Made by a program: the position numbers and the translations under genes
Shown: positions 1 to 64,000 of the stretch, piece after piece
Layout of the letters: the number at the start of each line of letters is the position of its first letter
How positions within the stretch are numbered: the first letter of the stretch is position 1
The notes under the pieces: model-generated
What the model saw: the letters and a program-made list of their open reading frames with translations, nothing else
What the model was told of the DNA's origin: nothing
Databases searched by the model: none
NCBI RefSeq assembly: GCF_002887595.1
Contig: NZ_PEBU01000008.1
Coordinates: forward strand, 62,001-126,000
DNA length: 64,000 nt
DNA from: Bowmanella denitrificans
GTDB taxonomy: Bacteria > Pseudomonadota > Gammaproteobacteria > Enterobacterales > Alteromonadaceae
Reading direction: 5' to 3'

Positions 1-1427
1 CTGGCACTCAGCTTGTCTTTAATATACTGCTGCCAATTGCTGGCATGCGCCTTGGAATGCATCCAGATCCCCACCCACAGCAAAATAGCTGTAGCAAGCA
101 ATGCTGTCATACCTTCGGTGAGCTCCCGGCTGGCGCCGGATATATTAAACAGATAGCTGGCCACCGCCCAGGTCGCCAGACCACAGACCAATGCGGCAAT
201 CCAACCGCTGTGTACATATTTCAAACTGGAGGTAGCACCAGAGCGCTTTAAAAATGCAAAGATTGCCGCCAGTACCAATATGGCTTCAAGGCCTTCACGT
301 AACAAAATGATTAAAGAGGCGACAAAGCTCAGCAATGGTGACAACCCACCTTCATCCAACAGAATCTGCGCCTGATCCAAAGCGGATTGGGCCCGGTTAT
401 AGCGGCTTTGCAACTCGTCCACGCTTAATCTGTCACGCAAGCCGTCACGGTAGGCAAACATAGCCAGCTCAATATCCTTACGCAGGGCCTTATCCAGGTT
501 ATCCAGACTGGCTTCCACCAATTCAAAGCCTTCCAGGTATGCACCGATGGAAAGCTGATAGGCCTGCTCGAAATCCCCTGCTTCAACGGCCTGCCAGGAC
601 TGAGCCAGCGTTTGTTTGGCAAATACCAGCGGTGCCGGTTTGTCAGACTCGATGACATCCGGATGGGCACGTAACTGTACAAACTGCTCGACATTCTGCC
701 CTTGCGCTTGAACTTGCACTGGAGTCAGGGTAGCCAGTTGGTCCAGGTTAAAGGGTGATGTCACTTTGCCCTGCGGCCGTTCGGTTACGTATCCGGCCAC
801 AAAAGCCGCCAATGACCAGCGCTGACTTTCAGACAGGTTGGCATAACTTGCCATTCCCGTTCCCTCAACGCCTAGGGTAATAGTGTTGTATAAACCAAAC
901 AGGGTCAGTTCGTTCATACGTTCGGTATCGTGAAAATTCGCCGGTGCAGGTTCCATACCGGCTCCGGCAATACCGTCGCCTAACCCCGTTGCACCGTGGC
1001 AGGCAGAACACATCTGCTGATACAGATTGGCTACCGACAGAGGTTCAGGTGTGCCTCTGGGTGCAAGTTTAATGTCATAGGCCTTAGTCACGGCTTCGCT
1101 CAGCTTAGCGGTCATGGCCTTAATTTCCTGACCTGGACGCCTTTCATCAATCAGGCGCTTCAGGGTGCGGCTGTCTTCTAACAGCTGTGGGCTTTGCACC
1201 GTGGCCGGTAAATTTTGCAGGATCTGCTCCACCGCTTCGGCAAACTCAACCTGCTCCACATATTCGCCTTGATCCACTATCTGACCATCGGCCACTGTCA
1301 TGGGATAGTCCACACCGACATAGGAAAGCAAATGCAGGATCCGCTCGGGACCAGGCCCTGACGCTTGTGCCAGGTGGGCCGTCAGACCAAAAAACAGCAG
1401 GGTCAGGGCCCAGTTAAACCTCTTCAT
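1..1427 (-). CDS. Cytochrome c / FTR1 family iron permease (3' end outside window)
   Basis: Inner-membrane iron permease of the FTR1/EfeU family fused to an N-terminal periplasmic c-type cytochrome domain. The frame is open from the ATG at 1427 to the left edge, about 475 codons, so the C-terminus is missing. Visible in order are a signal peptide (MKRFNWALTLLFFG...AQA), a helical periplasmic region, a heme-binding CSACH motif near residue 138, and the start of the membrane domain with REGLEA near residue 376, the signature thought to bind iron in FTR1 proteins. FTR1 permeases usually import iron together with oxidation of Fe(II), and a fused cytochrome could take the electrons; that is family knowledge plus inference. 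A weak Fur-like box lies just upstream. Confidence 0.9.
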   Translation of the reverse strand, partial: MKRFNWALTLLFFGLTAHLAQASGPGPERILHLLSYVGVDYPMTVADGQIVDQGEYVEQVEFAEAVEQILQNLPATVQSPQLLEDSRTLKRLIDERRPGQEIKAMTAKLSEAVTKAYDIKLAPRGTPEPLSVANLYQQMCSACHGATGLGDGIAGAGMEPAPANFHDTERMNELTLFGLYNTITLGVEGTGMASYANLSESQRWSLAAFVAGYVTERPQGKVTSPFNLDQLATLTPVQVQAQGQNVEQFVQLRAHPDVIESDKPAPLVFAKQTLAQSWQAVEAGDFEQAYQLSIGAYLEGFELVEASLDNLDKALRKDIELAMFAYRDGLRDRLSVDELQSRYNRAQSALDQAQILLDEGGLSPLLSFVASLIILLREGLEAILVLAAIFAFLKRSGATSSLKYVHSGWIAALVCGLATWAVASYLFNISGASRELTEGMTALLATAILLWVGIWMHSKAHASNWQQYIKDKLSA

Positions 1428-1443
1428 TTATTGCACCATCTAC

Positions 1444-1458
1444 TAATAACTATTCTTG
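1444..1458 (-). promoter_or_regulatory. fur box: Weak Fur-box-like site upstream of the FTR1 permease
   Basis: TAATAACTATTCTTG is an imperfect 7-1-7 match to the Fur pattern TGATAATNATTATCA, about 10 of 14 defined positions, 17 nt before the permease start codon. The position suits iron repression of an iron importer, but the match is much poorer than the boxes at 11237, 14726 and 14917. Confidence 0.35.
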
Positions 1459-1475
1459 TTTATTATTTCATCCCG

Positions 1476-1557
1476 CCTGCTTGAGAACAACTCTCGATTG
1501 CATATGAAACTCTGTTGTTGGTCGCATTGCAAAGTTACCAACTAACAAACAAGCAGG
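1476..1557. repeat. Nested inverted repeats in a divergent intergenic region
   Basis: An outer 8-nt inverted repeat (CCTGCTTG at 1476-1483, CAAGCAGG at 1550-1557) encloses an inner 6-nt one (GTTGGT at 1517-1522, ACCAAC at 1537-1542). They lie between the divergently transcribed permease and acyltransferase-like genes. They could form a two-level hairpin in the 5' UTR of the plus-strand gene or be operator half-sites; I cannot tell which. Confidence 0.4.
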
Positions 1558-1629
1558 TAATGCATGTTAATTTGTTGCACAGAGGTTAAGAATTCAGTAG
1601 TTTCTGGGCATCTAATCTTACAGGGATCT

Positions 1630-2808
1630 ATGATGTCCACCTTAGCTTCAGGAAGAATTCTTTCCATCGACCTGTTCCGCGGCCTGACCATTCTGGTCAT
1701 GGTATTTGTGAATGAGCTGGCAGGTATTAGCGATATTCCCAGCTGGATGAAACATGTGGCGGCCGATGCCGATACCATGACCTTTGTCGATCTGGTGTTT
1801 CCGGCCTTTTTGTTTATCGTCGGTATGTCTATTCCTTTTGCGGTACAGGCCAGACTCAATAAAGGCGACAACGCATGGGGTGTATTCCGTCATGGCTTGG
1901 TACGTGCCTTTGGCCTGATTGTGATTGGTTTTTATATGGTCAACAGTATTGGTGGCTATGACGAATCCGCCATGCCAATTAGTATTCATTTGTGGACCTT
2001 TTGCATGTACCTGTCGGTATTGCTGGTCTGGTGCAGCCTGCCCAAGGGTTGGAGTCACCGTCAACAGTGGCTGGTGAGGGCCGTCGGAATCGCCGGTCTG
2101 ATAGCGCTATGGTGGCTGTTTCAAGGCCCCCAAAATAGTGGAATGACGCCACAATGGTGGGGAATACTAGGGTTAATCGGCTGGGCATATTTGTTTGCGC
2201 TGATAGCCTATTTGTTAGTGGGACAGCGACCGTTGCTGCTTAGCTTGATAGCCCTTGGCTTTATCGCGCTGTTCGCCCTGTTTCAGCCATTTGAGGGGCA
2301 GTCAGGCTTGCTGGGCTGGTTCGCTCAGGAAAACCGTAACCACACCCATACTGCCATGGTGCTGGCCGGTACACTGATGTCATTACTGTGCTTCCATGCC
2401 GACTATCCTAAACGCCAAATGAATCTGGGTATTTATATTGTGGTCAGCGCCGCGCTGGCCTATATCAGTTGCCAGCTTTGGCCAATTTCAAAGATCTGGG
2501 CCACCCCAAGCTGGGCACTACTGAGTGTATTTTTCTGTAGTCTGCTGTTTGCGCTGTTTTATCAGTTGATTGAGGTAAAGAGGCACACCGCCATGGTCAA
2601 AGCATTTGAACCTGCGGCCAATAACCCACTGCTGATTTATATTCTGCCTTATATAATTGCCGCCGGCCTTGGCAGCCTGGGGTTGACCCTGCGCCCGGAA
2701 TTTCTGTCATCCGGAATACCAGGTATGTTGTGGAGCCTGCTGTTTGCCCTGGCGATGATGGTATTAGTGACCCTGCTTAACCGTATCGGCATTCGATTAA
2801 AACTTTAG
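1630..2808 (+). CDS. DUF5009/YeiB-like multi-pass membrane protein (HGSNAT-type acyltransferase family)
   Basis: About 392 residues with roughly ten hydrophobic segments. The N-terminus has the family hallmark RILSIDLFRGLTI, followed by FVDLVFPAFLFIVGMSIPFA. These features match bacterial DUF5009/DUF1624 proteins related to the catalytic domain of heparan-alpha-glucosaminide N-acetyltransferase. Relatives move an acetyl group across a membrane onto a sugar; the bacterial substrate here is unknown. The start is set at 1630, or the adjacent ATG at 1633, because AGGG at 1622 is a fitting ribosome site and the hydrophobic N-terminus begins there. An in-frame ATG at 1564 would add 22 residues unlike the family. 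The gene stands alone and converges on the histidine kinase gene downstream. Confidence 0.8.
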   Translation: MMSTLASGRILSIDLFRGLTILVMVFVNELAGISDIPSWMKHVAADADTMTFVDLVFPAFLFIVGMSIPFAVQARLNKGDNAWGVFRHGLVRAFGLIVIGFYMVNSIGGYDESAMPISIHLWTFCMYLSVLLVWCSLPKGWSHRQQWLVRAVGIAGLIALWWLFQGPQNSGMTPQWWGILGLIGWAYLFALIAYLLVGQRPLLLSLIALGFIALFALFQPFEGQSGLLGWFAQENRNHTHTAMVLAGTLMSLLCFHADYPKRQMNLGIYIVVSAALAYISCQLWPISKIWATPSWALLSVFFCSLLFALFYQLIEVKRHTAMVKAFEPAANNPLLIYILPYIIAAGLGSLGLTLRPEFLSSGIPGMLWSLLFALAMMVLVTLLNRIGIRLKL

Positions 2809-2836
2809 GGTCGGTGACCAGGGTATCGACAAATAC

Positions 2837-2880
2837 TCTCGCAGAGGCCCGCACTAAACGCTGCGGCGCGCTCTGCGAGA
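2837..2880. terminator. Bidirectional terminator-like hairpin
   Basis: TCTCGCAGAG (2837-2846) and CTCTGCGAGA (2871-2880) form a perfect 10-bp stem with a 24-nt loop between two convergent genes. On the plus strand ACTTTTAT follows. The long loop is atypical for an intrinsic terminator, but the convergent position supports the role. Confidence 0.55.
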
Positions 2881-2884
2881 ACTT

Positions 2885-4183
2885 TTATCTGGGTAAGTAA
2901 AGACTGACTTTCAGGCCGCCTTCCACGCGATTGGCCAGGCTGATACGGCCATCATGGGCCTCAATAATTTCCCGGCACAAGGCCAGACCCAGCCCGGTAC
3001 CCTCACTCTTGGTGGAATAAAAAGGTAGCAACGCCTGCGTTAACACCGTGTCACTCATACCACTGCCGCCATCACTGACTTCAATCACCAGACTATTTTC
3101 CAACTGGCGTATGCTCAGGCTGATATCGGCAGGCGAGGAACCGGATTCAGTGGCGTTCTTCAGCAGATTAATCAGTACCTGTTGCAACTGTGCCGGGTCA
3201 AAATAGCCCGGCTCCTGTGGCAAATCGCCCACTAATCGGAAGGGCCACTGGCTGGCCAGCGCCTGAATAAAAGTCGGCCATTCCACCCGCACTCGATTCG
3301 GTTGCGGCAATTTGGCAAATTTGGCATAGCCAAGAATAAAGCTGGTTAGATGGCTGGCACGTTCGCCGATAGTGTCAAATACCATGGCCAGGCGAGCTTC
3401 CTGATGCTGTTCGGCCAACAACTTGCCCGAATGTACCATGGACGAAATTGGTGCCAGGGAGTTATTCAGCTCATGACTGATAACCCGAATGACCTTTTTC
3501 CAAATCTGCACTTCCTGACGGCTTAATTCGCGGGTAAGTTGCTTGAACAGCAATAGCTTATGCTGGTTGCCATTCATCAAAAAGTTGCCATGAGACAAAT
3601 GCCAGGTTTGCTGGCTGCTGTCATCCTCACTGTCTCCCAGGCTAAACAGCCCGTCCCGACCAGAATCCACCGCATCTTGCATGGCTTGTGGCTGGTTTTT
3701 GAGCAAATCTCCCAGACTCATGCCTTCAATCCGGTTACCAGCAGTGAGCAATTCTCTGGCACTGGCATTGGCGAAAATAACTCTGTCGCTGTTATCCAGT
3801 AACAACACCGCCAACGGCGAGCTTTGCAGAACTTTGTCGAGCATCAGCTCACGCTGATAAATCCACTGTTTTTCCTGTCTGAGCCGGTTTGATGTCTCAT
3901 TGTACAAGCTTGCCAGCTGGCTGATTTCATCTTTGCCCTCCACTGCCAGGCTGACACCAAACTCATTATCGCGGAAATTCAACAGGCCGGTTTCCAGCGC
4001 GGTCAGGCGCCTTGCCACCCCATCGAACAGATAATGACAAAGACAGATGGCCAGCAGCAGGGCAAACAATGTGACCAATATCAACTTACTCAGGGGCACT
4101 TCCAGCGTTACCGCATAAACACCAGCACTGGCCAGAATCGCCACCAGCGCACTTAAAATAAGTTGGAACTTCAGTTTGAACAT
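2885..4183 (-). CDS. Membrane sensor histidine kinase paired with a sigma-54 regulator
   Basis: 432-residue inner-membrane histidine kinase. In order: two transmembrane segments (about residues 5-25 and 34-52) with almost no periplasmic loop, a HAMP-like linker, a PAS-like domain (about 110-200), the phosphorylated H-box ISHELNNSLAPI (about residue 236), and an ATPase domain with N-box NLLKNATES, G1 DGGSGMSD and G2 GTGLGLALC. The HELNNSLAPI form is typical of NtrY/NtrB-like kinases that partner NtrC-family regulators. Its ATG overlaps the stop codon of the regulator gene by one base (TAATG), so translation is probably coupled. With so little periplasmic sequence it may sense membrane stress or the adjacent transporter. 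It is the last gene of the operon starting near 10146. Confidence 0.9.
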   Translation of the reverse strand: MFKLKFQLILSALVAILASAGVYAVTLEVPLSKLILVTLFALLLAICLCHYLFDGVARRLTALETGLLNFRDNEFGVSLAVEGKDEISQLASLYNETSNRLRQEKQWIYQRELMLDKVLQSSPLAVLLLDNSDRVIFANASARELLTAGNRIEGMSLGDLLKNQPQAMQDAVDSGRDGLFSLGDSEDDSSQQTWHLSHGNFLMNGNQHKLLLFKQLTRELSRQEVQIWKKVIRVISHELNNSLAPISSMVHSGKLLAEQHQEARLAMVFDTIGERASHLTSFILGYAKFAKLPQPNRVRVEWPTFIQALASQWPFRLVGDLPQEPGYFDPAQLQQVLINLLKNATESGSSPADISLSIRQLENSLVIEVSDGGSGMSDTVLTQALLPFYSTKSEGTGLGLALCREIIEAHDGRISLANRVEGGLKVSLYLPR

Positions 4184-5511
4184 TAAATCAGCCCGTACTT
4201 TTCCAGGCGCCGGTATAACGCCTGGCGACTCATGCCAAGTTCACGCGCCACTTTAGCAACCACGCCCTGATGTTTATCCATGGCCTGTTGAATTTCTTCC
4301 GGTCCCGGTTCGGCGCTGGTTTGCGGCGCGGGTTGCGACCCACGATCCTGCAAAGCAAAATGTTCCGCTTCCAGTATGCCCTCGGGAAACAGCACGCTGA
4401 CTCTTTTGCAGGCGTTCTCCAGTTCCCGCACATTGCCTGGCCAGGAATAGGCTAATAAAGCACGCTCAGCAGACAGTGACCACTCACGACCAGGTAAAAA
4501 GTGTTGAATCAGGGGCAGAATATCATCCTTACGCTGCCCTAAGGGTGGCAGGCTAAGCTCCACCACATTCAGGCGATAATACAAGTCTTCGCGAAAGCGC
4601 CCGGCCTGGATATCTTGCTGCAAATCGGCATTGGTAGCAGATATGACCCGCACCTTTACTTTTTGGGTGGCGGTGGATCCCAGTCGCTCAAACTCACCGG
4701 TTTGTAAAACCCTAAGCAGCTTGATTTGGCCGGATAACGGCAGGTTGCCTATTTCATCCAAAAACAAGGTGCCACCGTCAGCAGCTTCAAAGCGCCCAAC
4801 CCGTCTGGCATTATTACCAGTGTAAGCACCCGCTTCGGCGCCAAACAGCTCGGCTTCTATCAGCTCTTTGGGTAACGCACCGGCATTAACCTTAATAAAG
4901 GGCTTGTCTTTTAGCGGCGAATTGGCCTGAATAATACCGGCAATGCGGTCCTTTCCTGCGCCATTAGGGCCGGTAATCAATACCGATACATCCGATTTTG
5001 CCAGCTGCAGCGCCATATCCACCAGCCGCTGCATAGCATGGCTGCCATACACCAGACCACATAAATTGTTCTTGTTCAGCTCTGCCTGCTGCTGACTCTG
5101 AATCTGCCGAAAGCGCTGGTTTTCCTCCAGGGCACTGCCTAGCTGCAGTAAATTGGCAATGCTGGTTAGCAGCTTAGCGTCATCCCAGGGCTTGGCCAGA
5201 TAATCGGCTGCACCATCCTTCACCAGCGACACCGCCGCTTCGAGCTCTGTCCAGGCTGTGATCAGAATTATCGGCAGGTTAGGATTGATCTCTCTAAGCT
5301 GGTAAAAAAGCGCTTTTCCCTCCTCGCCCGAGGTGGTATCAGCTGTGAAGTTCATATCCTGGATCACCAGGGCGATGCGCTGGTACATCACTGCTTTTAC
5401 CGCTTCAGCCGGGCCTGATGCCAGCACGGGTTGGTAACCATGAATCTCCAGCAACAAGCTCAGGGCATTCAATACCGCCTGGTTGTCATCCACTATCAGG
5501 ATTTTTTCCAT
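4183..5511 (-). CDS. NtrC-family sigma-54-dependent response regulator
   Basis: 442 residues: receiver domain (1-125; acidic pocket VDDNQ, phospho-acceptor Asp in VIQDMNF, Lys in YLAKPWDD), AAA+ sigma-54 activation domain (about 150-380; Walker A GPNGAGKD, Walker B TLFLDEIG) and a C-terminal Fis-type helix-turn-helix (ARELGMSRQALYRRLEKYG). The sigma-54 contact loop reads GAYTGN instead of the canonical GAFTGA. Phe-to-Tyr is common and tolerated, but the final Ala-to-Asn is unusual. The protein should activate a -24/-12 promoter from upstream palindromes. The best candidates in view are the two TGTCC palindromes and the promoter at 10284-10404, upstream of its own operon, which points to autoregulation. 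A gap of about 100 nt with hairpins separates it from the permease gene before it. Confidence 0.92.
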   Translation of the reverse strand: MEKILIVDDNQAVLNALSLLLEIHGYQPVLASGPAEAVKAVMYQRIALVIQDMNFTADTTSGEEGKALFYQLREINPNLPIILITAWTELEAAVSLVKDGAADYLAKPWDDAKLLTSIANLLQLGSALEENQRFRQIQSQQQAELNKNNLCGLVYGSHAMQRLVDMALQLAKSDVSVLITGPNGAGKDRIAGIIQANSPLKDKPFIKVNAGALPKELIEAELFGAEAGAYTGNNARRVGRFEAADGGTLFLDEIGNLPLSGQIKLLRVLQTGEFERLGSTATQKVKVRVISATNADLQQDIQAGRFREDLYYRLNVVELSLPPLGQRKDDILPLIQHFLPGREWSLSAERALLAYSWPGNVRELENACKRVSVLFPEGILEAEHFALQDRGSQPAPQTSAEPGPEEIQQAMDKHQGVVAKVARELGMSRQALYRRLEKYGLI

Positions 5512-5533
5512 CTATTATCGTCTTTTTGTGTGG

Positions 5534-5599
5534 GTCGGGCTTTAGCCCGACACCATTTACTTCAGTAAAATGTGGTTAATAAGCCTGTTGCTTATTAAC
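5534..5599 (-). repeat. Row of intercistronic hairpins between permease and regulator genes
   Basis: The 103-nt gap between 5511 and 5615 contains a GTCGGGC/GCCCGAC stem with TTTA loop (5534-5551), a weak TTTACT/AGTAAA stem (about 5556-5569), and a perfect 10-bp stem GTTAATAAGC/GCTTATTAAC with a CTGTT loop (5575-5599). None has a clear U-tract on the operon strand. They may adjust transporter versus regulator expression by partial termination, processing or mRNA protection. Confidence 0.6.
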
Positions 5600-5614
5600 A
5601 CCAAGCACGATGTC

Positions 5615-6820
5615 TCATACATTACGGGTGGCAATACTGGGCGCAATCTGTGCTGCGCGCAGGGCTGGCCAGTAAACAGCTAACATGCCCATCAGGTAGA
5701 TACCGCACAAGCTGTACAAAATAAACCAGTTGTCCAGACGCGGCAGCGAGTAGTGGCGCATCAACACATCACTCATGGCCAGTGCCAGAATACTGCCTAG
5801 TATCATACCGCTAATGCTGACCAGACTGTTTTCCAGCAGAAAGTAGCGCAAGATGTCAGATTTCTTTGCTCCCAGGGCACGGCGGGTACCTATCTGACGA
5901 GTACGACGCCCCACATTAAACAAGGCCAGGCCACTAATCCCAAGGGCTGTCACCAACAACAGCACACAAATCAGCACCAACAACATATTGCTCATCAATT
6001 TATCCTGACTGTTATAGGTCGCCAGTAGTTCGTCCACCCCTTTTATATTACTGACCACCCGCTCAGACTCTGAAGCCAATAGCACAGACGCGACCTGTTG
6101 CATCACTTCGTCACGGCGTCCGGCTTCGGTTCTAACCAGCACGCGCTTAAACGCCACCCCTTCAACCTGCGGAATCAGCACCACATTGTCGGGTTTTTCA
6201 TCCTTTAGCCACGGGCCTTTCATGGGAGCGACTATGCCAATGATTTTCAAAGGGATATCACCTAGATACATGGTTTGCCCCAGGCCATCCCCGGCAGGAA
6301 ATAAACCATCGATAAACTGACGGGTGACCAGAGCCACAGCGGCATTTTTATCATAATACTGGGAATACACGACATCGGCCGCAGTAAAATTCCGTCCTTC
6401 TTCCAGTTTTACCCCCAGAGTATTGAGCAAATGCTCATCGGCCATAAAAAACGCCGCACGCTCGCTTTGACTTTGCTGAGGTGAGGGCTTTAAGTTAAAG
6501 CTGGTAGAATCACCACTACCAGACAAGGGCACCTGGTTTATTACCACCGCGTCCGCCACCCCGGGAATGTTACGTAGCAGGGTTTCATCCACTTCCTGTT
6601 GCTGGCGAATATCCACTTGTTTGCCGAAAGTGTAGAGATTGAACCTGAACAGGTTCTGGTCCTGTAAACCGGTTTCCTGATGCAGATAAGTCAGCCTGTC
6701 ATTGATAATAAATGCGGCATTACTGACGATAGCCAGGGTGACGGCCACTTGCATAATCAATAGTAGTGCACCGGTTTTACCACGCATCAGTGCGTTGAAG
6801 ATGGGTCTTAATTCAGACAT
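5615..6820 (-). CDS. ABC transporter permease, FtsX/MacB type (second of two)
   Basis: 401 residues with MacB-type topology: one N-terminal membrane segment (about 17-38), a large periplasmic domain (about 40-280) and three C-terminal segments. The permease motif GRRTRQIGTRRALGAKKSDIL lies just before the third segment. Such permeases are mechanotransmission subunits that drive export of peptides, lipoproteins or drugs from the periplasmic side. The start has a good ribosome site (AGGAG seven bases before the ATG). It lies 10 nt after its sister permease gene; two unlike permeases with one ATPase suggest a heterodimer. The substrate is unknown. Confidence 0.88.
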   Translation of the reverse strand: MSELRPIFNALMRGKTGALLLIMQVAVTLAIVSNAAFIINDRLTYLHQETGLQDQNLFRFNLYTFGKQVDIRQQQEVDETLLRNIPGVADAVVINQVPLSGSGDSTSFNLKPSPQQSQSERAAFFMADEHLLNTLGVKLEEGRNFTAADVVYSQYYDKNAAVALVTRQFIDGLFPAGDGLGQTMYLGDIPLKIIGIVAPMKGPWLKDEKPDNVVLIPQVEGVAFKRVLVRTEAGRRDEVMQQVASVLLASESERVVSNIKGVDELLATYNSQDKLMSNMLLVLICVLLLVTALGISGLALFNVGRRTRQIGTRRALGAKKSDILRYFLLENSLVSISGMILGSILALAMSDVLMRHYSLPRLDNWFILYSLCGIYLMGMLAVYWPALRAAQIAPSIATRNV

Positions 6821-6830
6821 GGGCTAACTC

Positions 6831-8144
6831 CTATTGGGTTTTCAGGTACAGGGCTGGTGTGGTACGACAGACCTTCCAGGCCGGATAACAACCGGCCAGC
6901 AAACAGGCCAGGATAGAAATAGTGGGCGCAGCCAGCCACATGGTCAGATCCATCTGTGCTACTTGCTCATAGCGGCTGAAGCCGCTTCGCAGCAAATGCA
7001 GTCCCAACTGGGCGATGGCCAGGCCCAGCACACCGCCGGCCAGTCCCAACATGCCGACTTCCACCAAGTGCTGCATAAACACCTGGGTTTTGCTGGCCCC
7101 CAATGCGCGACGTACGCCAATTTCCGGGGCACGCTTGAGGAATTTGGCCAACAGCAAACTCAGGATATTAGCCAGGCACACCGCCAGAAACATAAAACTC
7201 AACCCCACCAAGACCTTGTTGTCATCGCTGACCACTTCGCGATAATCCAACCACTGACTAATGTATTTAATGTCCCCTTGTGCATCGTCACGGTTAAAAC
7301 GTCCCAGTTGTTGCTGCTGTTTGATATAACCAGCCAGGTAATCTCGATAATCCTGCTGCATCTGCTTATCTGTCAGTTCCACCCGGTACTGCAACCACAC
7401 CACTTCTGAATTCAACTTATCCTGGTAGGTTTTCTGCTCTTCATATTTCCAGCCGTTGTTGTTGCCCCAGCTCTTTAGTTCCTCGATGGGCAGCAGGGAA
7501 AAGGGAATAAACAACTGTTCATTATTACCCCAGGCACCATTATTCAGGTCATATATTTGTGGTTCCAGTTTCCAGTCAGCCAGAATGCCGACAACACGGT
7601 AGGCAACAGAGTCCAGCACAATGTCTTTCCCCACGTTATTGCCGCCACCAAACAGTTTGCGGTTCATTTCGGCACCAATCACGGCCACGGTCTCACCTTG
7701 CAAATCAATGCGTTTATCCCAGGGGCCGCCGTGCGCAAATGGCACTTCAAACATGGCAAAGAAATCGCTGTCTGCGGCACGCGCCACTTCCATAAAAGGA
7801 GCAATATTGGCGTTGTCGGGTTTTACCCCAAAACCGGTTTTCAGCATGGCAGTCTGGCGAAACGGCACCGGGCTTTGGCGCAAGTTCATGGCATCCTGAT
7901 AGGTCAATTGGTGCGGCAGGTTATCGACTGTCCACCAGCTGGCGTCCTGATCCATAGTGCGAAGCTGTACAGCAAAAATCTGCTCATCTTTGTGCTGCAT
8001 CGGGTTGACCGACATCATGTGATAAACAGACAAACTGGTCATGGTAATACCGATACCGATGGCAATGGCCAGCAGCATCAGCAAACTGACGATGGGTGTG
8101 CGCTTTAAGCTGCGCCAGGCAAGGTCAATATAATGAATAAACAT
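6831..8144 (-). CDS. ABC transporter permease, FtsX/MacB type (first of two)
   Basis: About 437 residues. MFIHYIDLAWRSLKRTPIVS leads into an N-terminal membrane segment, then a long periplasmic domain and three C-terminal membrane segments. The conserved block APEIGVRRALGASKTQVF matches its sister permease. The start is placed at 8144 because CAGGAG precedes this ATG; the open frame continues upstream to 8288, but only inside the ATPase gene. It starts 1 nt after the ATPase stop codon, so translational coupling is likely. With the sister permease and the ATPase it should form a MacB-like, non-classical ABC pump. Confidence 0.88.
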   Translation of the reverse strand: MFIHYIDLAWRSLKRTPIVSLLMLLAIAIGIGITMTSLSVYHMMSVNPMQHKDEQIFAVQLRTMDQDASWWTVDNLPHQLTYQDAMNLRQSPVPFRQTAMLKTGFGVKPDNANIAPFMEVARAADSDFFAMFEVPFAHGGPWDKRIDLQGETVAVIGAEMNRKLFGGGNNVGKDIVLDSVAYRVVGILADWKLEPQIYDLNNGAWGNNEQLFIPFSLLPIEELKSWGNNNGWKYEEQKTYQDKLNSEVVWLQYRVELTDKQMQQDYRDYLAGYIKQQQQLGRFNRDDAQGDIKYISQWLDYREVVSDDNKVLVGLSFMFLAVCLANILSLLLAKFLKRAPEIGVRRALGASKTQVFMQHLVEVGMLGLAGGVLGLAIAQLGLHLLRSGFSRYEQVAQMDLTMWLAAPTISILACLLAGCYPAWKVCRTTPALYLKTQ

Positions 8145-8145
8145 C

Positions 8146-8859
8146 TCAGGCTCCTGCCGTGGCGCGTTGTTGTTCAGCCCCACCCTGATAAAGCTTAAAG
8201 TCGCAGATCTGACCGTCCACAACCTGAATATTACGCTGGGCACGGCGGGCCAGCTCCGGGTCGTGAGTGACCATAATGATGGTGGCACCGTCTTTATTGA
8301 TGCTTTCCAGCAGCTCCATCACCTGGCGGGCCATCAGGCTGTCCAGATTACCGGTAGGTTCATCCGCCAGCAGAAAACGTGGCTCACCGGCCAGCGCCCG
8401 GGCAATGGCCACCCGTTGTTGCTGACCACCAGAAAGCTGCGCCGGCACATGCTTGGCGCGCGCCCCCAAACCAACCTGCTCCAGGCAGCGCTCAATGCGG
8501 CGCTTACGCTCAGCCGTTTTAATGCCGCGATAACGCAGCGGCACTTCCACATTTTCGTACAGATTCAGATCAGGGATCAGGTTAAAGCCCTGAAAGATAA
8601 AACCGATTTTCTGGTTTCTGAGCTCAGCGCGGCCGTTATCCGTTAACTTGCCGACATTGATACCATCAAGCTCATAAGTGCCACCAGTGTATGTTTCCAG
8701 CATACCGGCAATATTTAAAAAAGTGGTTTTGCCTGAGCCAGACGGACCGGTGACGGCAATAAATTCACCTTCATTCACCTGCAGATTAAAATCCCTAAGT
8801 GCATGGGTTTGTACCATTTCACTGCGATACACTTTGCTGATATTGGTCATGTTAAGCAT
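8146..8859 (-). CDS. ABC transporter ATP-binding protein (LolD/MacB-like)
   Basis: 237-residue cytoplasmic ATPase. Walker A is GPSGSGKTTF (about residue 39), the signature is LSGGQQQRVAIARAL (about 143), Walker B is FLLADEPTGNLDS, and the switch His is in MVTHDPELA. The N-terminal NISKVYRSEMVQTHALRDFN is typical of the LolD/MacB/FtsE group. It powers the two permeases encoded directly downstream and is linked to the adaptor gene upstream, giving an MFP-ATPase-permease-permease exporter like other tripartite pumps. No outer-membrane channel gene is present, so a TolC-like protein from elsewhere is probably used. Confidence 0.93.
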   Translation of the reverse strand: MLNMTNISKVYRSEMVQTHALRDFNLQVNEGEFIAVTGPSGSGKTTFLNIAGMLETYTGGTYELDGINVGKLTDNGRAELRNQKIGFIFQGFNLIPDLNLYENVEVPLRYRGIKTAERKRRIERCLEQVGLGARAKHVPAQLSGGQQQRVAIARALAGEPRFLLADEPTGNLDSLMARQVMELLESINKDGATIIMVTHDPELARRAQRNIQVVDGQICDFKLYQGGAEQQRATAGA

Positions 8860-8892
8860 GTTCTTTTCCTTTTCGTTATTCTGGGATGCCGC

Positions 8893-10146
8893 TTAGCGCA
8901 ACATCACTTTTTCTTGATTTTCAAACGTATCCAGGCTGGAGATAATCAGGGTATCGCCTTCCTTAACACCACTGAGTAATTCCACATGGCTGATACTGCT
9001 GACCCCGGTGCGAATGGCTGTGCGATAGGCGGTTTCGCCTTCAACCTTGTAACCCAGGCTGCCGCCGCTTTGTAAGAAGGCGCCACGTTTTACCATTAAG
9101 GTATCCGGGCGATTTTCCAGCAGGATACGTGCTGACAGGCGCTGGTTTTGACGCAGTCCCTGAGGCTGATCCAGTAATCTGACACGGGTAGTTACCTGGC
9201 GATCCCGCACTTCCGGCGAAATGGCCTTAAGCTGTCCGGTCAAGGTGGTACCGGCCAGTTGCAATTCCACATCCATACCCAGTCCCAGCTCGTCGGCGTA
9301 ACTTTCTGGTACCTGTAATTCCGCTTCAAAGGCGCTTAAGTCCACCAGGGTAATTAATGGCTGGCTTTGACTGACCGCGGCCATCTGCTCCACCAGGTGG
9401 TTACCGACAATACCCTTAACCGGCGCACGTATGGCCAGACTGTCGACCTGTCGTTCCAACTCTTCCACCACCAGTTGCTGGCGCGCTATGGCAATGCCGG
9501 CACTTTTTAATTCAAAGGCCAGGGTATCTTTGGCTATTTGTACTTCCTGAGCGGCCAATCTGTGATTAAGTTCGGCCCTGGCCAGGTCGTCAATGGCCTG
9601 ATCGAAATCACGTTGACTGATTAGCTGGCGTTGCATGGACTGCTGGGCACGGCGCTCTTCACGCACGGCCGCATCCAAATCCACTTTAGCCAGCTCCAGG
9701 GTGCGGGTCAGGGCCAGTTCCTGTGCCCTGGCATCCAGACGCCGACCTTCCAGCTCACCTTCTAGTGATGCCAATACGGATTGTTGCTGCTTCAAATTGT
9801 TGGCAAGTTCAGGGCTGTTTACCTCTGCCACAATCTGATTTACCGCAACTTCATCGCCGGGTTCGGCCAGCAGCCGTACATGGCCTGGTTGGGGACTGTA
9901 CAGCACAGGGGCATTGGCCGCCACAATATGGCCTGTTGCTGCGACATCTCGCACCAGGGTGCCGCGCTCTACTTTAGCGGTTAACAGCCCGGCGCCATTC
10001 ACTGACTGACTCGACTCAGCCCCATTTAACCAGGCCAGTGTCCCTACAGACACCAACACCATGGCGGCCACTGCCGCACGCTTGCGCCAGACTTGCCCGG
10101 CGGTGCTCCCTACCAGCATATCCTGGCCACTGGTATCCCGGATCAT
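8893..10146 (-). CDS. Periplasmic adaptor (HlyD/MFP family) of the ABC exporter
   Basis: About 417 residues. An N-terminal membrane anchor (about 20-40) is followed by a biotinyl-lipoyl-like half motif (VLYSPQPGHVRLLAEPGDEV), a long coiled-coil hairpin (about 100-220, rich in Gln, Leu and Arg), the second lipoyl half (IRAPVKGIVGNHLVEQM), then beta-barrel and membrane-proximal domains. It should bridge the inner-membrane pump and an outer-membrane channel. The start at 10146 is chosen because GGGAGAG lies seven bases before it; a start at 10176 would add ten residues without a better ribosome site. First gene of the operon, downstream of a predicted sigma-54 promoter. Confidence 0.9.
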   Translation of the reverse strand: MIRDTSGQDMLVGSTAGQVWRKRAAVAAMVLVSVGTLAWLNGAESSQSVNGAGLLTAKVERGTLVRDVAATGHIVAANAPVLYSPQPGHVRLLAEPGDEVAVNQIVAEVNSPELANNLKQQQSVLASLEGELEGRRLDARAQELALTRTLELAKVDLDAAVREERRAQQSMQRQLISQRDFDQAIDDLARAELNHRLAAQEVQIAKDTLAFELKSAGIAIARQQLVVEELERQVDSLAIRAPVKGIVGNHLVEQMAAVSQSQPLITLVDLSAFEAELQVPESYADELGLGMDVELQLAGTTLTGQLKAISPEVRDRQVTTRVRLLDQPQGLRQNQRLSARILLENRPDTLMVKRGAFLQSGGSLGYKVEGETAYRTAIRTGVSSISHVELLSGVKEGDTLIISSLDTFENQEKVMLR

Positions 10147-10283
10147 TTCACTCTCCCGTTGCTGAATTCGGTGCATAGTTCAATCACAGGTGCCAGAGCA
10201 CAAAGCATCAGAGGAACAGTTAAATAAATCATCAGTAGTTGCATGGGACACTCCGGTTTTAATTTGCTTCCTGCAGACATTAA

Positions 10284-10299
10284 AGCCAGCCCTATGCCA
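10284..10299 (-). promoter_or_regulatory. Candidate sigma-54 (-24/-12) promoter of the exporter operon
   Basis: Read on the minus strand the site is TGGCATAGGGCTGGCT. Against TGGCAYRNNNNTTGCW the -24 block is perfect and the -12 block has one mismatch (TGGCT for TTGCW), with the required GG-N10-GC spacing (GG at 10298-10297, GC at 10286-10285). Transcription would start about 125 nt upstream of the adaptor ATG. The operon encodes its own sigma-54 activator, and paired palindromes lie 65-120 nt further upstream, the usual enhancer position. Confidence 0.65.
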
Positions 10300-10364
10300 C
10301 TTTTTAAAAAACACATAAACTATTGTATTTAAATGTTTTTTCAACTTTTCCTTGATTTTAGAAG

Positions 10365-10378
10365 CTGTCCGCGGACAG
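10365..10378. promoter_or_regulatory. Palindromic enhancer site 1 for the NtrC-family regulator
   Basis: CTGTCCGCGGACAG is a perfect 14-bp palindrome about 90 bp upstream of the predicted sigma-54 start. It shares the TGTCCGC/GCGGACA arms with the neighbouring palindrome. Fis-type helix-turn-helix dimers bind such dyads, so this is a likely binding site for the operon's own response regulator. Confidence 0.65.
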
Positions 10379-10379
10379 A

Positions 10380-10404
10380 AAAAGTGTCCGCTGCGGACAC
10401 TTTT
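10380..10404. promoter_or_regulatory. Palindromic enhancer site 2 for the NtrC-family regulator
   Basis: A perfect odd-length palindrome: arm AAAAGTGTCCGC (10380-10391), central T, arm GCGGACACTTTT (10393-10404). It starts one base after site 1. Two adjacent dyads are the standard layout for cooperative binding of a sigma-54 activator. Because of the central base, its half-site spacing is one base longer than in site 1. Confidence 0.65.
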
Positions 10405-10506
10405 GTACGCTTGCTTACAATTGCACATAGGTGGTTTACAGCATTTTTCTACGGATTAGCGAAACTTGGATGCGGGCATTGGGCCCCTCCAATAAAGGAA
10501 CTGATT

Positions 10507-10872
10507 ATGCACCCCCTGAATAAACTGATGTGTGCCACTTTACTGCTTGGTCCGACGGTGGTGTCCGCCAAGACTATTTATGTCGCTGCGGATGACAGTC
10601 TGACGAGCAAGCTGTGTGTCAGCGCTGCCACGGATGCGCCGGTGAATTTTCACCTGCAACAAAAACAATCTGGCTTAAAACTTCGTGTTATTTCGGAGAA
10701 AGTCAGCTGTAACGGCAGTGCCATAGGCGATTTTGCCTATCAGGCCGGCAATCTTAGGGTAGCCCGACAGCTCAATCGGCTTAACCCACAGGCAACCTAT
10801 ACGGAAATTAAAGATATCGCCGAAGTACCACGAGACAATAAAGTCAGGATTATCCAGGTAAGCGGCGAATAA
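10507..10872 (+). CDS. Small secreted DUF3718-like protein
   Basis: 121 residues. A signal peptide (MHPLNKLMCATLLLGPTVVS, cleaved near residue 21) precedes a small periplasmic domain with two cysteines (LCVSAAT and VSCNGSA) that could form a disulfide. The pattern of an N-terminal YVAADDSLTSKLCVSAA and a later ISEKVSCNG resembles DUF3718 proteins of Shewanella and Alteromonas, whose function is unknown. The start at 10507 has AAGGA nine bases upstream and gives a clean signal peptide; the frame is open further upstream but would run through the palindromes. It is divergent from the exporter operon, so it may be influenced by the same palindromes. Confidence 0.75.
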   Translation: MHPLNKLMCATLLLGPTVVSAKTIYVAADDSLTSKLCVSAATDAPVNFHLQQKQSGLKLRVISEKVSCNGSAIGDFAYQAGNLRVARQLNRLNPQATYTEIKDIAEVPRDNKVRIIQVSGE

Positions 10873-10909
10873 GCGACTACCCGTTTCAGGGGACGGGCAT
10901 CGTTATCCG

Positions 10910-10952
10910 GCCAAACCAGCTGTTCAGGCCTTCACTACCTGGCTGGTTTGGC
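10910..10952. terminator. Strong hairpin, possible terminator
   Basis: GCCAAACCAGC (10910-10920) and GCTGGTTTGGC (10942-10952) form a perfect 11-bp stem with a 21-nt loop, 38 nt after the DUF3718-like gene. No U-tract follows on either strand. It overlaps the end of the decayed minus-strand gene and may have been its terminator region. Confidence 0.45.
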
Positions 10953-11199
10953 TACTTTCCATCAGGCGGGCAAAGCCTTGCTTAGCAACAGGCAAAAAGT
11001 CATCCGATAATGATACCTGCGCCGGTAAATGGGCTGTAGAGATGCGTCAGCAAGCCTGCTACTCCCGGCCAGTGATAATCAGCAATCGCGGGTGATCCAA
11101 ATCCCATTCCCGCCAATCCGAAGAAAACCTTGAGGTCTGAAAACACGGCTGGGCCGAAACACAGGTATCCGGCTCTACCCCGTTGGCAAGTTGGCTAAA
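10924..11199 (-). pseudogene. Remnant of a decayed protein-coding gene
   Basis: On the minus strand, one frame from 11199 down to a TGA at 10924-10926 reads like protein (for example QLANGVEPDTC, SSDWREWDLDHPRLLIITG, LSDDFLPVAKQGFARLME). It is broken by two in-frame stops (TAG then TGA) about 120-135 nt before the final stop, and has no start codon or ribosome site. I do not recognise the family. The stretch between the DUF3718-like gene and the Fur promoter at 11236 otherwise contains only the hairpin at 10910-10952. It could also be chance coding-like sequence. Confidence 0.35.
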
Positions 11200-11235
11200 T
11201 CAGAACATGAACAAAAACAAAAACACTCAAAGCAA

Positions 11236-11264
11236 TTGACAATCATTCTCATTTGGAGAAATAT
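11236..11264 (+). promoter_or_regulatory. fur box: Fur-box-overlapping promoter of RNA module A
   Basis: TTGACA (11236-11241), a 17-nt spacer and AAATAT (11259-11264) make a good sigma-70 promoter. It overlaps TGACAATCATTCTCA (11237-11251), a clean 7-1-7 Fur site matching the consensus TGANAATNATTNTCA. Iron-bound Fur should block transcription. The predicted start is near 11271. Confidence 0.75.
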
Positions 11265-11270
11265 ATCCAA

Positions 11271-11348
11271 GGTCTCCCATGTTTACTGGTCTACCTTGGG
11301 TTGATGCCCTATTTGGTATTTACGGCGAGTTATCTCGCCGTTTTTTTT
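11271..11348 (+). ncRNA. Fur-controlled short RNA or attenuator leader, copy A
   Basis: A transcript of about 78 nt is predicted from the Fur-controlled promoter to the intrinsic terminator ending at 11348. It carries a 25-nt box at 11276-11300 that is 21/25 identical to the box in copy B (14961-14985), including the invariant loop TACTGGTCT and the flank CTTGGG. The box can fold as an imperfect hairpin (CCCATG with CTTGGG, one mismatch). The terminator U-run ends one base before the ribosome site of the manganese exporter gene. The element is therefore either a leader that sets read-through into the exporter or a free small RNA. I know of no described family that matches. Confidence 0.55.
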
Positions 11349-11350
11349 AG
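11279..11350 (+). CDS. Possible 23-codon leader peptide
   Basis: ATG at 11279, preceded by AAGG six bases upstream, opens a 23-codon frame (MFTGLPWVDALFG...SRRFF) that ends with TAG at 11348-11350. The frame runs through both arms of the terminator, and its stop codon overlaps the exporter's ribosome site (AGGTGA). A ribosome translating it would prevent the terminator from folding, so it could couple translation to antitermination. Copy B has a comparable in-frame reading (TGLSW against TGLPW) but no ribosome site. The substitutions between copies are not mostly synonymous, so conservation may be at the RNA level only. Confidence 0.3.
   Translation: MFTGLPWVDALFGIYGELSRRFF
11322..11348 (+). 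terminator. Intrinsic terminator immediately before the manganese exporter gene
   Basis: ACGGCGAG, loop TTAT, CTCGCCGT, then a run of U ending at 11348: an 8-bp, GC-rich stem with a textbook U-tract. It lies between a Fur-controlled promoter and the exporter start codon 13 nt later, the layout of a transcription attenuator. Confidence 0.88.
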
Positions 11351-11361
11351 GTGACGACAGT

Positions 11362-12495
11362 TTGCTCAGACAAGGTGTTAAACAATTTAGTCAACTCACC
11401 CAGTTAGCGCCATTCTGGCCAACACGAAGCTGGCGTTTACTGCTGCTGGTCGCATTGACTTTCAGTCTGTTACTGCCAGGACCGCTGGCGGAGTTGATAC
11501 GCCAGAGCCTGGTGGATGCTTATCTGGGTGTGTCGGTGTTTGTACTGGCAACCCTGTTACTGTTTTACACCATTGAGCAGGGCCTTAAAGTGGATCTGGC
11601 AGACCTGCTCAGACAAAATCCCTTATGGCAGGTGCCTGTTGCTACCTTACTGGGCGTACTGCCTGGATGCGGCGGTGCAGTCATGGTCGCCACGGCCTAC
11701 TCGGCAGGTAAAATATCCATGGGCGCTCTGGTCGCCACACTGACTGCCACTATGGGCGATGCAGCTTTTTTGCTGCTGTTTAATCAGCCTGTTACGGCCC
11801 TAAAGGTATTTGCACTGGCCGCTGCCGCCGCCATTATCAGCGGCTACCTGGTGGACACGCTGAACTTATATGCACCGGCCCGCACCAGGCACAGTGACGT
11901 GCAAGTTATTGCACCCAGAAAAGCCACGCCCTTCAACTATCTGTATCTGCTACTCGGCATACCGGGATTGTGCTTTGCTATTGCAGGACTGTTGCAATGG
12001 CAACCTTCTGTTTTGCTGGCTCAGATTCAGGACAGCATAGCTTTAACGGCACTGTTATTGGGCATGGTAATTTGGTGTCTCTCCCCTGCCACTATCCATT
12101 ACAACAACAAGCAATCAGCTTTACTGAAAGCCCAGGACGAGACCTTATTTGTCAGTTCCTGGGTGATAGGTGCTTTTGTTCTGTATGCGATTCTTGACCA
12201 CTTCGGCGGCTTGAATCTGGCAGCGGTTACTGATGCTGGCGCTGTATGGATGCCTATGCTAGGCCTGCTTGTCGGTCTTTTGCCGGGCTGTGGTCCACAA
12301 ATTCTGCTAACCACTTTGTATCTGCATGGTCAGGTACCTTTTTCAGCCTTACTGGCAAACGCGATCGGCAACGACGGCGATGCGCTATTCCCCACCCTGG
12401 CCATCAATGGTAAAGCGGCACTTTGGGCTACTTTGTATAGCGCCGTCCCGGCCCTGCTTTTTGGCTATGGCTGGTACTGGCTGGTAGAAGCCTGA
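11362..12495 (+). CDS. Putative manganese exporter (MneA-like, ArsP_2/DUF2899-type 10-TM permease)
   Basis: 377 residues, about ten membrane segments in two related halves, each with a PGCG motif: GVLPGCGGAVMV (about residue 100) and GLLPGCGPQILL (about 311). Each half also has an acidic motif after the repeat, TMGDAAFLL and AIGNDGDALFP. This inverted-repeat design with paired Pro-Gly-Cys-Gly motifs fits the family annotated as putative manganese transporter, to which I believe Vibrio cholerae MneA belongs. It should expel Mn(II), or another transition metal, across the inner membrane. The start is the TTG at 11362, with AGGTGA seven bases upstream. The gene lies directly behind a Fur-box promoter and a terminator, so iron status and a read-through decision probably control it. 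Confidence 0.8.
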   Translation: MLRQGVKQFSQLTQLAPFWPTRSWRLLLLVALTFSLLLPGPLAELIRQSLVDAYLGVSVFVLATLLLFYTIEQGLKVDLADLLRQNPLWQVPVATLLGVLPGCGGAVMVATAYSAGKISMGALVATLTATMGDAAFLLLFNQPVTALKVFALAAAAAIISGYLVDTLNLYAPARTRHSDVQVIAPRKATPFNYLYLLLGIPGLCFAIAGLLQWQPSVLLAQIQDSIALTALLLGMVIWCLSPATIHYNNKQSALLKAQDETLFVSSWVIGAFVLYAILDHFGGLNLAAVTDAGAVWMPMLGLLVGLLPGCGPQILLTTLYLHGQVPFSALLANAIGNDGDALFPTLAINGKAALWATLYSAVPALLFGYGWYWLVEA

Positions 12496-12508
12496 CAGGA
12501 GCGCAGAA

Positions 12509-12529
12509 AAAGCGCGGAAAGCGCGCTTT
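12509..12529. terminator. Bidirectional terminator between convergent genes
   Basis: AAAGCGCG (12509-12516), loop GAAAG, CGCGCTTT (12522-12529): an 8-bp stem. Read on the minus strand it continues into TTTTTC, a proper U-tract for the orfX operon, and it overlaps the orfX stop codon. On the plus strand it can also end the exporter transcript. Confidence 0.75.
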
Positions 12530-12947
12530 AATGCAAAGACTGAGATGATGTGGGAAATGGCACCAGACAATCCTGACCATCCCCATACTGGCGGTAATGC
12601 TCCACCAAGGCCTGATATGTCTTGGTAACCCCCCAATTCAGCGCCTGTGCCATCGCCTGGTTATTGCCGTTGTGGCGCATGGCAGACAAAACAAATTCAT
12701 GCACCTTGCGCAACTGGCCTTCCGCCAGCTTCGGCTCCGCCTCTCGGCTGTAGAGATCGGCCAGATTATGGTAACTGACCACCAGCGCCGTCACAGCCGC
12801 CTTAGCGTCACATTCCTCATCCAGCAACTGTTCCGCTTCGGCAATAGCACGCTGGTAATGGGCAATGGCTGCCCATAACTGGCGATCCGCCAGGCAATCA
12901 TTACCTGCCATGATATGGCTTTGCCACCTTTCCATGCAGGCCACCAT
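12528..12947 (-). CDS. OrfX-like helical protein of the fagA-fumC-orfX operon
   Basis: 139-residue soluble, mainly helical protein with TPR-like segments (WAAIAHYQRAIAEAEQLL; ALVVSYHNLADLYS; ALNWGVTKTYQALVEHYR). Its place after fagA and fumC matches orfX of the Pseudomonas fagA-fumC-orfX-sodA operon, which is induced under iron starvation. Its function is unknown. The start at 12947 is supported by GGAGGA eight bases upstream, inside the last codons of fumC; two bases separate the genes, so translation is coupled. The sodA gene that follows in Pseudomonas is absent here. A DUF2753-type TPR protein is an alternative label. Confidence 0.7.
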   Translation of the reverse strand: MVACMERWQSHIMAGNDCLADRQLWAAIAHYQRAIAEAEQLLDEECDAKAAVTALVVSYHNLADLYSREAEPKLAEGQLRKVHEFVLSAMRHNGNNQAMAQALNWGVTKTYQALVEHYRQYGDGQDCLVPFPTSSQSLH

Positions 12948-12949
12948 AA

Positions 12950-14329
12950 TCAGATTCCTCCGTCTGTCAGCTTGACCGGGTTTAACAAGCGCTGTAGCTC
13001 TTCGCGGGACAAATCGGTCTGCTCCTCGGCCACATCAACTATGGGTCGTTGCTGCTGGTATGCCTGTTTGGCAATGTCAGCGGCTTTCAGATAGCCGATC
13101 ACCGGATTAAGCGCCGTGACCAGAATAGGATTGCGATGCAGTGCCTGTTCCAGACGCTCGCCGTTGACGGTAAAACCGGCAATGGCTTTATCGGCCAGAT
13201 GCGTGGCACTGCTGCTAAGCAAGGCCAGGCTATCCAGCAAGTTGGCCGCAATCATAGGCAGCATGACATTTAACTCAAAATTACCGGACTGCCCGCCAAT
13301 CCCTATGGCCACATCATTGCCCATGACCTGCGCTGCGGCCATAGCGACGGCTTCAGGGATTACCGGGTTAACCTTACCGGGCATAATGGACGAACCTGGC
13401 TGCAGAGCGGGCAGACTAATCTCGCCAAGCCCGGCCAATGGACCGGAGTTCATCCAGCGTAGATCATTGGCAATCTTCATCAGACTCACCGCTGTGGTTT
13501 TAGCCGCCCCCGAGAGCGCGACAGCGGTATCCTGGGTAGCAATCAGGGCAAACAGGTTATCGCCTGGTTTAAACAGCAACCCGGATGTCTGACTAAGGTG
13601 TTCACAGAACAGCCGGGCAAAGTTTACATGGGCGTTAACCCCGGTTCCTACTGCTGTGCCTCCCTGGGCCACCTGCAAAAGCTCAGGCAGGAGCCCTTGC
13701 AACTGACGGATATTTTGTTGGATTTGCGCCTGCCAGCCGCCCAGGGTTTGATCCAGCCGAACCGGCATGGCGTCCATTAAATGGGTGCGCCCCGTCTTGC
13801 AATAGCCTTTGACCTGTCCGGCTTTTTCCTCCAGTACCCTGCTGAGATGTTGCAGTGCTGGCAGCAACTCGCCATGTACCGCCAAAGCGGCACTGACGTG
13901 AATAGTAGTGGGAATGACATCATTGCTGCTTTGGCTGCAATTAACATGATCATTGGCACTGATAGTTTCACCCAGCTTGTCAGACGCCAGTTTGGCAATC
14001 ACCTCGTTGGCATTCATATTGGTACTGGTACCCGAGCCGGTTTGAAACACATCTACGGGGAAGTGTTGCCTCAAATCACGGTCTTGCTGCAAGCTGTCAC
14101 AGACTTCGCAGATGGTATCGGCAATCCTGGCGGGCAGGGTGTCCAGCGCTTTATTGGCTTTGGCGGCAGCGGCTTTCACCTGCAGCAACGCGCGAATAAA
14201 GGCAGGCGGCATGGTGCGCTGGCTGATATTGAAGTTGTTCACCGCGCGCTGGGTTTGCGCGCCGTACAAGGCATCTGCAGGAACCTGCAGTTCGCCCATA
14301 CTGTCTTTTTCCATGCGGGTTTGTTTCAT
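12950..14329 (-). CDS. fumC: Class II fumarate hydratase
   Basis: About 459 residues, the usual FumC length. It interconverts fumarate and malate in the TCA cycle without an iron-sulfur cluster. Clear motifs are the signature GSSIMPGKVNP (about residue 317), the substrate region SSNDVIPTTIHV (about 134), TGRTHLMDA (about 185) and GTAVGTG. Of two adjacent ATG codons, the second at 14329 has better spacing to GGGAG; 14332 is the alternative. Placement behind fagA with a Fur box upstream fits the known logic of replacing iron-dependent fumarases when iron is scarce. Confidence 0.95.
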   Translation of the reverse strand: MKQTRMEKDSMGELQVPADALYGAQTQRAVNNFNISQRTMPPAFIRALLQVKAAAAKANKALDTLPARIADTICEVCDSLQQDRDLRQHFPVDVFQTGSGTSTNMNANEVIAKLASDKLGETISANDHVNCSQSSNDVIPTTIHVSAALAVHGELLPALQHLSRVLEEKAGQVKGYCKTGRTHLMDAMPVRLDQTLGGWQAQIQQNIRQLQGLLPELLQVAQGGTAVGTGVNAHVNFARLFCEHLSQTSGLLFKPGDNLFALIATQDTAVALSGAAKTTAVSLMKIANDLRWMNSGPLAGLGEISLPALQPGSSIMPGKVNPVIPEAVAMAAAQVMGNDVAIGIGGQSGNFELNVMLPMIAANLLDSLALLSSSATHLADKAIAGFTVNGERLEQALHRNPILVTALNPVIGYLKAADIAKQAYQQQRPIVDVAEEQTDLSREELQRLLNPVKLTDGGI

Positions 14330-14355
14330 CATAACTCCCTGGTTGACTATCCGGG

Positions 14356-14715
14356 TCAGGCTCCGGACAAAAAATAATGGCTGAGCAGGCGCAATTCGCA
14401 GATTAAATGACTATCCTGGCGGCGTTCATGATCTGAGCGCGCCAGACTCTGTAACGCCAGCAGCGGTTGGTGTATCTGGTCGAGGCACAAATGTCGCCAG
14501 TGCAGGTCGATACAGTCGTCGCACAAGGTATCGAGCAACAAGCGCACCGCCTGGCGGTGAAAACGACGCTTCACCTGCCGGCTGGCATGACTGTCGGCCA
14601 GCATGCAATTTTGCTGCAGATAATTATAGAGTAGCGCCGGATTATCCGGTTGCAGGGCATATCTGACATTCGCCCGTTGACTGAAATAGCCTAGTTTGTC
14701 TGACAGTGTTTTCAT
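14356..14715 (-). CDS. fagA: FagA-like protein, first gene of the Fur-linked fumC operon
   Basis: 119-residue soluble protein rich in Leu, His, Arg and Cys (LLLDTLCDDCIDLHWRHLCLDQ). It is named by position and size: in Pseudomonas the Fur-associated gene fagA precedes fumC and orfX, as here. No catalytic motif is recognised, and I cannot confirm homology without a search. The start ATG is at 14715; a GTG at 14721 in the same frame is possible. A strong Fur box sits 10-25 nt upstream, so the operon should be derepressed in iron limitation. The gap to fumC is 26 nt. Confidence 0.6.
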   Translation of the reverse strand: MKTLSDKLGYFSQRANVRYALQPDNPALLYNYLQQNCMLADSHASRQVKRRFHRQAVRLLLDTLCDDCIDLHWRHLCLDQIHQPLLALQSLARSDHERRQDSHLICELRLLSHYFLSGA

Positions 14716-14725
14716 ACCCACAACA

Positions 14726-14740
14726 TGATAATAGTTCTCG
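14726..14740 (-). promoter_or_regulatory. fur box: Fur box of the fagA-fumC-orfX operon
   Basis: TGATAATAGTTCTCG: the left half is a perfect Fur heptamer (TGATAAT) and the right half is partly conserved. It lies 10 nt before the fagA start. The gene order behind it is a known Fur regulon in Pseudomonas. Confidence 0.7.
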
Positions 14741-14916
14741 TTTGCATTATTTGCTTATTGATCACTACTGTCAAGGCAAGGTGTAATGCGGCTATGTACA
14801 CTGTAAGTGTGCTACTGGACGGGGGCAGAAAATCTAACTGAATAAATGGCAAGCAACACGATTATGCTAAAAAACATTAAAATTCAAGTATTTGACATTT
14901 TTTTAATTTTTATTAT

Positions 14917-14931
14917 TGCGAATCATTATCA
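14917..14931 (+). promoter_or_regulatory. fur box: Fur box of RNA module B
   Basis: TGCGAATCATTATCA is a strong 7-1-7 Fur site (right half perfect, left half TGNNAAT). The surrounding AT-rich DNA holds possible promoter elements (TTGCGA at 14916, TACAAAT at 14944), giving a start near 14957, just before the conserved 25-nt box. Confidence 0.7.
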
Positions 14932-14956
14932 TTTTGTGCAAACTACAAATGCACTA

Positions 14957-15025
14957 CACACCCAAGTCTACTGGTCTTTCTTGGGATTCTTACCGGGCGG
15001 GTTCTCCATGGCCCGCCCGGGTTTT
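14957..15025 (+). ncRNA. Fur-controlled short RNA or attenuator leader, copy B
   Basis: About 70 nt from the inferred start to an intrinsic terminator. The 25-nt box at 14961-14985 folds as a perfect 6-bp hairpin (CCCAAG/CTTGGG) with loop TCTACTGGTCTTT and is 21/25 identical to copy A. It then runs into the terminator after 7 nt. The next gene (MipA family) starts 108 nt beyond the terminator, further than in copy A, so an independent small RNA is as likely here as a leader. The start site is not certain. Confidence 0.55.
14993..15025 (+). terminator. Strong intrinsic terminator of RNA module B
   Basis: CCGGGCGGG (14993-15001), a 10-nt loop, CCCGCCCGG (15012-15020), then GTTTTTC: a 9-bp, nearly all-GC stem with a U-tract. 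Its sequence is unrelated to the terminator of copy A, although the upstream box is conserved. Confidence 0.88.
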
Positions 15026-15132
15026 TCTTTTACAATTTCCCTACAAATTTGACTGAACTCTCTCTCCCTATCCAATCCAGCTTTGATACAATCCGCAGCG
15101 ATAATTACCTAGGCAACACGGGAACCACAGCA

Positions 15133-15963
15133 TTGATAAGGAAAACCGCCGCAGCATTATTGCTGGCTTGCCTTGCCTTGCCCGTGCTGGCCGATGACAA
15201 GTCTGAAAGTGAAAGCAACTGGAACTGGCAAGTCTCCCTGGGCTTATCTGCCTGGCAGGAAAAATCGCTGCTTAAAGACGCGCCGGGTAACAGTGCCCTG
15301 CCCGTATTACCCACATTGCAGTTTGACGTCAGCTATAAAAATTTCTTCCTAGAAACCCCCAGTCGTCGAATTAGTAGCTTAAGCAGCTATGCCTTGTGGG
15401 GTTACCATATTTATCAGGATGAAGTCTGGCAGGTGGATGCCATCTGGGGCTCCTATATGCCGTTTCTGGATGAATCCGGCTATACGCAGCACGGCTTTGA
15501 CGTTAATGAAGCGCTGCGCGGTATCAGTGAACGCCAATCTGACGGCAGTATTGGCGTTCGTTTACAGCGCTTCGAAGACAATCAGCACTTCTCGGTAGAG
15601 TTAGTCAGAGACTTAGACAACGCCTACCGGGATTTCCTGCTGCAAACCTATTACAACTATATTATTCAGGCACGTAACTGGGATATCCAGTTAACCCTGG
15701 GGTTGAATCTCTACAGCAGTGCGCTGGTGGATTACTATTTTGGGATTCGCCCTCATGAAGTTACCCCGGACAGACCGCTCTACAAAGGAAAAGCGGCATA
15801 CCGACTGCACTTGGGGGTATCCACCCTCTATCCCATTAATGAAGACTGGTTGCTGGAACTCGGTTTTGGCATGAATCATTACAGTAAAGGCGTGTCCGAC
15901 AGCCCTATTGTTGAGAGCAGTCTGGAAGCCCTTGGCATGGTGAATGTTCGCTATGTTTTTTAA
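15133..15963 (+). CDS. MipA/OmpV family outer-membrane protein
   Basis: About 277 residues: signal peptide (IRKTAAALLLACLALPVLA), then an amphipathic beta-strand region ending in MVNVRYVF, a C-terminal Phe as in outer-membrane beta-barrels. The pattern (SLGLSAWQEKSLL, Y-rich strands, LGFGMNHYSKG) fits the MipA/OmpV family. The start is taken as TTG at 15133, which gives a normal signal peptide and has GGGAA upstream; the longer frame from 15049 has no signal-like N-terminus. The gene overlaps the DUF3019 gene and is followed by a two-component pair. In Alteromonadales and Shewanella this four-gene set recurs, with the regulator presumably controlling the barrel. Confidence 0.8.
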   Translation: MIRKTAAALLLACLALPVLADDKSESESNWNWQVSLGLSAWQEKSLLKDAPGNSALPVLPTLQFDVSYKNFFLETPSRRISSLSSYALWGYHIYQDEVWQVDAIWGSYMPFLDESGYTQHGFDVNEALRGISERQSDGSIGVRLQRFEDNQHFSVELVRDLDNAYRDFLLQTYYNYIIQARNWDIQLTLGLNLYSSALVDYYFGIRPHEVTPDRPLYKGKAAYRLHLGVSTLYPINEDWLLELGFGMNHYSKGVSDSPIVESSLEALGMVNVRYVF

Positions 15964-16333
15964 GGGAATTGCACTTTTACTGTTGTTGCTAGGCCTGCCA
16001 GCAGCGGCTCAGGAAGGACCATCGGACAGGCAGTTTTTGATATCACCGGATACCTGTGTAGCCATTAACAAAGGGCGAACCTGCTATACCCAAGTGAGCA
16101 TAGAATGGCAACTTCCGGAACATGGCGATTATTGTTTGTTCTTAGAAGGCCAAGGTACGCCCCTGGCTTGCTGGAAAAATCGTCGCAGTGGCCAATGGCA
16201 GTTTGAGTTCGCGTCAGCCACCAGTATTCAGGTGCTGTTAAAACGTCAGGATACCATCATGCTAAGCAAGGAAATTCAGGTTAACTGGGTTTATGAATCA
16301 CAGCGACGCAAACGTAATTGGCGTCTGTTTTAG
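15953..16333 (+). CDS. Secreted DUF3019 protein
   Basis: About 126 residues: signal peptide (MFFKGIALLLLLLGLPAAAQ), then a small beta-rich domain with four cysteines (SPDTCVAINKGRTCYTQ; GDYCLFLEG; LACWKNR) that probably form two disulfides, and a basic tail (SQRRKRNWRLF). This matches DUF3019, a periplasmic family of unknown role found beside MipA genes and two-component systems. It overlaps the end of the MipA-family gene. An ATG at 15944 would add three residues. It may be an accessory sensor for the downstream kinase, which is inference from synteny. Confidence 0.75.
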   Translation: MFFKGIALLLLLLGLPAAAQEGPSDRQFLISPDTCVAINKGRTCYTQVSIEWQLPEHGDYCLFLEGQGTPLACWKNRRSGQWQFEFASATSIQVLLKRQDTIMLSKEIQVNWVYESQRRKRNWRLF

Positions 16334-16344
16334 GAGCGACAAGT

Positions 16345-17043
16345 ATGCAGTTATACGGAAAAATCCTGCTGGTGGAAGACGACGCATCACTGGCCCAATG
16401 GGTTCAGGAATACCTGCAGGGGCAAGGCTTTGAAGTTTGCCATGAAGCCCGTGGCGACCAGGCTGTCGCTGTCGCCAAGCAATCTCAGCCAGACCTGATT
16501 CTGCTGGATCTGATGCTACCGGGTCTGGACGGTATTTCCGTGTGCAAAGAAATCCGACGCACTAGTCAGGTTCCCATTATTATGCTCACCGCTCAGGGTG
16601 AAGAGCTGGATGAAGTGATTGGTCTGGAAGTGGGTGCCAACGACTATCTGGTAAAACCCATCAGACCAAGAGCTTTGCTGGCGCGAATTAAAGGTCAGTT
16701 GCAACGCACCGAGACCACCAGCAAGGCTGATAACCTGATGGAATTTGGCCGCTTGCATCTGAATCTGGATGCCAACCGCGCCGTACTGGACAATCAGGAA
16801 ATAGACCTTTCCAGCAATGAGTTTGCTATGCTCTGGTACCTGGCGCAAAACGCCGGGCGCATTATCAACCGGGATGAAGCCTTTCGTCAGTTGAAAGGTC
16901 GTGAATACGATGGCCTGGATCGCTGGTTTGATGTGATGATTTCGGTGCTACGCAAAAAATTAGGGGACGATACCGCCTCCCCAAAACGGATAAAAACAGC
17001 CTGGGGCAAAGGCTATCTGTTTGTCGCAGATGCCTGGGAATAA
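16345..17043 (+). CDS. OmpR/RstA-type response regulator
   Basis: 232 residues: receiver domain (acidic pocket VEDD, phospho-Asp in LILLDLMLPGLDG near residue 54, Thr in IIMLTAQGE, Lys in DYLVKPIRP) and an OmpR-type winged-helix domain (SSNEFAMLWYLAQNAGRIINRDEAF...WFDVMISVLRKKLGDD...KTAWGKGYLFV). The start at 16345 follows TAGGAG by nine bases; the open frame starts earlier at 16318 inside the DUF3019 gene. It probably controls the MipA-DUF3019 genes in front of it and works with the kinase after it. Confidence 0.92.
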   Translation: MQLYGKILLVEDDASLAQWVQEYLQGQGFEVCHEARGDQAVAVAKQSQPDLILLDLMLPGLDGISVCKEIRRTSQVPIIMLTAQGEELDEVIGLEVGANDYLVKPIRPRALLARIKGQLQRTETTSKADNLMEFGRLHLNLDANRAVLDNQEIDLSSNEFAMLWYLAQNAGRIINRDEAFRQLKGREYDGLDRWFDVMISVLRKKLGDDTASPKRIKTAWGKGYLFVADAWE

Positions 17044-17064
17044 AATCCACCCCAAGGTGCACAA

Positions 17065-17085
17065 CTGCCAGTATTTAACTGGCAG
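17065..17085 (+). other. Intercistronic hairpin between regulator and kinase genes
   Basis: CTGCCAGT, loop ATTTA, ACTGGCAG: a perfect 8-bp stem 21 nt after the regulator stop in a 161-nt gap. With no U-tract it is more likely an mRNA processing or stability element, or a partial terminator, lowering kinase relative to regulator. Confidence 0.5.
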
Positions 17086-17204
17086 GCTATTGCTCCGACA
17101 ACCGTCCAGACAAGTTCACGCAATTCTTTACAACTTGTCGCCCTGACACAAGGTAATATCAGCAAAATGCATTGCTTTTACCGGGAAAGCCGTCTGGCCC
17201 AATC

Positions 17205-18485
17205 ATGAGTCGTATATATATCAGCCTGTTGCTGACCGCCCTGCTAACTTTGTTTTTATTGGGTTGGGGCATCGACAAATGGGTAGAACAGCACAGGGAA
17301 AGCCAGCAACCTCAGGATTATCCGCATTTAAGTCAGTTGTTTGCCGATCTAACCAGCAAAGTAGACCAGGGCAATGAGCCAGCCAGTCTGGTTGAGCGTA
17401 TGAATCAGATTATGCCTCTGCCATTGGCACTGGAGTCCTCATCTAATCTTGCCTTGCCTGCAGATCTGATGGACGAATTGCGGCATCCCGGCGGACTGCT
17501 GCTGGAGTCGTCTCAGGGACCTTACTTACTGGCGTCATTACCTTCACATCCGGACTATTTGCTACGTATGACCTTGCCGCCGATGGAACGCATGGATCTG
17601 GACCGCGACCTGGCCCTCACCATCGCGCTGTATGGGGGACTGGCCATGATGATGGGCATCTGGTTATTGCCACTTACCCGCCGTTTGTCACTGCTGACCC
17701 GCATGGCCCACAGATTTGGTCAGGGAGATTTGCAGGCCAGAGTGCCACGGAGCCGCTTTTCCTACATTCAGGATTTGGAATCCAGCTTTAACCAAATGGC
17801 ACAGCGTATTGAACAGCTGATTGCGGAAAATCGCTTGCTGGCCAGCAGTCTTTCCCATGATTTGCGTACGCCTATGGCCTGCTTTCGTTTTGGACTGGAT
17901 GCGGCCCTGGACAGTCAGGACTGCCAGGAGAAAGATCGCTATCTGCAAAGGTTGGAGGGCGATCTGGAACGTATGGAAAACATGGTCTCTGCATTTTTGG
18001 ATTTTGCCAGCCTGGAGCGTCAGGCCGCCCGCATACAGCCAAAAGCCTTAAACCTCACTCAGCTACTTTGCAGTGCGACAGAGGACAACCGACCACTGGT
18101 GGTCAAGCGCGGGTTAACCCTGGAACATCAGACACCGCAGGAAGACTTTTGGATTATGGGCGACGCCATGTGGCTGGGCCGGGCCATCAGCAATATTGTT
18201 ACTAACGCCACTCGCTATGCACGCAGTCAGATTTTACTCAGATTGATTGCCAGTAGGGACATACTGGAAATCCATATTGAAGACGACGGTCCGGGTATCG
18301 ATGAGGAAAAACTAAAAGATGTATTTAAACCCTTTGTCAGCCTGGAACTGAATCGTCAGCGTGGGACTTATGGTTTAGGTCTGGCTATTGCAGAACGTGT
18401 GGCCAGTTGGCATGGGGGCAGCATCAGTGCCGATCGCAGCCCCCTGCGCGGTGCCCGGTTTATTATTCGCTTACCCCGCCAATAA
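17205..18485 (+). CDS. EnvZ/RstB-type sensor histidine kinase
   Basis: About 426 residues: membrane segment (about 5-22), periplasmic sensor of some 120 residues, second membrane segment (about 140-160), HAMP domain (RRLSLLTRMAHRFGQGDL), dimerisation helix with phospho-His in SLSHDLRTPMACF, and ATPase domain with N-box SNIVTNATRYA, G1 EDDGPGIDEE and G2 GTYGLGLAIAERVASWHGG. The start at 17205 is the first ATG giving a normal membrane N-terminus; an upstream TTG frame (17172) is possible. It forms a pair with the OmpR-type regulator before it. Its signal is unknown; cell-envelope or metal cues are plausible given the MipA neighbour and the Fur module. Confidence 0.9.
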   Translation: MSRIYISLLLTALLTLFLLGWGIDKWVEQHRESQQPQDYPHLSQLFADLTSKVDQGNEPASLVERMNQIMPLPLALESSSNLALPADLMDELRHPGGLLLESSQGPYLLASLPSHPDYLLRMTLPPMERMDLDRDLALTIALYGGLAMMMGIWLLPLTRRLSLLTRMAHRFGQGDLQARVPRSRFSYIQDLESSFNQMAQRIEQLIAENRLLASSLSHDLRTPMACFRFGLDAALDSQDCQEKDRYLQRLEGDLERMENMVSAFLDFASLERQAARIQPKALNLTQLLCSATEDNRPLVVKRGLTLEHQTPQEDFWIMGDAMWLGRAISNIVTNATRYARSQILLRLIASRDILEIHIEDDGPGIDEEKLKDVFKPFVSLELNRQRGTYGLGLAIAERVASWHGGSISADRSPLRGARFIIRLPRQ

Positions 18486-18501
18486 ACCGAAGAGCTATTC
18501 G

Positions 18502-19350
18502 CTAACCCTTAGTTGCCAGTCGCACTTTGGTTGGGTAATAGCAGATATCCAGCTTGCCATTGCCCTTAAAATGAAAAAAGGCATTGTCCATCTTTCTGCC
18601 TCTGTCGAGACGCTCGGCCATTGCAGCAGAGTCCTGCTCCTGAACCTGCAATGGCAAATGTTTCTCGACCGGAATATCCGCAGCCACCTGCATAGACAGA
18701 ATCTTACCTTTCGGCTGGTCAGCGGCAATCACGCCCATATCCACATCCGGATTTCCTCTGGGCAGCGCCTGAAGATGTGGCATGCCCCATAGTACCCGGC
18801 CAAAAACGCTCATATTACGGTCCAGATGACGGGGGGCCTGGCCAATCACAATATAGAAATCCGCACTGCCGCTGTTGGCTTCAGTGCTGCGTGCCATGGC
18901 CAGGACACCAGGACAATGCACCAACCATTCCTGGCCGTCCGTCACATCGCGGGCGGCAGCAAAACCTTGCAAATAACCAGTCTGGTCAGCAAAAAAGTCC
19001 GGCTCTTGTACCAAAGTAAAATTTGCATCCGGTTTAATCGCCCGGCTGAACTCTGCCTGAAGATTCTGTTTATGTTCAGATAAGCGTGTTTCACTAACAT
19101 CGCCGCCCTGCGCCACAAAACCGTCCACGACCCGATAGAAATCCAGACCGTCATAGTAACCTTCTCGCACCAGACGTTTAAATTGCCTGACATGTTCCGG
19201 GGCCATAAAGGGAGCCAATTCCATAACAACCTGCCCCTGCTCCAATTGCAAATAGATGAGGTTCTGCGGATCTGGTGTGCGCCAGCCCTGTTCGGCCTGC
19301 ACGGCGCAGGTGGCAAGCGCAACTATCAGCGGGACTATCCAGCCTTTCAT
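18502..19350 (-). CDS. Periplasmic cyclophilin-type peptidyl-prolyl isomerase
   Basis: 282 residues: signal peptide (MKGWIVPLIVALATCAVQA), then a cyclophilin domain with YLQLEQGQVVMELAPFMAPEHV, the active-site region YYDGLDFYRVVDGFVAQGGD and SGSADFYIVIGQAP. This group catalyses cis-trans isomerisation of prolyl bonds in exported proteins. It is longer than minimal cyclophilins, with a C-terminal extension after the core (about residue 210 on). The start has GGAG upstream. It is convergent with the histidine kinase gene (16-nt gap) and divergent from the TonB-receptor gene. Confidence 0.88.
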   Translation of the reverse strand: MKGWIVPLIVALATCAVQAEQGWRTPDPQNLIYLQLEQGQVVMELAPFMAPEHVRQFKRLVREGYYDGLDFYRVVDGFVAQGGDVSETRLSEHKQNLQAEFSRAIKPDANFTLVQEPDFFADQTGYLQGFAAARDVTDGQEWLVHCPGVLAMARSTEANSGSADFYIVIGQAPRHLDRNMSVFGRVLWGMPHLQALPRGNPDVDMGVIAADQPKGKILSMQVAADIPVEKHLPLQVQEQDSAAMAERLDRGRKMDNAFFHFKGNGKLDICYYPTKVRLATKG

Positions 19351-19430
19351 TTTTATTCTCCTTTAACAGTCGAGCGGTTATCGTGCTGAGTTATGGGGCA
19401 GGTTGCAAGCCAGCCATCCCGGATTCAGTT

Positions 19431-21464
19431 ATGATCATGCAACCCTGTTCACAGAATATCTTAGCCTGTATGCGTAGCGCACTGATTTTCATTACATTTC
19501 TCCCATTTTATGGTTTCACCAATGAAGTGGAGCGAATTAGTGTTACGGCGCAAGCGCAGGACGACCTAGCCGTTAGCCACAATAGTGTCGAGCAACAGAC
19601 GCTGCAATTGCTGCGCCCGGTCCATATCAGTGAAGCCCTGGCGTCACAACCGGGTGTATGGATTAGTCGTGGTAACGGTCAGGAGCATCTGACCGCTATC
19701 CGCTCCCCCGTCCTGACTGGTGCCGGTGCCTGCGGTGCCTTTTTGGTCAGCGAAGACGGTATTCCCATCCGCGCCAGTGGTTTTTGCAATGCCAATCAGT
19801 TGTTTGAACTCAACAGCGAGCAAGCCCAGGCGATAGAGGTGTTTAAGGGCCCGGGCAGCAGCTGGTTTGGCGCCAATGCCCAGCACGGCATTATTAACCT
19901 GGTTTCCCGCCCTATTCCGCAAAGCTTTGAAGCACAAACGAGCCTTGAAACCGGTCCAAATCAATATCGACGCGGCAGCTTTGCTCTTGGCAATGAACAT
20001 GCCATTGCCTATGGCAATGTGGCTGATGATGGCGGATACCAGCAAAGTTCAGGTTATAGCCAATATAAATTAAATCTGGCCTCACAAGGCCAGTTGGGTA
20101 ACTGGCAATGGCTAGGCCGCCTGGCCATGACCAAGCTGGACCAGCAAACGGCCGGGTACGTCAGCGGACTGGATGCCTACCGGGATGAGACACTGCGCAG
20201 ACAAAACCCTAACCCGGAAGCGTATCGAAACGCCGAAGCAATACGCATGTCAAGCCGCTTTACCCTGGCCCTGGATGAAGATCGGCAATGGCAATTAACG
20301 CCCTACTTGCGCTGGCAGCAAATGGATTTTTTACAACACTATGTACCCTGGCAGGCACAGGAGCAAAATGGCCAGCGCAGCCTTGGTCTGCAAGCCCAAT
20401 ATAGCCATGCTGCCGGTGCATTAAACTGGCTGGCAGGCGTTGATCTGGAACTGACCGATGGCGATTTGCAGGAATATCAGGCGCAGCCTTTTAGCCCAGC
20501 TATTCCTGCAGGCCTTCATTATAATTACCATGTTATTGCCACCACGTTGTCACCTTTTATCAACATTAACTGGCACCTGGCGAAAAACTGGCGACTCATT
20601 GCCGGGCTCAGGTACGACAAGCAGCAATACGATTATCGCAATCATCTGCCTGACGGCGATGCCTGCGCCGAAGACATCGCAAACTGTCGTTTTGTACGTC
20701 CAACCAGCCAGACCGTCAGTTACCCGCAGTGGTCACCTTCCGTTGCCCTGCAATATCAATGGGCGCCAGGGCATCAATGGTATACCCGCGCCAGCCGCGG
20801 CTATCGGGCACCTCAGGCTACCGAGCTATTCAGATTGCAAAATGGTCAGCGACTGGCGGAGTTAGACTCAGAACAGTTGAGCAGCCTGGAAAGCGGCGTC
20901 AAAGGCAACTGGCAGGGTATCAGTTACAACCTGGATCTTTACTGGATGGACAAACGTCAGGTGATCTTCCAGGATACTGAACGTCAAAATGTCAGTAACG
21001 GCCATACCCGGCATCGCGGTCTGGAGCTAACGTTACAGGGCGATATCGGCCAGTCCTGGTACTGGCAGGGTAGCGCCAGCTTGGCTCGCCACACCTATCA
21101 CAATCAGTTAAAACTGGCGGAGGACAATATTCGTGGTAACCACATGGACACAGCCCCCAGTCAGCAATTCAGCGCCATACTCGGCTGGCAGACTGATTCA
21201 GGCAACAAATTGGAACTGCAATGGCAGCATATGGGAAGCTATTATCTTGACCCGCAGAATAGCGCCAGCTATCCGGGACATAGCTTGCTGCACTTGCGCG
21301 CTCAGTACGCCCTGAATCAACGCTGGCAGTTGGGAATGCGTCTGCAGAATCTGACTAACCGCGATTATGCAGAACGCGCCGATATTGGATTTGGCCAGTA
21401 TCGCTATTTTATCGGCTTACCTCGCTCGCTTTATCTGTCCGTGAGCGCCAATTGGTCGTCCTGA
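19431..21464 (+). CDS. TonB-dependent outer-membrane receptor
   Basis: About 678 residues: signal-like N-terminus (MRSALIFITFLPFYGF), TonB-box-like segment VERISVTAQ, plug domain (LSEDGIPI-type region, VFKGPGSSWFGANAQHGIINLVSR) and a 22-strand barrel ending in LYLSVSANWSS. It should import a metal chelate, vitamin or glycan breakdown product using TonB energy; the ligand is unknown. A pair of cysteines in the plug (GACGAF, GFCNAN) and another in the barrel (GDACAEDIANC) are notable. Start choice: ATG at 19431 (CGGA upstream) or 19470, the latter giving a tighter signal peptide. Its last 34 nt overlap the diguanylate cyclase gene on the other strand. Confidence 0.88.
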   Translation: MIMQPCSQNILACMRSALIFITFLPFYGFTNEVERISVTAQAQDDLAVSHNSVEQQTLQLLRPVHISEALASQPGVWISRGNGQEHLTAIRSPVLTGAGACGAFLVSEDGIPIRASGFCNANQLFELNSEQAQAIEVFKGPGSSWFGANAQHGIINLVSRPIPQSFEAQTSLETGPNQYRRGSFALGNEHAIAYGNVADDGGYQQSSGYSQYKLNLASQGQLGNWQWLGRLAMTKLDQQTAGYVSGLDAYRDETLRRQNPNPEAYRNAEAIRMSSRFTLALDEDRQWQLTPYLRWQQMDFLQHYVPWQAQEQNGQRSLGLQAQYSHAAGALNWLAGVDLELTDGDLQEYQAQPFSPAIPAGLHYNYHVIATTLSPFININWHLAKNWRLIAGLRYDKQQYDYRNHLPDGDACAEDIANCRFVRPTSQTVSYPQWSPSVALQYQWAPGHQWYTRASRGYRAPQATELFRLQNGQRLAELDSEQLSSLESGVKGNWQGISYNLDLYWMDKRQVIFQDTERQNVSNGHTRHRGLELTLQGDIGQSWYWQGSASLARHTYHNQLKLAEDNIRGNHMDTAPSQQFSAILGWQTDSGNKLELQWQHMGSYYLDPQNSASYPGHSLLHLRAQYALNQRWQLGMRLQNLTNRDYAERADIGFGQYRYFIGLPRSLYLSVSANWSS

Positions 21465-22432
21465 CCTGCGCAGATACACAGATGGTTCCGACCGCTGTCT
21501 TTCGCCCGGTACATCGCCTGATCGGCGCGGCCCAGCCATTGATAACCGGTTTCTCCCGGGTGATATTGCGCAATACCAAGAGAAATCGTCACCTGGCGTT
21601 CACTAATATTCGCCTGGGCAATATCCTTACGTAACTCTTCAGCCAGCAAGCCCGCTTCCCTAAGCCCGGTGTTGTCGGTAATAACAACAAACTCCTCACC
21701 ACCAAAGCGGTACAGGTGATCGCTACGACGAATACGCTTTTCTATCAGTTTGCACACCATCACTAAAATTCTGTCGCCTTCTTCATGACCATAGTTGTCG
21801 TTAAACTGCTTAAAGTTATCCAAATCCAGCAGAATCAGGGACATAGGCAGAGGCACACGTTGGAAATGGTAAACCGCCTCCAGCAGTTTTTCTTCAAGCG
21901 CGCGCCGGTTACCGGCACCGGTCAGCGGGTCCAGTGTCGCCAGGCTCAACAGTTTTTGCTGCTGCGCTTTGGTGCGCCAGGCAAAAATGCCGGCAAACCC
22001 CATGGTCGCCAGCCCAGATAGAATAAATGCGGCCAGATGCAAAACAGCCACTTGCTGCCACAGCAACAGAAAGAGCGCCAGTAGCGCTGTGCCAACCAGG
22101 CCCACGGCCAGTTGTGGAGTTAACAGGAAAAACACCGCCAATGCGGCCGGGTAAAACCAGAATAGCTGCTCCGCCCCTCTGAGCATCACGGTCATCACCA
22201 GTACCAATTGGCATAAAAAGGCAAATACATGACTCATCAACCACACCCGACCGCTGACATAGACATGCACAAAAACCACCAGCATGGCCACCACAGCAAA
22301 ACTATCCAGCGCGGCTATCAGCCAGTCACCATTGAATAACCTTAATAGCGCAAAGGGCAAAATAGCCAGCGCCCCCAGCAAGCTGATGCTGAGTAGGATC
22401 CATTCTTCAGTGGTTCGCGGCACCTTCGGCAT
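21431..22432 (-). CDS. Membrane-bound diguanylate cyclase
   Basis: About 333 residues: roughly six membrane segments (about 12-165) forming a MASE-like sensor, then a GGDEF domain (LATLDPLTGAGNRRAL; YRFGGEEFVVI; QVTISLGIAQY). The catalytic GGEEF and the inhibitory RxxD site (RRSD five residues before it) are both intact, so it should make c-di-GMP from GTP with product feedback. The start at 22432 has GGAT upstream; starts at 22459 and 22480 (GTG) are possible. It is the first of four GGDEF proteins in the window. It overlaps the 3' end of the receptor gene tail-to-tail. Confidence 0.88.
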   Translation of the reverse strand: MPKVPRTTEEWILLSISLLGALAILPFALLRLFNGDWLIAALDSFAVVAMLVVFVHVYVSGRVWLMSHVFAFLCQLVLVMTVMLRGAEQLFWFYPAALAVFFLLTPQLAVGLVGTALLALFLLLWQQVAVLHLAAFILSGLATMGFAGIFAWRTKAQQQKLLSLATLDPLTGAGNRRALEEKLLEAVYHFQRVPLPMSLILLDLDNFKQFNDNYGHEEGDRILVMVCKLIEKRIRRSDHLYRFGGEEFVVITDNTGLREAGLLAEELRKDIAQANISERQVTISLGIAQYHPGETGYQWLGRADQAMYRAKDSGRNHLCICAGQDDQLALTDR

Positions 22433-22496
22433 AGATGATCCAATATGGAAAAGTGTCATGGGCGGCGGGTGCAGCAACACCGCCCGGTCCTGCCCC

Positions 22497-23669
22497 CTAT
22501 TTCAGGGCAACTTGTACGTCTTCATCCAGTACATCCACATTGTCCAGACGAATATCGGTATTAAAACCAAACAGCTTACCGCTCCAGATAAATACCTGCC
22601 AAACCAGCACACCAAAAGGTATGTAACCAAAATACCCCATCAATGGCATTTCCGAGAACAGATGAATGACGTCTACATAAGGAATATTGTAAACCCAAAA
22701 GTTTGGATTGGTCGTGCTGGTATGAAAGGCATGACTGCCATGGTTCCAAAATTCCCAGAACAGGCCATTACAGAGTGACGCCACCCCAATTAAAACCCCG
22801 GCACTCCAGTCACCTTTGGCAATATCGGTAAAAGGGTTCCAGATGTTCATGCGCATCAGAATACCCGTCATTACGGCAAAGGGGCCTATCCATACCACCC
22901 AGAAAAACGGATAAGGCCAGACCACCATTAAGCCAATCAGCACCGTACCGATTAAAATCATTAAATTGCCATTTAACGGCATTTTAGGGCCATTTTTATA
23001 GCGGGCCGGCAGCGCAGGAAAGGTGTGGAACAGGTTATACCATTGGAATAACACCGGCGTTACCGTGCTGTAGGTAACCAGAAACTCCAATGCCAACACC
23101 GGATAGGGCCAGGGCGCCTGGTCAGCGTCGGGGTAATACCAGTTACCCAACACAAAATAATCATAATATTCAAAATAGGCCCAGCCGCCGATGGACACCA
23201 GTGCGGCAATAAATAGCGTGGTGGGCCGACTGGCAAACAACGATCTGCCATTATTGCGATGATAAACAATGCCATCCAGTACCAGAATAAAGCCCCACCA
23301 TAAGGGCGTAAAAGACCAGTAAACCAGATCACCAAAAGCCGTGGAGTGTGACCACATCAGCCACCAGAAAAACAGGTTTAAAACCAGACCAAACCAAAAC
23401 CACCAGGGCAACGGCTGCTTGCCGGGTTGCGGCTTGGGTGTGGCTCCCTTAAAACCATATAGCTTGGGAAACAGGATTAAACCGCAGATATACACTGCGC
23501 CCGCTCCAACAGCCAGAAAAGCCCATAAATTGAAGCCGGGTGCCTGCTCAATAAATTGTGGCGGAAATACCCCAAAGCCCGGCGGCAAATGGTCGGGATA
23601 AATAAACCAGGCTACCGCCAGCGGCACCAGCAGAGTCAGCAATACCGGCCAGATAAGTTGAAATCGCAT
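22497..23669 (-). CDS. Uncharacterised multi-pass membrane protein
   Basis: About 390 residues, around ten membrane segments, very rich in Trp, Phe, Tyr and Pro (PWWFWFGLVLNLFFWWLMW; NGLFWEFWNHGSHAFHTS). I do not recognise the family. Conserved-looking polar positions within membranes (WSHSTAF; EFWNHGSHAFH; EYYDYF) could bind a metal or lipid head group, but this is a guess. The start is placed at 23669 because CAGGAG lies seven bases before this ATG; the frame continues to 23768 but would overlap the divergent HAD gene. It sits 91 nt from that gene and may share control with it. Confidence 0.7.
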   Translation of the reverse strand: MRFQLIWPVLLTLLVPLAVAWFIYPDHLPPGFGVFPPQFIEQAPGFNLWAFLAVGAGAVYICGLILFPKLYGFKGATPKPQPGKQPLPWWFWFGLVLNLFFWWLMWSHSTAFGDLVYWSFTPLWWGFILVLDGIVYHRNNGRSLFASRPTTLFIAALVSIGGWAYFEYYDYFVLGNWYYPDADQAPWPYPVLALEFLVTYSTVTPVLFQWYNLFHTFPALPARYKNGPKMPLNGNLMILIGTVLIGLMVVWPYPFFWVVWIGPFAVMTGILMRMNIWNPFTDIAKGDWSAGVLIGVASLCNGLFWEFWNHGSHAFHTSTTNPNFWVYNIPYVDVIHLFSEMPLMGYFGYIPFGVLVWQVFIWSGKLFGFNTDIRLDNVDVLDEDVQVALK

Positions 23670-23760
23670 CAGTTGGCTCCTGCAACATCCTTTTAACATT
23701 GCAATCCAGTCTGCCACAGGTATTCTTTTTTCGTCAAAGTCTTCAGGAATAAATTGTTCG

Positions 23761-24660
23761 ATGGACACGCAAAATTATCTGCCTTCCTGGCAACCTGGGT
23801 TGGCACGCAACCACATATTGGCATTTCTGGAACGGGTAACCACACCGGATTCACCCGAATTTGTGCCGCCGCAACAACGCATTGCCACCTTTGATAACGA
23901 CGGCACCCTGTGGCTGGAAAAGCCCAATATTACCGAATTGGTTTTTCTTAAGGATCTGATGCGCTTTGATGAAAAACGTACCTTACCTGTGGGTGCCGGG
24001 TTGCGTCAGCGGGTCAAGCACTGGCTGCATCACATTCATGACGAGTTAATTGAAGATGCCAGCCTGTTGTTTAAGGAGTTTCGAGAAGGTATCAGTACCG
24101 ATGAATACCATAGCTGGGTGGCAGACTGGCTGGATAAAGCCAGGCACCCCAGGTTTGACAAACCTTATACCGAGCTGACTTATCTACCCATGCGTGAAGT
24201 CCTGCAACTGTTTGCCGCCCATGGCTTTAAAAATTATCTGGTCTCCGGAGGCAGTTGTTATTTTATTCGCCCCTGGTGCGAAGCGGCCTATGGTATTCCT
24301 CCCGAGCAGGTCATCGGCAGCAAACTGATTACCCGCCTGAGTGACAAATCGGGTGGACTGGAAGTGGAAATGGCACCGGTGCCCTGGTTCTTTGATAATG
24401 GGCCCGGTAAGGTGCTGGCGATTGAAAGCCAGATTGCCCGACGCCCTATTGCCGCGTTTGGTAACAGCAGTGGTGACATCCAGATGTTGCGCTGGGCTGG
24501 CACATCACCAACATCCCTGTGCATGTTGATTGAACACACCGATGATGAAAGGGAATATCGCTATTCCCCGGGTGATGACACGCTGGCGGCAGCCAAAAGC
24601 CACGGCTGGACCAAAGTGGATATGCAAAGAGACTGGCGGCAGATCTTCCAACCAGGCTAA
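23761..24660 (+). CDS. HAD-family phosphatase
   Basis: 299 residues with HAD-superfamily motifs: I, TFDNDGTLW (nucleophile Asp and acid/base Asp, about residues 42-44); II, LVSGGS (about 163); and IV, FGNSSGDIQML (about 235). A cap domain lies between I and II, as in phosphoserine-phosphatase-like hydrolases. It probably dephosphorylates a small metabolite in the cytoplasm. There is no signal peptide. Its last four bases overlap the end of the TonB-receptor gene on the opposite strand. It is divergent from the unknown membrane protein; a functional link is only positional. Confidence 0.85.
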   Translation: MDTQNYLPSWQPGLARNHILAFLERVTTPDSPEFVPPQQRIATFDNDGTLWLEKPNITELVFLKDLMRFDEKRTLPVGAGLRQRVKHWLHHIHDELIEDASLLFKEFREGISTDEYHSWVADWLDKARHPRFDKPYTELTYLPMREVLQLFAAHGFKNYLVSGGSCYFIRPWCEAAYGIPPEQVIGSKLITRLSDKSGGLEVEMAPVPWFFDNGPGKVLAIESQIARRPIAAFGNSSGDIQMLRWAGTSPTSLCMLIEHTDDEREYRYSPGDDTLAAAKSHGWTKVDMQRDWRQIFQPG

Positions 24661-26879
24661 AAGTGATAACTCAGCTCCACCCCCAACTGACGGGCTTCAC
24701 CGCGAAGCTCTGTCACGGCAGAAAGTGCAGCAATAGAGTCAAACTTCAGCTCGTGGTACTGGCGGTTAAATAGATTCTTCGCCCATAGTGCTACTTCCCA
24801 TTGTGCATTCGGCTGATAAGCTATCCTGCCATGCCACAGACTGTAGCCCTGCTGCTGAAGGTAAGGATTTTCATTTTGATCAAAATAAAAATCGGATTGG
24901 TAATCAAAACCTAATTGGCTCAGCAGGCGGCCACCGGCCAGATTGATTTCATATTGGACCAATGCACTGATATTCCACTCAGAAGTAAAAGGCAACTGGG
25001 TGCCCGCCACATATAAATCTTCTTCCTGATATTCCCCCAGCTCAGCCTTGGGTAAGTAGCCAATATTCAGGTCCAGCATCAATTGGCTGACTGGTGTATA
25101 GGCCAGGCTCAATTCCAGCCCCTGAATACGGGAATCACCGCCATTTTTAAGGACATGATAAGGTACCAGGCCGGTGGTACGATTGATAAATACCTGCTGG
25201 TCCTGATAACGATACCAGAACGCTGCCAGGTCAAGATTCATATCCCATTGCGGTAGCTGCAGTCTGGCCCCCACTTCCCAGGCATTGAGACGCTCCGGCG
25301 CATATTCAGAATCGACAGCCTGAGCTTCACTACTGGCAAAACCGCCATTGTAACCGCCGCTTTTGTAGCCACGTGAATAGCTGTAGTACAGACTGGTGCG
25401 TGAAGAGAGTTTTTGTACCAGAGCCAGTTTGCCCGACCACTCGCGGTCATCCACCTCGCCGCGCAGATCCCAAACGCCTGGAATATAAGCCCCCACCACA
25501 TCCATATCAGCAATGGCATGGTATTCAGTACTGTCATCGGTAAATCGCAAACCCGCAGTGACAATCCAATCTGGTGACAGGTTATAGTCCAGTTGGCTAA
25601 AGACAGAGAACGACTGATTTTCCAGCGTGTTGTGGTAGAAAAACTGCACGGCACCACCTGCGGTTGCAGGATTAGCGCGAAAATCCCTGAATAGATCCAG
25701 GTCGTTTTGCTGCTTCAGCTCTTCCTGTAAATAGAACAGACCAGCCATCCAGTGACTGTTTTCCCCCTGCCTGCTGGCGCTTATTTCCTGGCTGAAAAAC
25801 TGGTTATCCGAGCCCAGACTCCCCTCAATAAAATTGCCCGGACCATCAGAGTCAAACGAATGAAAGCGCTCAAGATCTTTATGTGCGGTAATGGATTTCA
25901 AACTCCACCGCTGATTAACCTGCCATTGCCATTGAATACTGGCTCCCCAACTGTCCGTATCATGCCGCTTGTCGGCCGTGTCCGCCTCGGTTTGCCAGAA
26001 ATCATCGGTAGCCGGCGCAAAACCAAAGCTATCCACGCAGCTACGGCTACCGACCTCATCAGGCAGACAGCGCGCGCCAGTTCCTGAGGCTTTCAGTATC
26101 CCCGCACTATATATGGGTTTGGGCGCGCCCTGCCAATCTTCCGAATATAATTTAAACAGCAGGGATGCATTTTCCCATTCGCTGGCCACCAGCAGGCGCA
26201 CACTGTTTTGTCGCATACCACCGTCCTGGCCGTTGGCATCCAGATTTTGGATGGAATAATCGTAATCCACATGATTAAACGCCAACCGTGCTGCGGTGTT
26301 GTCGGCTAAAGGCACGTTGACCGCCCCCTGCAAAGCCCGGTAATCCTGCTCCGCTACAGACGCTCTGGCGTAGCCACTAAACTCGGCCTGTGGCAATACT
26401 GATGTGAGTAAAATGGCACCGCCGGTAGTATTGCGGCCGAATAATGTACCCTGTGGCCCACGCAGCACCTCCACCCGTTGGATGTCATATAAAGTAGAAT
26501 CAAGGAAGTTGGCACCACCACTGACCACCTCATCGGCATAGATAGCAATGGGTGACACTGTAGATGTGTTGTAATCAAACATCCCAATACCACGGATATT
26601 GAAGGACGGAGCCGTACCTTCCCCGGCCACTTTGGAGGATTTCATATTGGGCGCCAGTGCCGCCAGTTGCGTGGTATCTTTTATATGCTGACGGGCAATC
26701 TGCTCACCATCAATTAATGTCACAGCCACAGCAACGTCTCGAATATCCTGTTGACGTTTCTGGGCATTGACGACTATCACTTCTATTTGGTCTTGTGTCT
26801 GTGATGTGGAAGATTGCGCCACCGCTAACTGACTAAAGATCAGGGCTATAGGGGTAACTAAGGGCCTTGTTATAAACAT
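24657..26879 (-). CDS. TonB-dependent receptor
   Basis: About 740 residues: signal peptide (MFITRPLVTPIALIFSQLAVA), TonB-box region (QIEVIVVNAQKRQQDIRDV), plug (RVEVLRGPQGTLFGRNTTGGAILLTS) and barrel ending in LGVELSYHF. The NAQKRQQDIRDVAVAVTLI pattern is typical of a receptor group abundant in Alteromonadales and Sphingomonadales that takes up varied organic molecules; the ligand is unknown. The frame is open to 26972, but the start at 26879 gives the normal signal peptide. No SusD-like or degradative genes are adjacent. It ends tail-to-tail with the HAD gene (4-nt overlap). Confidence 0.88.
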   Translation of the reverse strand: MFITRPLVTPIALIFSQLAVAQSSTSQTQDQIEVIVVNAQKRQQDIRDVAVAVTLIDGEQIARQHIKDTTQLAALAPNMKSSKVAGEGTAPSFNIRGIGMFDYNTSTVSPIAIYADEVVSGGANFLDSTLYDIQRVEVLRGPQGTLFGRNTTGGAILLTSVLPQAEFSGYARASVAEQDYRALQGAVNVPLADNTAARLAFNHVDYDYSIQNLDANGQDGGMRQNSVRLLVASEWENASLLFKLYSEDWQGAPKPIYSAGILKASGTGARCLPDEVGSRSCVDSFGFAPATDDFWQTEADTADKRHDTDSWGASIQWQWQVNQRWSLKSITAHKDLERFHSFDSDGPGNFIEGSLGSDNQFFSQEISASRQGENSHWMAGLFYLQEELKQQNDLDLFRDFRANPATAGGAVQFFYHNTLENQSFSVFSQLDYNLSPDWIVTAGLRFTDDSTEYHAIADMDVVGAYIPGVWDLRGEVDDREWSGKLALVQKLSSRTSLYYSYSRGYKSGGYNGGFASSEAQAVDSEYAPERLNAWEVGARLQLPQWDMNLDLAAFWYRYQDQQVFINRTTGLVPYHVLKNGGDSRIQGLELSLAYTPVSQLMLDLNIGYLPKAELGEYQEEDLYVAGTQLPFTSEWNISALVQYEINLAGGRLLSQLGFDYQSDFYFDQNENPYLQQQGYSLWHGRIAYQPNAQWEVALWAKNLFNRQYHELKFDSIAALSAVTELRGEARQLGVELSYHF

Positions 26880-27317
26880 AGGGATCCAACCAACGAAAAC
26901 CTGGGTTATCGCATTAACGCGGCGCAGTCCTGCCGCAATGCGTTCTTTCGCTTCCGTATGGGTCAGTGGCATTCCAGCCGCTCACCAATCCTTGCTTTTT
27001 CCTTGCTAACGAGCCGTTTAGCGCACGTGCATGTATCAAAAAACAGCCTCTGCACACAACAGGCATTGGCACATGCCAGCGAGTTGTGCGATGCAACAGA
27101 AAGGTTATTGCAGACTGTACTCAGATTTTGTACAAACGCCTGAAACAGGAAAAAGATATGTGCAGCAAAGCGTAGCAGAAAACCATGACACTTTGTTATA
27201 AGCACTGGATTTAATTGGTGAAACTATGACCAACTGACGGTTCAGCCGCTATTATCTATTCTTAACAATCATCGCACTCTCATTTAAGCTTGGTTTTCTG
27301 AAAAGGTCCGCATTGGT
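26880..27317. other. Intergenic region without recognised gene
   Basis: About 440 nt between divergent genes. The first 90 nt remain open as a possible N-terminal extension of the TonB receptor. A possible plus-strand promoter is TTGCAG (27108-27113), 17 nt, TACAAA (27131-27136), about 180 nt before the large kinase gene. A short imperfect dyad TGGCA-CA-TGCCA lies near 27068. I see no terminator, RNA gene or credible small protein. Confidence 0.5.
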
Positions 27318-30300
27318 ATGGGCATGGACAAACTTGATAATTACAATCGCCTGACGGAACTCCCGGCTTTAAGCACGAACATCAGGCTTTTCAAGGCGCT
27401 GTCGGTACAGGGTGAAGCCTTGTTTATCAAGCAACGCGATATCGGCAAAGATGCGGATACCTCTGCCACAGAGATGCCCGACATGGACTGTCTGGCAGTA
27501 ACATTAAGCGCATTCAGTGAAGCCGGTCAGTATGTTGAAGTACTGGCCATAAACGAACATGAGCTGGATCTGTGGCAATTGGTTTCCCGTCTACCCAAAC
27601 AGGACCTGAATTTACGCTTGCAAGCGATGCTGCAACTGGCCCAGGCTGTAGCAGAGATTCATGCACAAAAACTTATTTGTGGTTACCTTAATCCCAGAGC
27701 ACTTTACTGGAATAACGACGCCAGTAGTCTGAGTATTTTGGATTTAGGCCACCCAAGCGTGGTCAGTCAGGTAAACCGGCACAGCCTTCAGGGTCAGCTT
27801 GACCCGGTATTATTGAAAGTCATGGCACCGGAGGTCACAGGGCGGGTTAATTGCCCGATGGATAATCGTTCTGACCTGTATTCCTTGGGAACCTTGTGTT
27901 ATTTCCTGGCAACTGACAGGTTCCCGTTTGAAGCAGACGATGGCATGGAACTTATTCACGCCCAAATTGCCTCCACCGCGCCGCCACCAAAAGAACTAAA
28001 CCCTGGTCTGCCCACACAAGTCAGCAAAATAATCGAGCGGTTGCTCAACAAAAACCCCAATGACAGATATGGAGATATCCAGGGGGTACTGCAAGATTTA
28101 CAACAATGTCAGCAGCAATGGCAGAAGTCAGCCAGCATCAGCGCTTTTCCGATGTCGGTGTCATTAGGCAGCCAGCGACTGCATTTTTCCAACCAACTAT
28201 ATGGCCGAGATACACAAGTTCGTCAGTTACAAGGTTTATTTGAACGCACCCTGGTGGAAAAGCAAAGCCACTTACTTTGTATCAAGGGTTATTCAGGGAT
28301 CGGAAAAACCGCCATAGTTGAGCAACTTGCCCAACCGGGCCTGACCAACAAAGCCAATTTCATTCGCGGTAAATGCGAACAGTTTCAACGTGATGGCCTG
28401 TTTGGTGCCATCCTCGAAGCATTGGGTGAGCTGGCGGAGCAGCTATTGCAGGAAAATGCCGCGCAATTGGCGCATTGGCAACAATGCCTGCAGCAAGCGG
28501 CGGGCGATGACGCATACTTGCTAGCAGCCTTTATGCCGCAATGGCTGCCAATAACCGGCCCCGCCCAGAACAGTGACGCTGCCGATTATCAGGATACCAG
28601 ATTCAGTAAGCTGCTAATCCGGCTGTTTAAAGTGTTCGCCCAACAGCAGCGCCCTGTGGTGCTATTTCTGGATGATATGCAATGGGCCGATACCGCCAGT
28701 TTAAATCTGTTGGAAGAGCTGCTGACCGATAAGCAAATAGATAATTTGTTGGTTTTACTGGCATACCGTGACAATGAAGTCAGCGATACCCACCCTTTGC
28801 TGTATTGTCTGACCCGCATCGGCAAATCAGGTGTCAGGGTTGAACAGATGCAGGTTGATGCGTTAGCAGATTCAGCGGTGCAGGAACTACTGGCAGACAC
28901 CCTGGGCAAACCTAAAGGCGAGCTGACAGCATTAACCGCTTTGCTGATGCAAAAAACCAATGGTAACCCCTATTTTGTGCGCCAGTTCTTACTGACATTG
29001 CATGATCAGGGCTTGTTACAACGCGACACTCAGGGACACTGGTATTGGGATGTAACAGAAATTGCCCAACAGAAAATTACCGACAACCTGGTTGAGCTTA
29101 CCACCTTGCGATTTGAACGCTTGTCGGCCCATAGCCGCCGCCTGCTGAGTATCGCGGCCCTGATAGGCAATAGCAGCCAATGCCAGATATTGGCTGAGCT
29201 GTTGGGGCTAACACGCCAGCAGTTGGAAATGCACATCGCCGAGATTGTTCAGGAAGGCATTATGACGGCCTTTACCGATACCAAAGGTGCCCGGATTGAG
29301 TCGCTACGCTTTAACCATGACAAATTGCAGCAGGCCGCATACAAACTGTGCAGTGAGCAAACCCAGATGCAACTGCATCTGGCCATAGGTGAGTATTATC
29401 TGGAAAATTACCCGGCTGCACAGCTCAATGATGTAGTACTTGAATTTGTCAACCATCTGAACGCAGCCAGCAGGCTGTTTGTGGCCAACCATAACAGGTT
29501 GTCACTGGCCAACTTTAACCTGCAGGCGGGTGAAAAAGCCCTGGCGGCCAACGCTCACAGTGCTGCCAGAGATTACCTGAGTATTGCCGCAGGCTTGCTG
29601 GAAGAAAGCGACTGGCATGAACACCACGATGTGTGTTTTAAGGTTAAGCTGGCAATGGCCAGCAGTTTTTATCTAACCCAGGCCTACGAGGAAGCCGGGC
29701 ATCTTTGCCAGGCTTTGCTGGAGCATGTCCGGGACCTGACCGATAAACTGCGAGTCACCAAGTTGCAGCTACTGATCTTGTACGGCCAGAATCAGCTTCC
29801 TGAGGTGTACCAGCTTGGCGCGCAGGTGTTAGTTGAAGCCGGTATTGATATTCGCGAGCCTGCCGGTATTGCGACCCGCTATCTGGAACTGGAGCAGCAT
29901 TATGATAAAAACAACATTGCTGGCCTTATTCATAAACCGGCCTTGAAAGACGAGAAGCTGAAACTGGCCATCGAGGCCTTGAATGTGCTTTCCACCGCAG
30001 CCTATATTCTGGGGCCGGATCATTATCTTACCGTGACCCATGCGATTGTCGCTCTGAGTGTCACTCAGGGTAACTCGGCACCAGCCAGCCGCGCATACGG
30101 CTCCCATGCCATCATTCTCAGCGGTGCTTATGGACAGTATCAGCAAGCACTGCAGTTTGCCGACCTGGCCATTGAAGTGGACAGACGTTACCAACATTTG
30201 TACACCCCTGAAGTGCAGTTCCAGAAAGCCGCCGCTGTTCTGCCCTGGGTTGCGCCCCTGGCGCAGAGCCTCGACAGTCTGGAGAGCAATATTTATCTGG

Positions 30301-33300
30301 CCATGGATGACAGCAACATAGAGTTTGCCGTGCATTCCGCGCTGTTTTTCGGCTTTTATCTGTGTTTAAGCGGCAAGCCGCTGGACAGAGTTAATGTGCA
30401 GATGGACAAGTATGCACGTTTTATTATGGACAAACGCATTCCCTATAATCTGGAGTTCATCAATCTTTGGCGCCAATACGTGTTGAATCTGCGCGAAGAT
30501 GAGCAGGACCCATTACTACTGGCGGGGCCAGCCTTTGACGAAGCGGTGCAGGTGGAAGTACTGGAGCAAACCCAGAATCTGACCATTTTGTTTTGCTACC
30601 ATAGTGTCAAACTGATGCTGGCATATTTGCACGATGATCTGGAGCTGGCCGCGCATCACTATCAGGCCGCTGAACCATTGGCGGCTGTGGCGTTTTCACT
30701 GTATCACCAAACCGAATTTCACTTTTTTGCGGCATTACTGGCTGCCCGGCTCAGCCAGACTGAGCACGACTCATGGTATCAGGTACTGCAAGGTAAACTG
30801 ACACTACTGCAAAACTGGGCCATTAACGCCCCAGACAATCACCAGCACAAAGTGCTGCTGTTGGAAGCCGAACTGGCCAGGCTTAATAAGCAGGCTGCCG
30901 GCTGGCAACAATATGAAACCGCCATTCAGGCAGCACAGCAGTCAGGCTTTATCCAGCATCAGGCCATTGCCGAAGAACGTTACGCAGATTATTGGCTGCA
31001 AATGGGCAACCTGGATTTTGCTCAGCAGTTGCAAAGCAAAGCCTATCAGAACTTTAAGTTCTGGGGGGCTATCAGCAAGGTGCGCCATATGCGTCTGCGT
31101 CAAGTCGCAGGCCAGGCCGGTCAGGCAGACCAGGTGCAGCGCAGCGAAGATCTGGATTTAGTATCGGTATTTAAGGCATCAGAAACCTTAAGTGGTAAAG
31201 TCAATCTGCGCGCCTATCTGGACAAAATGATCCATATTATTGTCGAAAATGCCGGCGCGCAGGCCGGCACATTGCTGTTTGTTGACGATGAAGGCGTGTT
31301 AAAAGTCCGCGCCGGTTATCCGGAAATTCGCCAGCATGAAGACTTGCCTCACAGTTTGTTAACCCTGGTCAGCCGTACCCTTAAGCCGAAACTGCTCAAC
31401 AATATTGCGCAGGCCGGCAGTCTGGCCCGAGATCCTTACCTACAGCGCAGCCAACCCCAGTCTCTGCTCTGTATTCCTGTGATCGTAACCGGCAGTTATC
31501 GCGGTATTCTGTACTTAGAGCACTTCGACATGAGCGGTGCCTTTCCCCAGGACAGAGTGAACGTACTGCAGTTGCTGGCCAACCAGACTGCGGTGATGTT
31601 TGACAACACCAGGCTTTATCATAAAGTGATCGAGGCCAACAAAAACCTCGAGCGCAAGGTCCAGCAGCGCACCGCCGAGCTGGCGGCGTCTAAGCTGAAA
31701 GCAGAAGAAGCCACTCAGGCAAAGTCATCGTTTCTGGCCAAAATGAGTCATGAAATCCGCACCCCTATCAATGCGGTAATTGGCCTGAGCCGCCTGGCCA
31801 TAAAAACCGAGTTGGATTCGGAACAACTGGACTACGTGAGCAAAATTCAGGAATCAGGCGAAACCCTGTTAGGTCTGGTCAACGACATTCTGGATTTTTC
31901 CAAGATCGAAGCAGGCAAAATGACACTGGAACACTGCAGCTTTTCACTCAGTAAGCTGGTGCAGCGTTCCATCAATCTGAACGCCTTCAGAGCACACGCC
32001 AAGGGTCTGGAACTGCTTTGTGATATAGAGCGTGATGTACCCGACCTGTTGCTGGGCGACCCGTTGCGGATCCAGCAAATCTTGGTGAACTTGCTGTCCA
32101 ATGCCATAAAATTCACCGATCAGGGCCTGGTGCATATCCAGCTCAGCGGCAAAGCCAATGAGCAGAATCAGGTGCAGTTGCATATCAGCGTACGGGATAC
32201 CGGAATTGGCATGAGTGAGGAACAACAAAGCAGGCTGTTCCAGTCATTTACTCAGGCAGACGATTCGGTCACACGTAAATACGGCGGCAGCGGCCTGGGA
32301 CTGACCATCAGTAAACAGCTCTGTGATTTAATGCAGGGGCAAATCTGGCTGGAAAGCGAACTGGGCAAAGGGTCCTGTTTCCATGTCAGTCTGCCACTTA
32401 GCCGTTCAATGCAAACTGAAGCCAATCCTTTGTTCAACCCCACCCGCATGGCAAAAATGAAAGTGCTGGTGGTCGACGATGTGGCCCTGGCCAGAAAGTT
32501 GTTGCGTGGCCTATTGCAGGACGTTGGTATCAGCGCAGACGAAGCCAGTAGTGGTGCCCAGGCGATTGACATGGTCAGGCAAGCCGCCACCGACAAAAAC
32601 TGTTACGACACGATTCTGATGGACTGGCGCATGCCGGAGATGGACGGCATCGAAACGTCCAAACGCATTCAGCAAATGGGATTGACGGAATCACCCCGCA
32701 TTCTGATGGTGACCGCCTATGATAAACAAGAGGCCAGAAAACAACTGGGAAGCACCATTATCAACCAGTTTCTGGAAAAGCCGGTGAATCATTCCACATT
32801 GGTGGATGCCCTGACCAATGTGATGGCGGGGCAATTAAATGATAACGAAGAGCAGCACAAAGGGCCGCTGGCCGTTCCTGATCTGCGTCAGTACCGTATT
32901 TTGTTGGTGGAAGACAATGCCATCAACCGCCAGGTGGCCTTGGGAATATTAAAAGACACTGGTGTCAGGGTGGAAACCGCTGAAAATGGCCTGGTAGCGC
33001 TGGAGAAGCTTCAGCAACAAACCTTTGATCTGGTGTTAATGGACATTCAGATGCCCCATATGGATGGTCTGACCGCGACCAATCTGATTCGCCACCAGCT
33101 TAAGCTTGCCGATTTACCTGTGGTGGCAATGACCGCCCACGTGATGGAAGCCGATCGCCAGAAAAGTCTGGAAGTGGGTATGAACGAACATATCTGTAAA
33201 CCTCTGGAACCTGATGTGCTGTTCCAAACTCTGAGCCAGCTGCTGCAGGACAGGGCATTAACCAGGACCGGGAAATTGCCCGTCAGCCAACAGCCCGAGG

Positions 33301-33920
33301 CTGATACAGCTTTACTTGGCAAAGTGGCACGCATCAAACTGTTATCCAGCAAACAAGCCATCAATAATATGAGTGGTAAAACTCAACTGTATTTAAGCTT
33401 GCTACAGGATTTTTATTTTGAACAACAGGAAACGCCAATTCAGCTTCAACATTTATTGGTCAGTGGCAAGCTCGACGAATTATTGCGTTTGGTGCATTCA
33501 TTAAAATCGACCTCTGCTTATATCGGCGCGTTCGACATATCCAAACGTTGCGGGGAAGTGGAAAGCCTGTTGCTGAAAAAAACCTGTGATGAAAAGGCCC
33601 TGGCCGCCATCAGTCATCAGTTACAGGAATTACTGGAAGCACTCAGTCCGCTGTTCCAAGCCCCAAATGGCAGTGGTAGCGCTGAACATTTTAACCCGCA
33701 GCAGTTCCGCCAAACGCTGGTGAAATTACTGCCCCTGCTGCAACAATCGGACTTTGCTGCCGAAGAGCAACTGGCGCAGCTGCTGGGGTTATGCCAGCAA
33801 ACCGAATATGCAGAAAAACTGGAAGAAATTAATCGTCGGGTGGCAGATATTGAATACGAAAAGGCAGCGACTTTAGCCTCTGAATTATTAGCCAGCCTGG
33901 ATAATGACCAAGTGACCTAG
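27318..33920 (+). CDS. Giant pseudokinase / AAA-ATPase / GAF hybrid histidine kinase
   Basis: 2200 residues. Domains in order: Ser/Thr-kinase-like fold (about 20-270), AAA/STAND ATPase (Walker A GYSGIGKT at 324-331; Walker [13 protein letters not shown] near 450), long helical TPR-like region (about 640-1280), GAF (about 1294-1437), HisKA with [13 protein letters not shown] (His near 1478), HATPase ([28 protein letters not shown]), two receivers (from about 1713, [10 protein letters not shown]; from about 1859, [10 protein letters not shown]) and Hpt ([12 protein letters not shown] near 2060). The kinase-like domain has [11 protein letters not shown] where the catalytic HRD loop should be and DLG instead of DFG, so it is probably a pseudokinase. 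No membrane segments are evident, so it is cytoplasmic. The C-terminal half is paralogous to the TPR kinase at 35171. It precedes the borosin pair by 107 nt. Confidence 0.9.
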
Positions 33921-34027
33921 CAAGTTAACCGCCCTAATCCGGCACCAAGCCTATTGCGCTGCGCCTGATTGTTTTTTATGCTTGCGCAGTAAGGATAACA
34001 ACAACTACAAAAATTGAGGGAACGCCC

Positions 34028-34849
34028 GTGAAAAAAGGTCGTCTTACCATTGCAGGCTGCGGTCTGCATCCGGGCCATATGACGCTGGAAACCCAGAGTC
34101 TGATTGAACATGCCGAAATTGTGCTTTTGGTGGCCCCGAATCCCCTGTCTATCCAGCATATACTGCAGCTCAATGCCAATACCGAGCATCTGGGGCGTTT
34201 TTATAATATGGGCTTCTCGCGCCCGGAAATTTACCGGCAAATGGCCAAACGTATTATTGAATTGGTCACGGCCGGCAAAGATGTCTGCACGGTATTTTAT
34301 GGTCATCCCGGCGTATTTGTTTCTTCTACCCGGATGGCCAGCCGGGTTCTTAAGCCTTTAGGTCACCAGGTCCGCATGCTACCCGGCATTTCTGCCGATG
34401 CCTGCCTGTATGCTGATTTGGATCTGGACCCGGCCGATACCGGCTGCCAGTCTTATGAATCCACCCGCTTCTTACTTACCCGCCGCCAGGTAGACAGCAG
34501 CGCCGCGCTGATTTTATGGCAGGTGGGTCTAACCGGTGAGCACAGTATGGATCACTTTCAACCCGGCGAGCAGGGACTGGCTGCCCTGACGAAACTGCTG
34601 TTGCAAAGCTACCCGGCCGATCATCAGGTATGCTTATACGAAGCACCGATTTTTCCCGGCTTTGAACCGAAAAAGGACTGGCTGGCCCTGGCCGATTTAC
34701 CCGGTGCTACAGTCAATACCGTCAGTACCTTGTATATACCGGCCTGTCAGGCCCCGGAATTTGCCGCAGACCGCCTCGCCTGGCTGGGTCTGACGGAAGC
34801 GGATATTCATCATTGGGATGAGTATGAAGAAGTAGAGTGTGATATTTAA
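34028..34849 (+). CDS. Borosin-type peptide backbone N-methyltransferase (SonM-like)
   Basis: 273-residue SAM-dependent enzyme of the tetrapyrrole-methylase fold. It does not look like a corrin enzyme: the block YGHPGVFVSSTRMASRVLKP, then RMLPGISADACLYADLDLDP and YESTRFLLTRR are hallmarks of borosin methyltransferases such as fungal OphMA and Shewanella SonM. Tyr59, Arg65, Tyr69 and Tyr91 have the same spacing (0, +6, +10, +32) as the catalytic residues I recall for OphMA. It should transfer methyl groups to backbone amides of a partner peptide. It lacks a fused core, as in split borosins, and the substrate gene follows 25 nt later. The start is GTG at 34028 with GAGGGAA upstream. Confidence 0.88.
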   Translation: MKKGRLTIAGCGLHPGHMTLETQSLIEHAEIVLLVAPNPLSIQHILQLNANTEHLGRFYNMGFSRPEIYRQMAKRIIELVTAGKDVCTVFYGHPGVFVSSTRMASRVLKPLGHQVRMLPGISADACLYADLDLDPADTGCQSYESTRFLLTRRQVDSSAALILWQVGLTGEHSMDHFQPGEQGLAALTKLLLQSYPADHQVCLYEAPIFPGFEPKKDWLALADLPGATVNTVSTLYIPACQAPEFAADRLAWLGLTEADIHHWDEYEEVECDI

Positions 34850-34874
34850 CCCATAACAACAAAAGGAAAGCCTT

Positions 34875-35165
34875 ATGGATAACCTAAGCCGTTTCTACCT
34901 GGAGCTGGCCACCAATGCCAGCAAACTGGACGCCTTCAATAATGGCAGCAATGCCGCCGAATTGGTCGCTAACCGCCAACGTTTGTTAGCTGAAGCTGGA
35001 GTGGAAGACGCTGATAAGTTACTGACTATGGATAGTGAATCATTGCGTCAAAGTATGGCTAAAACTCTGATTAGCATAACTGGAGATTGGAAGGGATTAG
35101 AAAAAAGCTCAAGTAATAAAGATAATAAAAGCAACATAGTTTCAATCAAGAAATATAATCATTAA
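34875..35165 (+). CDS. Split-borosin precursor peptide (SonA-like)
   Basis: 96 residues. The N-terminal 60 or so form the expected small helical borosin-binding domain (MDNLSRFYLELATNASKLD, AELVANRQRLLAEAGVED, LLTMDSESLRQSMAKTLIS), resembling the LigA-like fold of SonA. The remaining tail is hydrophilic and Ser/Asn/Lys-rich with a hydrophobic cluster at the end (SNIVSIKKYNH), where the methylated core would be expected; TLISITGDW near residue 67 is a second candidate. A strong ribosome site (AAAGGAAAG) precedes the ATG. The tail is encoded by DNA of very low GC, unlike the binding domain. The stop is 5 nt before the TPR kinase ATG, implying co-expression. Core assignment is inference. Confidence 0.78.
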   Translation: MDNLSRFYLELATNASKLDAFNNGSNAAELVANRQRLLAEAGVEDADKLLTMDSESLRQSMAKTLISITGDWKGLEKSSSNKDNKSNIVSIKKYNH

Positions 35166-36235
35166 AAATCATGAGCCAACTTCCCTTTCTTGCAATATTA
35201 ACTTTCAGTTTTTTCATTCTAATGAAATCATTTGCAATGGATAAGGAAAGTTTGGCTCAAAACTCTCTTGAAATCACTAAAATTTCAACTGAGATAGAAT
35301 CAATCGCTAGAGAAAACCCATCTAAAGCTATAGAAATAGCATTGCAAAACCTAAACAAAATAACATATATACAATTTTCTAAGGAACGAGCAACATTACT
35401 CAACTCTTTGTCATATGCGTATTATATGCAAGGTGACTACAAGAGCTCATTGAATTACGCAAAAGAGGTGGAAAAATCAGCAAAAAAAATTAATTCACCC
35501 GAAATATTAGCTCGTTCTTATATGCTTCAGGGCAATGTACTTCAGGGTGTCAACGAATATCCTAGTGCAATTGAAAGATATTTAATAGCTATCAAACTAT
35601 ATAAAGAGTCGAATAACAAATTATATCTTGGATACACCTACAACAACTTAGCTAACACTTACGAAAGATCCGGGAAATATGATTCTGCTTTAGAATATTA
35701 TGATCTCTTTAGAACTACAGTTAAGGGGATTGCTAGCACTGGAAGTGCAGATCTTGGAAGCGGAGATGTATTGCTTGCGAAGGGAAATCCCCAAGAGGCG
35801 AAAACTTATTACGAAGAAGCTCAAAGAAAATACCTATCTGAAAATGATAAATTCGGTTCACTTCTGGCAACTAGCGCTATCGGAAACTCTCTTTCAAAAA
35901 TAGGAGAGGACGATTTAGCCTTAGAAAAGTATCACGAAGCAATAATCGAGTCACAGAAGATTGGATTCAAATTTATAGAGCTTTCTGCAAGATTGAGAAC
36001 TGCAGAATCTTATTACAGGATAGAAAATTATGATGCTGCACTCGACTTTTCAAAAACCTCATTAAATTTAGCAAATGATATTGGTGAACGACTTGAACAA
36101 GTTGAAGCTCACAGATTAATATCAAAAATATTGGAGGAAACAGGGAATCCCCAAGACGCCCTTCTACATTTAAAAAAGGCTCAATCGATACAAGATGAGT
36201 ATCAAAATGAGAAAGCCTCAAACCAGTTGACCGTA
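35010..36235. other. Low-GC cassette spanning precursor tail and TPR sensor
   Basis: Base composition drops from about 50-53% GC to roughly 33% (hand counts of single 60-base rows; the row at 35101 is about 22%) inside the precursor gene. It returns to normal near 36235, inside the kinase gene, just before its coiled coil. Codons such as ATA, AGA and TTA become frequent only here. No insertion sequence, repeat or tRNA borders it. The edges coincide with domain boundaries, so it looks like an exchanged module. Boundaries are good to perhaps 50 nt. Confidence 0.75.
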
Positions 36236-38281
36236 ATGCAGGCCCTATTCGAAAGCGAAGCCAAAGAAGCCCAGATAGCGGAATTGGAAGAGCAAAACCA
36301 GATGCTGCAACTTGAGCAGCAGGTTAGTCAGAAACGCACCGAAAATGCCTGGCTCACCGCGACACTGCTTTTGGGTATGTTGGGTGCCATCGCCCTCTGG
36401 GCGATGCTGATGCAGCGGGAAAAAATACGCCTGGCCAAACTCAGTCAGCAGTTAACGGTGGCCCGCCGTCAGGCTGAAGCGGCGACCGAAGCAAAATCCG
36501 CCTTTCTGGCCAGAATGAGCCATGAAATCCGTACCCCGATCAATGCCGTTACCGGCCTTAGTCGCCTGGCACTGGACAGCCAGAATGAGCGTGAGCAACG
36601 GGGCCATCTGGTGAATATTCTGGATGCAGGTGAAATACTGCTGCGTCTGGTGGACGATATTCTGGATTTTTCCCGTATTGAGGCAGGCAAACTCTCTATC
36701 GAATGTGTGGCACTGGCACCTCGCGAATTGCTAAAAAGCACCCTGAATATGCATATTGTTCAGGCCAATGCCAAAGGCCTGGCACTGGTTGAAGATATCG
36801 CCGCGGATATGCCCCGCCAACTGCTTGGCGACCCCTGGCGCATCAAGCAAATACTGAATAATCTGGTTGGCAATGCCATTAAGTTTACCGAGCAGGGCAC
36901 GGTGACAGTACGCCTTTGTGCTAATCCTGCCCCGGACCAGCCGGATCTGCTGATGCTGGAAGGCGCAGTCAGTGATACCGGCATTGGCCTGAGTCAGGAT
37001 CAGCAGGATGCCTTGTTCCAGTCCTTTAGCCAGGCTGATGATTCCATCACCCGGCGCTTTGGTGGCACCGGCCTGGGACTGGCCATTTGCAAGCAGTTAT
37101 GTGACTTAATGGGTGGCCGTATCTGGGTGGAAAGTGAACCTGGCCAAGGCTCAACATTCAGATTTGAACTGCCGCTTAAACGCCTTGCTGGCAATCCGCA
37201 GCCTTGCCAGGACAACTATCTTCCCAAGGGCATTCCTGACTGGTCACAATACCGGTTGTTGCTGGTGGAAGACAATGAAGTGAATCGCCAGGTGGCCATA
37301 GGGTTATTGCAAAAAACCGCGATTGAGATACAAGTGGCAGAACACGGCCAACAGGCGCTGGACAGATTAAAGGACGAGTTTTTTGATCTGGTTTTAATGG
37401 ATATTCAAATGCCGGTTATGGACGGCCTGACTGCCGCTATTTTGATTCGCCAGGATCTCGAGTTACAGTTACCGATCATCGCCATGACGGCCCATGCCAT
37501 GGAAGCCGACCGGCAAAAAAGCGTTAAGGCTGGTATGGATGGCCACCTTGCCAAACCGATAGATACCCAGACCCTGTATAGCTTACTGGGCAAGTATCTG
37601 CATACCGAGCGCTATTTTTCCCTGGCCTCGCCTGATGCTGAATCCAATGAGCCAACCTGGCAGGTTGAACAACTGGCGGGCCTGAATGTAAAGCAAGCCA
37701 TTGCCAGATTAGGTGGCAACCCGCAATTGTATCAGTCATTGCTGGGGGCTTTTTTTCGTGACCAGAAAGAGACCGCCGGTCAGTTGCGCCAGTTGCTGGC
37801 CCAACACGACCACTCCACATTGTTCAGGTTAATCCATTCGCTGAAATCCAGCAGCGCTTATATCGGCGCGTCAGGCTTATCGGCTCAGTGCGGCGCACTG
37901 GAGGCTATACTTGAACAAGGCCCTTGTGATCCTAAGCCCTTGTTAAAGGTCGCGGATGACCTGGAAGCCCTGTTAAATACGCTGGCGCCAGTATTCGAAT
38001 CCAGCGACCAAAGCAGCCCACAGGCGATTGACGAGAGTGAGCTCAGGAGCCAACTGCAGCAAATACTTGCACTGCTGAAACAATCGGATTTTATGGTGGA
38101 GGAAAAACTGGCGGCGCTGCAAAAATTGTTGGCCGGAGGCCCTTATGCGGAACAAATTGCCCGCCTGGTCAAAAAAGTCGATGATGTGGAATACGAGCGG
38201 GCCGGTGAGTTGGTTGCAGAGATGTTGGCAGAGCTACAGGATGCCGCGCCGCACCATAAACTTAAAGTGTTGAACCCTTAA
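35171..38281 (+). CDS. Periplasmic-TPR hybrid histidine kinase
   Basis: 1036 residues: signal-anchor-like N-terminus (LPFLAILTFSFFILMKSFA), about seven TPR repeats (about 30-350; for example LGYTYNNLANTYERSGKYDSA), a coiled coil, one membrane segment (about 390-412), HisKA with [13 protein letters not shown] (His near 450), HATPase (NLVGNAIKF; DTGIGLSQD; GGTGLGLAIC), a receiver (from about 694; MDIQMPVMDG) and Hpt (IHSLKSSSAYIG near 888). Topology puts the TPR array in the periplasm. TPR arrays in RRNPP regulators bind linear peptides, so the adjacent borosin peptide is an attractive ligand; this is inference. The TPR part is AT-rich foreign-looking DNA, while the kinase part has host composition and is paralogous to the kinase at 27318. 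Confidence 0.9.
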   Translation: MSQLPFLAILTFSFFILMKSFAMDKESLAQNSLEITKISTEIESIARENPSKAIEIALQNLNKITYIQFSKERATLLNSLSYAYYMQGDYKSSLNYAKEVEKSAKKINSPEILARSYMLQGNVLQGVNEYPSAIERYLIAIKLYKESNNKLYLGYTYNNLANTYERSGKYDSALEYYDLFRTTVKGIASTGSADLGSGDVLLAKGNPQEAKTYYEEAQRKYLSENDKFGSLLATSAIGNSLSKIGEDDLALEKYHEAIIESQKIGFKFIELSARLRTAESYYRIENYDAALDFSKTSLNLANDIGERLEQVEAHRLISKILEETGNPQDALLHLKKAQSIQDEYQNEKASNQLTVMQALFESEAKEAQIAELEEQNQMLQLEQQVSQKRTENAWLTATLLLGMLGAIALWAMLMQREKIRLAKLSQQLTVARRQAEAATEAKSAFLARMSHEIRTPINAVTGLSRLALDSQNEREQRGHLVNILDAGEILLRLVDDILDFSRIEAGKLSIECVALAPRELLKSTLNMHIVQANAKGLALVEDIAADMPRQLLGDPWRIKQILNNLVGNAIKFTEQGTVTVRLCANPAPDQPDLLMLEGAVSDTGIGLSQDQQDALFQSFSQADDSITRRFGGTGLGLAICKQLCDLMGGRIWVESEPGQGSTFRFELPLKRLAGNPQPCQDNYLPKGIPDWSQYRLLLVEDNEVNRQVAIGLLQKTAIEIQVAEHGQQALDRLKDEFFDLVLMDIQMPVMDGLTAAILIRQDLELQLPIIAMTAHAMEADRQKSVKAGMDGHLAKPIDTQTLYSLLGKYLHTERYFSLASPDAESNEPTWQVEQLAGLNVKQAIARLGGNPQLYQSLLGAFFRDQKETAGQLRQLLAQHDHSTLFRLIHSLKSSSAYIGASGLSAQCGALEAILEQGPCDPKPLLKVADDLEALLNTLAPVFESSDQSSPQAIDESELRSQLQQILALLKQSDFMVEEKLAALQKLLAGGPYAEQIARLVKKVDDVEYERAGELVAEMLAELQDAAPHHKLKVLNP

Positions 38282-38297
38282 TCTTGGATCCTGACAG

Positions 38298-39254
38298 ATG
38301 CTGGCTAAACAGCGGGTGTTGATCATCGATGATGAAAAAACCAACCTAAAAATTCTCAGTGACATACTGCGAGACGAAGTTGAAGTGATATTGGCCAAAG
38401 ATGGTCCTCAGGGTATTCGTAAAGCCGGGGAATATGCCCCGGATCTGATCCTGCTGGATGTCGTCATGCAAGACATGAATGGCTTTGACGTCATCAGTCA
38501 CCTTAAGCATGACGCCACCACCAGCGCCATTCCGGTGATTTTTATTACCTCGCTGGGTGATGTCAGCCATGAGGAAAAAGGCTTATTGCTAGGTGCTTGT
38601 GACTATATTCAGAAGCCGTTCCACGCCGCTATCGTGCTGGCCAGAATTAAACTGCATCTGCAGTTGGGCAGACAGCGGCTGATGCTGGAAAAGCTCGCTA
38701 ATATTGATCCACTGACGTCGGTAGCCAATCGTCGTCGTTACGACGAAGTGTTGCACAAAGAATGGCGGGTGGCAGTTCGCAACAAGGCGCCGCTGTCGCT
38801 GGTAATGATAGATATTGATAATTTCAAACAGTTTAATGATCGCCATGGCCACGCGGCAGGTGACAGGGTGTTGCAGGAAGTGGCGCAAACCCTGAATGAG
38901 CAATTAAAACGTCCACGGGATTTACTGGCCCGCTACGGTGGCGAGGAGTTTGTGGTGCTTTTGCCTGATATTGACCGGGCCGGCAGTATGGAAGTGATGG
39001 AAAATTGCAGACTGGCCATCCAGGCCCTACAGTTGGATCATCCCTTTTGTGAAAACAGGCAAAACGTGACGATAAGTATTGGCGGCATTACTTGTAGTCC
39101 TACAATGAAAAACCGTCCGGAGGACAGCCTTAAACTGGCTGACGACATGCTTTACCTGGCTAAGCACCAGGGCAAGAACAGGGTAATGTGGTTTGGCGAA
39201 GAACAGGGAGTGATCCAGCATGACAACAGCGCACCCAACGGTACTGCTGGTTGA
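38298..39254 (+). CDS. Response regulator with diguanylate cyclase output (REC-GGDEF)
   Basis: 318 residues: receiver (acidic pocket IDDEK, Asp in LILLDVVMQDMNG near residue 54, Lys in DYIQKPFH) and GGDEF domain (LANIDPLTSVANRRRYDE; ARYGGEEFVVLLPD; NVTISIGGI). The active motif GGEEF and the RxxD inhibitory site (RPRD, five residues upstream) are intact. It should make c-di-GMP when phosphorylated, most likely by the hybrid kinases on either side. It starts 16 nt after the TPR kinase and overlaps the next gene by 35 nt, so it sits firmly in the operon. This WspR/PleD-like design links the upstream signal to c-di-GMP. Confidence 0.93.
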   Translation: MLAKQRVLIIDDEKTNLKILSDILRDEVEVILAKDGPQGIRKAGEYAPDLILLDVVMQDMNGFDVISHLKHDATTSAIPVIFITSLGDVSHEEKGLLLGACDYIQKPFHAAIVLARIKLHLQLGRQRLMLEKLANIDPLTSVANRRRYDEVLHKEWRVAVRNKAPLSLVMIDIDNFKQFNDRHGHAAGDRVLQEVAQTLNEQLKRPRDLLARYGGEEFVVLLPDIDRAGSMEVMENCRLAIQALQLDHPFCENRQNVTISIGGITCSPTMKNRPEDSLKLADDMLYLAKHQGKNRVMWFGEEQGVIQHDNSAPNGTAG

Positions 39255-41040
39255 TGACGAAAAAGCCAACCTAAGGCTACTCAGCGATCTACTGCGACAG
39301 GACGCCGGTATCATCCTGGCGCAAAGTGGTAACCAGGCCATTGAAAAAGCGGTGGCCATGCAACCGGACTTGATTCTGCTGGATATTCTGATGCCGGGCA
39401 TGGATGGCTTTGACACCCTGCGCGCCCTTAAATCCATGCCGCAAACCAGCGACATACCGGTGATTTTTATTACCGGCCTGGACAACCCACAAAAGGAACA
39501 AGAGGGGCTGCGTCTGGGTGCGCAGGATTACATTCACAAACCTTTTAACATTGACGTGGTAAAAGCCAGAATCGCCACCCAACTGGAAATCGTCCGAAGC
39601 AGAAGGGAGCTGCAAACGCTGTCTGAGGATCTAAGCCGGGCCAGTGAGGCCAAAAGCCGCTTTCTGGCCAATATGAGCCACGAAATACGCACCCCACTGA
39701 CCAGTATTATCGGCTATGCAGAAGCGTTACTGGCGGGAGAGTTTAACGGCGATGAGCAGCAGGCAATCAAAGCCATCAGCGTCAGTGGCAAGCATTTGCT
39801 GACTTTGCTAAATGACGTGCTGGACCTGTCGAAGATAGAAGCGGGCAAGCTGGAAGTGGAATTGTTACCGGTAAATTTAGCGGCACTGCTTGAAGAAGTG
39901 CAGATGCTGGTCGCCGACAACGCCAGAAAAAAGCATCTGACCTTTTCGATGGACCTGGCCAACAACCTTCCACAGGGGATTCTTACCGATCCTGTACGCC
40001 TTAAACAGATCCTGGTTAACCTGCTGTCAAATGCGATTAAATTTACCCCCGAGGGAGAAGTTAGCCTGTCTGTCAGCCAGCAAGGCGAGAAGATGTGTTT
40101 TACCGTGCGAGATACCGGACCTGGTATCGACAAAGCCCGGCAGGCAGAATTATTTGCCCCTTTTACCCAGGGTGATTCTTCTATCAGCCGGGAGTTTGGC
40201 GGTACCGGGCTGGGCCTGAGTATTTCTGCGCAATTGGCGGCGAAATTGTCTGGCCATATTCATCTTGACAGCACACCAGGTCAGGGCAGTAGCTTTAGTC
40301 TTTATCTGCAAGCCCAGCCCTGTCAAATCCCCGGTAAATATGATGCCATAGGTACCAACAAAGGCCAGCTCAACGGCAAAGTATTGCTGGCCGAAGATTC
40401 CACCGAAAGCCGCCAGTTACTCAAACGTATGCTGCAAAGCCAGGGACTGTTGGTGAAGGCAGTGGAAAATGGTCAGCAGTTGCTGGAAGCTGCCATGGCC
40501 GAAGAATTTGATTTGATATTGTCGGATATCAGTATGCCGACCATGGACGGATTGCAGGCCATTAAGTTGATGCGTGCGGTTGGCGTAGATACCGCGGTTA
40601 TTGCCCTGACCGCCAATGTGATGAGTCAGGACATTAAGGTCTATCTTGAATCCGGTTTTACCGACCACCTATCCAAACCCATTGACCGGCAAAAATTCGC
40701 TAAACTGCTGAATACCTATCTTCCCAATTGCCAGAATGTTGATGAACTGCATATGCCAGGAGAGGAAATGCAGCAGTTGATGCAGCAGTTTGTGCGTGGC
40801 TTACCTGCTCATTTAAGAGCCATACAACAAGCGTATCAGCAAAATAATATTGCACAGCTGGAACAATTGGCACATAAGCTCAGAGGCACCGCTGCGTTGT
40901 TTCAGTTCAAACAAATCAGCGAAATGGCCAGGCGCCTGGAACATCGTCTGCCCATTGACAAGCTACCACTGGCTCTTGACGACCTGAGCCAGGAAGTGGA
41001 AAAACTGGTCGCCGATACGGACAAGCTGTCCGCAGACTAA
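39220..41040 (+). CDS. Soluble hybrid histidine kinase (REC-HisKA-HATPase-REC-Hpt)
   Basis: 606 residues, no membrane segment: N-terminal receiver (VDDEKANLRLL; LILLDILMPGMDG), HisKA with [13 protein letters not shown] (His near 152), HATPase ([28 protein letters not shown]), second receiver (LAEDSTESRQLL; LILSDISMPTMDG) and C-terminal Hpt (LAHKLRGTAALFQF near 548). The ATG lies inside the preceding cyclase gene (35-nt overlap) in another frame; a later start would cut the first receiver. Its N-terminal receiver is close to that of the REC-GGDEF protein before it. It probably relays phosphate between the membrane kinase and the single receiver that follows. Confidence 0.9.
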   Translation: MTTAHPTVLLVDDEKANLRLLSDLLRQDAGIILAQSGNQAIEKAVAMQPDLILLDILMPGMDGFDTLRALKSMPQTSDIPVIFITGLDNPQKEQEGLRLGAQDYIHKPFNIDVVKARIATQLEIVRSRRELQTLSEDLSRASEAKSRFLANMSHEIRTPLTSIIGYAEALLAGEFNGDEQQAIKAISVSGKHLLTLLNDVLDLSKIEAGKLEVELLPVNLAALLEEVQMLVADNARKKHLTFSMDLANNLPQGILTDPVRLKQILVNLLSNAIKFTPEGEVSLSVSQQGEKMCFTVRDTGPGIDKARQAELFAPFTQGDSSISREFGGTGLGLSISAQLAAKLSGHIHLDSTPGQGSSFSLYLQAQPCQIPGKYDAIGTNKGQLNGKVLLAEDSTESRQLLKRMLQSQGLLVKAVENGQQLLEAAMAEEFDLILSDISMPTMDGLQAIKLMRAVGVDTAVIALTANVMSQDIKVYLESGFTDHLSKPIDRQKFAKLLNTYLPNCQNVDELHMPGEEMQQLMQQFVRGLPAHLRAIQQAYQQNNIAQLEQLAHKLRGTAALFQFKQISEMARRLEHRLPIDKLPLALDDLSQEVEKLVADTDKLSAD

Positions 41041-41055
41041 TTCAAGGAGTCCACT

Positions 41056-41445
41056 ATGCCATACAGGGAAATGACCGCCCTGATTGTTGATGATGATGCC
41101 GATGTCAGGGCTTTTTTACGTACCGCACTGCGCAGTCTGTTTAGCTGTAATCTGATGGAAGCCTCTTGCGGAGACACCGCAGTGGGTATCTATACAAAAA
41201 ACCAGATAGATTTGGTGTTTCTGGATATTCAGATGCCGGGAAAAGACGGTATGGCCATCTTACGCGAATTAAAGCAAACCGACGCCAATGCCAAGATAGT
41301 GATGGTAAGCGCCCATGGCACCATGGATTATGTTACCGAAGCCATCAAACTGGGGGCGTCGGGTTTTATCCTGAAACCTTTCCATCTGCAGAAAATTAAG
41401 GCCATTGTTGAAAAATTAATGGGCCCCGCCACCAGTCCGGCCTAG
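41056..41445 (+). CDS. Single-domain response regulator (CheY-like)
   Basis: 129 residues, only a receiver: acidic pocket VDDDADV, phospho-Asp in LVFLDIQMPGKDG (about residue 58), Ser/Thr in KIVMVSAHG and Lys in GFILKPFHL. It has no output domain, so it is a phosphate shuttle, a phosphate sink or a protein-interaction output. It starts 15 nt after the hybrid kinase, whose C-terminal Hpt is the likely donor. It is the last gene tightly linked to the operon; about 80 nt follow before the TPR-GGDEF gene. Confidence 0.9.
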   Translation: MPYREMTALIVDDDADVRAFLRTALRSLFSCNLMEASCGDTAVGIYTKNQIDLVFLDIQMPGKDGMAILRELKQTDANAKIVMVSAHGTMDYVTEAIKLGASGFILKPFHLQKIKAIVEKLMGPATSPA

Positions 41446-41523
41446 GGGCGCACAATAAGGACTTTGCCACAGGCGTGACCTTTGCGGCATAATTGCGCAA
41501 AATTACCGCAAAAGGAATGCACA

Positions 41524-43404
41524 TTGCGCCTGTTGAGCCTGACCGGTTTATTGTTGTATAGCTGCCTGTCGTCTTCGCTGTATGCCGCATCCAACCAATG
41601 GTTGGCGCAACTCGAAGCACCTTTCCAGCAATGGCAAGCATTGATCAAAACCAACCCACATCTGCTGTTGGAACAGCTACACTCTATGCCTGCGGAGCAT
41701 AAAAACACCGCGTTAAAACAAGCTCAATACCATCTACTGATGAGCCATGCCAGCGGCGCTCTGGTGTTGCCAGAACAATCCATACAAGAAGCACAGGCCG
41801 GGCTCAGCCTGGTGACGTTGGATGAACAGCCCTGGTTATACCACCAATTACAGCTTAGCCTGGCCCTGGCGCTGGATTTAGACGGTGCCCCCGCCAAAGG
41901 GTTAGACGCAGTGACCCAGGCCCTGCTGTGGGCAGAAAGACACGACGATGCAAACCTGCTGGTGGCGGCCCTGATGACCCGCGGCACGTTGTTAAACAGT
42001 CTGACCGACTACTTAGGTGCCATGGCCGATTTGCAACGCGCCTATAATCTGGCGCCGCAACAAAGTGACGATATTGCCAGAGCGGATATTGCCGGTGCAT
42101 TGGCGCTGGTCTATGAATATCGGGGAGAGGATAACCTTTCTTTGCCTTATTTTCAGGAAGCGGTGGATTACTACCGTCAGCAGCCGGCCTCGGTCAGCCT
42201 GAGTATTTATCTGTATGGTCTGGGCCGGGCGAATAAGAACCAGGGCAATACAGATACTGGCCGGGCACAACTGCAGGAATCGGCAAAAATATCTGAACAA
42301 CTGGAAGACCATCAGGGCGTAGCCTACGCGCTTAAAGAAATAGCCGGTATGGACTTACAAGCGCAGCGCTACACCGAAGCAGAGCGTCAGGCGTTAGAGG
42401 CAATACAACTATTCAGGCAAGCCGATAATAACTATATGCTGCTGGATACTGCCCGCTTGTTGTCGAGTATTTATCTGGCACAACAGCAGACCGAAAGAGC
42501 CCAAACCTGGCTTCAGCAGGCCCTGCAGGCGCTGGATCCGGTCAGTATGCCTATCCAGAGAGTTGAGTTGGCCATTCAGCAAGCTAAGGTGCTGGCGGCA
42601 CAGGGCCATTACCAGTCGGCTTTTGACCTTTTATTGCAAAGTACCGACGAGAAACAGGCCATACAAAACAGACAGAGTAGCGAGCAGTTACATCAGCTTC
42701 GCAGTCGCTATGAACTGGATGCTCAGGCCCATCAGAATCAAATACTGAATGCCCAGAATCAGTTGCAGCAAACCCAGTTGCAAAGCCAGCAACGCAAAAA
42801 TCAGCTGCTGATCTTGCTGTTTTTTTGCGCAACCTTAATTTGCACATTGTTACTGTTTCTATTCTATCGCCAACACAGCCACAAACGCGCCCTGCAACAA
42901 CTGGCCGACACAGACAGTTTGACGGGGCTGCTAAACCGACGTAAAACACTGGCCCTGTTGCAACTGCAGGCCGATCTGGCTAAACGCCATGGTTTTGATT
43001 TTTGTGTGGCCTTGGTTGACCTGGACCATTTCAAAAAAATCAATGACAGTCTGGGGCATCAGGGGGGTGACGTGGTATTAAAGCATTTTGCCGATCTTTG
43101 TCAAAAAACCCTGAGGCATACAGATATTGTCGGCCGCATAGGCGGTGAGGAATTCCTGATTGCCCTTCCCCATACCAGTATTGACGATGCCGCTGTTCTG
43201 ATGGAAAAGCTTAGGAAACGCGCCGAAGACATCACCAAGATGATGGCGCTGACTGATTTGCAAGTATCAATTTCAATCGGGCTGGTAAACAATACGCCAC
43301 CGCGCACTGCCATAGAGCTTCTGGCCCAGGCAGATAAAATCCTGTATTCGGCCAAAGACGCCGGTCGTAACCGGGTTGTTGTGGATATTCCAGCGGTAGC
43401 ATAA
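41524..43404 (+). CDS. TPR sensor diguanylate cyclase
   Basis: About 626 residues: signal peptide (RLLSLTGLLLYSCLSSSLYA), TPR-like periplasmic domain (about 30-370), coiled coil, one membrane segment (about 430-450; LLILLFFCATLICTLLLFLF) and GGDEF domain (LADTDSLTGLLNRRKTLA; GRIGGEEFLIALPH; QVSISIGLV) with RxxD site RHTD. The start is the TTG at 41524, with AAAGGA seven bases upstream, giving a standard signal peptide; an ATG frame from 41482 would add 14 residues before it. Architecture parallels the TPR hybrid kinase at 35171, but its base composition is normal. It makes c-di-GMP in response to a periplasmic cue. Confidence 0.9.
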   Translation: MRLLSLTGLLLYSCLSSSLYAASNQWLAQLEAPFQQWQALIKTNPHLLLEQLHSMPAEHKNTALKQAQYHLLMSHASGALVLPEQSIQEAQAGLSLVTLDEQPWLYHQLQLSLALALDLDGAPAKGLDAVTQALLWAERHDDANLLVAALMTRGTLLNSLTDYLGAMADLQRAYNLAPQQSDDIARADIAGALALVYEYRGEDNLSLPYFQEAVDYYRQQPASVSLSIYLYGLGRANKNQGNTDTGRAQLQESAKISEQLEDHQGVAYALKEIAGMDLQAQRYTEAERQALEAIQLFRQADNNYMLLDTARLLSSIYLAQQQTERAQTWLQQALQALDPVSMPIQRVELAIQQAKVLAAQGHYQSAFDLLLQSTDEKQAIQNRQSSEQLHQLRSRYELDAQAHQNQILNAQNQLQQTQLQSQQRKNQLLILLFFCATLICTLLLFLFYRQHSHKRALQQLADTDSLTGLLNRRKTLALLQLQADLAKRHGFDFCVALVDLDHFKKINDSLGHQGGDVVLKHFADLCQKTLRHTDIVGRIGGEEFLIALPHTSIDDAAVLMEKLRKRAEDITKMMALTDLQVSISIGLVNNTPPRTAIELLAQADKILYSAKDAGRNRVVVDIPAVA

Positions 43405-43417
43405 GCCATTGGATTAT

Positions 43418-44026
43418 TTAGCTATCCCCCATGATCAAGCGTAGAAACTTGTTCAACGCGGTTTCCAGACAATGTATGGAATCACCGTCAACCAACAGCA
43501 CAATATGGCCATCCAACTCCCGGTTACCAAAGCTGAAGCGGATTTTAATCAGCAACATCATCTTGTCGTCCTGCCCCTTATCCAGCAGCTTGGCAATGGC
43601 GCCCCAGAACAACTGTGGCGGTTCATAATCAAAATGTTCGTCGAACATGTCTGCCAATGAGGCAAAACAAGCACTTAGCACAATATTGCCCATTTCCCCC
43701 AGCGCATCCTGCTCAATGTCGGTCAGGGCGCCCATCGGGACGTCAATGCCCATCATCATACGCACCAACTCCAGGCTGCGCATTTCAGGAATGACCATCA
43801 TGGCCTGCCCTTTCAAACCACCCGCAAACTTTTGCGCAATAGCACAGACCTCGTGCCCCTGATTCAGATAGTCAACGGCAGTGGGTAGATCACACACATC
43901 CACCATGGGCACGCTCATATGGATGTCTTCCCGCACTATTTCGCTAAGAGCAGCAGCAGCCTGATTCACGCTGATATTAAAAACTTCGCTTAGGGCATCC
44001 CGCTGCAGGTCGTTAAGATGCAGCAT
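43418..44026 (-). CDS. CheC/CheX-like chemotaxis phosphatase
   Basis: About 202 residues with two phosphatase-type helices having the E-x2-N signature: ALSEVFNISVNQAAAALSEI near residue 12 and ALGEMGNIVLSACFASLAD near 108. This is the mark of CheC, FliY and CheX proteins, which dephosphorylate CheY-P. The start at 44026 overlaps the receiver gene by 14 nt; the frame continues upstream only inside that gene. It is the last gene of the chemotaxis-like operon and would reset the receiver proteins encoded in it. It converges on the TPR-GGDEF gene with a 13-nt gap. Confidence 0.85.
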   Translation of the reverse strand: MLHLNDLQRDALSEVFNISVNQAAAALSEIVREDIHMSVPMVDVCDLPTAVDYLNQGHEVCAIAQKFAGGLKGQAMMVIPEMRSLELVRMMMGIDVPMGALTDIEQDALGEMGNIVLSACFASLADMFDEHFDYEPPQLFWGAIAKLLDKGQDDKMMLLIKIRFSFGNRELDGHIVLLVDGDSIHCLETALNKFLRLIMGDS

Positions 44027-44390
44027 GAAAACGCTCCATATCAATAAGCAACTGTTTGACCACATCTGGATTAACGGGCTTTTTGTAGTACCCCAATCCG
44101 GCGTCCTGAACCTGTTGTTGCATGGATCTCTGCACATTGGCAGTTAACAGGCCGATAAAGCATTTTTGCTGACTTTGCTGTAATTGAGTGGCTAACTCCA
44201 GGCCATTCATATTGGGCATATTGAAATCCAGCGAGGCACCATGAAACTGGTGCTTAACGGCCAGTTGCAGCGCTTCATCACCACTGCCCGCTTCAAACAA
44301 CTCCAGATCAGTATGCTGCTCTCGCAAGAAATTGCATACGAATAATCTTGCTACTTTACTGTCATCCACTACCAGAATTTTATAAGGCAT
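44013..44390 (-). CDS. Single-domain response regulator
   Basis: 125 residues, receiver only: pocket VDDSKVA, Asp in GASLDFNMPNMNG (about residue 56), Thr in GLLTANVQ and Lys in YYKKPVNP. It starts 15 nt downstream of the cyclase gene and overlaps the CheC-like gene, which suggests CheC-type dephosphorylation of this protein. No output domain is present. Confidence 0.9.
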   Translation of the reverse strand: MPYKILVVDDSKVARLFVCNFLREQHTDLELFEAGSGDEALQLAVKHQFHGASLDFNMPNMNGLELATQLQQSQQKCFIGLLTANVQRSMQQQVQDAGLGYYKKPVNPDVVKQLLIDMERFHAAS

Positions 44391-44405
44391 AGATGCCTCC
44401 TTTTC

Positions 44406-46379
44406 TTAATCTGCCACACAGACCTTATTCCGCCCACTTGCCTTGGCCTGGTAAAGGGCCTTGTCAGCCCGGCCTAATGTATGTTCAGTTTTTTCCGATT
44501 CCTGTAACTGTGCTACGCCCACACTTAAGGTGACTGGCATCTCCATAGATTGCTCCTCGATCAGGGCTCTAAGCTTATCAGCCAGTATAGCGGCCTCCGA
44601 CAAACTGGTTTTGGGACAAATTAACAAAAACTCCTCTCCCCCCCAACGCCCCAGCACATCACTGGCCCGCACACTGTTTTTAAGTGTACGCGCCACCCGC
44701 TTAAGTACGGTGTCGCCAGCTAAATGCCCATAGTTGTCATTAATCTGCTTAAATCTGTCGACGTCCATCAGGAGCACGCTCAGCGCATCGCCATAGCGCC
44801 CCGCCCTTACCCCTTCCTGACGCAACACCGTATCCAGAAACTTACGATTGTAAAGGGACGTCAGTTGATCGGTATTAGCCAAACGCTGATACAGCTTAGC
44901 TTTTTCTTCAATTAATCGCTTGGCGGTAACTGCTTTTACCAATTTATCAGTACGTTGATTCAGCTCCGCTGACATATGCGCAAAGTTACCCACCAGTGTC
45001 TGTAGCTCACGTATACCACCAGCTTGTATTTCATCCACTGACAACGGCCGCTGACCAATTTCAGAGGTCAGACTGGCCAGTTTATTAATTGGCTCGGCCA
45101 GCGTCTTGGCATACCAGGCTCTCCTGCGCTGCACATAGGGTATGTATAAAAGCAACGCCATTGCCACAATCAGCACCAGGCCCCAGACCAGCTTTTTAAC
45201 CAGACTCAGCATGTCCTGTTGCGATTGCAATACATCTGAAAGCTCATAAAACATAATAAACTGCCAGTCGGTAGACGGAATTTTCACTTGCGTCACCAGA
45301 TGGTCATGCTGCTGACCGGCAATTCTGGCCACTTGCTCGTCGTTTTGCAGAAACTGCGCTAAACGCTTTGCCAGTTGCTGATCTTGCAGACTATCAAGCC
45401 GGTAACTGTCAGGCTTGTACTGGGTGCTGCTGACTTTTTCCGAATAGGTATGGCCCGACAGCTCAGGTAATCCCAGTAATTCAGACATATCATTAGACAT
45501 GGCAACAATACGTTGCTGACCATCCAGCAGAAATACTTTTTTGCTGCCAATGTGTTCATCGACGAGTAGATTGTCCACCAGGGCAGCCAAACCAATATCC
45601 AGACCAACCACCCCCTCAAGAAAGTCGTTGCGATAAACCGGAGACAACGCGGACACCACCCAACCCATACCAGCCGGGTCAAGGTAGGCCGAGGTCCAGA
45701 CCACCCTGCGTTCGGGGTTATGTTGCTGATCGGCCAGATAATAAAAGTTAAAATCCTGCATGTGCATGACAGGGCCGAACCTCAGTGCGGGATTGGCGAT
45801 ATAAGGGTAAATGCGGTTCATATTATCCCAGGAATTAAAATAAGCCTGCGCCACCGTCGGATTGGTTTGCACGATAGACTTATACAAGGTGTCTAGCCCT
45901 TCCAGGTTACGCGCTTTCCAGCGCTGCTCTGCGCCTATCTCGGTATCACCAGAATAGTACATACCTGCTCCGCCATTATCGGCAGACTTAAAAAACACGC
46001 CGTCAGCATTGGTACTAAACTGCGGTTCTGGTGCCCTCAGGGGTAAATCGGTGTGGCGGGAAAGGCTCAGATAGTGTTCATGTGACGCCCGAAACAGCAC
46101 AACCAGATGGCTGACCTCACGTAACTGGCTGTCAATCAAAGCCGCCGCTTTCTGACTCAGGCCCACAACAGAAGCCTTCAGACCATTAAGCAAGGCGCGT
46201 TCTGCCACAGGCGTGGCATAAACAGATAAAAGTATTGCCAAAGACGTGAAAAGCAGTAAGCCCAGGACCAATGGGTAAACCGAAACATTGATAATCATCT
46301 GCCGGATACTTGTATCCAGGCTGATCAGCTTGGCTGGATTGTTCAAGGTTGATGACTGACTTGACTTTGGTGGTAGCAA
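44406..46379 (-). CDS. Membrane sensor diguanylate cyclase (Cache-like, HAMP, GGDEF)
   Basis: 657 residues: membrane segment (about 38-60), large periplasmic domain resembling a double Cache sensor (about 65-385; VVWTSAYLDPAGMGWVVSALSP, EGVVGLDIGLAAL), second membrane segment (about 395-415), HAMP and GGDEF (LANTDQLTSLYNRKFLD; GRWGGEEFLLICPK; PVTLSVGVAQL) with RxxD site RASD. It should make c-di-GMP in response to small molecules in the periplasm. The start is a TTG at 46379 with GGAG seven bases upstream. It sits in the chemotaxis-like operon next to a REC-EAL phosphodiesterase, giving both arms of c-di-GMP turnover. Confidence 0.9.
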   Translation of the reverse strand: MLPPKSSQSSTLNNPAKLISLDTSIRQMIINVSVYPLVLGLLLFTSLAILLSVYATPVAERALLNGLKASVVGLSQKAAALIDSQLREVSHLVVLFRASHEHYLSLSRHTDLPLRAPEPQFSTNADGVFFKSADNGGAGMYYSGDTEIGAEQRWKARNLEGLDTLYKSIVQTNPTVAQAYFNSWDNMNRIYPYIANPALRFGPVMHMQDFNFYYLADQQHNPERRVVWTSAYLDPAGMGWVVSALSPVYRNDFLEGVVGLDIGLAALVDNLLVDEHIGSKKVFLLDGQQRIVAMSNDMSELLGLPELSGHTYSEKVSSTQYKPDSYRLDSLQDQQLAKRLAQFLQNDEQVARIAGQQHDHLVTQVKIPSTDWQFIMFYELSDVLQSQQDMLSLVKKLVWGLVLIVAMALLLYIPYVQRRRAWYAKTLAEPINKLASLTSEIGQRPLSVDEIQAGGIRELQTLVGNFAHMSAELNQRTDKLVKAVTAKRLIEEKAKLYQRLANTDQLTSLYNRKFLDTVLRQEGVRAGRYGDALSVLLMDVDRFKQINDNYGHLAGDTVLKRVARTLKNSVRASDVLGRWGGEEFLLICPKTSLSEAAILADKLRALIEEQSMEMPVTLSVGVAQLQESEKTEHTLGRADKALYQAKASGRNKVCVAD

Positions 46380-46395
46380 AACTTCGCTCCCATAG

Positions 46396-47598
46396 CTAAC
46401 TCAGCGCAGGCATACCAGCTTGCCACCATCGCAGCAAATCTTCTTCTGGCATGGGCGGAGAATAATAATACCCCTGACCAATATGACACCCCTGCGCGGC
46501 CAGGTACTTCCAATCAGATTTCTTCTCGATACCTTCGGCGACAACCTTAAGTCCCAACTTGTTGCACATGGACAAGGTACTCTCAAAAATAACCTGCAAA
46601 TGCGCCTTACGGGAGACGCCTTCAATCAGACTACGGTCAATTTTCAGCTCAGTAAAGGGAATTTGCGACAGTTGTTTAATTGATGAATAACCGGTGCCGT
46701 AATCATCAATGGAGAGGCCGCAGCCGGACAATCTCAAACGGGTAAGAATTGACAACGCCTTGCCGATATCCTGAATAATGGCGGTTTCCGTCACTTCAAA
46801 TATCAGCTGTTTCGCCGCGTCCCCAAGTTCTCCGACCTGCTGCATTACCCGGCCACTGAAGGCTTCATTGGCAAAAGATACCGCCGACAAATTGACTGAA
46901 ATAGCGGTATCCAAACCTGCCTGTTGCCAGCGCTTTTGCTGCTCAATCGCCAGACGAATCACTTCATAGCTCAAATCATCGATGAGGCCATGTGCTTCAC
47001 AAAGCGGGATGAAATCATTGGGGAACACAATCTGGTATTGATTGCATGTTAGCCTGACCAGCGCCTCAACGCCCGCCAACTGGCCGCTTTGCATGTCAAT
47101 CTTGGGTTGATAATGCAGAACAAAGCGCCGCTGGGTCAGCGCCATGCGCAATTCTTCAATCGCCAGCGGCGATGACTGGGCTGTGCGGGGTTTAAAATCC
47201 AATTTGTCGCGTCGCTGGGTATAAAGTCGCAACAGACTATGCAAACGCTCCATCGACAAGGGTTTTTGAACCCCATCCAGCACCCACAACCCCTGGGTAT
47301 TGGCCATCAGTTCCACTGCGGAGATCAAACTCAATTCGCGGCCGCTGACAATTATGATGGCGGAATTCCGCTTGCGGCTGGCCAACAGGTGAATCAGTTC
47401 AATACCATCCAGATCCGGCATTTCCAGATCACAAATCAATATGTCGTAATCCTGCTCCCTGGCATCGATCATGGTCAGGGCAACCCGGCCATTTTCGGCC
47501 AGCGCAACCTCACCAACACCAGCGTCCAGGCACATATTGGCAACAAATTCCCTTTGACTGACGCTGTCCTCAACAATCAACACAGAAAGCCTTTCCAT
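46396..47598 (-). CDS. Response regulator c-di-GMP phosphodiesterase (REC-EAL)
   Basis: 400 residues: receiver (VEDSVSQREFV; Asp in ILICDLEMPDLDG near residue 57) and EAL domain. Catalytic motifs are intact: GVEALVRL, VNLSA, IDDYGTGYSS, ELKIDRSLIEG, VVAEGIEK and GQGYYYSPPM. It should hydrolyse c-di-GMP to pGpG, switched by phosphorylation, perhaps by the operon's CheA. The start at 47598 has AGGAGA six bases upstream; the GTG one codon earlier is an alternative. It lies between cheB (8-nt gap) and the sensor cyclase. Confidence 0.92.
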   Translation of the reverse strand: MERLSVLIVEDSVSQREFVANMCLDAGVGEVALAENGRVALTMIDAREQDYDILICDLEMPDLDGIELIHLLASRKRNSAIIIVSGRELSLISAVELMANTQGLWVLDGVQKPLSMERLHSLLRLYTQRRDKLDFKPRTAQSSPLAIEELRMALTQRRFVLHYQPKIDMQSGQLAGVEALVRLTCNQYQIVFPNDFIPLCEAHGLIDDLSYEVIRLAIEQQKRWQQAGLDTAISVNLSAVSFANEAFSGRVMQQVGELGDAAKQLIFEVTETAIIQDIGKALSILTRLRLSGCGLSIDDYGTGYSSIKQLSQIPFTELKIDRSLIEGVSRKAHLQVIFESTLSMCNKLGLKVVAEGIEKKSDWKYLAAQGCHIGQGYYYSPPMPEEDLLRWWQAGMPALS

Positions 47599-47606
47599 CA
47601 CATCTC

Positions 47607-48683
47607 CTAATGCGTTCGACTCTGCCGAATCAGTACATCCGGCACATCATCCAGTTCGACGACCTGCTCTGCACCACCATGTTTAATCGCCTCTTTGGGC
47701 ATGCCAAACACAACGCAGCTTGCCTCACCTTGTGCATAAGTAATGGCCCCGGCCTCTCGCATGGCTAACAAGCCCCTGGCACCATCGTCACCCATACCGG
47801 TCAGAATAATGCCGCAAGCATTGCGTCCTGCGTTGCGCGCCACAGAGCGAAACAAGACATCCACAGACGGACAATGACGATTTACCACAGGCCCGGCCCG
47901 AACCTGAACATGATAAAACGCACCACTGCGGCTTAACGTCATATGCCGACCACCTGGTGCAATCAGAGCCAGACCAGGCCTGACCCGGTCACCGTCACAG
48001 GCTTCACGCACGTCAATCTGGCACAAACCATTCAGACGCTGAGCGAAGGCAGCGGTGAATTTTTCAGGCATATGCTGAACAATCACCAGGCCCGCCACAT
48101 CAGCCGGAAGGGGACTGAGAATTCGCTCTAATGCAATAGTCCCACCAGTAGAGGTGCCAATAGCTATAACCTTATCAGTGGTTTTACTGAGCGCCGCAGA
48201 GGCTGGTCTTTCCTGCTGATTTTGCAACTGGGTTCTATGCCCTGCAGAAAGCGGACGGATATTGCCGACCCGGGAGGTTGCCGCCGAGCGAATAGCTTCA
48301 ACCAACTGTTGCTTGCTACTTTGCAAAAAGCCTTTCACACCCAACTGTGGCTTAGTAAAGATTGCCACGGCACCGGCCGACAGCGCTTCCATGGTGGTCT
48401 CTGCACCCTGTTCGGTAAGGGAAGAACAAATAACCACGGGTGTGGGCCTGGACCCCATAATTTTTCGCAAGAACGTGATGCCATCCATTCGCGGCATTTC
48501 CACATCCAGGGTAATAACATCCGGCCAGTTTCCGCGCATTTTCTCCACCGCAAAATAAGGATCTGCGGCTGTACCAATCACTTCCATATCAGCTTGTTCA
48601 GTCACTATTGCAGCCAACATTTGCCTAACCACAGCAGAGTCATCCACGATCAATACACGAATTTTTTTCTCTGCATGACTCAT
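47607..48683 (-). CDS. cheB: Chemotaxis protein-glutamate methylesterase
   Basis: 358 residues: receiver ([11 protein letters not shown]; Asp in [13 protein letters not shown] near residue 58) and methylesterase domain with the catalytic region [10 protein letters not shown] (Ser), [11 protein letters not shown] (His) and [14 protein letters not shown] (Asp). It removes methyl groups from MCPs and deamidates them for adaptation. ATGA overlap (4 nt) with the upstream cheD. Complete set with cheR and cheD upstream. Confidence 0.95.
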
Positions 48684-49156
48684 GGCAATGAACTCTCGCT
48701 AAGCCTGAAAACTTCACATTCCCCCGTGTGGCTATCAAACAATAGTTTTCGTCCCTGCTCGCCACCGACATCCCGGTTAAACAACTGCCACCCCTGCTGC
48801 TGAACAAATGCGTCAGCATAGTCCACGTTGCATCTTGCCACCTGAAAGTGCCTGGCCAATCCCCGTGTTCTGGCATTTCCCGCGCCACCATACAGACTGG
48901 CCTGCACATCGCCCGCCACCAGCCCGGCCTTTTGTACCTGACGCTGAAAATGCGGCAGGATAAGTTCGGCATATTTGCCCATGGACAAAGGACTTATCGC
49001 GCCAGCCTTGGCATGCACCATCAGATAGTGGCAGATCGCAAAAAAGCCTGTGGCTGGATGCCACAGCACCAGACTGACACAAGAACCTAAAATAGTGCTG
49101 TACTGACGGGATAGTCGCCGACCTGTTGCATAACCGCCTGGCGCCAGATAAATCAT
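48680..49156 (-). CDS. cheD: Chemoreceptor glutamine deamidase
   Basis: About 158 residues. The CheD core shows as [26 protein letters not shown], with the catalytic Cys in GSCVS and His in CHYLM, then a Thr/Ser-rich segment and [12 protein letters not shown]. It deamidates receptor glutamines and can interact with CheC-type phosphatases, one of which ends this operon. The start ATG at 49156 overlaps the cheR stop codon (ATGA); the open frame begins six codons earlier at a TTG. Confidence 0.92.
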
Positions 49157-49959
49157 GGCATAAACCGATAGCAACCGGTCCTCACTGTCTGCAGGCGGGG
49201 ATCATAACCATTGATGCTCTCAGAATGTCCAACCAGCAACCATCCGCCGGGTCGCAAGTTGCTCAGTACATTTTGTACAATTCGCTGTTTGTCGGCTAAT
49301 TCAAAATAAATCAAAACGTTACGTAGAAGAATCAGATCAAAGCTTTGCCCTAGTCCAGGGCCATTTATCAGGTTGTACCTAGTGAACGTCACATGGTCTC
49401 TTAACGCAGGCTTGAACATAAACCAGCCTTCGTCTTTGCCCTTACCCTTAACACAGAAGCTTTTCAGGAGATTCTGCGGGATTCGTGCGGCTGCCTGGAT
49501 GGGGTAAATCCCCCGCCTGGCGGTATTCAGTACCTGCGTGTTGATATCTGTACCGACAATCTGCCAGGACGAGGCTAATCCATAGCGCTCTGCCATCAGC
49601 AGAGCAATGCTGTAAGCTTCCTCGCCACTAGATGCTGCCGCACTCCATACCTGCCACCCGCGCTGCTTTTGCTCGGCATGCAATAATTCATGGCTGATAA
49701 AATCAAAATGCTTAGGCTCGCGAAAGAAGTAAGTCTCATTGGTGGTGAGCAGATTGATCGCAAGTTGCTGTTCGTTCTCATCGGCCATTAAGCGCTTGCG
49801 ATAGGCACTCAGGTTGGTCAGCTGCAGTTCACGCAGACGTTTCTGCAAACGGCCGTTGACCAGAGGTTGCTTGCTGTCATTCATATAGATGCCAGTTTTT
49901 TCGTACAACCACCTGGCTATCTGCCTGAAATCGTGCTGACTGAGATCATTGGCTATCAA
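49153..49959 (-). CDS. cheR: Chemotaxis protein methyltransferase
   Basis: About 268 residues. CheR features: N-terminal helical domain (FRQIARWLYEKTGIYMND; LVNGRLQKRLREL; TTNETYFFREPKHFDFI) and Rossmann-type SAM-binding domain (VWSAAASSGEEAYSIALLMAE; IVGTDINTQVLNTARRGIY; FDLILLRNVLIYF). It methylates MCP glutamates. The start is taken as TTG at 49959 with AAGG upstream, just after the MCP stop; a TTG at 50007 would overlap the MCP gene by 35 nt. Confidence 0.93.
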   Translation of the reverse strand: MIANDLSQHDFRQIARWLYEKTGIYMNDSKQPLVNGRLQKRLRELQLTNLSAYRKRLMADENEQQLAINLLTTNETYFFREPKHFDFISHELLHAEQKQRGWQVWSAAASSGEEAYSIALLMAERYGLASSWQIVGTDINTQVLNTARRGIYPIQAAARIPQNLLKSFCVKGKGKDEGWFMFKPALRDHVTFTRYNLINGPGLGQSFDLILLRNVLIYFELADKQRIVQNVLSNLRPGGWLLVGHSESINGYDPRLQTVRTGCYRFMP

Positions 49960-49972
49960 TGGACACCTTGGG

Positions 49973-51607
49973 TCAGAAGTTTTCGAAATCAAACTCGTCG
50001 TCAGCAACTTTTTCCTGCGTTTTACTCTTTACTCTGGGCGCAACATTTTGTTTTGTGTGCAAGGCTTTACGGCTTAATGAACGCCTGCTGGCAGTCGCGT
50101 TATGGTCTACCTGGAAAAACTCCATCATCTCTTGTAATTCAACCGCCTGACTGGTCAGCTCTTCCGAGGTGGAAGACAATTCTTCCGACGCCGCCGCATT
50201 CTGCTGAGTAGCCTGGGTAATTTGGCTAATCGCGGCATTTATTTCATTTGCCCCCGTGGTTTGTTCAGCGCTGGCCGCTGCAATTTCCTGTACCAGCTCA
50301 GCGGTTTTTTGAATGGAAGGCACAATTTCATCCAGCAATTTGCCAGCCTGTTCCGCGAGGGCCACGGAACTTCCCGCCACTTCCCCAATTTCCTTGGCGG
50401 CAGTTTGGCTGCGGGCGGCCAGCTTGCGCACTTCAGCAGCCACCACTGCAAACCCCCGTCCGTGCTCGCCCGCTCTACCTGCTTCGATGGCGGCATTCAG
50501 CGCCAGTAAGTTGGTTTGGTAGGCAATATCATCAATAATACTGATCTTATCGGCAATCTGACGCATGGCCACCACCGTCTGCCTGACCGCTTCCCCCCCT
50601 TCCATGGCTTCCCTGGCACTTTTGTTGGCAATGCCGTCGGTGATCTTAGAGTTGTCATTATTCTGATTAATCGAGGCACTCATTTCTTCCATGGCTGCCG
50701 AGGTTTCTTCTACACTGGAAGCTTGTTCTGACGCCGCCTGACTAATGGACTGGGCCGTGGCACTCATCTGCTCAGAGGCAGATGACAGGTTATCGGCTGC
50801 GGCCCGCACCTGGCTGATAATACCGGATAGTTTCGCCACCATCTGGTTAATGGCATACAACATGCTGTTGTTGTCACCATTCGCCAGTTGGATTTTTACC
50901 CGCAAATCCCCGGCAGCGACTTTCGAAACAATCTCTTCGGCATATTGAGGCTCACCTCCCAACTGCTTGACCAGGCTACGGGTAATGGCGATGCCCAGTA
51001 TAACACTGGCCACCAGGCTCACCAGAATCAACACAATATTAATGGTCAGGGTCCGCTGGTAGTTTTGCATCGACAGATTGAATTCCTTTTCCGCCACCAT
51101 CAGTTGCACATCCACCAACTTTGAGAAGCGATCGGACACAGGTTCAATGCTTTGATACAGACGCTCCAGTACAAAGCGGTCAAGCGCTGCTTTGTCATTG
51201 GTGGTCAGGATTGTCAGCAGCTCACTCACCGCATTGTCTGCGCTGATAAGCAAAGGCTTTAGCTCATTCACCAATGCCGTTTCTTCGGCCACCAGTGATG
51301 TGGCAAGATAGGCCTGCCAGGTCTGGCGCACTGTTTGCTCTGCCATGCGGATATTTTTCAGTCCTGCCTCGGCACTTAGGCCACCATTTCTGACCTTATG
51401 AGCGGTATCGACAATATTGACAGCGTACATATCTGCGATAAGTTTAAGATCTTTAAGCGGCACCACCCGGTCTTTGTATACCGTTTCCATCGCCTGGTGT
51501 TCAGACTGCATGCCCCTGATGCCCATCAATCCTATCGTCACAATCAGCAGGATCAGGACACCGGCCAGCAAGGCCAGTCGAAAGGCAACTTTCATATTGC
51601 TAAACAT
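49973..51607 (-). CDS. Methyl-accepting chemotaxis protein with four-helix-bundle sensor
   Basis: 544 residues: membrane segment (about 9-30), periplasmic four-helix-type sensor (about 35-185), second membrane segment (about 190-212), HAMP ([20 protein letters not shown]) and signalling domain with the hairpin tip [28 protein letters not shown]. Methylation helices flank the tip ([46 protein letters not shown]). A 60-residue disordered basic tail ends in DEFDFENF. It feeds the CheA/CheW pair encoded upstream. No ligand can be deduced. Confidence 0.93.
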
Positions 51608-51621
51608 AATTACCCCACTTT

Positions 51622-52128
51622 TTATTGTTCAATGACGTTTTCGATGATGGAGGCCATTTCTTCCACCGACAGCACTTTCTCTGCATGTAACAAGATCACA
51701 AATTGTTCATCAATATTGGCTACGCCCTTAATAAACTGAGCACGAATCTTGGCTCCAAAGGTTGGTGGTGCTTCGATTTGGTGCGGCTCAATGTCCAGCA
51801 CTTCGTTCACCGCATCCACCACCACGCCAAGCACAACATGATGCTGCTCAAAAGGAATTTCCAAAATGATGATGCAACTGCGTTTTTGAATCTGTGTCAC
51901 GCTTTTACCAAAGCGCAGGGATAGATCGATCACGGGTACCACTTCACCACGCAGATTCAGTACCCCTTTGACAAAATCCGGCATCAATGGAATGGCGGTC
52001 ACGCCACTGTATTCAATAATTTCCTTAACCGCCTCAATTCCAACAGCAAAACACTCATCGCGAAGTACAAACGTCAGATATTGGTGATGCTGGCTTGCAT
52101 GCAACGGATCCAACACAACATCATTCAT
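51622..52128 (-). CDS. cheW: Chemotaxis coupling protein
   Basis: About 168 residues with a single CheW-like SH3 fold: [62 protein letters not shown] and [17 protein letters not shown]. It bridges receptors and CheA. The start at 52128 overlaps the cheA stop by 8 nt (ATGAATGA); the longer frame to 52197 runs only inside cheA. Confidence 0.95.
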
Positions 52129-54274
52129 GTTTTTCTTTCTCCGATTTGTCTGACGCGGGCGCGCATTGGCGGCTTTCTTTATGCATGGTGAATTCAATTA
52201 ACTGCGGCACATCAAGAATAAAGCCGATGTCTCCGCTGCCCATCACAGTAGACCCACCTATGCCACGAATGGCACGAAACATCTTGTTTAACGGCTTAAT
52301 CACCGCCTGCAGTTCTCCTAGCAATGTTTCCACAACCAAACCGGCGCGATTCTCACCAAACTGCACCACCACCACATGTTCGCGCTGCAAACGCTGCCCC
52401 GGAATTTTCAGAATATCCCGCACCCGCACAAAGGGCAGGACTTCACCCCGTAAATTCAGGTAGTCACGCTCTACAGCCAGTGCTTCGGCATCAAAAGCCA
52501 GGCACTCCTGAATCATATTGACCGGGATCACCAGATGAGCATCACCTACCGTGACTTCAAAGCCATCAATAATGGCCAGGGTGAGCGGTAAACGAATGCG
52601 AAACCTTGTGCCCTGATTAATGTCACTGGCTATGCTGATCTGGCCACGCAGTTCCTCAATATTGCGCTTCACCACATCCATGCCAACACCGCGGCCGGAT
52701 AAATTCGTTATGGCTGATGCGGTCGAAAAGCCTGGTTCAAATATCAGCTTATAGATGTCTTCCTTACTGAGCTGCTTGTCTGTATCCAGGATACCGTTTT
52801 CAATGGCTTTGGCGCGGATCCTGTCAGGATCCAGTCCAGCCCCATCATCTGTGATTTCAATCACCACAGCTCCGGCTTCATGATAAGCATTCAGACACAA
52901 CTGCCCTTGCGACGGTTTACCTTTGTAAATACGCACATCCTGGGGCTCGATACCATGATCAATGGCGTTACGAACAATGTGCATAAGCGGGTCGGAAAGC
53001 TTTTCCACCATTGACTTGTCCAGTTCGGTTTCAGCTCCCAGTACCTCCAGGTTAATATCTTTGCCCAGTTCTTTACTGACATCGCGCACAATTCGCTTCA
53101 GGCGGCCGAATGATTCACCTATCTGCACCATACGCAGGCCAAGAGCTGCATCGCGGATTTGCTCAACCAGCAGGGTCATGCCGGCAAAGGACTCCTGCAG
53201 TTTTTCATGGGCCAACTGGCCGATAAGTAGCTCATTGGCAGCACCGGCCGTCACTAACTCACCAATTAAACCAATCAGATTATCCAGTTTTCTGGCATCA
53301 ACCTTAAGAAACTGCAGGTCAATCGGGCGCTTGTGTTCCTGATTCTTCTGTTTACTCAGGGCTGCGCTCACCAGGCTCTTATCCACCGCCCCCTGTTTAA
53401 TCAGCATATTGCCCAATGCCTCGGCTTGCCGGTTTTCCTGCAAGGCCCGACGCTGCTCAGCCAGTGCCATTTCAAGCTCACGTTTGGTCAGTGCCCCACT
53501 GTTGACCAGCGTTTCACCTAAGCGAGCATCATCCTCGGCACAGGCCTGCACCTTGTTCACCAAGGCCTTGGGGGCGCTGATCGTGACTTTGCTGCTATCC
53601 TGAATAAATTCAAACACTTCCTCTATTTGCTGCTTATCGGCACTACTAATCAGTGCCATTTGTAGGCGCAAATAACAGCACTCGGGATCAAACTCGCCAT
53701 CTGAAAAATCCGCCGTGACCCTGACGTCATCTACCTGCCCGAGCGTTTGCAGAAATTTTAATTGCGAGCAGGGATCCATGCCGTCGCGAAAAACCTCCCG
53801 TCCGTAGTCTATGTGTATAGACCAATGCCCGCTGTCATCAGGAATTGGGGCCTGGCTAGTGTCTGTCAGTGGTTCATCTGACTTGGGTGGGTGCAAGTAC
53901 ACATCCAAAGCAGCCAGTAGTTTAGTGCCCTGGTTTTTGTCTGAGGCCAACTCAGGGTCAGCAATGGACTGGATCATCTGCACCATATGACGATGACAAT
54001 CCAGCAGCAGCTCGGCCAGGGCTGGGGTAAACTCCAGCTTGTCTGCGCGAACTTGCTCTAAAACACTTTCAACGCTGTGCGTAAAGGCCACGATGGCATC
54101 AAAGCCAAACAGTCCTGCTGATCCTTTAATGGTGTGAGCGGCACGAAATATGGCATCGATATGTGCGTCTATTGTGGCATCACCGGCCTCAACCTCGAGC
54201 AGACAGGATTCCATCACGTCCAGCAGTTCTTCTGCTTCATTGATGAACAGCAGTTGAGCTTCATGCATGTCCAT
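52121..54274 (-). CDS. cheA: Chemotaxis histidine kinase with added MSHEN-like repeats
   Basis: About 717 residues: P1 Hpt (AAHTIKGSAGLFG, His near 46), a P2-like domain (WSIHIDYGREVF... to VFEFIQDSS), an insertion with two Gly-Leu repeats (LGETLVNSGALTKRELEMAL near 248; LGNMLIKQGAVDKSLVSAAL near 285), dimerisation domain, ATPase domain (HIVRNAIDHGIE; TDDGAGLDPDRI; SGRGVGMDVVKRNI) and CheW-like P5. It autophosphorylates and passes phosphate to CheY, CheB and probably REC-EAL. The start at 54274 has CAGGAG seven bases upstream, inside the STAS gene (14-nt overlap). The repeats resemble those in N-terminal domains of type II/IV secretion ATPases, where they can bind c-di-GMP. Confidence 0.94.
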   Translation of the reverse strand: MDMHEAQLLFINEAEELLDVMESCLLEVEAGDATIDAHIDAIFRAAHTIKGSAGLFGFDAIVAFTHSVESVLEQVRADKLEFTPALAELLLDCHRHMVQMIQSIADPELASDKNQGTKLLAALDVYLHPPKSDEPLTDTSQAPIPDDSGHWSIHIDYGREVFRDGMDPCSQLKFLQTLGQVDDVRVTADFSDGEFDPECCYLRLQMALISSADKQQIEEVFEFIQDSSKVTISAPKALVNKVQACAEDDARLGETLVNSGALTKRELEMALAEQRRALQENRQAEALGNMLIKQGAVDKSLVSAALSKQKNQEHKRPIDLQFLKVDARKLDNLIGLIGELVTAGAANELLIGQLAHEKLQESFAGMTLLVEQIRDAALGLRMVQIGESFGRLKRIVRDVSKELGKDINLEVLGAETELDKSMVEKLSDPLMHIVRNAIDHGIEPQDVRIYKGKPSQGQLCLNAYHEAGAVVIEITDDGAGLDPDRIRAKAIENGILDTDKQLSKEDIYKLIFEPGFSTASAITNLSGRGVGMDVVKRNIEELRGQISIASDINQGTRFRIRLPLTLAIIDGFEVTVGDAHLVIPVNMIQECLAFDAEALAVERDYLNLRGEVLPFVRVRDILKIPGQRLQREHVVVVQFGENRAGLVVETLLGELQAVIKPLNKMFRAIRGIGGSTVMGSGDIGFILDVPQLIEFTMHKESRQCAPASDKSEKEKHE

Positions 54275-54599
54275 TGACTGGCTCCTGAGGGTTGTCCGCC
54301 AGCGGCTGAAAGTCAGCATCCAGTTGATAAAGGGCAAAAACCTTTTGCACCACATCATTGTCGGCCATGCTCAGAACAAACTCAGTATGCTCTGGCATAC
54401 GGCTTTTCAGCCACCAACACAACTGCATTCCGGCCGAGTCAAATTCCAGCAGGCTGGAGAGATCCAGAATCAGCTTTTCGGGAGGCTGTTCGGCCAGCTC
54501 GCTTAGTTGCAAAAAGGCCTCACGCACATTGAAAATACTCAGCTCACCGTCGCACTCAACAACAGTGAAGTCCGCCTTGTTAAACAGATTAATCGCCAT
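54261..54599 (-). CDS. STAS-domain protein of the chemotaxis-like operon
   Basis: 112 residues with a STAS/anti-sigma-antagonist fold: VECDGELSIFNVREAFLQL, KLILDLSSLLEFDSAGMQLCWWL (the Ser in DSAGM corresponds to the usual phosphorylated Ser of SpoIIAA-type proteins). STAS proteins occur in several non-flagellar chemosensory operons, where they act as a switchable protein partner. No partner kinase or phosphatase of the SpoIIAB type is in the window. It lies between cheY and cheA, overlapping cheA. Confidence 0.88.
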   Translation of the reverse strand: MAINLFNKADFTVVECDGELSIFNVREAFLQLSELAEQPPEKLILDLSSLLEFDSAGMQLCWWLKSRMPEHTEFVLSMADNDVVQKVFALYQLDADFQPLADNPQEPVNGHA

Positions 54600-54607
54600 A
54601 ACAACGC

Positions 54608-54976
54608 TCAGGGCAGAATAAGTTTATTCACTGCATCCAGCATTTGCTCAGCCTTAAAAGGTTTCACTACCCAGGCCTTGGCACCGGCGGCTTTACCCGC
54701 GGCTTTTTTGTCATCGGCACCTTCGGTTGTCAGCATAATGACAGGGGTAAAGCGGTAAGCTGGCAGTTTCTTTAGCTCGCTGACAAAGGTAATACCGTCC
54801 ATGTTTGGCATATTCACATCTGAAATGACTAAGTTAATTTTCTGCCCGCTCAGCTTAGCCAGTGCATCCTGTCCATCCACTGCTTCAATGACGTCAAAGC
54901 CAGCACTTTTTAACGCAATACCCACTACCTGGCGAATGCTGACAGAGTCATCGACTATCAATATCGTTTTGCCCAC
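54608..54976 (-). CDS. cheY: Response regulator CheY
   Basis: 122 residues, receiver only: VDDSVSIRQVV, phospho-Asp in LVISDVNMPNMDG (about residue 53), Thr in VIMLTTEGADDKK and Lys in AWVVKPFKAEQM. This form (TTEGADDKKAAGKAAGAKAW) is typical of the CheY that sits first in Che operons with STAS-CheA. It is the likely principal phosphate acceptor of CheA here. Confidence 0.93.
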   Translation of the reverse strand: MGKTILIVDDSVSIRQVVGIALKSAGFDVIEAVDGQDALAKLSGQKINLVISDVNMPNMDGITFVSELKKLPAYRFTPVIMLTTEGADDKKAAGKAAGAKAWVVKPFKAEQMLDAVNKLILP

Positions 54977-54985
54977 AACGGCTCC

Positions 54986-56182
54986 TTAAAAAAAAGTGAC
55001 GTCTGAATTTTCCTGCGGTTTGCCTTTGCTCTTCCCCCCGCGATGAACAGCCGCCTGTTCCATCGTGGTATAAGTGCTGCTCAGTGCATTCAACCAAGCC
55101 TGAATATCTATGGGTGGGGCCAGCTCACCGGTTTGTAGCAACTGCTGATGCTGATCAAGTGTATGCTGTAACTTGTGCATATCGTCTTTGATATGCCCGA
55201 GGATTTGGCTGATTCTGTCCTGAAACTGCAACCCCACCAGTACGTCACCGACATCTTTTTGAATCTGATGACTTTCATCTTCCAGCACTTTGGCCGACTC
55301 AATTATTCCCTGGCCTGATTCCTTAAAGCTGGACAAAACGTTACCTATACTGGCCTGTGCATCAGCCATTTGTTGTTCGTCTTGCTCTGCGAACTTAGTG
55401 GTGCGGGAAAGGGTTTTCTGCAGCGTTTCATTGGCCTGGTCAATTCGCTGTGTGATCCGGGCCCCCGTCTCACCAGAGCGGGTTGACAAGGTTCTCACCT
55501 CATCCGCCACCACAGCAAAACCTCGCCCCTGCTCCCCTGCTCTGGCAGCCTCTATAGCGGCATTCAGGGCCAGCAAATTCGTTTGTGAAGCAATACCGGC
55601 GACCTCTGCCCCCATCGCTTTAAGCTCATCGGTAATGGCAGCAAGTTCGGTAATTTCCTTTAGCAGTTCACGACGATTGGCCATGGCTTGCTGCAGTATG
55701 TGCACTATTTGGCCAAGTTCAGTGTCCGCCTCCTCTATCACCTGACTCAGGCCTTGCTGGCCCTGCATACCGGATGCGGTCTTTCTGGAGGTCTGTACCG
55801 AGACTTGCAACTGTTCATGAATATGGCTGAAGCGTTGCACCAAATCATTGATATTGCTTTCCACCTGCTGATTCACCAGGTCCTGCAGACTGGTCCACAG
55901 GGGCAACAATTCCAGCAGGGTCTGCTGGTAGTTAGCCAACAGTTGGCGCTCTGACTCTGCCGGATTTTGCATCGGCAGCTCCTCAACAGATGGATCTTTT
56001 GCAACTGTCACAGCAGATAAATACCAAAAAGCCAGCAAGCCTGCCATGCCCAGCAAAGTACCACTGAGCATCAGGGCCCAAGATGCACCGCTTAACCAAA
56101 GACAAATGACCGGGGGGAGAAAAGCCAGCACGACAGTGCCGACCAGCAACAGCCTGTTGTTGCCTGAATGAATATCAAGCAT
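54986..56182 (-). CDS. MCP-like signalling protein with short membrane anchor
   Basis: About 398 residues: two closely spaced membrane segments (about 12-55) with almost no periplasmic part, a coiled coil and a short signalling domain with the tip [32 protein letters not shown] and [13 protein letters not shown]. It lacks HAMP and a periplasmic ligand domain, so it probably reads a membrane or cytoplasmic cue. The C-terminus ends in SDVTFF. The start at 56182 has GGGAGA four to five bases upstream; the longer frame to 56269 has no ribosome site. It is the first gene of the chemotaxis-like operon, ten bases before cheY. Confidence 0.88.
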
Positions 56183-56287
56183 GGTATCTCCCGTTATTTG
56201 ATTGTCTGGTGAGAACATGCGCATCAGGCATACAGACTCCTTCCAACTGGTACCAATAAGATCAGCCACGCCAGCACCGCAAACTGC

Positions 56288-56332
56288 CTTAAAACTGCTC
56301 CACTTAGGTGTTGAATCCTAAGGAGTTTTAAG
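56288..56332. other. Bulged hairpin between coiled-coil gene and chemotaxis operon
   Basis: CTTAAAAC ... GTTTTAAG (8 bp), continued inwards by TCC/GGA and TTAGG/CCTAA pairs with small bulges, in the 213-nt gap 56183-56395. It could terminate the upstream minus-strand gene or lie in the leader of the chemotaxis operon. No U-tract is present, and I found no clear sigma-28 or sigma-54 promoter here. Confidence 0.45.
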
Positions 56333-56395
56333 CGTAGACCTGGATATGGAAACTGCAAAGTTCAATTTATGCGGTTGCTTATCAAAGCGTCCAGA

Positions 56396-56860
56396 CTATA
56401 TGTTGGTAAGGTTAAGAATATCTTTGTAACGCGTAAGTCGCGGATCCTGAGCCTTGTTTTGGCTTTCTTCCTTAGCCGCGCGCTCCGCCGCTTCGCGGAT
56501 TAATTCTTCCAGTTTGTCTTTCAGCGCCTTTAGCTCTTCCTCCATCATGTTCAGGGATTCCTGCTGTTTGGGGCTGAGACTGCCTTTACTTTTCATCGAC
56601 TCGATTGCACTTTCCAATTGCTCAATCTTTTCCTTCAGTTCTTCAATTTTTTCTCTGTCCAAACCAAGTCGATTGGCCAGCATAGCGTCCATCAGGTCAT
56701 CCATAAAACGCTGTTGTTTGGATTTATCACTGAGGGAAACCTGATCTTGCTGCGGATCCAGTGCGGCGGTGTCTGTTTGCCGCCCGCTGGCAGTTGTCTG
56801 CCCCTGGGCCCCAGCAGAAGAGGATATAGGAAGGGGTTGATTACTGGTATTAATGTGCAT
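56396..56860 (-). CDS. Small coiled-coil protein of unknown function
   Basis: 154 residues. A disordered Gln/Thr/Ser-rich N-terminus (about 1-45) is followed by a highly charged coiled coil (about 55-140; LDREKIEELKEKIEQLESAI, MMEEELKALKDKLEELIREA). No signal peptide or known domain. Several small proteins with a similar layout in flagellar or secretion loci exist, but none can be named. A disordered head with a strong heptad pattern suggests an adaptor. It lies alone between the solute-binding protein gene and the chemotaxis operon. Confidence 0.65.
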   Translation of the reverse strand: MHINTSNQPLPISSSAGAQGQTTASGRQTDTAALDPQQDQVSLSDKSKQQRFMDDLMDAMLANRLGLDREKIEELKEKIEQLESAIESMKSKGSLSPKQQESLNMMEEELKALKDKLEELIREAAERAAKEESQNKAQDPRLTRYKDILNLTNI

Positions 56861-56915
56861 CTTGCGTCCTGCCTGGCTGATTAGCTGAGAATCAGACTAT
56901 GCACAGCAAGATGAA

Positions 56916-56933
56916 TGCCAGGCGAAACTGGCA
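56916..56933 (-). terminator. Short hairpin after the solute-binding protein gene
   Basis: TGCCAG, loop GCGAAA (plus strand), CTGGCA: a 6-bp stem 5 nt beyond the stop of the minus-strand gene ending at 56938, followed on that strand by TTCATC. It is weak as a terminator. Confidence 0.35.
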
Positions 56934-56937
56934 ATAT

Positions 56938-57681
56938 TTAATCCACCAACAGGGCGTACTGGCGTTTAAGTTGTTGAATTAGCCCTTCGGCTTTGAGCAA
57001 TTCCACCCGCTTGTTCAGTCTTTCCACCAGCTCATCACTGGCGTCGGGATTCAAAGCAAGATGATTACCGGTCGATCGCCTTGGTAAGGCCATAGCAGGC
57101 TCCAGTTGCTCAGCATCATAGCCCGCATCCCTGGCCATGTAGGGCATGGTTAAATCCGACCCCGGTATCAATTCAACCCGCCCCATAAACACCATACTGT
57201 AAGTGTCACTGATGCGGGCAACAGGGTAGAGTAACTCTCCTTCCTGCATACCTAACGCCAGCAAACGCTGATGCCATTCACCATTTCGCACCACCGCAAT
57301 TCTTAGCTTGATGGCATCATTGAGGGTTCGAACATCAATGTCCTGTCGTTGTCTGAGACGGTAAAAATAGGGCTGGGATGAAACCAAAGGCCCCACCCAT
57401 TTAAACTGATTCTCTCGGTGAATATTGCGCGGCAGAGTTAACAGCGCCGTATTCGGCGTTTTATTCACCAGTACAACCGCTCTGGCCCAATTGATTTTTT
57501 CCATCCGGTACTGGATGCCTTCATCATCAAGAGCCTGGCTGATTAACTGATAATTAATCCCTCCAGGGCGGCCATCCTGAATAAAATGATAAGGTTCAAG
57601 ATCCTGTGTGTAGATAACAAGCGTGGGGGTGGCCCAAAGCTGGCCGCTGAGAAGGAAGAGAAAAGTCCATGCACACTTCAT
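56938..57681 (-). CDS. Periplasmic amino-acid-type solute-binding protein
   Basis: 247 residues: signal peptide (MKCAWTFLFLLSGQLWA), then a two-lobed SBP_bac_3-like domain (VIYTQDLEPYHFIQDGRPGGINYQLI; KLRIAVVRNGEWHQRLLALG; LKAEGLIQQLKRQYALL). These domains bind small molecules. No ABC permease or ATPase gene is near, so it may serve as a sensor or orphan binder, as in many marine gammaproteobacteria. The start ATG at 57681 has a weak ribosome site. Confidence 0.8.
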   Translation of the reverse strand: MKCAWTFLFLLSGQLWATPTLVIYTQDLEPYHFIQDGRPGGINYQLISQALDDEGIQYRMEKINWARAVVLVNKTPNTALLTLPRNIHRENQFKWVGPLVSSQPYFYRLRQRQDIDVRTLNDAIKLRIAVVRNGEWHQRLLALGMQEGELLYPVARISDTYSMVFMGRVELIPGSDLTMPYMARDAGYDAEQLEPAMALPRRSTGNHLALNPDASDELVERLNKRVELLKAEGLIQQLKRQYALLVD

Positions 57682-57756
57682 ACGTCCACTGTAAAGGATG
57701 GCGGAGGCTCACAAAACAGTAGCACAGATTCTCTTCACTGTACTACCGTCGTGACT

Positions 57757-58821
57757 TTAATGCTGTTCCGCTAACTTTGCGCGATCCTGTTGATCGCTCA
57801 ACCGCCAGCCCTGCAAATTTTGTCTGATGACATTGGTCAGGGCCTGAATATGTTCTGCACTGGCATTCAATGCAGGGATGTATTCGTAACGCTCACCGCC
57901 CGCCTCAAGAAAATAGTCGCGGTTTTCAACCCCAATTTCTTCTATGGTTTCCAGGCAATCGGCAGAAAAGCCAGGACATACAACTTGCACTGACTTGACC
58001 CCTTCGCCCGCTAAGGCTTTGAGTGTTTCATCGGTATAGGGTTTAAGCCACTCTTCCCGGCCAAACCGGGACTGAAAAGCACTCAGGTAATGGATCTTGT
58101 CCAATCCTAGTTTTTCAGCAACCAATCTTGACGTTTTCAGACACTGACAATGGTAAGGGTCACCGTTATCCAGATAGCGTTGAGGAATGCCGTGATAGGA
58201 AAACAACAATCGTTCTGCCCGCCCATGCGCTTGCCAATGTGTTTGAATGGAATCAGCTAACGCCTGAATATAAGTCTCTTGATCATGATACTGACCGATA
58301 AAACGCACTTCAGGCATCCATCGGCGTTTTTGCAGACAAGCACTGACAGCATCAAATGTCGACGCCGTCGTGGAGGCACAGTATTGCGGATATAAGGGAA
58401 GAACCAGTAGCTTTCTAACCCCCTGGTCCAGCATCCGGTTAATGGTGGAATCGATGGATGGATTGCCATAACGCATGGCAAATTCCACAACCAACGACTC
58501 CCCCCATTCAGCCGCTAAAGACTGTCGTAATGCATTAACCTGGTCTTGGGTGTGAAACATCAGCGGCGAACCCCGTTCTGTCCACACCGTTTGGTAGGCA
58601 TGAGCACTGCGCGCCGGACGAATGTTGAGGATCACCAGATTCAGAATCAGCCACCATAGCCAGCGCGGGGCTTCCACCACTCTGGGATCTGACAAAAACT
58701 CCTTCAGATAACGTTTCAGCGCTTGCTTGGTTGGCGCGTCAGGGGTACCGAGATTGGTCACCAATACCCCTATTTTGTCAGGCTGGCTATGATTAAAGCT
58801 TTCGCTGTTGCGATACTGCAT
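57757..58821 (-). CDS. hemH: Ferrochelatase
   Basis: 354 residues. It inserts Fe(II) into protoporphyrin IX, the last step of heme synthesis. Family motifs: GVLVTNLGTPDAPT, ERGSPLMFHTQDQV, VEFAMRYGNPSI, the catalytic-His region LLFSYHGIPQRYL (about residue 210), SAFQSRFGREEWLKPYT and the C-terminal VVCPGFSADCLETIEEI. The ribosome site GAGGAA precedes the ATG. It lies 22 nt downstream of the AbgT-family gene on the same strand, possibly co-transcribed. Confidence 0.95.
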   Translation of the reverse strand: MQYRNSESFNHSQPDKIGVLVTNLGTPDAPTKQALKRYLKEFLSDPRVVEAPRWLWWLILNLVILNIRPARSAHAYQTVWTERGSPLMFHTQDQVNALRQSLAAEWGESLVVEFAMRYGNPSIDSTINRMLDQGVRKLLVLPLYPQYCASTTASTFDAVSACLQKRRWMPEVRFIGQYHDQETYIQALADSIQTHWQAHGRAERLLFSYHGIPQRYLDNGDPYHCQCLKTSRLVAEKLGLDKIHYLSAFQSRFGREEWLKPYTDETLKALAGEGVKSVQVVCPGFSADCLETIEEIGVENRDYFLEAGGERYEYIPALNASAEHIQALTNVIRQNLQGWRLSDQQDRAKLAEQH

Positions 58822-58843
58822 GCTGATTCCTCAAATGCTACAT

Positions 58844-60445
58844 TCAGGGTGCGTAATAGGTTGGCGCCCCCGGTCCTACCGGCATACCCAGCAAAAACAC
58901 CCATAGGTAAAATAATACTGTCCAGCCGACAAAAAAGATCATGGAATAAGGCAACATGGTAGCAACTAAGGTACCTATTCCCAGATTTCTCTGGTAACGA
59001 CTGGCCACCGCCAGAATAAGCCCAAAATAACTCATCATAGGGGTGATCAGATTAGTTACTGAATCACCAATGCGATAAGCGGCTTGAATCACCTCCGGGG
59101 CAAATCCTACCAACATCAGCATGGGCACAAAGATCGGGGCGGTCACCGCCCATTGCGCGGACGAGCTGCCAAGCGACAAGTTCACTATCGCACACATCAA
59201 AATAAAGAACACAAAGACCTCTGGCCCATCCAACCCCATAGCAGTCAACAGCGCTGCGCCTTTCACCGCCAGCACGGTGCCAAGATTGGTCCAGTTGAAA
59301 AAGGCTACGAACTGAGAGGCAAAAAACACCAGGACAATATACATCCCTAAGGTACTCATACCTTTGGACATGGCATTTATCACGTCTTTGTCATTTTTCA
59401 TGCTATCCACCGTTCTTCCATAGACAAACCCTGGAATAGCAAAACCAACAAATATAAACACCACTATGCCATGCAAAAATGGCGACTTTAGAATACCACC
59501 GGTTTCAGGGTTGAGCAGAATGCCACCTAACTGGGGGACCAGCGTCATGCCAATCACCAAGGATACCGCCAATACCGCCAATCCGGCATTGCGCAATCCA
59601 CGTTTTTCCTGTGCGGTCAGGGCTTGCAGCTTAGGGGTCTCAAGGTTCGCTTCTGCATTAGCCTGATTAAATTTGCCCAACCGAGGCTCGACAATTTTTT
59701 CGGTAATGACGGCGCCCAGAATGGCAATCATAAACACGCTGACAAACATAAAGAAGTAATTGGCCTCCGGACCGACGACATAGTCTGGGTCGATCATGCT
59801 CGCCGCTTCGGTTGTCAGACCTGCCAGCAAGGGATCGATGGTGCCCAGAAACAAATTGGCACTGTAGCCGCCGGATACACCAGCAAACGCCGCTGCCAAT
59901 CCCGCCAGAGGGTGACGACCTAAAGAATGGAAAATCATCGCCGCCATGGGGATCAATACCACATAGCCCAGTTCAGATGCGGTATTGGATAAGATACCGG
60001 CAAACACCACGGTAAAAGTTACCAGTCGGGCGGGCGCTTTTAACACCAGTCCACGCATTGCCGCCGATAACAAGCCCGAATGCTCGGCCACAGCCACACC
60101 CAGCAAAGCCACTAATACCGTGCCCAGCGGCGCAAAACCGGTAAAGTTGGTCACAAGCCCGGTCACAATGCGCTGTAGACCATCAGCGCTTAACAACGAA
60201 ATGACTTCAATCATACCGTCCGGCTCGCGGCCTGCAGCCCCCAGCGGTCTAGGATCAGCAACACTGACATCCAGATAACCAAGTAGACCACTTAACAAAA
60301 TGATAAACAGTGAAAAACAGGCAAATAACGTGATGGGATGGGGCAACAGGTTACCAAACCACTCAACGGTGGAAAGAAAGCGGTTAAACCAGCCGCTTTG
60401 CATCTGCTCTTTATTGGTGGAGCTTTGAGTATTTTCTGCTAGCAA
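58844..60445 (-). CDS. AbgT-family transporter
   Basis: 533 residues, about 12 membrane segments. Family features: HPITLFACFSLFIILLSGLLG, GYVVLIPMAAMIFHSLGRHPLAG, the loop SGGYSANLFLGTIDPLLAGLT and a conserved DSVTNLITPMMSYFGLIL near the C-terminus. Members carry p-aminobenzoyl-glutamate or export sulfonamides and PABA. The start is a TTG at 60445 with GAGG seven bases upstream; an ATG at 60403 is an alternative. The 248 nt upstream to 60693 hold no visible gene. Confidence 0.92.
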   Translation of the reverse strand: MLAENTQSSTNKEQMQSGWFNRFLSTVEWFGNLLPHPITLFACFSLFIILLSGLLGYLDVSVADPRPLGAAGREPDGMIEVISLLSADGLQRIVTGLVTNFTGFAPLGTVLVALLGVAVAEHSGLLSAAMRGLVLKAPARLVTFTVVFAGILSNTASELGYVVLIPMAAMIFHSLGRHPLAGLAAAFAGVSGGYSANLFLGTIDPLLAGLTTEAASMIDPDYVVGPEANYFFMFVSVFMIAILGAVITEKIVEPRLGKFNQANAEANLETPKLQALTAQEKRGLRNAGLAVLAVSLVIGMTLVPQLGGILLNPETGGILKSPFLHGIVVFIFVGFAIPGFVYGRTVDSMKNDKDVINAMSKGMSTLGMYIVLVFFASQFVAFFNWTNLGTVLAVKGAALLTAMGLDGPEVFVFFILMCAIVNLSLGSSSAQWAVTAPIFVPMLMLVGFAPEVIQAAYRIGDSVTNLITPMMSYFGLILAVASRYQRNLGIGTLVATMLPYSMIFFVGWTVLFYLWVFLLGMPVGPGAPTYYAP

Positions 60446-60693
60446 AGGATGACCTCGCGGTTTCTGTCTAGAAGGTGAATAAGACCTAGTCTAACAAAAA
60501 ACCGGCTAAAAATAGAATTCAGTGTAAAAGCCTTATTTTTCCACCACTAGCAGTTAAAAATCAGTTATGTTACCCAAGCTTAAAACATTCACCCAGAACA
60601 ACTATCTATTTAAAACAAGCCCCACAGAGGTGATACGGCAGAAATAACCAGACTTGCAGTCAGAAAATCACCAAACCTTTATTTCTATACATT

Positions 60694-61842
60694 TCATTTA
60701 TTCTGGCAGTAGCTGAATGCCTCAACGCATGCCATCATCAGATGATACATTGAAGTGGCGGGGGCAGACTGAGCCAATGGCTGATTGTGTTCGTCGAGAC
60801 GCTCGATATACAGTCCCGGCACAGGGCAGTTGAGGTGATGCTCAAACAACGCATTGATGGCCTTTGCCGCTGCCAGCTCAGCCCCTGGCCGGCCAATTCT
60901 GGCCTCAGCCAAATGCGCCTTAATCAGCTCAGTTACCGTCCACAGGCGTTTTGAGGCCTTCGTTACCTGTCCAAGATGATTCACTTCGTCAAATAACAGA
61001 CCATTGCGATCCTGACCAAACTGTATTCCCCGCTGGTATAAAGTGTCGCAGTATGCGCTCACCGGTGCATCACTAAACATCTGATAACGGCGCAGTAACC
61101 ATACCCATTCCATATGGTGCCCTGGTTCAACAGCCTGCCCTTGCGCAAAGCTGAGAGGGCTTAAATCCTGGTGAAAATATTCATAAAGCACACCGTGTTG
61201 GTGCGAAAAGAACTTAAGCTCAAATAAGCTGAAAATCTCTGCTGCTCTGGCCAGCCATTTTGCCTCACCGCTGGCTTCGTACCAGGCCAACAGCGCTTCA
61301 AACAGATGCATATGCGGGTTCTGCCGACGCGTCCCCCCCAGGCTGCCTTCCAACCATCCGCCGGTTGTGGTCTTGAATGTGCTGTCCAGCATTGCCAGCA
61401 AACGCTCGGCACGCAGTTTGGCACAAGTATCGCCAAAGGCTCGAAACTGATAGGACCAGGCCAGTAGAAAAAACGCACAGTCATAGGTGTCCAGACTGTT
61501 GTCCACCACCTGATGGGCCGCATCCAGTTTAAATACATAGGCACCGGGGTATTGCGGATGGGTGGCATGGTTATCCAGATAATGCTGTATTGCCGTCACT
61601 ATCCCCTGCCCCTGGGCACACCAGCCCAGTTCATAAGCCGCCGCATAGGTAAACATTTGTCTTGCCTGCACCCGGGTGCGCCGATCCTGTGCAAACTCGG
61701 CCTTGCCTAGTGCATTCATGCATTCGGTACTGGCCCCAGAGCTTGATTCAATGCCTTGTTGTTGCCACAACGGCAATGCATACGTTTGCATCCAGTGGGC
61801 AAACTTTTCCGTTGCTTGTATAAGTGGTGCTGATACTGTCAT
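60694..61842 (-). CDS. AGE-family sugar epimerase/isomerase
   Basis: 382 residues, (alpha/alpha)6-barrel family of N-acylglucosamine 2-epimerases. Signature segments: RTRVQARQMFTYAAAYELGW, GTRRQNPHMHLFEALLAWYEASGE, VEPGHHMEWVWLLRRY (catalytic His) and LWTVTELIKAHL. Members include GlcNAc/ManNAc 2-epimerase, mannose isomerase and cellobiose 2-epimerase; length and motifs do not settle the substrate. It is divergent from the MATE gene with an 79-nt gap. Confidence 0.9.
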   Translation of the reverse strand: MTVSAPLIQATEKFAHWMQTYALPLWQQQGIESSSGASTECMNALGKAEFAQDRRTRVQARQMFTYAAAYELGWCAQGQGIVTAIQHYLDNHATHPQYPGAYVFKLDAAHQVVDNSLDTYDCAFFLLAWSYQFRAFGDTCAKLRAERLLAMLDSTFKTTTGGWLEGSLGGTRRQNPHMHLFEALLAWYEASGEAKWLARAAEIFSLFELKFFSHQHGVLYEYFHQDLSPLSFAQGQAVEPGHHMEWVWLLRRYQMFSDAPVSAYCDTLYQRGIQFGQDRNGLLFDEVNHLGQVTKASKRLWTVTELIKAHLAEARIGRPGAELAAAKAINALFEHHLNCPVPGLYIERLDEHNQPLAQSAPATSMYHLMMACVEAFSYCQNK

Positions 61843-61921
61843 GGCTTAATACATCCGGCATTGGCAATGGGCAGATAATATTGCACAACTGCCAGGTTGC
61901 AACCGCTTTTGGAAGCGAACA

Positions 61922-63289
61922 TTGAACACCAGAGCACAACAACAGGGGTTATGGGGCTTAAGCAAGCCGCTCTTACTGGAGCAGGCATTGCAGTTTTGCG
62001 TGCCCCTTATGGACACTTTATTCCTGGCTATTATCAGCGATGCCGCCGCGTCTGCAGCAGGGGCGCTGGCGCCGGTGCTGTTCTTATGTGGCAATATTAT
62101 CTGGGTGACGGTATTTGCCGGCGCCAGTATTGCCAATCAGCGCCTGGGCGCAGGCAAGCTGGATAAAGCTAAAGCGACAATCTGGATTTATGCCTTCTGG
62201 TCAGTGCAGTTGGGTATTTTGATTGCCCTGTTACTGTATTTCACTGCCCCTTGGATTACCTCGATAATGGGGCTAAGTGGCGATATCGGCCTGAATGCCA
62301 GAGAATATTTACAGGTGGCCTTTGCCCTGATTGTCGTCTGGGCAGTTAAAGGTGTCTGTCATTCCATTCTCAATATGCATGGCCTGCCAGGCTGGAATCT
62401 GCTCGCCAATCTGGTGTACTTTGTGGCCAACCTGGCCGGTAACGCCATTGTGGTCTTCCAGCTATTTGGTATAGCCGATTACGGAATAAGTGGCGTGGCC
62501 TGGGCCAGTGTCATTGCATCCAGCCTGGGCGTGTTAGTCAGTGTAGCGGCCATTACTGTTAATGTGCCTCTAAGGGTCAGCATCCTGCAGCTCAAACAGA
62601 ATGTCGCCAATGTCAGTCAGAACCTGGTGCGTATTGCCGCTCCCAGTGCCATTGAGCCCTTATCTTTTGATATCAATATGGTGGTACTTAACAGTATGGC
62701 AGCCAAACTGGGGGCGCTGGCACTGGCTGCCAAGGTTTATACGTTCAATACCTTTATGCTTGGCCTGATAATCTCGGTGGCCCTGACCACCGCCACACAA
62801 ATTCTGGTTACGCAGAAAGTCGGTGCAGGTGAACTGGACCAAGCCGATCAACAATTACGCCGCAGCCTGCGGATTGCCTTATGGGGAACCGGGTTAACCG
62901 CCGCTTTACTGGTGACTTTGCACCATCCCATTATGCGTCTTTACACCCAGGATGAGCTGCTGCTGGCCGGAGCATTCTGGTGGTTTCTGCTGGCAGCGTT
63001 ATCTGAGCCCGGGCGTACGGTCAATATTATGACCGGACTAAACTTGCGGGCGACCGGCGACGGTTGGTATATCTCGGCGGTGGGATTGTTGTTTACCTGG
63101 TTGGTGGCACTGCCGCTGGCCTATCTGCTGGCTTTTGTGATGGATTTGGGCCTGATTGGCCTGTTGATCTCTGCCGTGGTGGACGAATCGGGTCGCGCAG
63201 TTCTGTTTTACCGCCGCTGGCGCCAGCAACACTGGCATCATTCCCATGTACACGCCAGAGAAACCCGAATACAAGGTAAGCAGGATTAA
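61922..63289 (+). CDS. MATE-family efflux transporter
   Basis: 455 residues, 12 membrane segments in two halves. Typical features: N-terminal LSKPLLLEQALQFCVPLMDTLFLAI, GNIIWVTVFAGASIANQRLGAG and GVAWASVIASSLGVLVSV, with the second half beginning IAAPSAIEPLSFDINMVVLN. It exports drugs or metabolites using Na+ or H+. The start is TTG at 61922 with GGAAG seven bases upstream; no ATG is available nearby. It lies opposite the 3' end of rsmI. Confidence 0.9.
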   Translation: MNTRAQQQGLWGLSKPLLLEQALQFCVPLMDTLFLAIISDAAASAAGALAPVLFLCGNIIWVTVFAGASIANQRLGAGKLDKAKATIWIYAFWSVQLGILIALLLYFTAPWITSIMGLSGDIGLNAREYLQVAFALIVVWAVKGVCHSILNMHGLPGWNLLANLVYFVANLAGNAIVVFQLFGIADYGISGVAWASVIASSLGVLVSVAAITVNVPLRVSILQLKQNVANVSQNLVRIAAPSAIEPLSFDINMVVLNSMAAKLGALALAAKVYTFNTFMLGLIISVALTTATQILVTQKVGAGELDQADQQLRRSLRIALWGTGLTAALLVTLHHPIMRLYTQDELLLAGAFWWFLLAALSEPGRTVNIMTGLNLRATGDGWYISAVGLLFTWLVALPLAYLLAFVMDLGLIGLLISAVVDESGRAVLFYRRWRQQHWHHSHVHARETRIQGKQD

Positions 63290-63331
63290 AAGCCAACGCA
63301 ATTGAGCCCATGCTTGGTGTTCAACTTAGGA

Positions 63332-64000
63332 CTAATCAGCAAACGACAAACCCAGTTGATACAACTCGTTTTTCTTAAGCTGATAGTGACTGGCGGTCAA
63401 AGCTGCGGCTTTTTTTAATGGCAGCTCGGCCATCAGTAATTTCAGCAATGCGATGGCCTCTGCCGGTATTTCACTGTTGTTGTCAGGGGCAGGAGCGATC
63501 ATCAGCACAAATTCACCTTTCTGATGTACGGGATCTTCACGGAGCCAGCTCAGCACATCTTCACTGCACCCGCCATAAAAGGTTTCGAAGGTTTTGGTCA
63601 ATTCCTTGGCCAGTACTACCTGACGCTCCGCACCGAGTTCATCCACCAACATGGCCAGGGTTTCTTCTATTCTGCGTGGCGCTTCATAAAAAACCGTGGT
63701 CGCCCTGGCATCTACCAGATTGGCCAGACTCGCCCTGCGCGCAACCTGCTTAACCGGCAAAAAACCCTCAAAGCTAAAGCGGTCGGTGGGCAAACCTGCT
63801 GCACACAAGGCCGCAATGGCTGCGCAAGGTCCTGGCAGAGGCACCACTTTAAAGCCGGCACTGCGGCACAAACTAACCAATGCATAACCAGGATCGCTGA
63901 TCAGCGGTGTGCCTGCATCACTGATTAATGCTAGGCTCTGTCCCTGTTGCAGACGTTCTAAAAGTTGCTCAGCACGCTGTTTTTCATTGTGATCATGCAG
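63332..64000 (-). CDS. rsmI: 16S rRNA (cytidine-1402-2'-O)-methyltransferase (5' end outside window)
   Basis: 223 residues of the C-terminal part are present; the frame is open to the right edge, so the N-terminal SAM-domain start is missing. Family features: LALISDAGTPLISDPGYALV, VVPLPGPCAAIAAL, GLPTDRFSFEGFLP, TVFYEAPRRIEETL, RQVVLAKELTKTFETFYGG and an end helix LKKAAALTASHYQLKKNELY. RsmI methylates C1402 in the ribosomal decoding centre. Another tetrapyrrole-methylase-fold enzyme lies in this window at 34028, but the two are clearly different subfamilies. Confidence 0.95.
   Translation of the reverse strand: MHDHNEKQRAEQLLERLQQGQSLALISDAGTPLISDPGYALVSLCRSAGFKVVPLPGPCAAIAALCAAGLPTDRFSFEGFLPVKQVARRASLANLVDARATTVFYEAPRRIEETLAMLVDELGAERQVVLAKELTKTFETFYGGCSEDVLSWLREDPVHQKGEFVLMIAPAPDNNSEIPAEAIALLKLLMAELPLKKAAALTASHYQLKKNELYQLGLSFAD

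Follow-up and report, generated by a model that had tools for sequence, protein, structure and literature searches.

The locus described here raises the question of why a gene pair for a probably backbone-methylated peptide should stand within a run of signalling genes, and what such a peptide might do there. The stretch of DNA that was analysed, called the window throughout, is 64,000 nucleotides long and comes from Bowmanella denitrificans (assembly GCF_002887595.1, contig NZ_PEBU01000008.1). The first-pass annotation of the window, made from the letters alone, had read two neighbouring reading frames as a split borosin pair (an N-methyltransferase and its precursor) with a possible role in signalling. 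Both frames are present as described, of 273 and 96 residues and separated by 25 nt (Table 1). The larger protein contains the YGHPGVFVSS block on which that reading was based, and in a PDB sequence search it matched SonM at an E-value of 6.5e-51 and OphMA at about 1e-42; indeed, all 25 of the PDB sequences matched at E-values up to 0.001 are borosin enzymes. It carries a Pfam TP_methylase domain (7.7e-16), and NCBIfam scores fell far below cut-off, the top match being YabN at 33.6 bits against a cut-off of 525. The PDB matches and this low score rule out a tetrapyrrole methylase, including the CobA/CbiF type that had been named as the identity to check against. Residues Tyr59, Arg65, Tyr69 and Tyr91, picked out by their spacing, align with Y58, R67, Y71 and Y93 of SonM, given as its active-site residues in the available text of PMC8429565, and these four positions are conserved in 166 of 166 aligned enzymes. 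The enzyme is 85–89% identical to its counterparts in Bowmanella records. Judged by these comparisons, the split borosin pair in the window is real, and the enzyme probably methylates the backbone of the small protein.

The 96-residue precursor, when searched alone, had no match in Pfam, NCBIfam or the PDB, and the kinship to SonA that had been proposed for its binding domain is seen in profile comparisons only. A single hhalign comparison of the precursors of the window's clade (9 rows) with SonA-like precursors (17 rows) gave a probability of 87.8 and an E-value of 3.4e-6 over the leader. The profile of those 17 precursors (from Kangiella, Arsukibacterium and others) matches SonA (7ltc_B) at 1.6e-21, and a joint profile of all 26 precursors does so at 2.1e-19; the nine-row profile of the window's clade by itself did not find SonA. 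These profiles point to a SonA-like leader, followed by a short C-terminal core, and only one convincing match to the leader is found in the window's genome. The tail, NIVSIKKYNH, is weakly hydrophobic, which tempers its earlier description as a hydrophobic tail, and the precursor is without an obvious signal peptide. As had been remarked, no exporter or protease was seen beside the enzyme–precursor pair in the window. The minus strand carries, at 2885–10176, genes of MacB-type ABC export together with a sigma-54 two-component pair; some 24 kb away from the precursor, they are too distant to count as linked.

Table 1. Features of the window that bear on the borosin locus (positions are those of the window)
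Feature	Position	Strand	Basis
Hybrid histidine kinase, 2200 aa, upstream	27318..33920	+	Pfam: protein-kinase-like, AAA_16, GAF, HisKA, HATPase, two REC, Hpt
SonM-homologous alpha-N-methyltransferase of a split borosin, 273 aa from a GTG start	34028..34849	+	PDB SonM match, Pfam TP_methylase
Borosin precursor of 96 aa: leader like that of SonA (borosin-binding domain), then a C-terminal core	34875..35165	+	Profile comparison
Variable core, precursor residues 85–96	35127..35162	+	Low identity between three Bowmanella species
Exchanged block: precursor core and kinase sensor domain, AT-rich	35127..36235	+	Codon identity, GC
Candidate cognate sensor, hybrid histidine kinase, 1036 aa	35171..38281	+	Pfam; hydropathy; same place in 9/9 loci
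Sensor domain, kinase residues 24–350, predicted periplasmic helical-repeat	35240..36220	+	Structure model, identity drop
REC-GGDEF response regulator	38298..39254	+	Pfam
Second hybrid histidine kinase, farther down the run	39220..41040	+	Pfam; present too in L031, L032
Single receiver domain protein	41056..41445	+	Pfam
TPR-GGDEF protein without adjoining precursor, served as control	41482..43404	+	Pfam

The 1036-residue kinase begins 5 nt past the stop codon of the precursor. It has hydrophobic segments at residues 1–23 and 393–415, TPR repeats, and, in Pfam, HisKA (441–506), HATPase (553–670), REC (697–804) and Hpt (857–936) domains; the REC-GGDEF protein encoded after it is likely to be its output to c-di-GMP. 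The pair had been described as wedged between two giant hybrid kinases. This holds for the arrangement itself, the flanking kinases being of 2200 and 1036 residues, but only the downstream one belongs to a conserved unit: a downstream TPR histidine kinase accompanies the enzyme and the precursor in all nine loci compared, whereas a full-length counterpart of the upstream kinase is found in three of them (the window, L031 and L032). The upstream kinase was therefore rejected as a member and, on this comparison of loci, probably lies outside the core unit. The run was also said to end in the REC-GGDEF gene; in fact the last three genes of Table 1 come after it. Directly past the signalling run, on the minus strand at 43418–56269, is a group of chemotaxis and c-di-GMP genes, encoding CheC/CheX-like, GGDEF, REC-EAL, CheB, CheD and CheR proteins, two MCPs and a CheA-like protein.

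A neighbourhood survey for co-occurring TPR kinases, suggested with the original annotation, extended the downstream association well beyond these nine loci. Amongst 107 non-redundant SonM genes (the window, 45 named loci and 60 further genome regions, with five duplicate rows set aside), the precursor lies just upstream of a sensor gene in 96, where a unit was taken to be a precursor ending within -60 to +130 nt of the longest reading frame of the sensor; the 96 include L042, whose precursor-like stretch sits about 290 nt before the sensor and which was left out of later pair analyses, and the precursors of L080 and L098 were reassigned. A setting that had seemed unusual is thus the rule in the gammaproteobacterial loci examined, those of Shewanella SonM/SonA included. 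Chance adjacency is ruled out by the 96 units in 107, set against 61 GGDEF and 49 HisKA matches (44 of the latter over cut-off) in the whole 5.48-Mb genome of the window. The typical sensor opens with a signal segment, runs through helical repeats over about 350 residues to a membrane helix, and ends in GGDEF or a histidine kinase. The 11 genes that fail the rule are of several kinds. L127, L130 and L131 still carry a precursor and a sensor-like gene, the unit of L131 being cut by the contig end; L051, L092 and L103 have a precursor-like match and no adjoining sensor unit; in L096 a sensor-like gene of GGDEF type lies on the opposite strand; no precursor or sensor unit was found near the enzymes of L053, L063 and L069; and the second enzyme of L093 is part of a cluster already counted. 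Such a sensor was absent from the neighbourhood of four enzymes from Acidobacteriota, Chloroflexota and SAR324.

Some loci in this survey depart from the common layout. At 8130–9305 of L130, from a Kangiella-like genus, precursor and enzyme are followed by a 391-residue sensor-like protein that has a signal segment and no recognised output domain. In L053, from SAR324, the SonM-like domain lies in a 566-residue reading frame (10001–11614), possibly a fused architecture, and the locus holds no precursor or sensor match. Two SonM-like genes stand in a row in one cluster in L047, L078, L085 and L086, and in L107 and L108 (genomes G004 and G003, of the window's own genus) only a distant enzyme is present (38%), with GGDEF-type units in place of the kinase type.

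The precursor and sensor form the constant part of the unit. The order is enzyme–precursor–sensor in 68 of 92 loci and precursor–sensor–enzyme in the other 24; the output is GGDEF in 66 of the 92 and a histidine kinase in 26, with at least two changes of output type on the enzyme tree by parsimony. The median gap between precursor and sensor is 9 nt (n=89, trusted precursors) as against 48 nt between enzyme and precursor (n=67). Two hydrophobic segments, one near the N-terminus and one after about 350 residues, are found in 87 of 92 sensors. TPR families were recognised by Pfam in the six relatives' sensors scanned and in L060, with matches below the curated cut-off in L182, which is Shewanella-like, and in L057. 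In seven of the 26 kinase-type loci, the window among them, the next gene after the kinase encodes a REC-GGDEF protein, so that a phosphorelay in these loci may take the place of the fused GGDEF domain found elsewhere.

Loci of the Shewanella-like genus, in which the enzyme is present in 92 of the 107 genomes drawn, provide the closest view of this unit. The set comprises 81 loci (L117, 20 regions found by a SonA-like leader, and so chosen for having a precursor, and 60 found by the enzyme) and leaves out a second gene family of about 50% identity and G513, which meets a contig end. The precursor follows the enzyme in 81 of 81, and an intact sensor frame with a GGDEF match is present in 76; the SonM/SonA locus has the same enzyme, precursor and adjoining GGDEF sensor. 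The precursor of L202 contains the SonA leader fragment and has Leu63 and Ile65, at which SonA is methylated; the 596-residue sensor frame of L202 begins at the precursor stop codon. Five of the 81 loci (L196, L205, L207, L208 and L242) retain enzyme and precursor next to a sensor frame that is not intact, and were excluded from the pair analyses. A second, upstream copy of the precursor is found in six (L180, L205, L213, L221, L229 and L232), and in L236, L238, L239 and L252 a second GGDEF-type protein, of 623–656 residues, follows the sensor.

Comparison of close relatives within the oneidensis group revealed that the end of the precursor and the sensor domain are replaced together. The cores there are of two types, YLxISHGNGD-like and FLLVNHGNN-like. 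Loci L180 and L201 are 99% identical in the enzyme, 96% in the leader, 100% in the membrane-adjacent stretch and 97% in the output, yet 29% in the core and 43% in the sensor; L201 and L209 are only 90% identical in the enzyme and 78% in the output, yet 80% in the core and 89% in the sensor. The same pattern is visible in DNA, in an alignment from which L180 was left out: the identity of L202 to L203 or L201, about 0.95 at first, drops to about 0.5 where the core codons begin, stays low through the sensor and, some 60 codons ahead of the membrane helix, recovers to 0.75–1.00, mostly about 0.9. L209 and L203 are the mirror case, with 0.82–0.97 inside the block and mostly lower values outside it. 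The five FLLVNHGNN loci, a label taken from their cores, form one clade in the sensor tree with support of 100/100; both the SonM tree (p 3.7e-32) and the output tree (p 1.4e-10) reject this clade. The precursor core and the sensor domain thus appear in these alignments and trees as one exchanged block, most clearly in Shewanella, whilst methyltransferase, leader and output stay in place. Methyltransferases that are 98–99% identical serve both core types, so that specificity would lie in the core–sensor pair.

The limits of the block were sought, inside preset ranges, in 88 pairs with SonM identity of at least 0.85, sensor identity below 0.55, output at least 0.70 and leader at least 0.65; the pairs (82 Shewanella-like, 4 Arsukibacterium and 2 Bowmanella) are not independent. 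The median breakpoints lie 15 residues before the precursor end and 70 residues before the membrane helix, with 10th–90th percentiles of 11–36 and 49–104, respectively; in some pairs the break falls at 25 to 46 residues from the precursor end and thus inside the leader. A partner with a replaced sensor exists for 41 of the 91 loci that have a close relative and is lacking for 50. Amongst 287 pairs with enzyme identity of at least 0.85, which are likewise not independent and for which one enzyme per locus was taken, the Spearman correlation with the core was 0.84 for the sensor, 0.68 for the leader, 0.61 for the output and 0.37 for the enzyme; in the oneidensis group the values were 0.73 for the sensor, 0.05 for the leader, -0.05 for the output and -0.16 for SonM. 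Partial Mantel tests on 75 Shewanella-like loci gave 0.38 for core and sensor (0 of 2000 permutations as high), 0.07 for core and output (34 of 2000) and -0.12 for core and enzyme, and 0.59 for leader and sensor, so the leader follows the sensor too. For 91 other loci, amongst which L117 was tallied, the values were 0.16 for core and sensor, 0.18 for core and SonM and 0.14 for core and output. Close relatives therefore show a clear tie between core and sensor, whereas over larger distances the tie is not specific.

The same block is discernible in the window. Codon identity to both sister species is low from precursor residue 85 to about kinase residue 355, and the GC content is 0.275–0.42 across 35000–36299 as against about 0.46–0.585 in 34000–34999 and 36300–37999; beyond residue 50 of the precursor it is 0.298, and over the first 390 kinase codons 0.365, as compared with 0.533 for the enzyme and 0.531 for the remainder of the kinase. 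Between the Bowmanella species the sensors are 35.3–35.8% identical as against 84.6–88.3% for the enzymes, 71.9–83.1% for the kinase cores and 82.4–97.2% for the REC-GGDEF proteins; conservation is lower, too, in the Hpt domain and C-terminal part of the kinase (50–65%). The precursor leaders of the three species are 66–76% identical and residues 85–95 of the core 0.27–0.55, so that the cores are not wholly different. A generally fast-evolving sensor is not favoured as the cause, given the flanks of 96–100% identity in L180 and L201 and the TPR-GGDEF control, whose sensor half has diverged less among these three species: between L031 and L032 its identity is 0.59–0.92, where the borosin-linked sensor has 0.24–0.52, and between the window and its sisters it is 0.50–0.74 after the first 51 residues, those 51 having 0.29–0.38. 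Three Lacimicrobium loci with nearly one core have sensors 77–86% and enzymes 86–91% identical; the L031 core resembles the Lacimicrobium core, yet the sensors of L031 and L267 share only 36% identity. Among the matches listed from 395 family genomes no donor of the window's sensor was found, the best other match being 38%.

Core and sensor are hence polymorphic together between conserved flanks, clearly so in the Shewanella-like loci and, for the window, among three species. In sequence terms this block exchange is the signature of pherotypes, a polymorphism like that of the ComX/ComP pherotypes. That the end of the precursor and the sensor are swapped together, like key and lock, suggests that the peptides are chemical signals, and the signalling role first raised for the window is strengthened by it. 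We consider it probable that the locus encodes a signalling peptide that is methylated and a periplasmic receptor specific to it, with core and sensor as a matched, exchangeable pair. By analogy with SonM, the methyltransferase would hold the precursor by its helical leader and methylate backbone nitrogens near the C-terminus. The core would then be released, reach the periplasm and bind the helical-repeat domain of the neighbouring sensor. A structure model of kinase residues 1–420, built with 24 aligned sequences, fits a TPR-like repeat domain: it consists of helices only (mean pLDDT 91.7, pTM 0.79), with paired helices of about 14–18 residues from 50 to 323 and a single long helix that spans residues 327 to 419, the membrane segment included. 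Binding would switch the output of the sensor, in the window through a phosphorelay probably acting on the REC-GGDEF protein and in most relatives by switching the GGDEF domain of the sensor directly, and the core–sensor pair would carry the specificity.

The main competing explanation is that the sensor alone is under diversifying selection, by phages or changing environmental ligands, and that the core is carried along whilst the borosin has another job and a receptor other than this sensor, if any. Since core and sensor lie only a few bases apart, a recombination tract over the sensor start tends to take the core with it, even if the sensor is all that is selected, and outside Shewanella the core is no more tied to the sensor than to the enzyme (the Mantel values of 0.16 and 0.18). 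Against this, the left break falls near the core start in three genera and two gene orders (82, 4 and 2 of the 88 pairs), and the spare precursors appear to have changed as though a core degenerates once parted from its sensor. In L180 and L213, where the working pair is of YLxIS type, the spare copy has at the protein level an FLLVNHGN core whose tail is altered, and L205, whose sensor frame is broken, has the reverse combination, again with an altered tail; for the DNA of the L180 and L213 pieces the nearest match does not settle the core type. These copies may be leftovers of type switches. With both sides weighed, selection on the sensor alone seems an unlikely explanation.

Two further accounts fit less well. 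The methylated precursor or peptide might be a regulatory subunit of the sensor inside the producing cell, with no signal between cells; adjacency and co-exchange suit a subunit as well as a ligand, and the lack of both a neighbouring exporter or protease and an obvious signal peptide would be natural for it. The sensor domain is, however, predicted to be periplasmic from the two hydrophobic segments of 87 in 92 sensors, so that something must cross the membrane, and we think an intracellular partner improbable. Least probable of all, and by our estimate very much so, is an ordinary borosin natural-product cluster in which the neighbouring sensor merely controls expression. Sensors often adjoin biosynthetic genes, and signalling genes are common in this genome; but the adjacency of precursor and sensor persists while the place of the enzyme and the type of output vary, and core and sensor are exchanged together.

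The nearest known relative of the locus is the type IV split borosin SonM/SonA of Shewanella oneidensis (PMC8429565, available text), which likewise has a separate methyltransferase and precursor, the enzyme being homologous with the same four active-site residues and the leader being homologous. Shewanella-like loci likewise have a sensor with GGDEF directly after the precursor, but the window's precursor is longer than SonA (96 as against 71 residues) with a different core, and the window has a histidine kinase and a REC-GGDEF protein rather than a fused GGDEF. As for a peptide signal with an adjacent sensor, ComQXPA of Bacillus (PMC4008528, in part) similarly has a modifying enzyme, a precursor and a membrane sensor kinase in a row, with a variable sensor N-terminus, a conserved kinase part and distinct communication groups, as here. 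There is no homology: ComQ is an isoprenyltransferase and ComP is polytopic, whereas the window has a TP_methylase enzyme and a TPR-repeat sensor with two hydrophobic segments, and so falls outside ComQXPA; moreover, the modifying enzyme here is nearly invariant across types, the sensor is of helical-repeat type and the organisms are Gram-negative. The RRNPPA receptors (PMC9765709, in part) also bind peptide pheromones, often encoded next door, by TPR domains, but they are cytoplasmic proteins of Firmicutes whose peptides are exported and then re-imported. The sensor described here is membrane-anchored with a predicted periplasmic domain, and its N-terminal hydrophobic segment, membrane helix and histidine kinase place it outside that family.

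In the portions of the borosin literature that were available, no link of borosins to a receptor or to signalling was found, and no receptor for SonM/SonA is named in the available text of PMC8429565. A GGDEF domain is listed among borosin architectures in the Figure 1 legend of PMC11395268, so the GGDEF neighbour had probably been seen before. As of 2021, no type IV borosin pathway had been tied to a final product, according to the available text of PMC8429565. The exchange block supplies a candidate receptor for borosin peptides and makes their specificity testable in a strain used in laboratories. That 2021 status may since have changed, as work by Crone and colleagues from 2023 reportedly concerns a bacterial borosin product. 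A product of the Shewanella locus, or a signalling proposal for it, may already be in print (e.g. Imani 2022; Cho 2022; Lee 2024; Crone 2023). The broadest reading, which we would neither press nor dismiss, is that gammaproteobacterial split borosins, SonM/SonA included, are widespread N-methylated peptide pheromones with periplasmic TPR receptors, c-di-GMP or phosphorelay outputs and exchangeable pherotypes. If the signalling interpretation is right, they would constitute a new class of Gram-negative peptide signalling, in which a TPR receptor with a link to c-di-GMP reads a backbone-methylated ligand.
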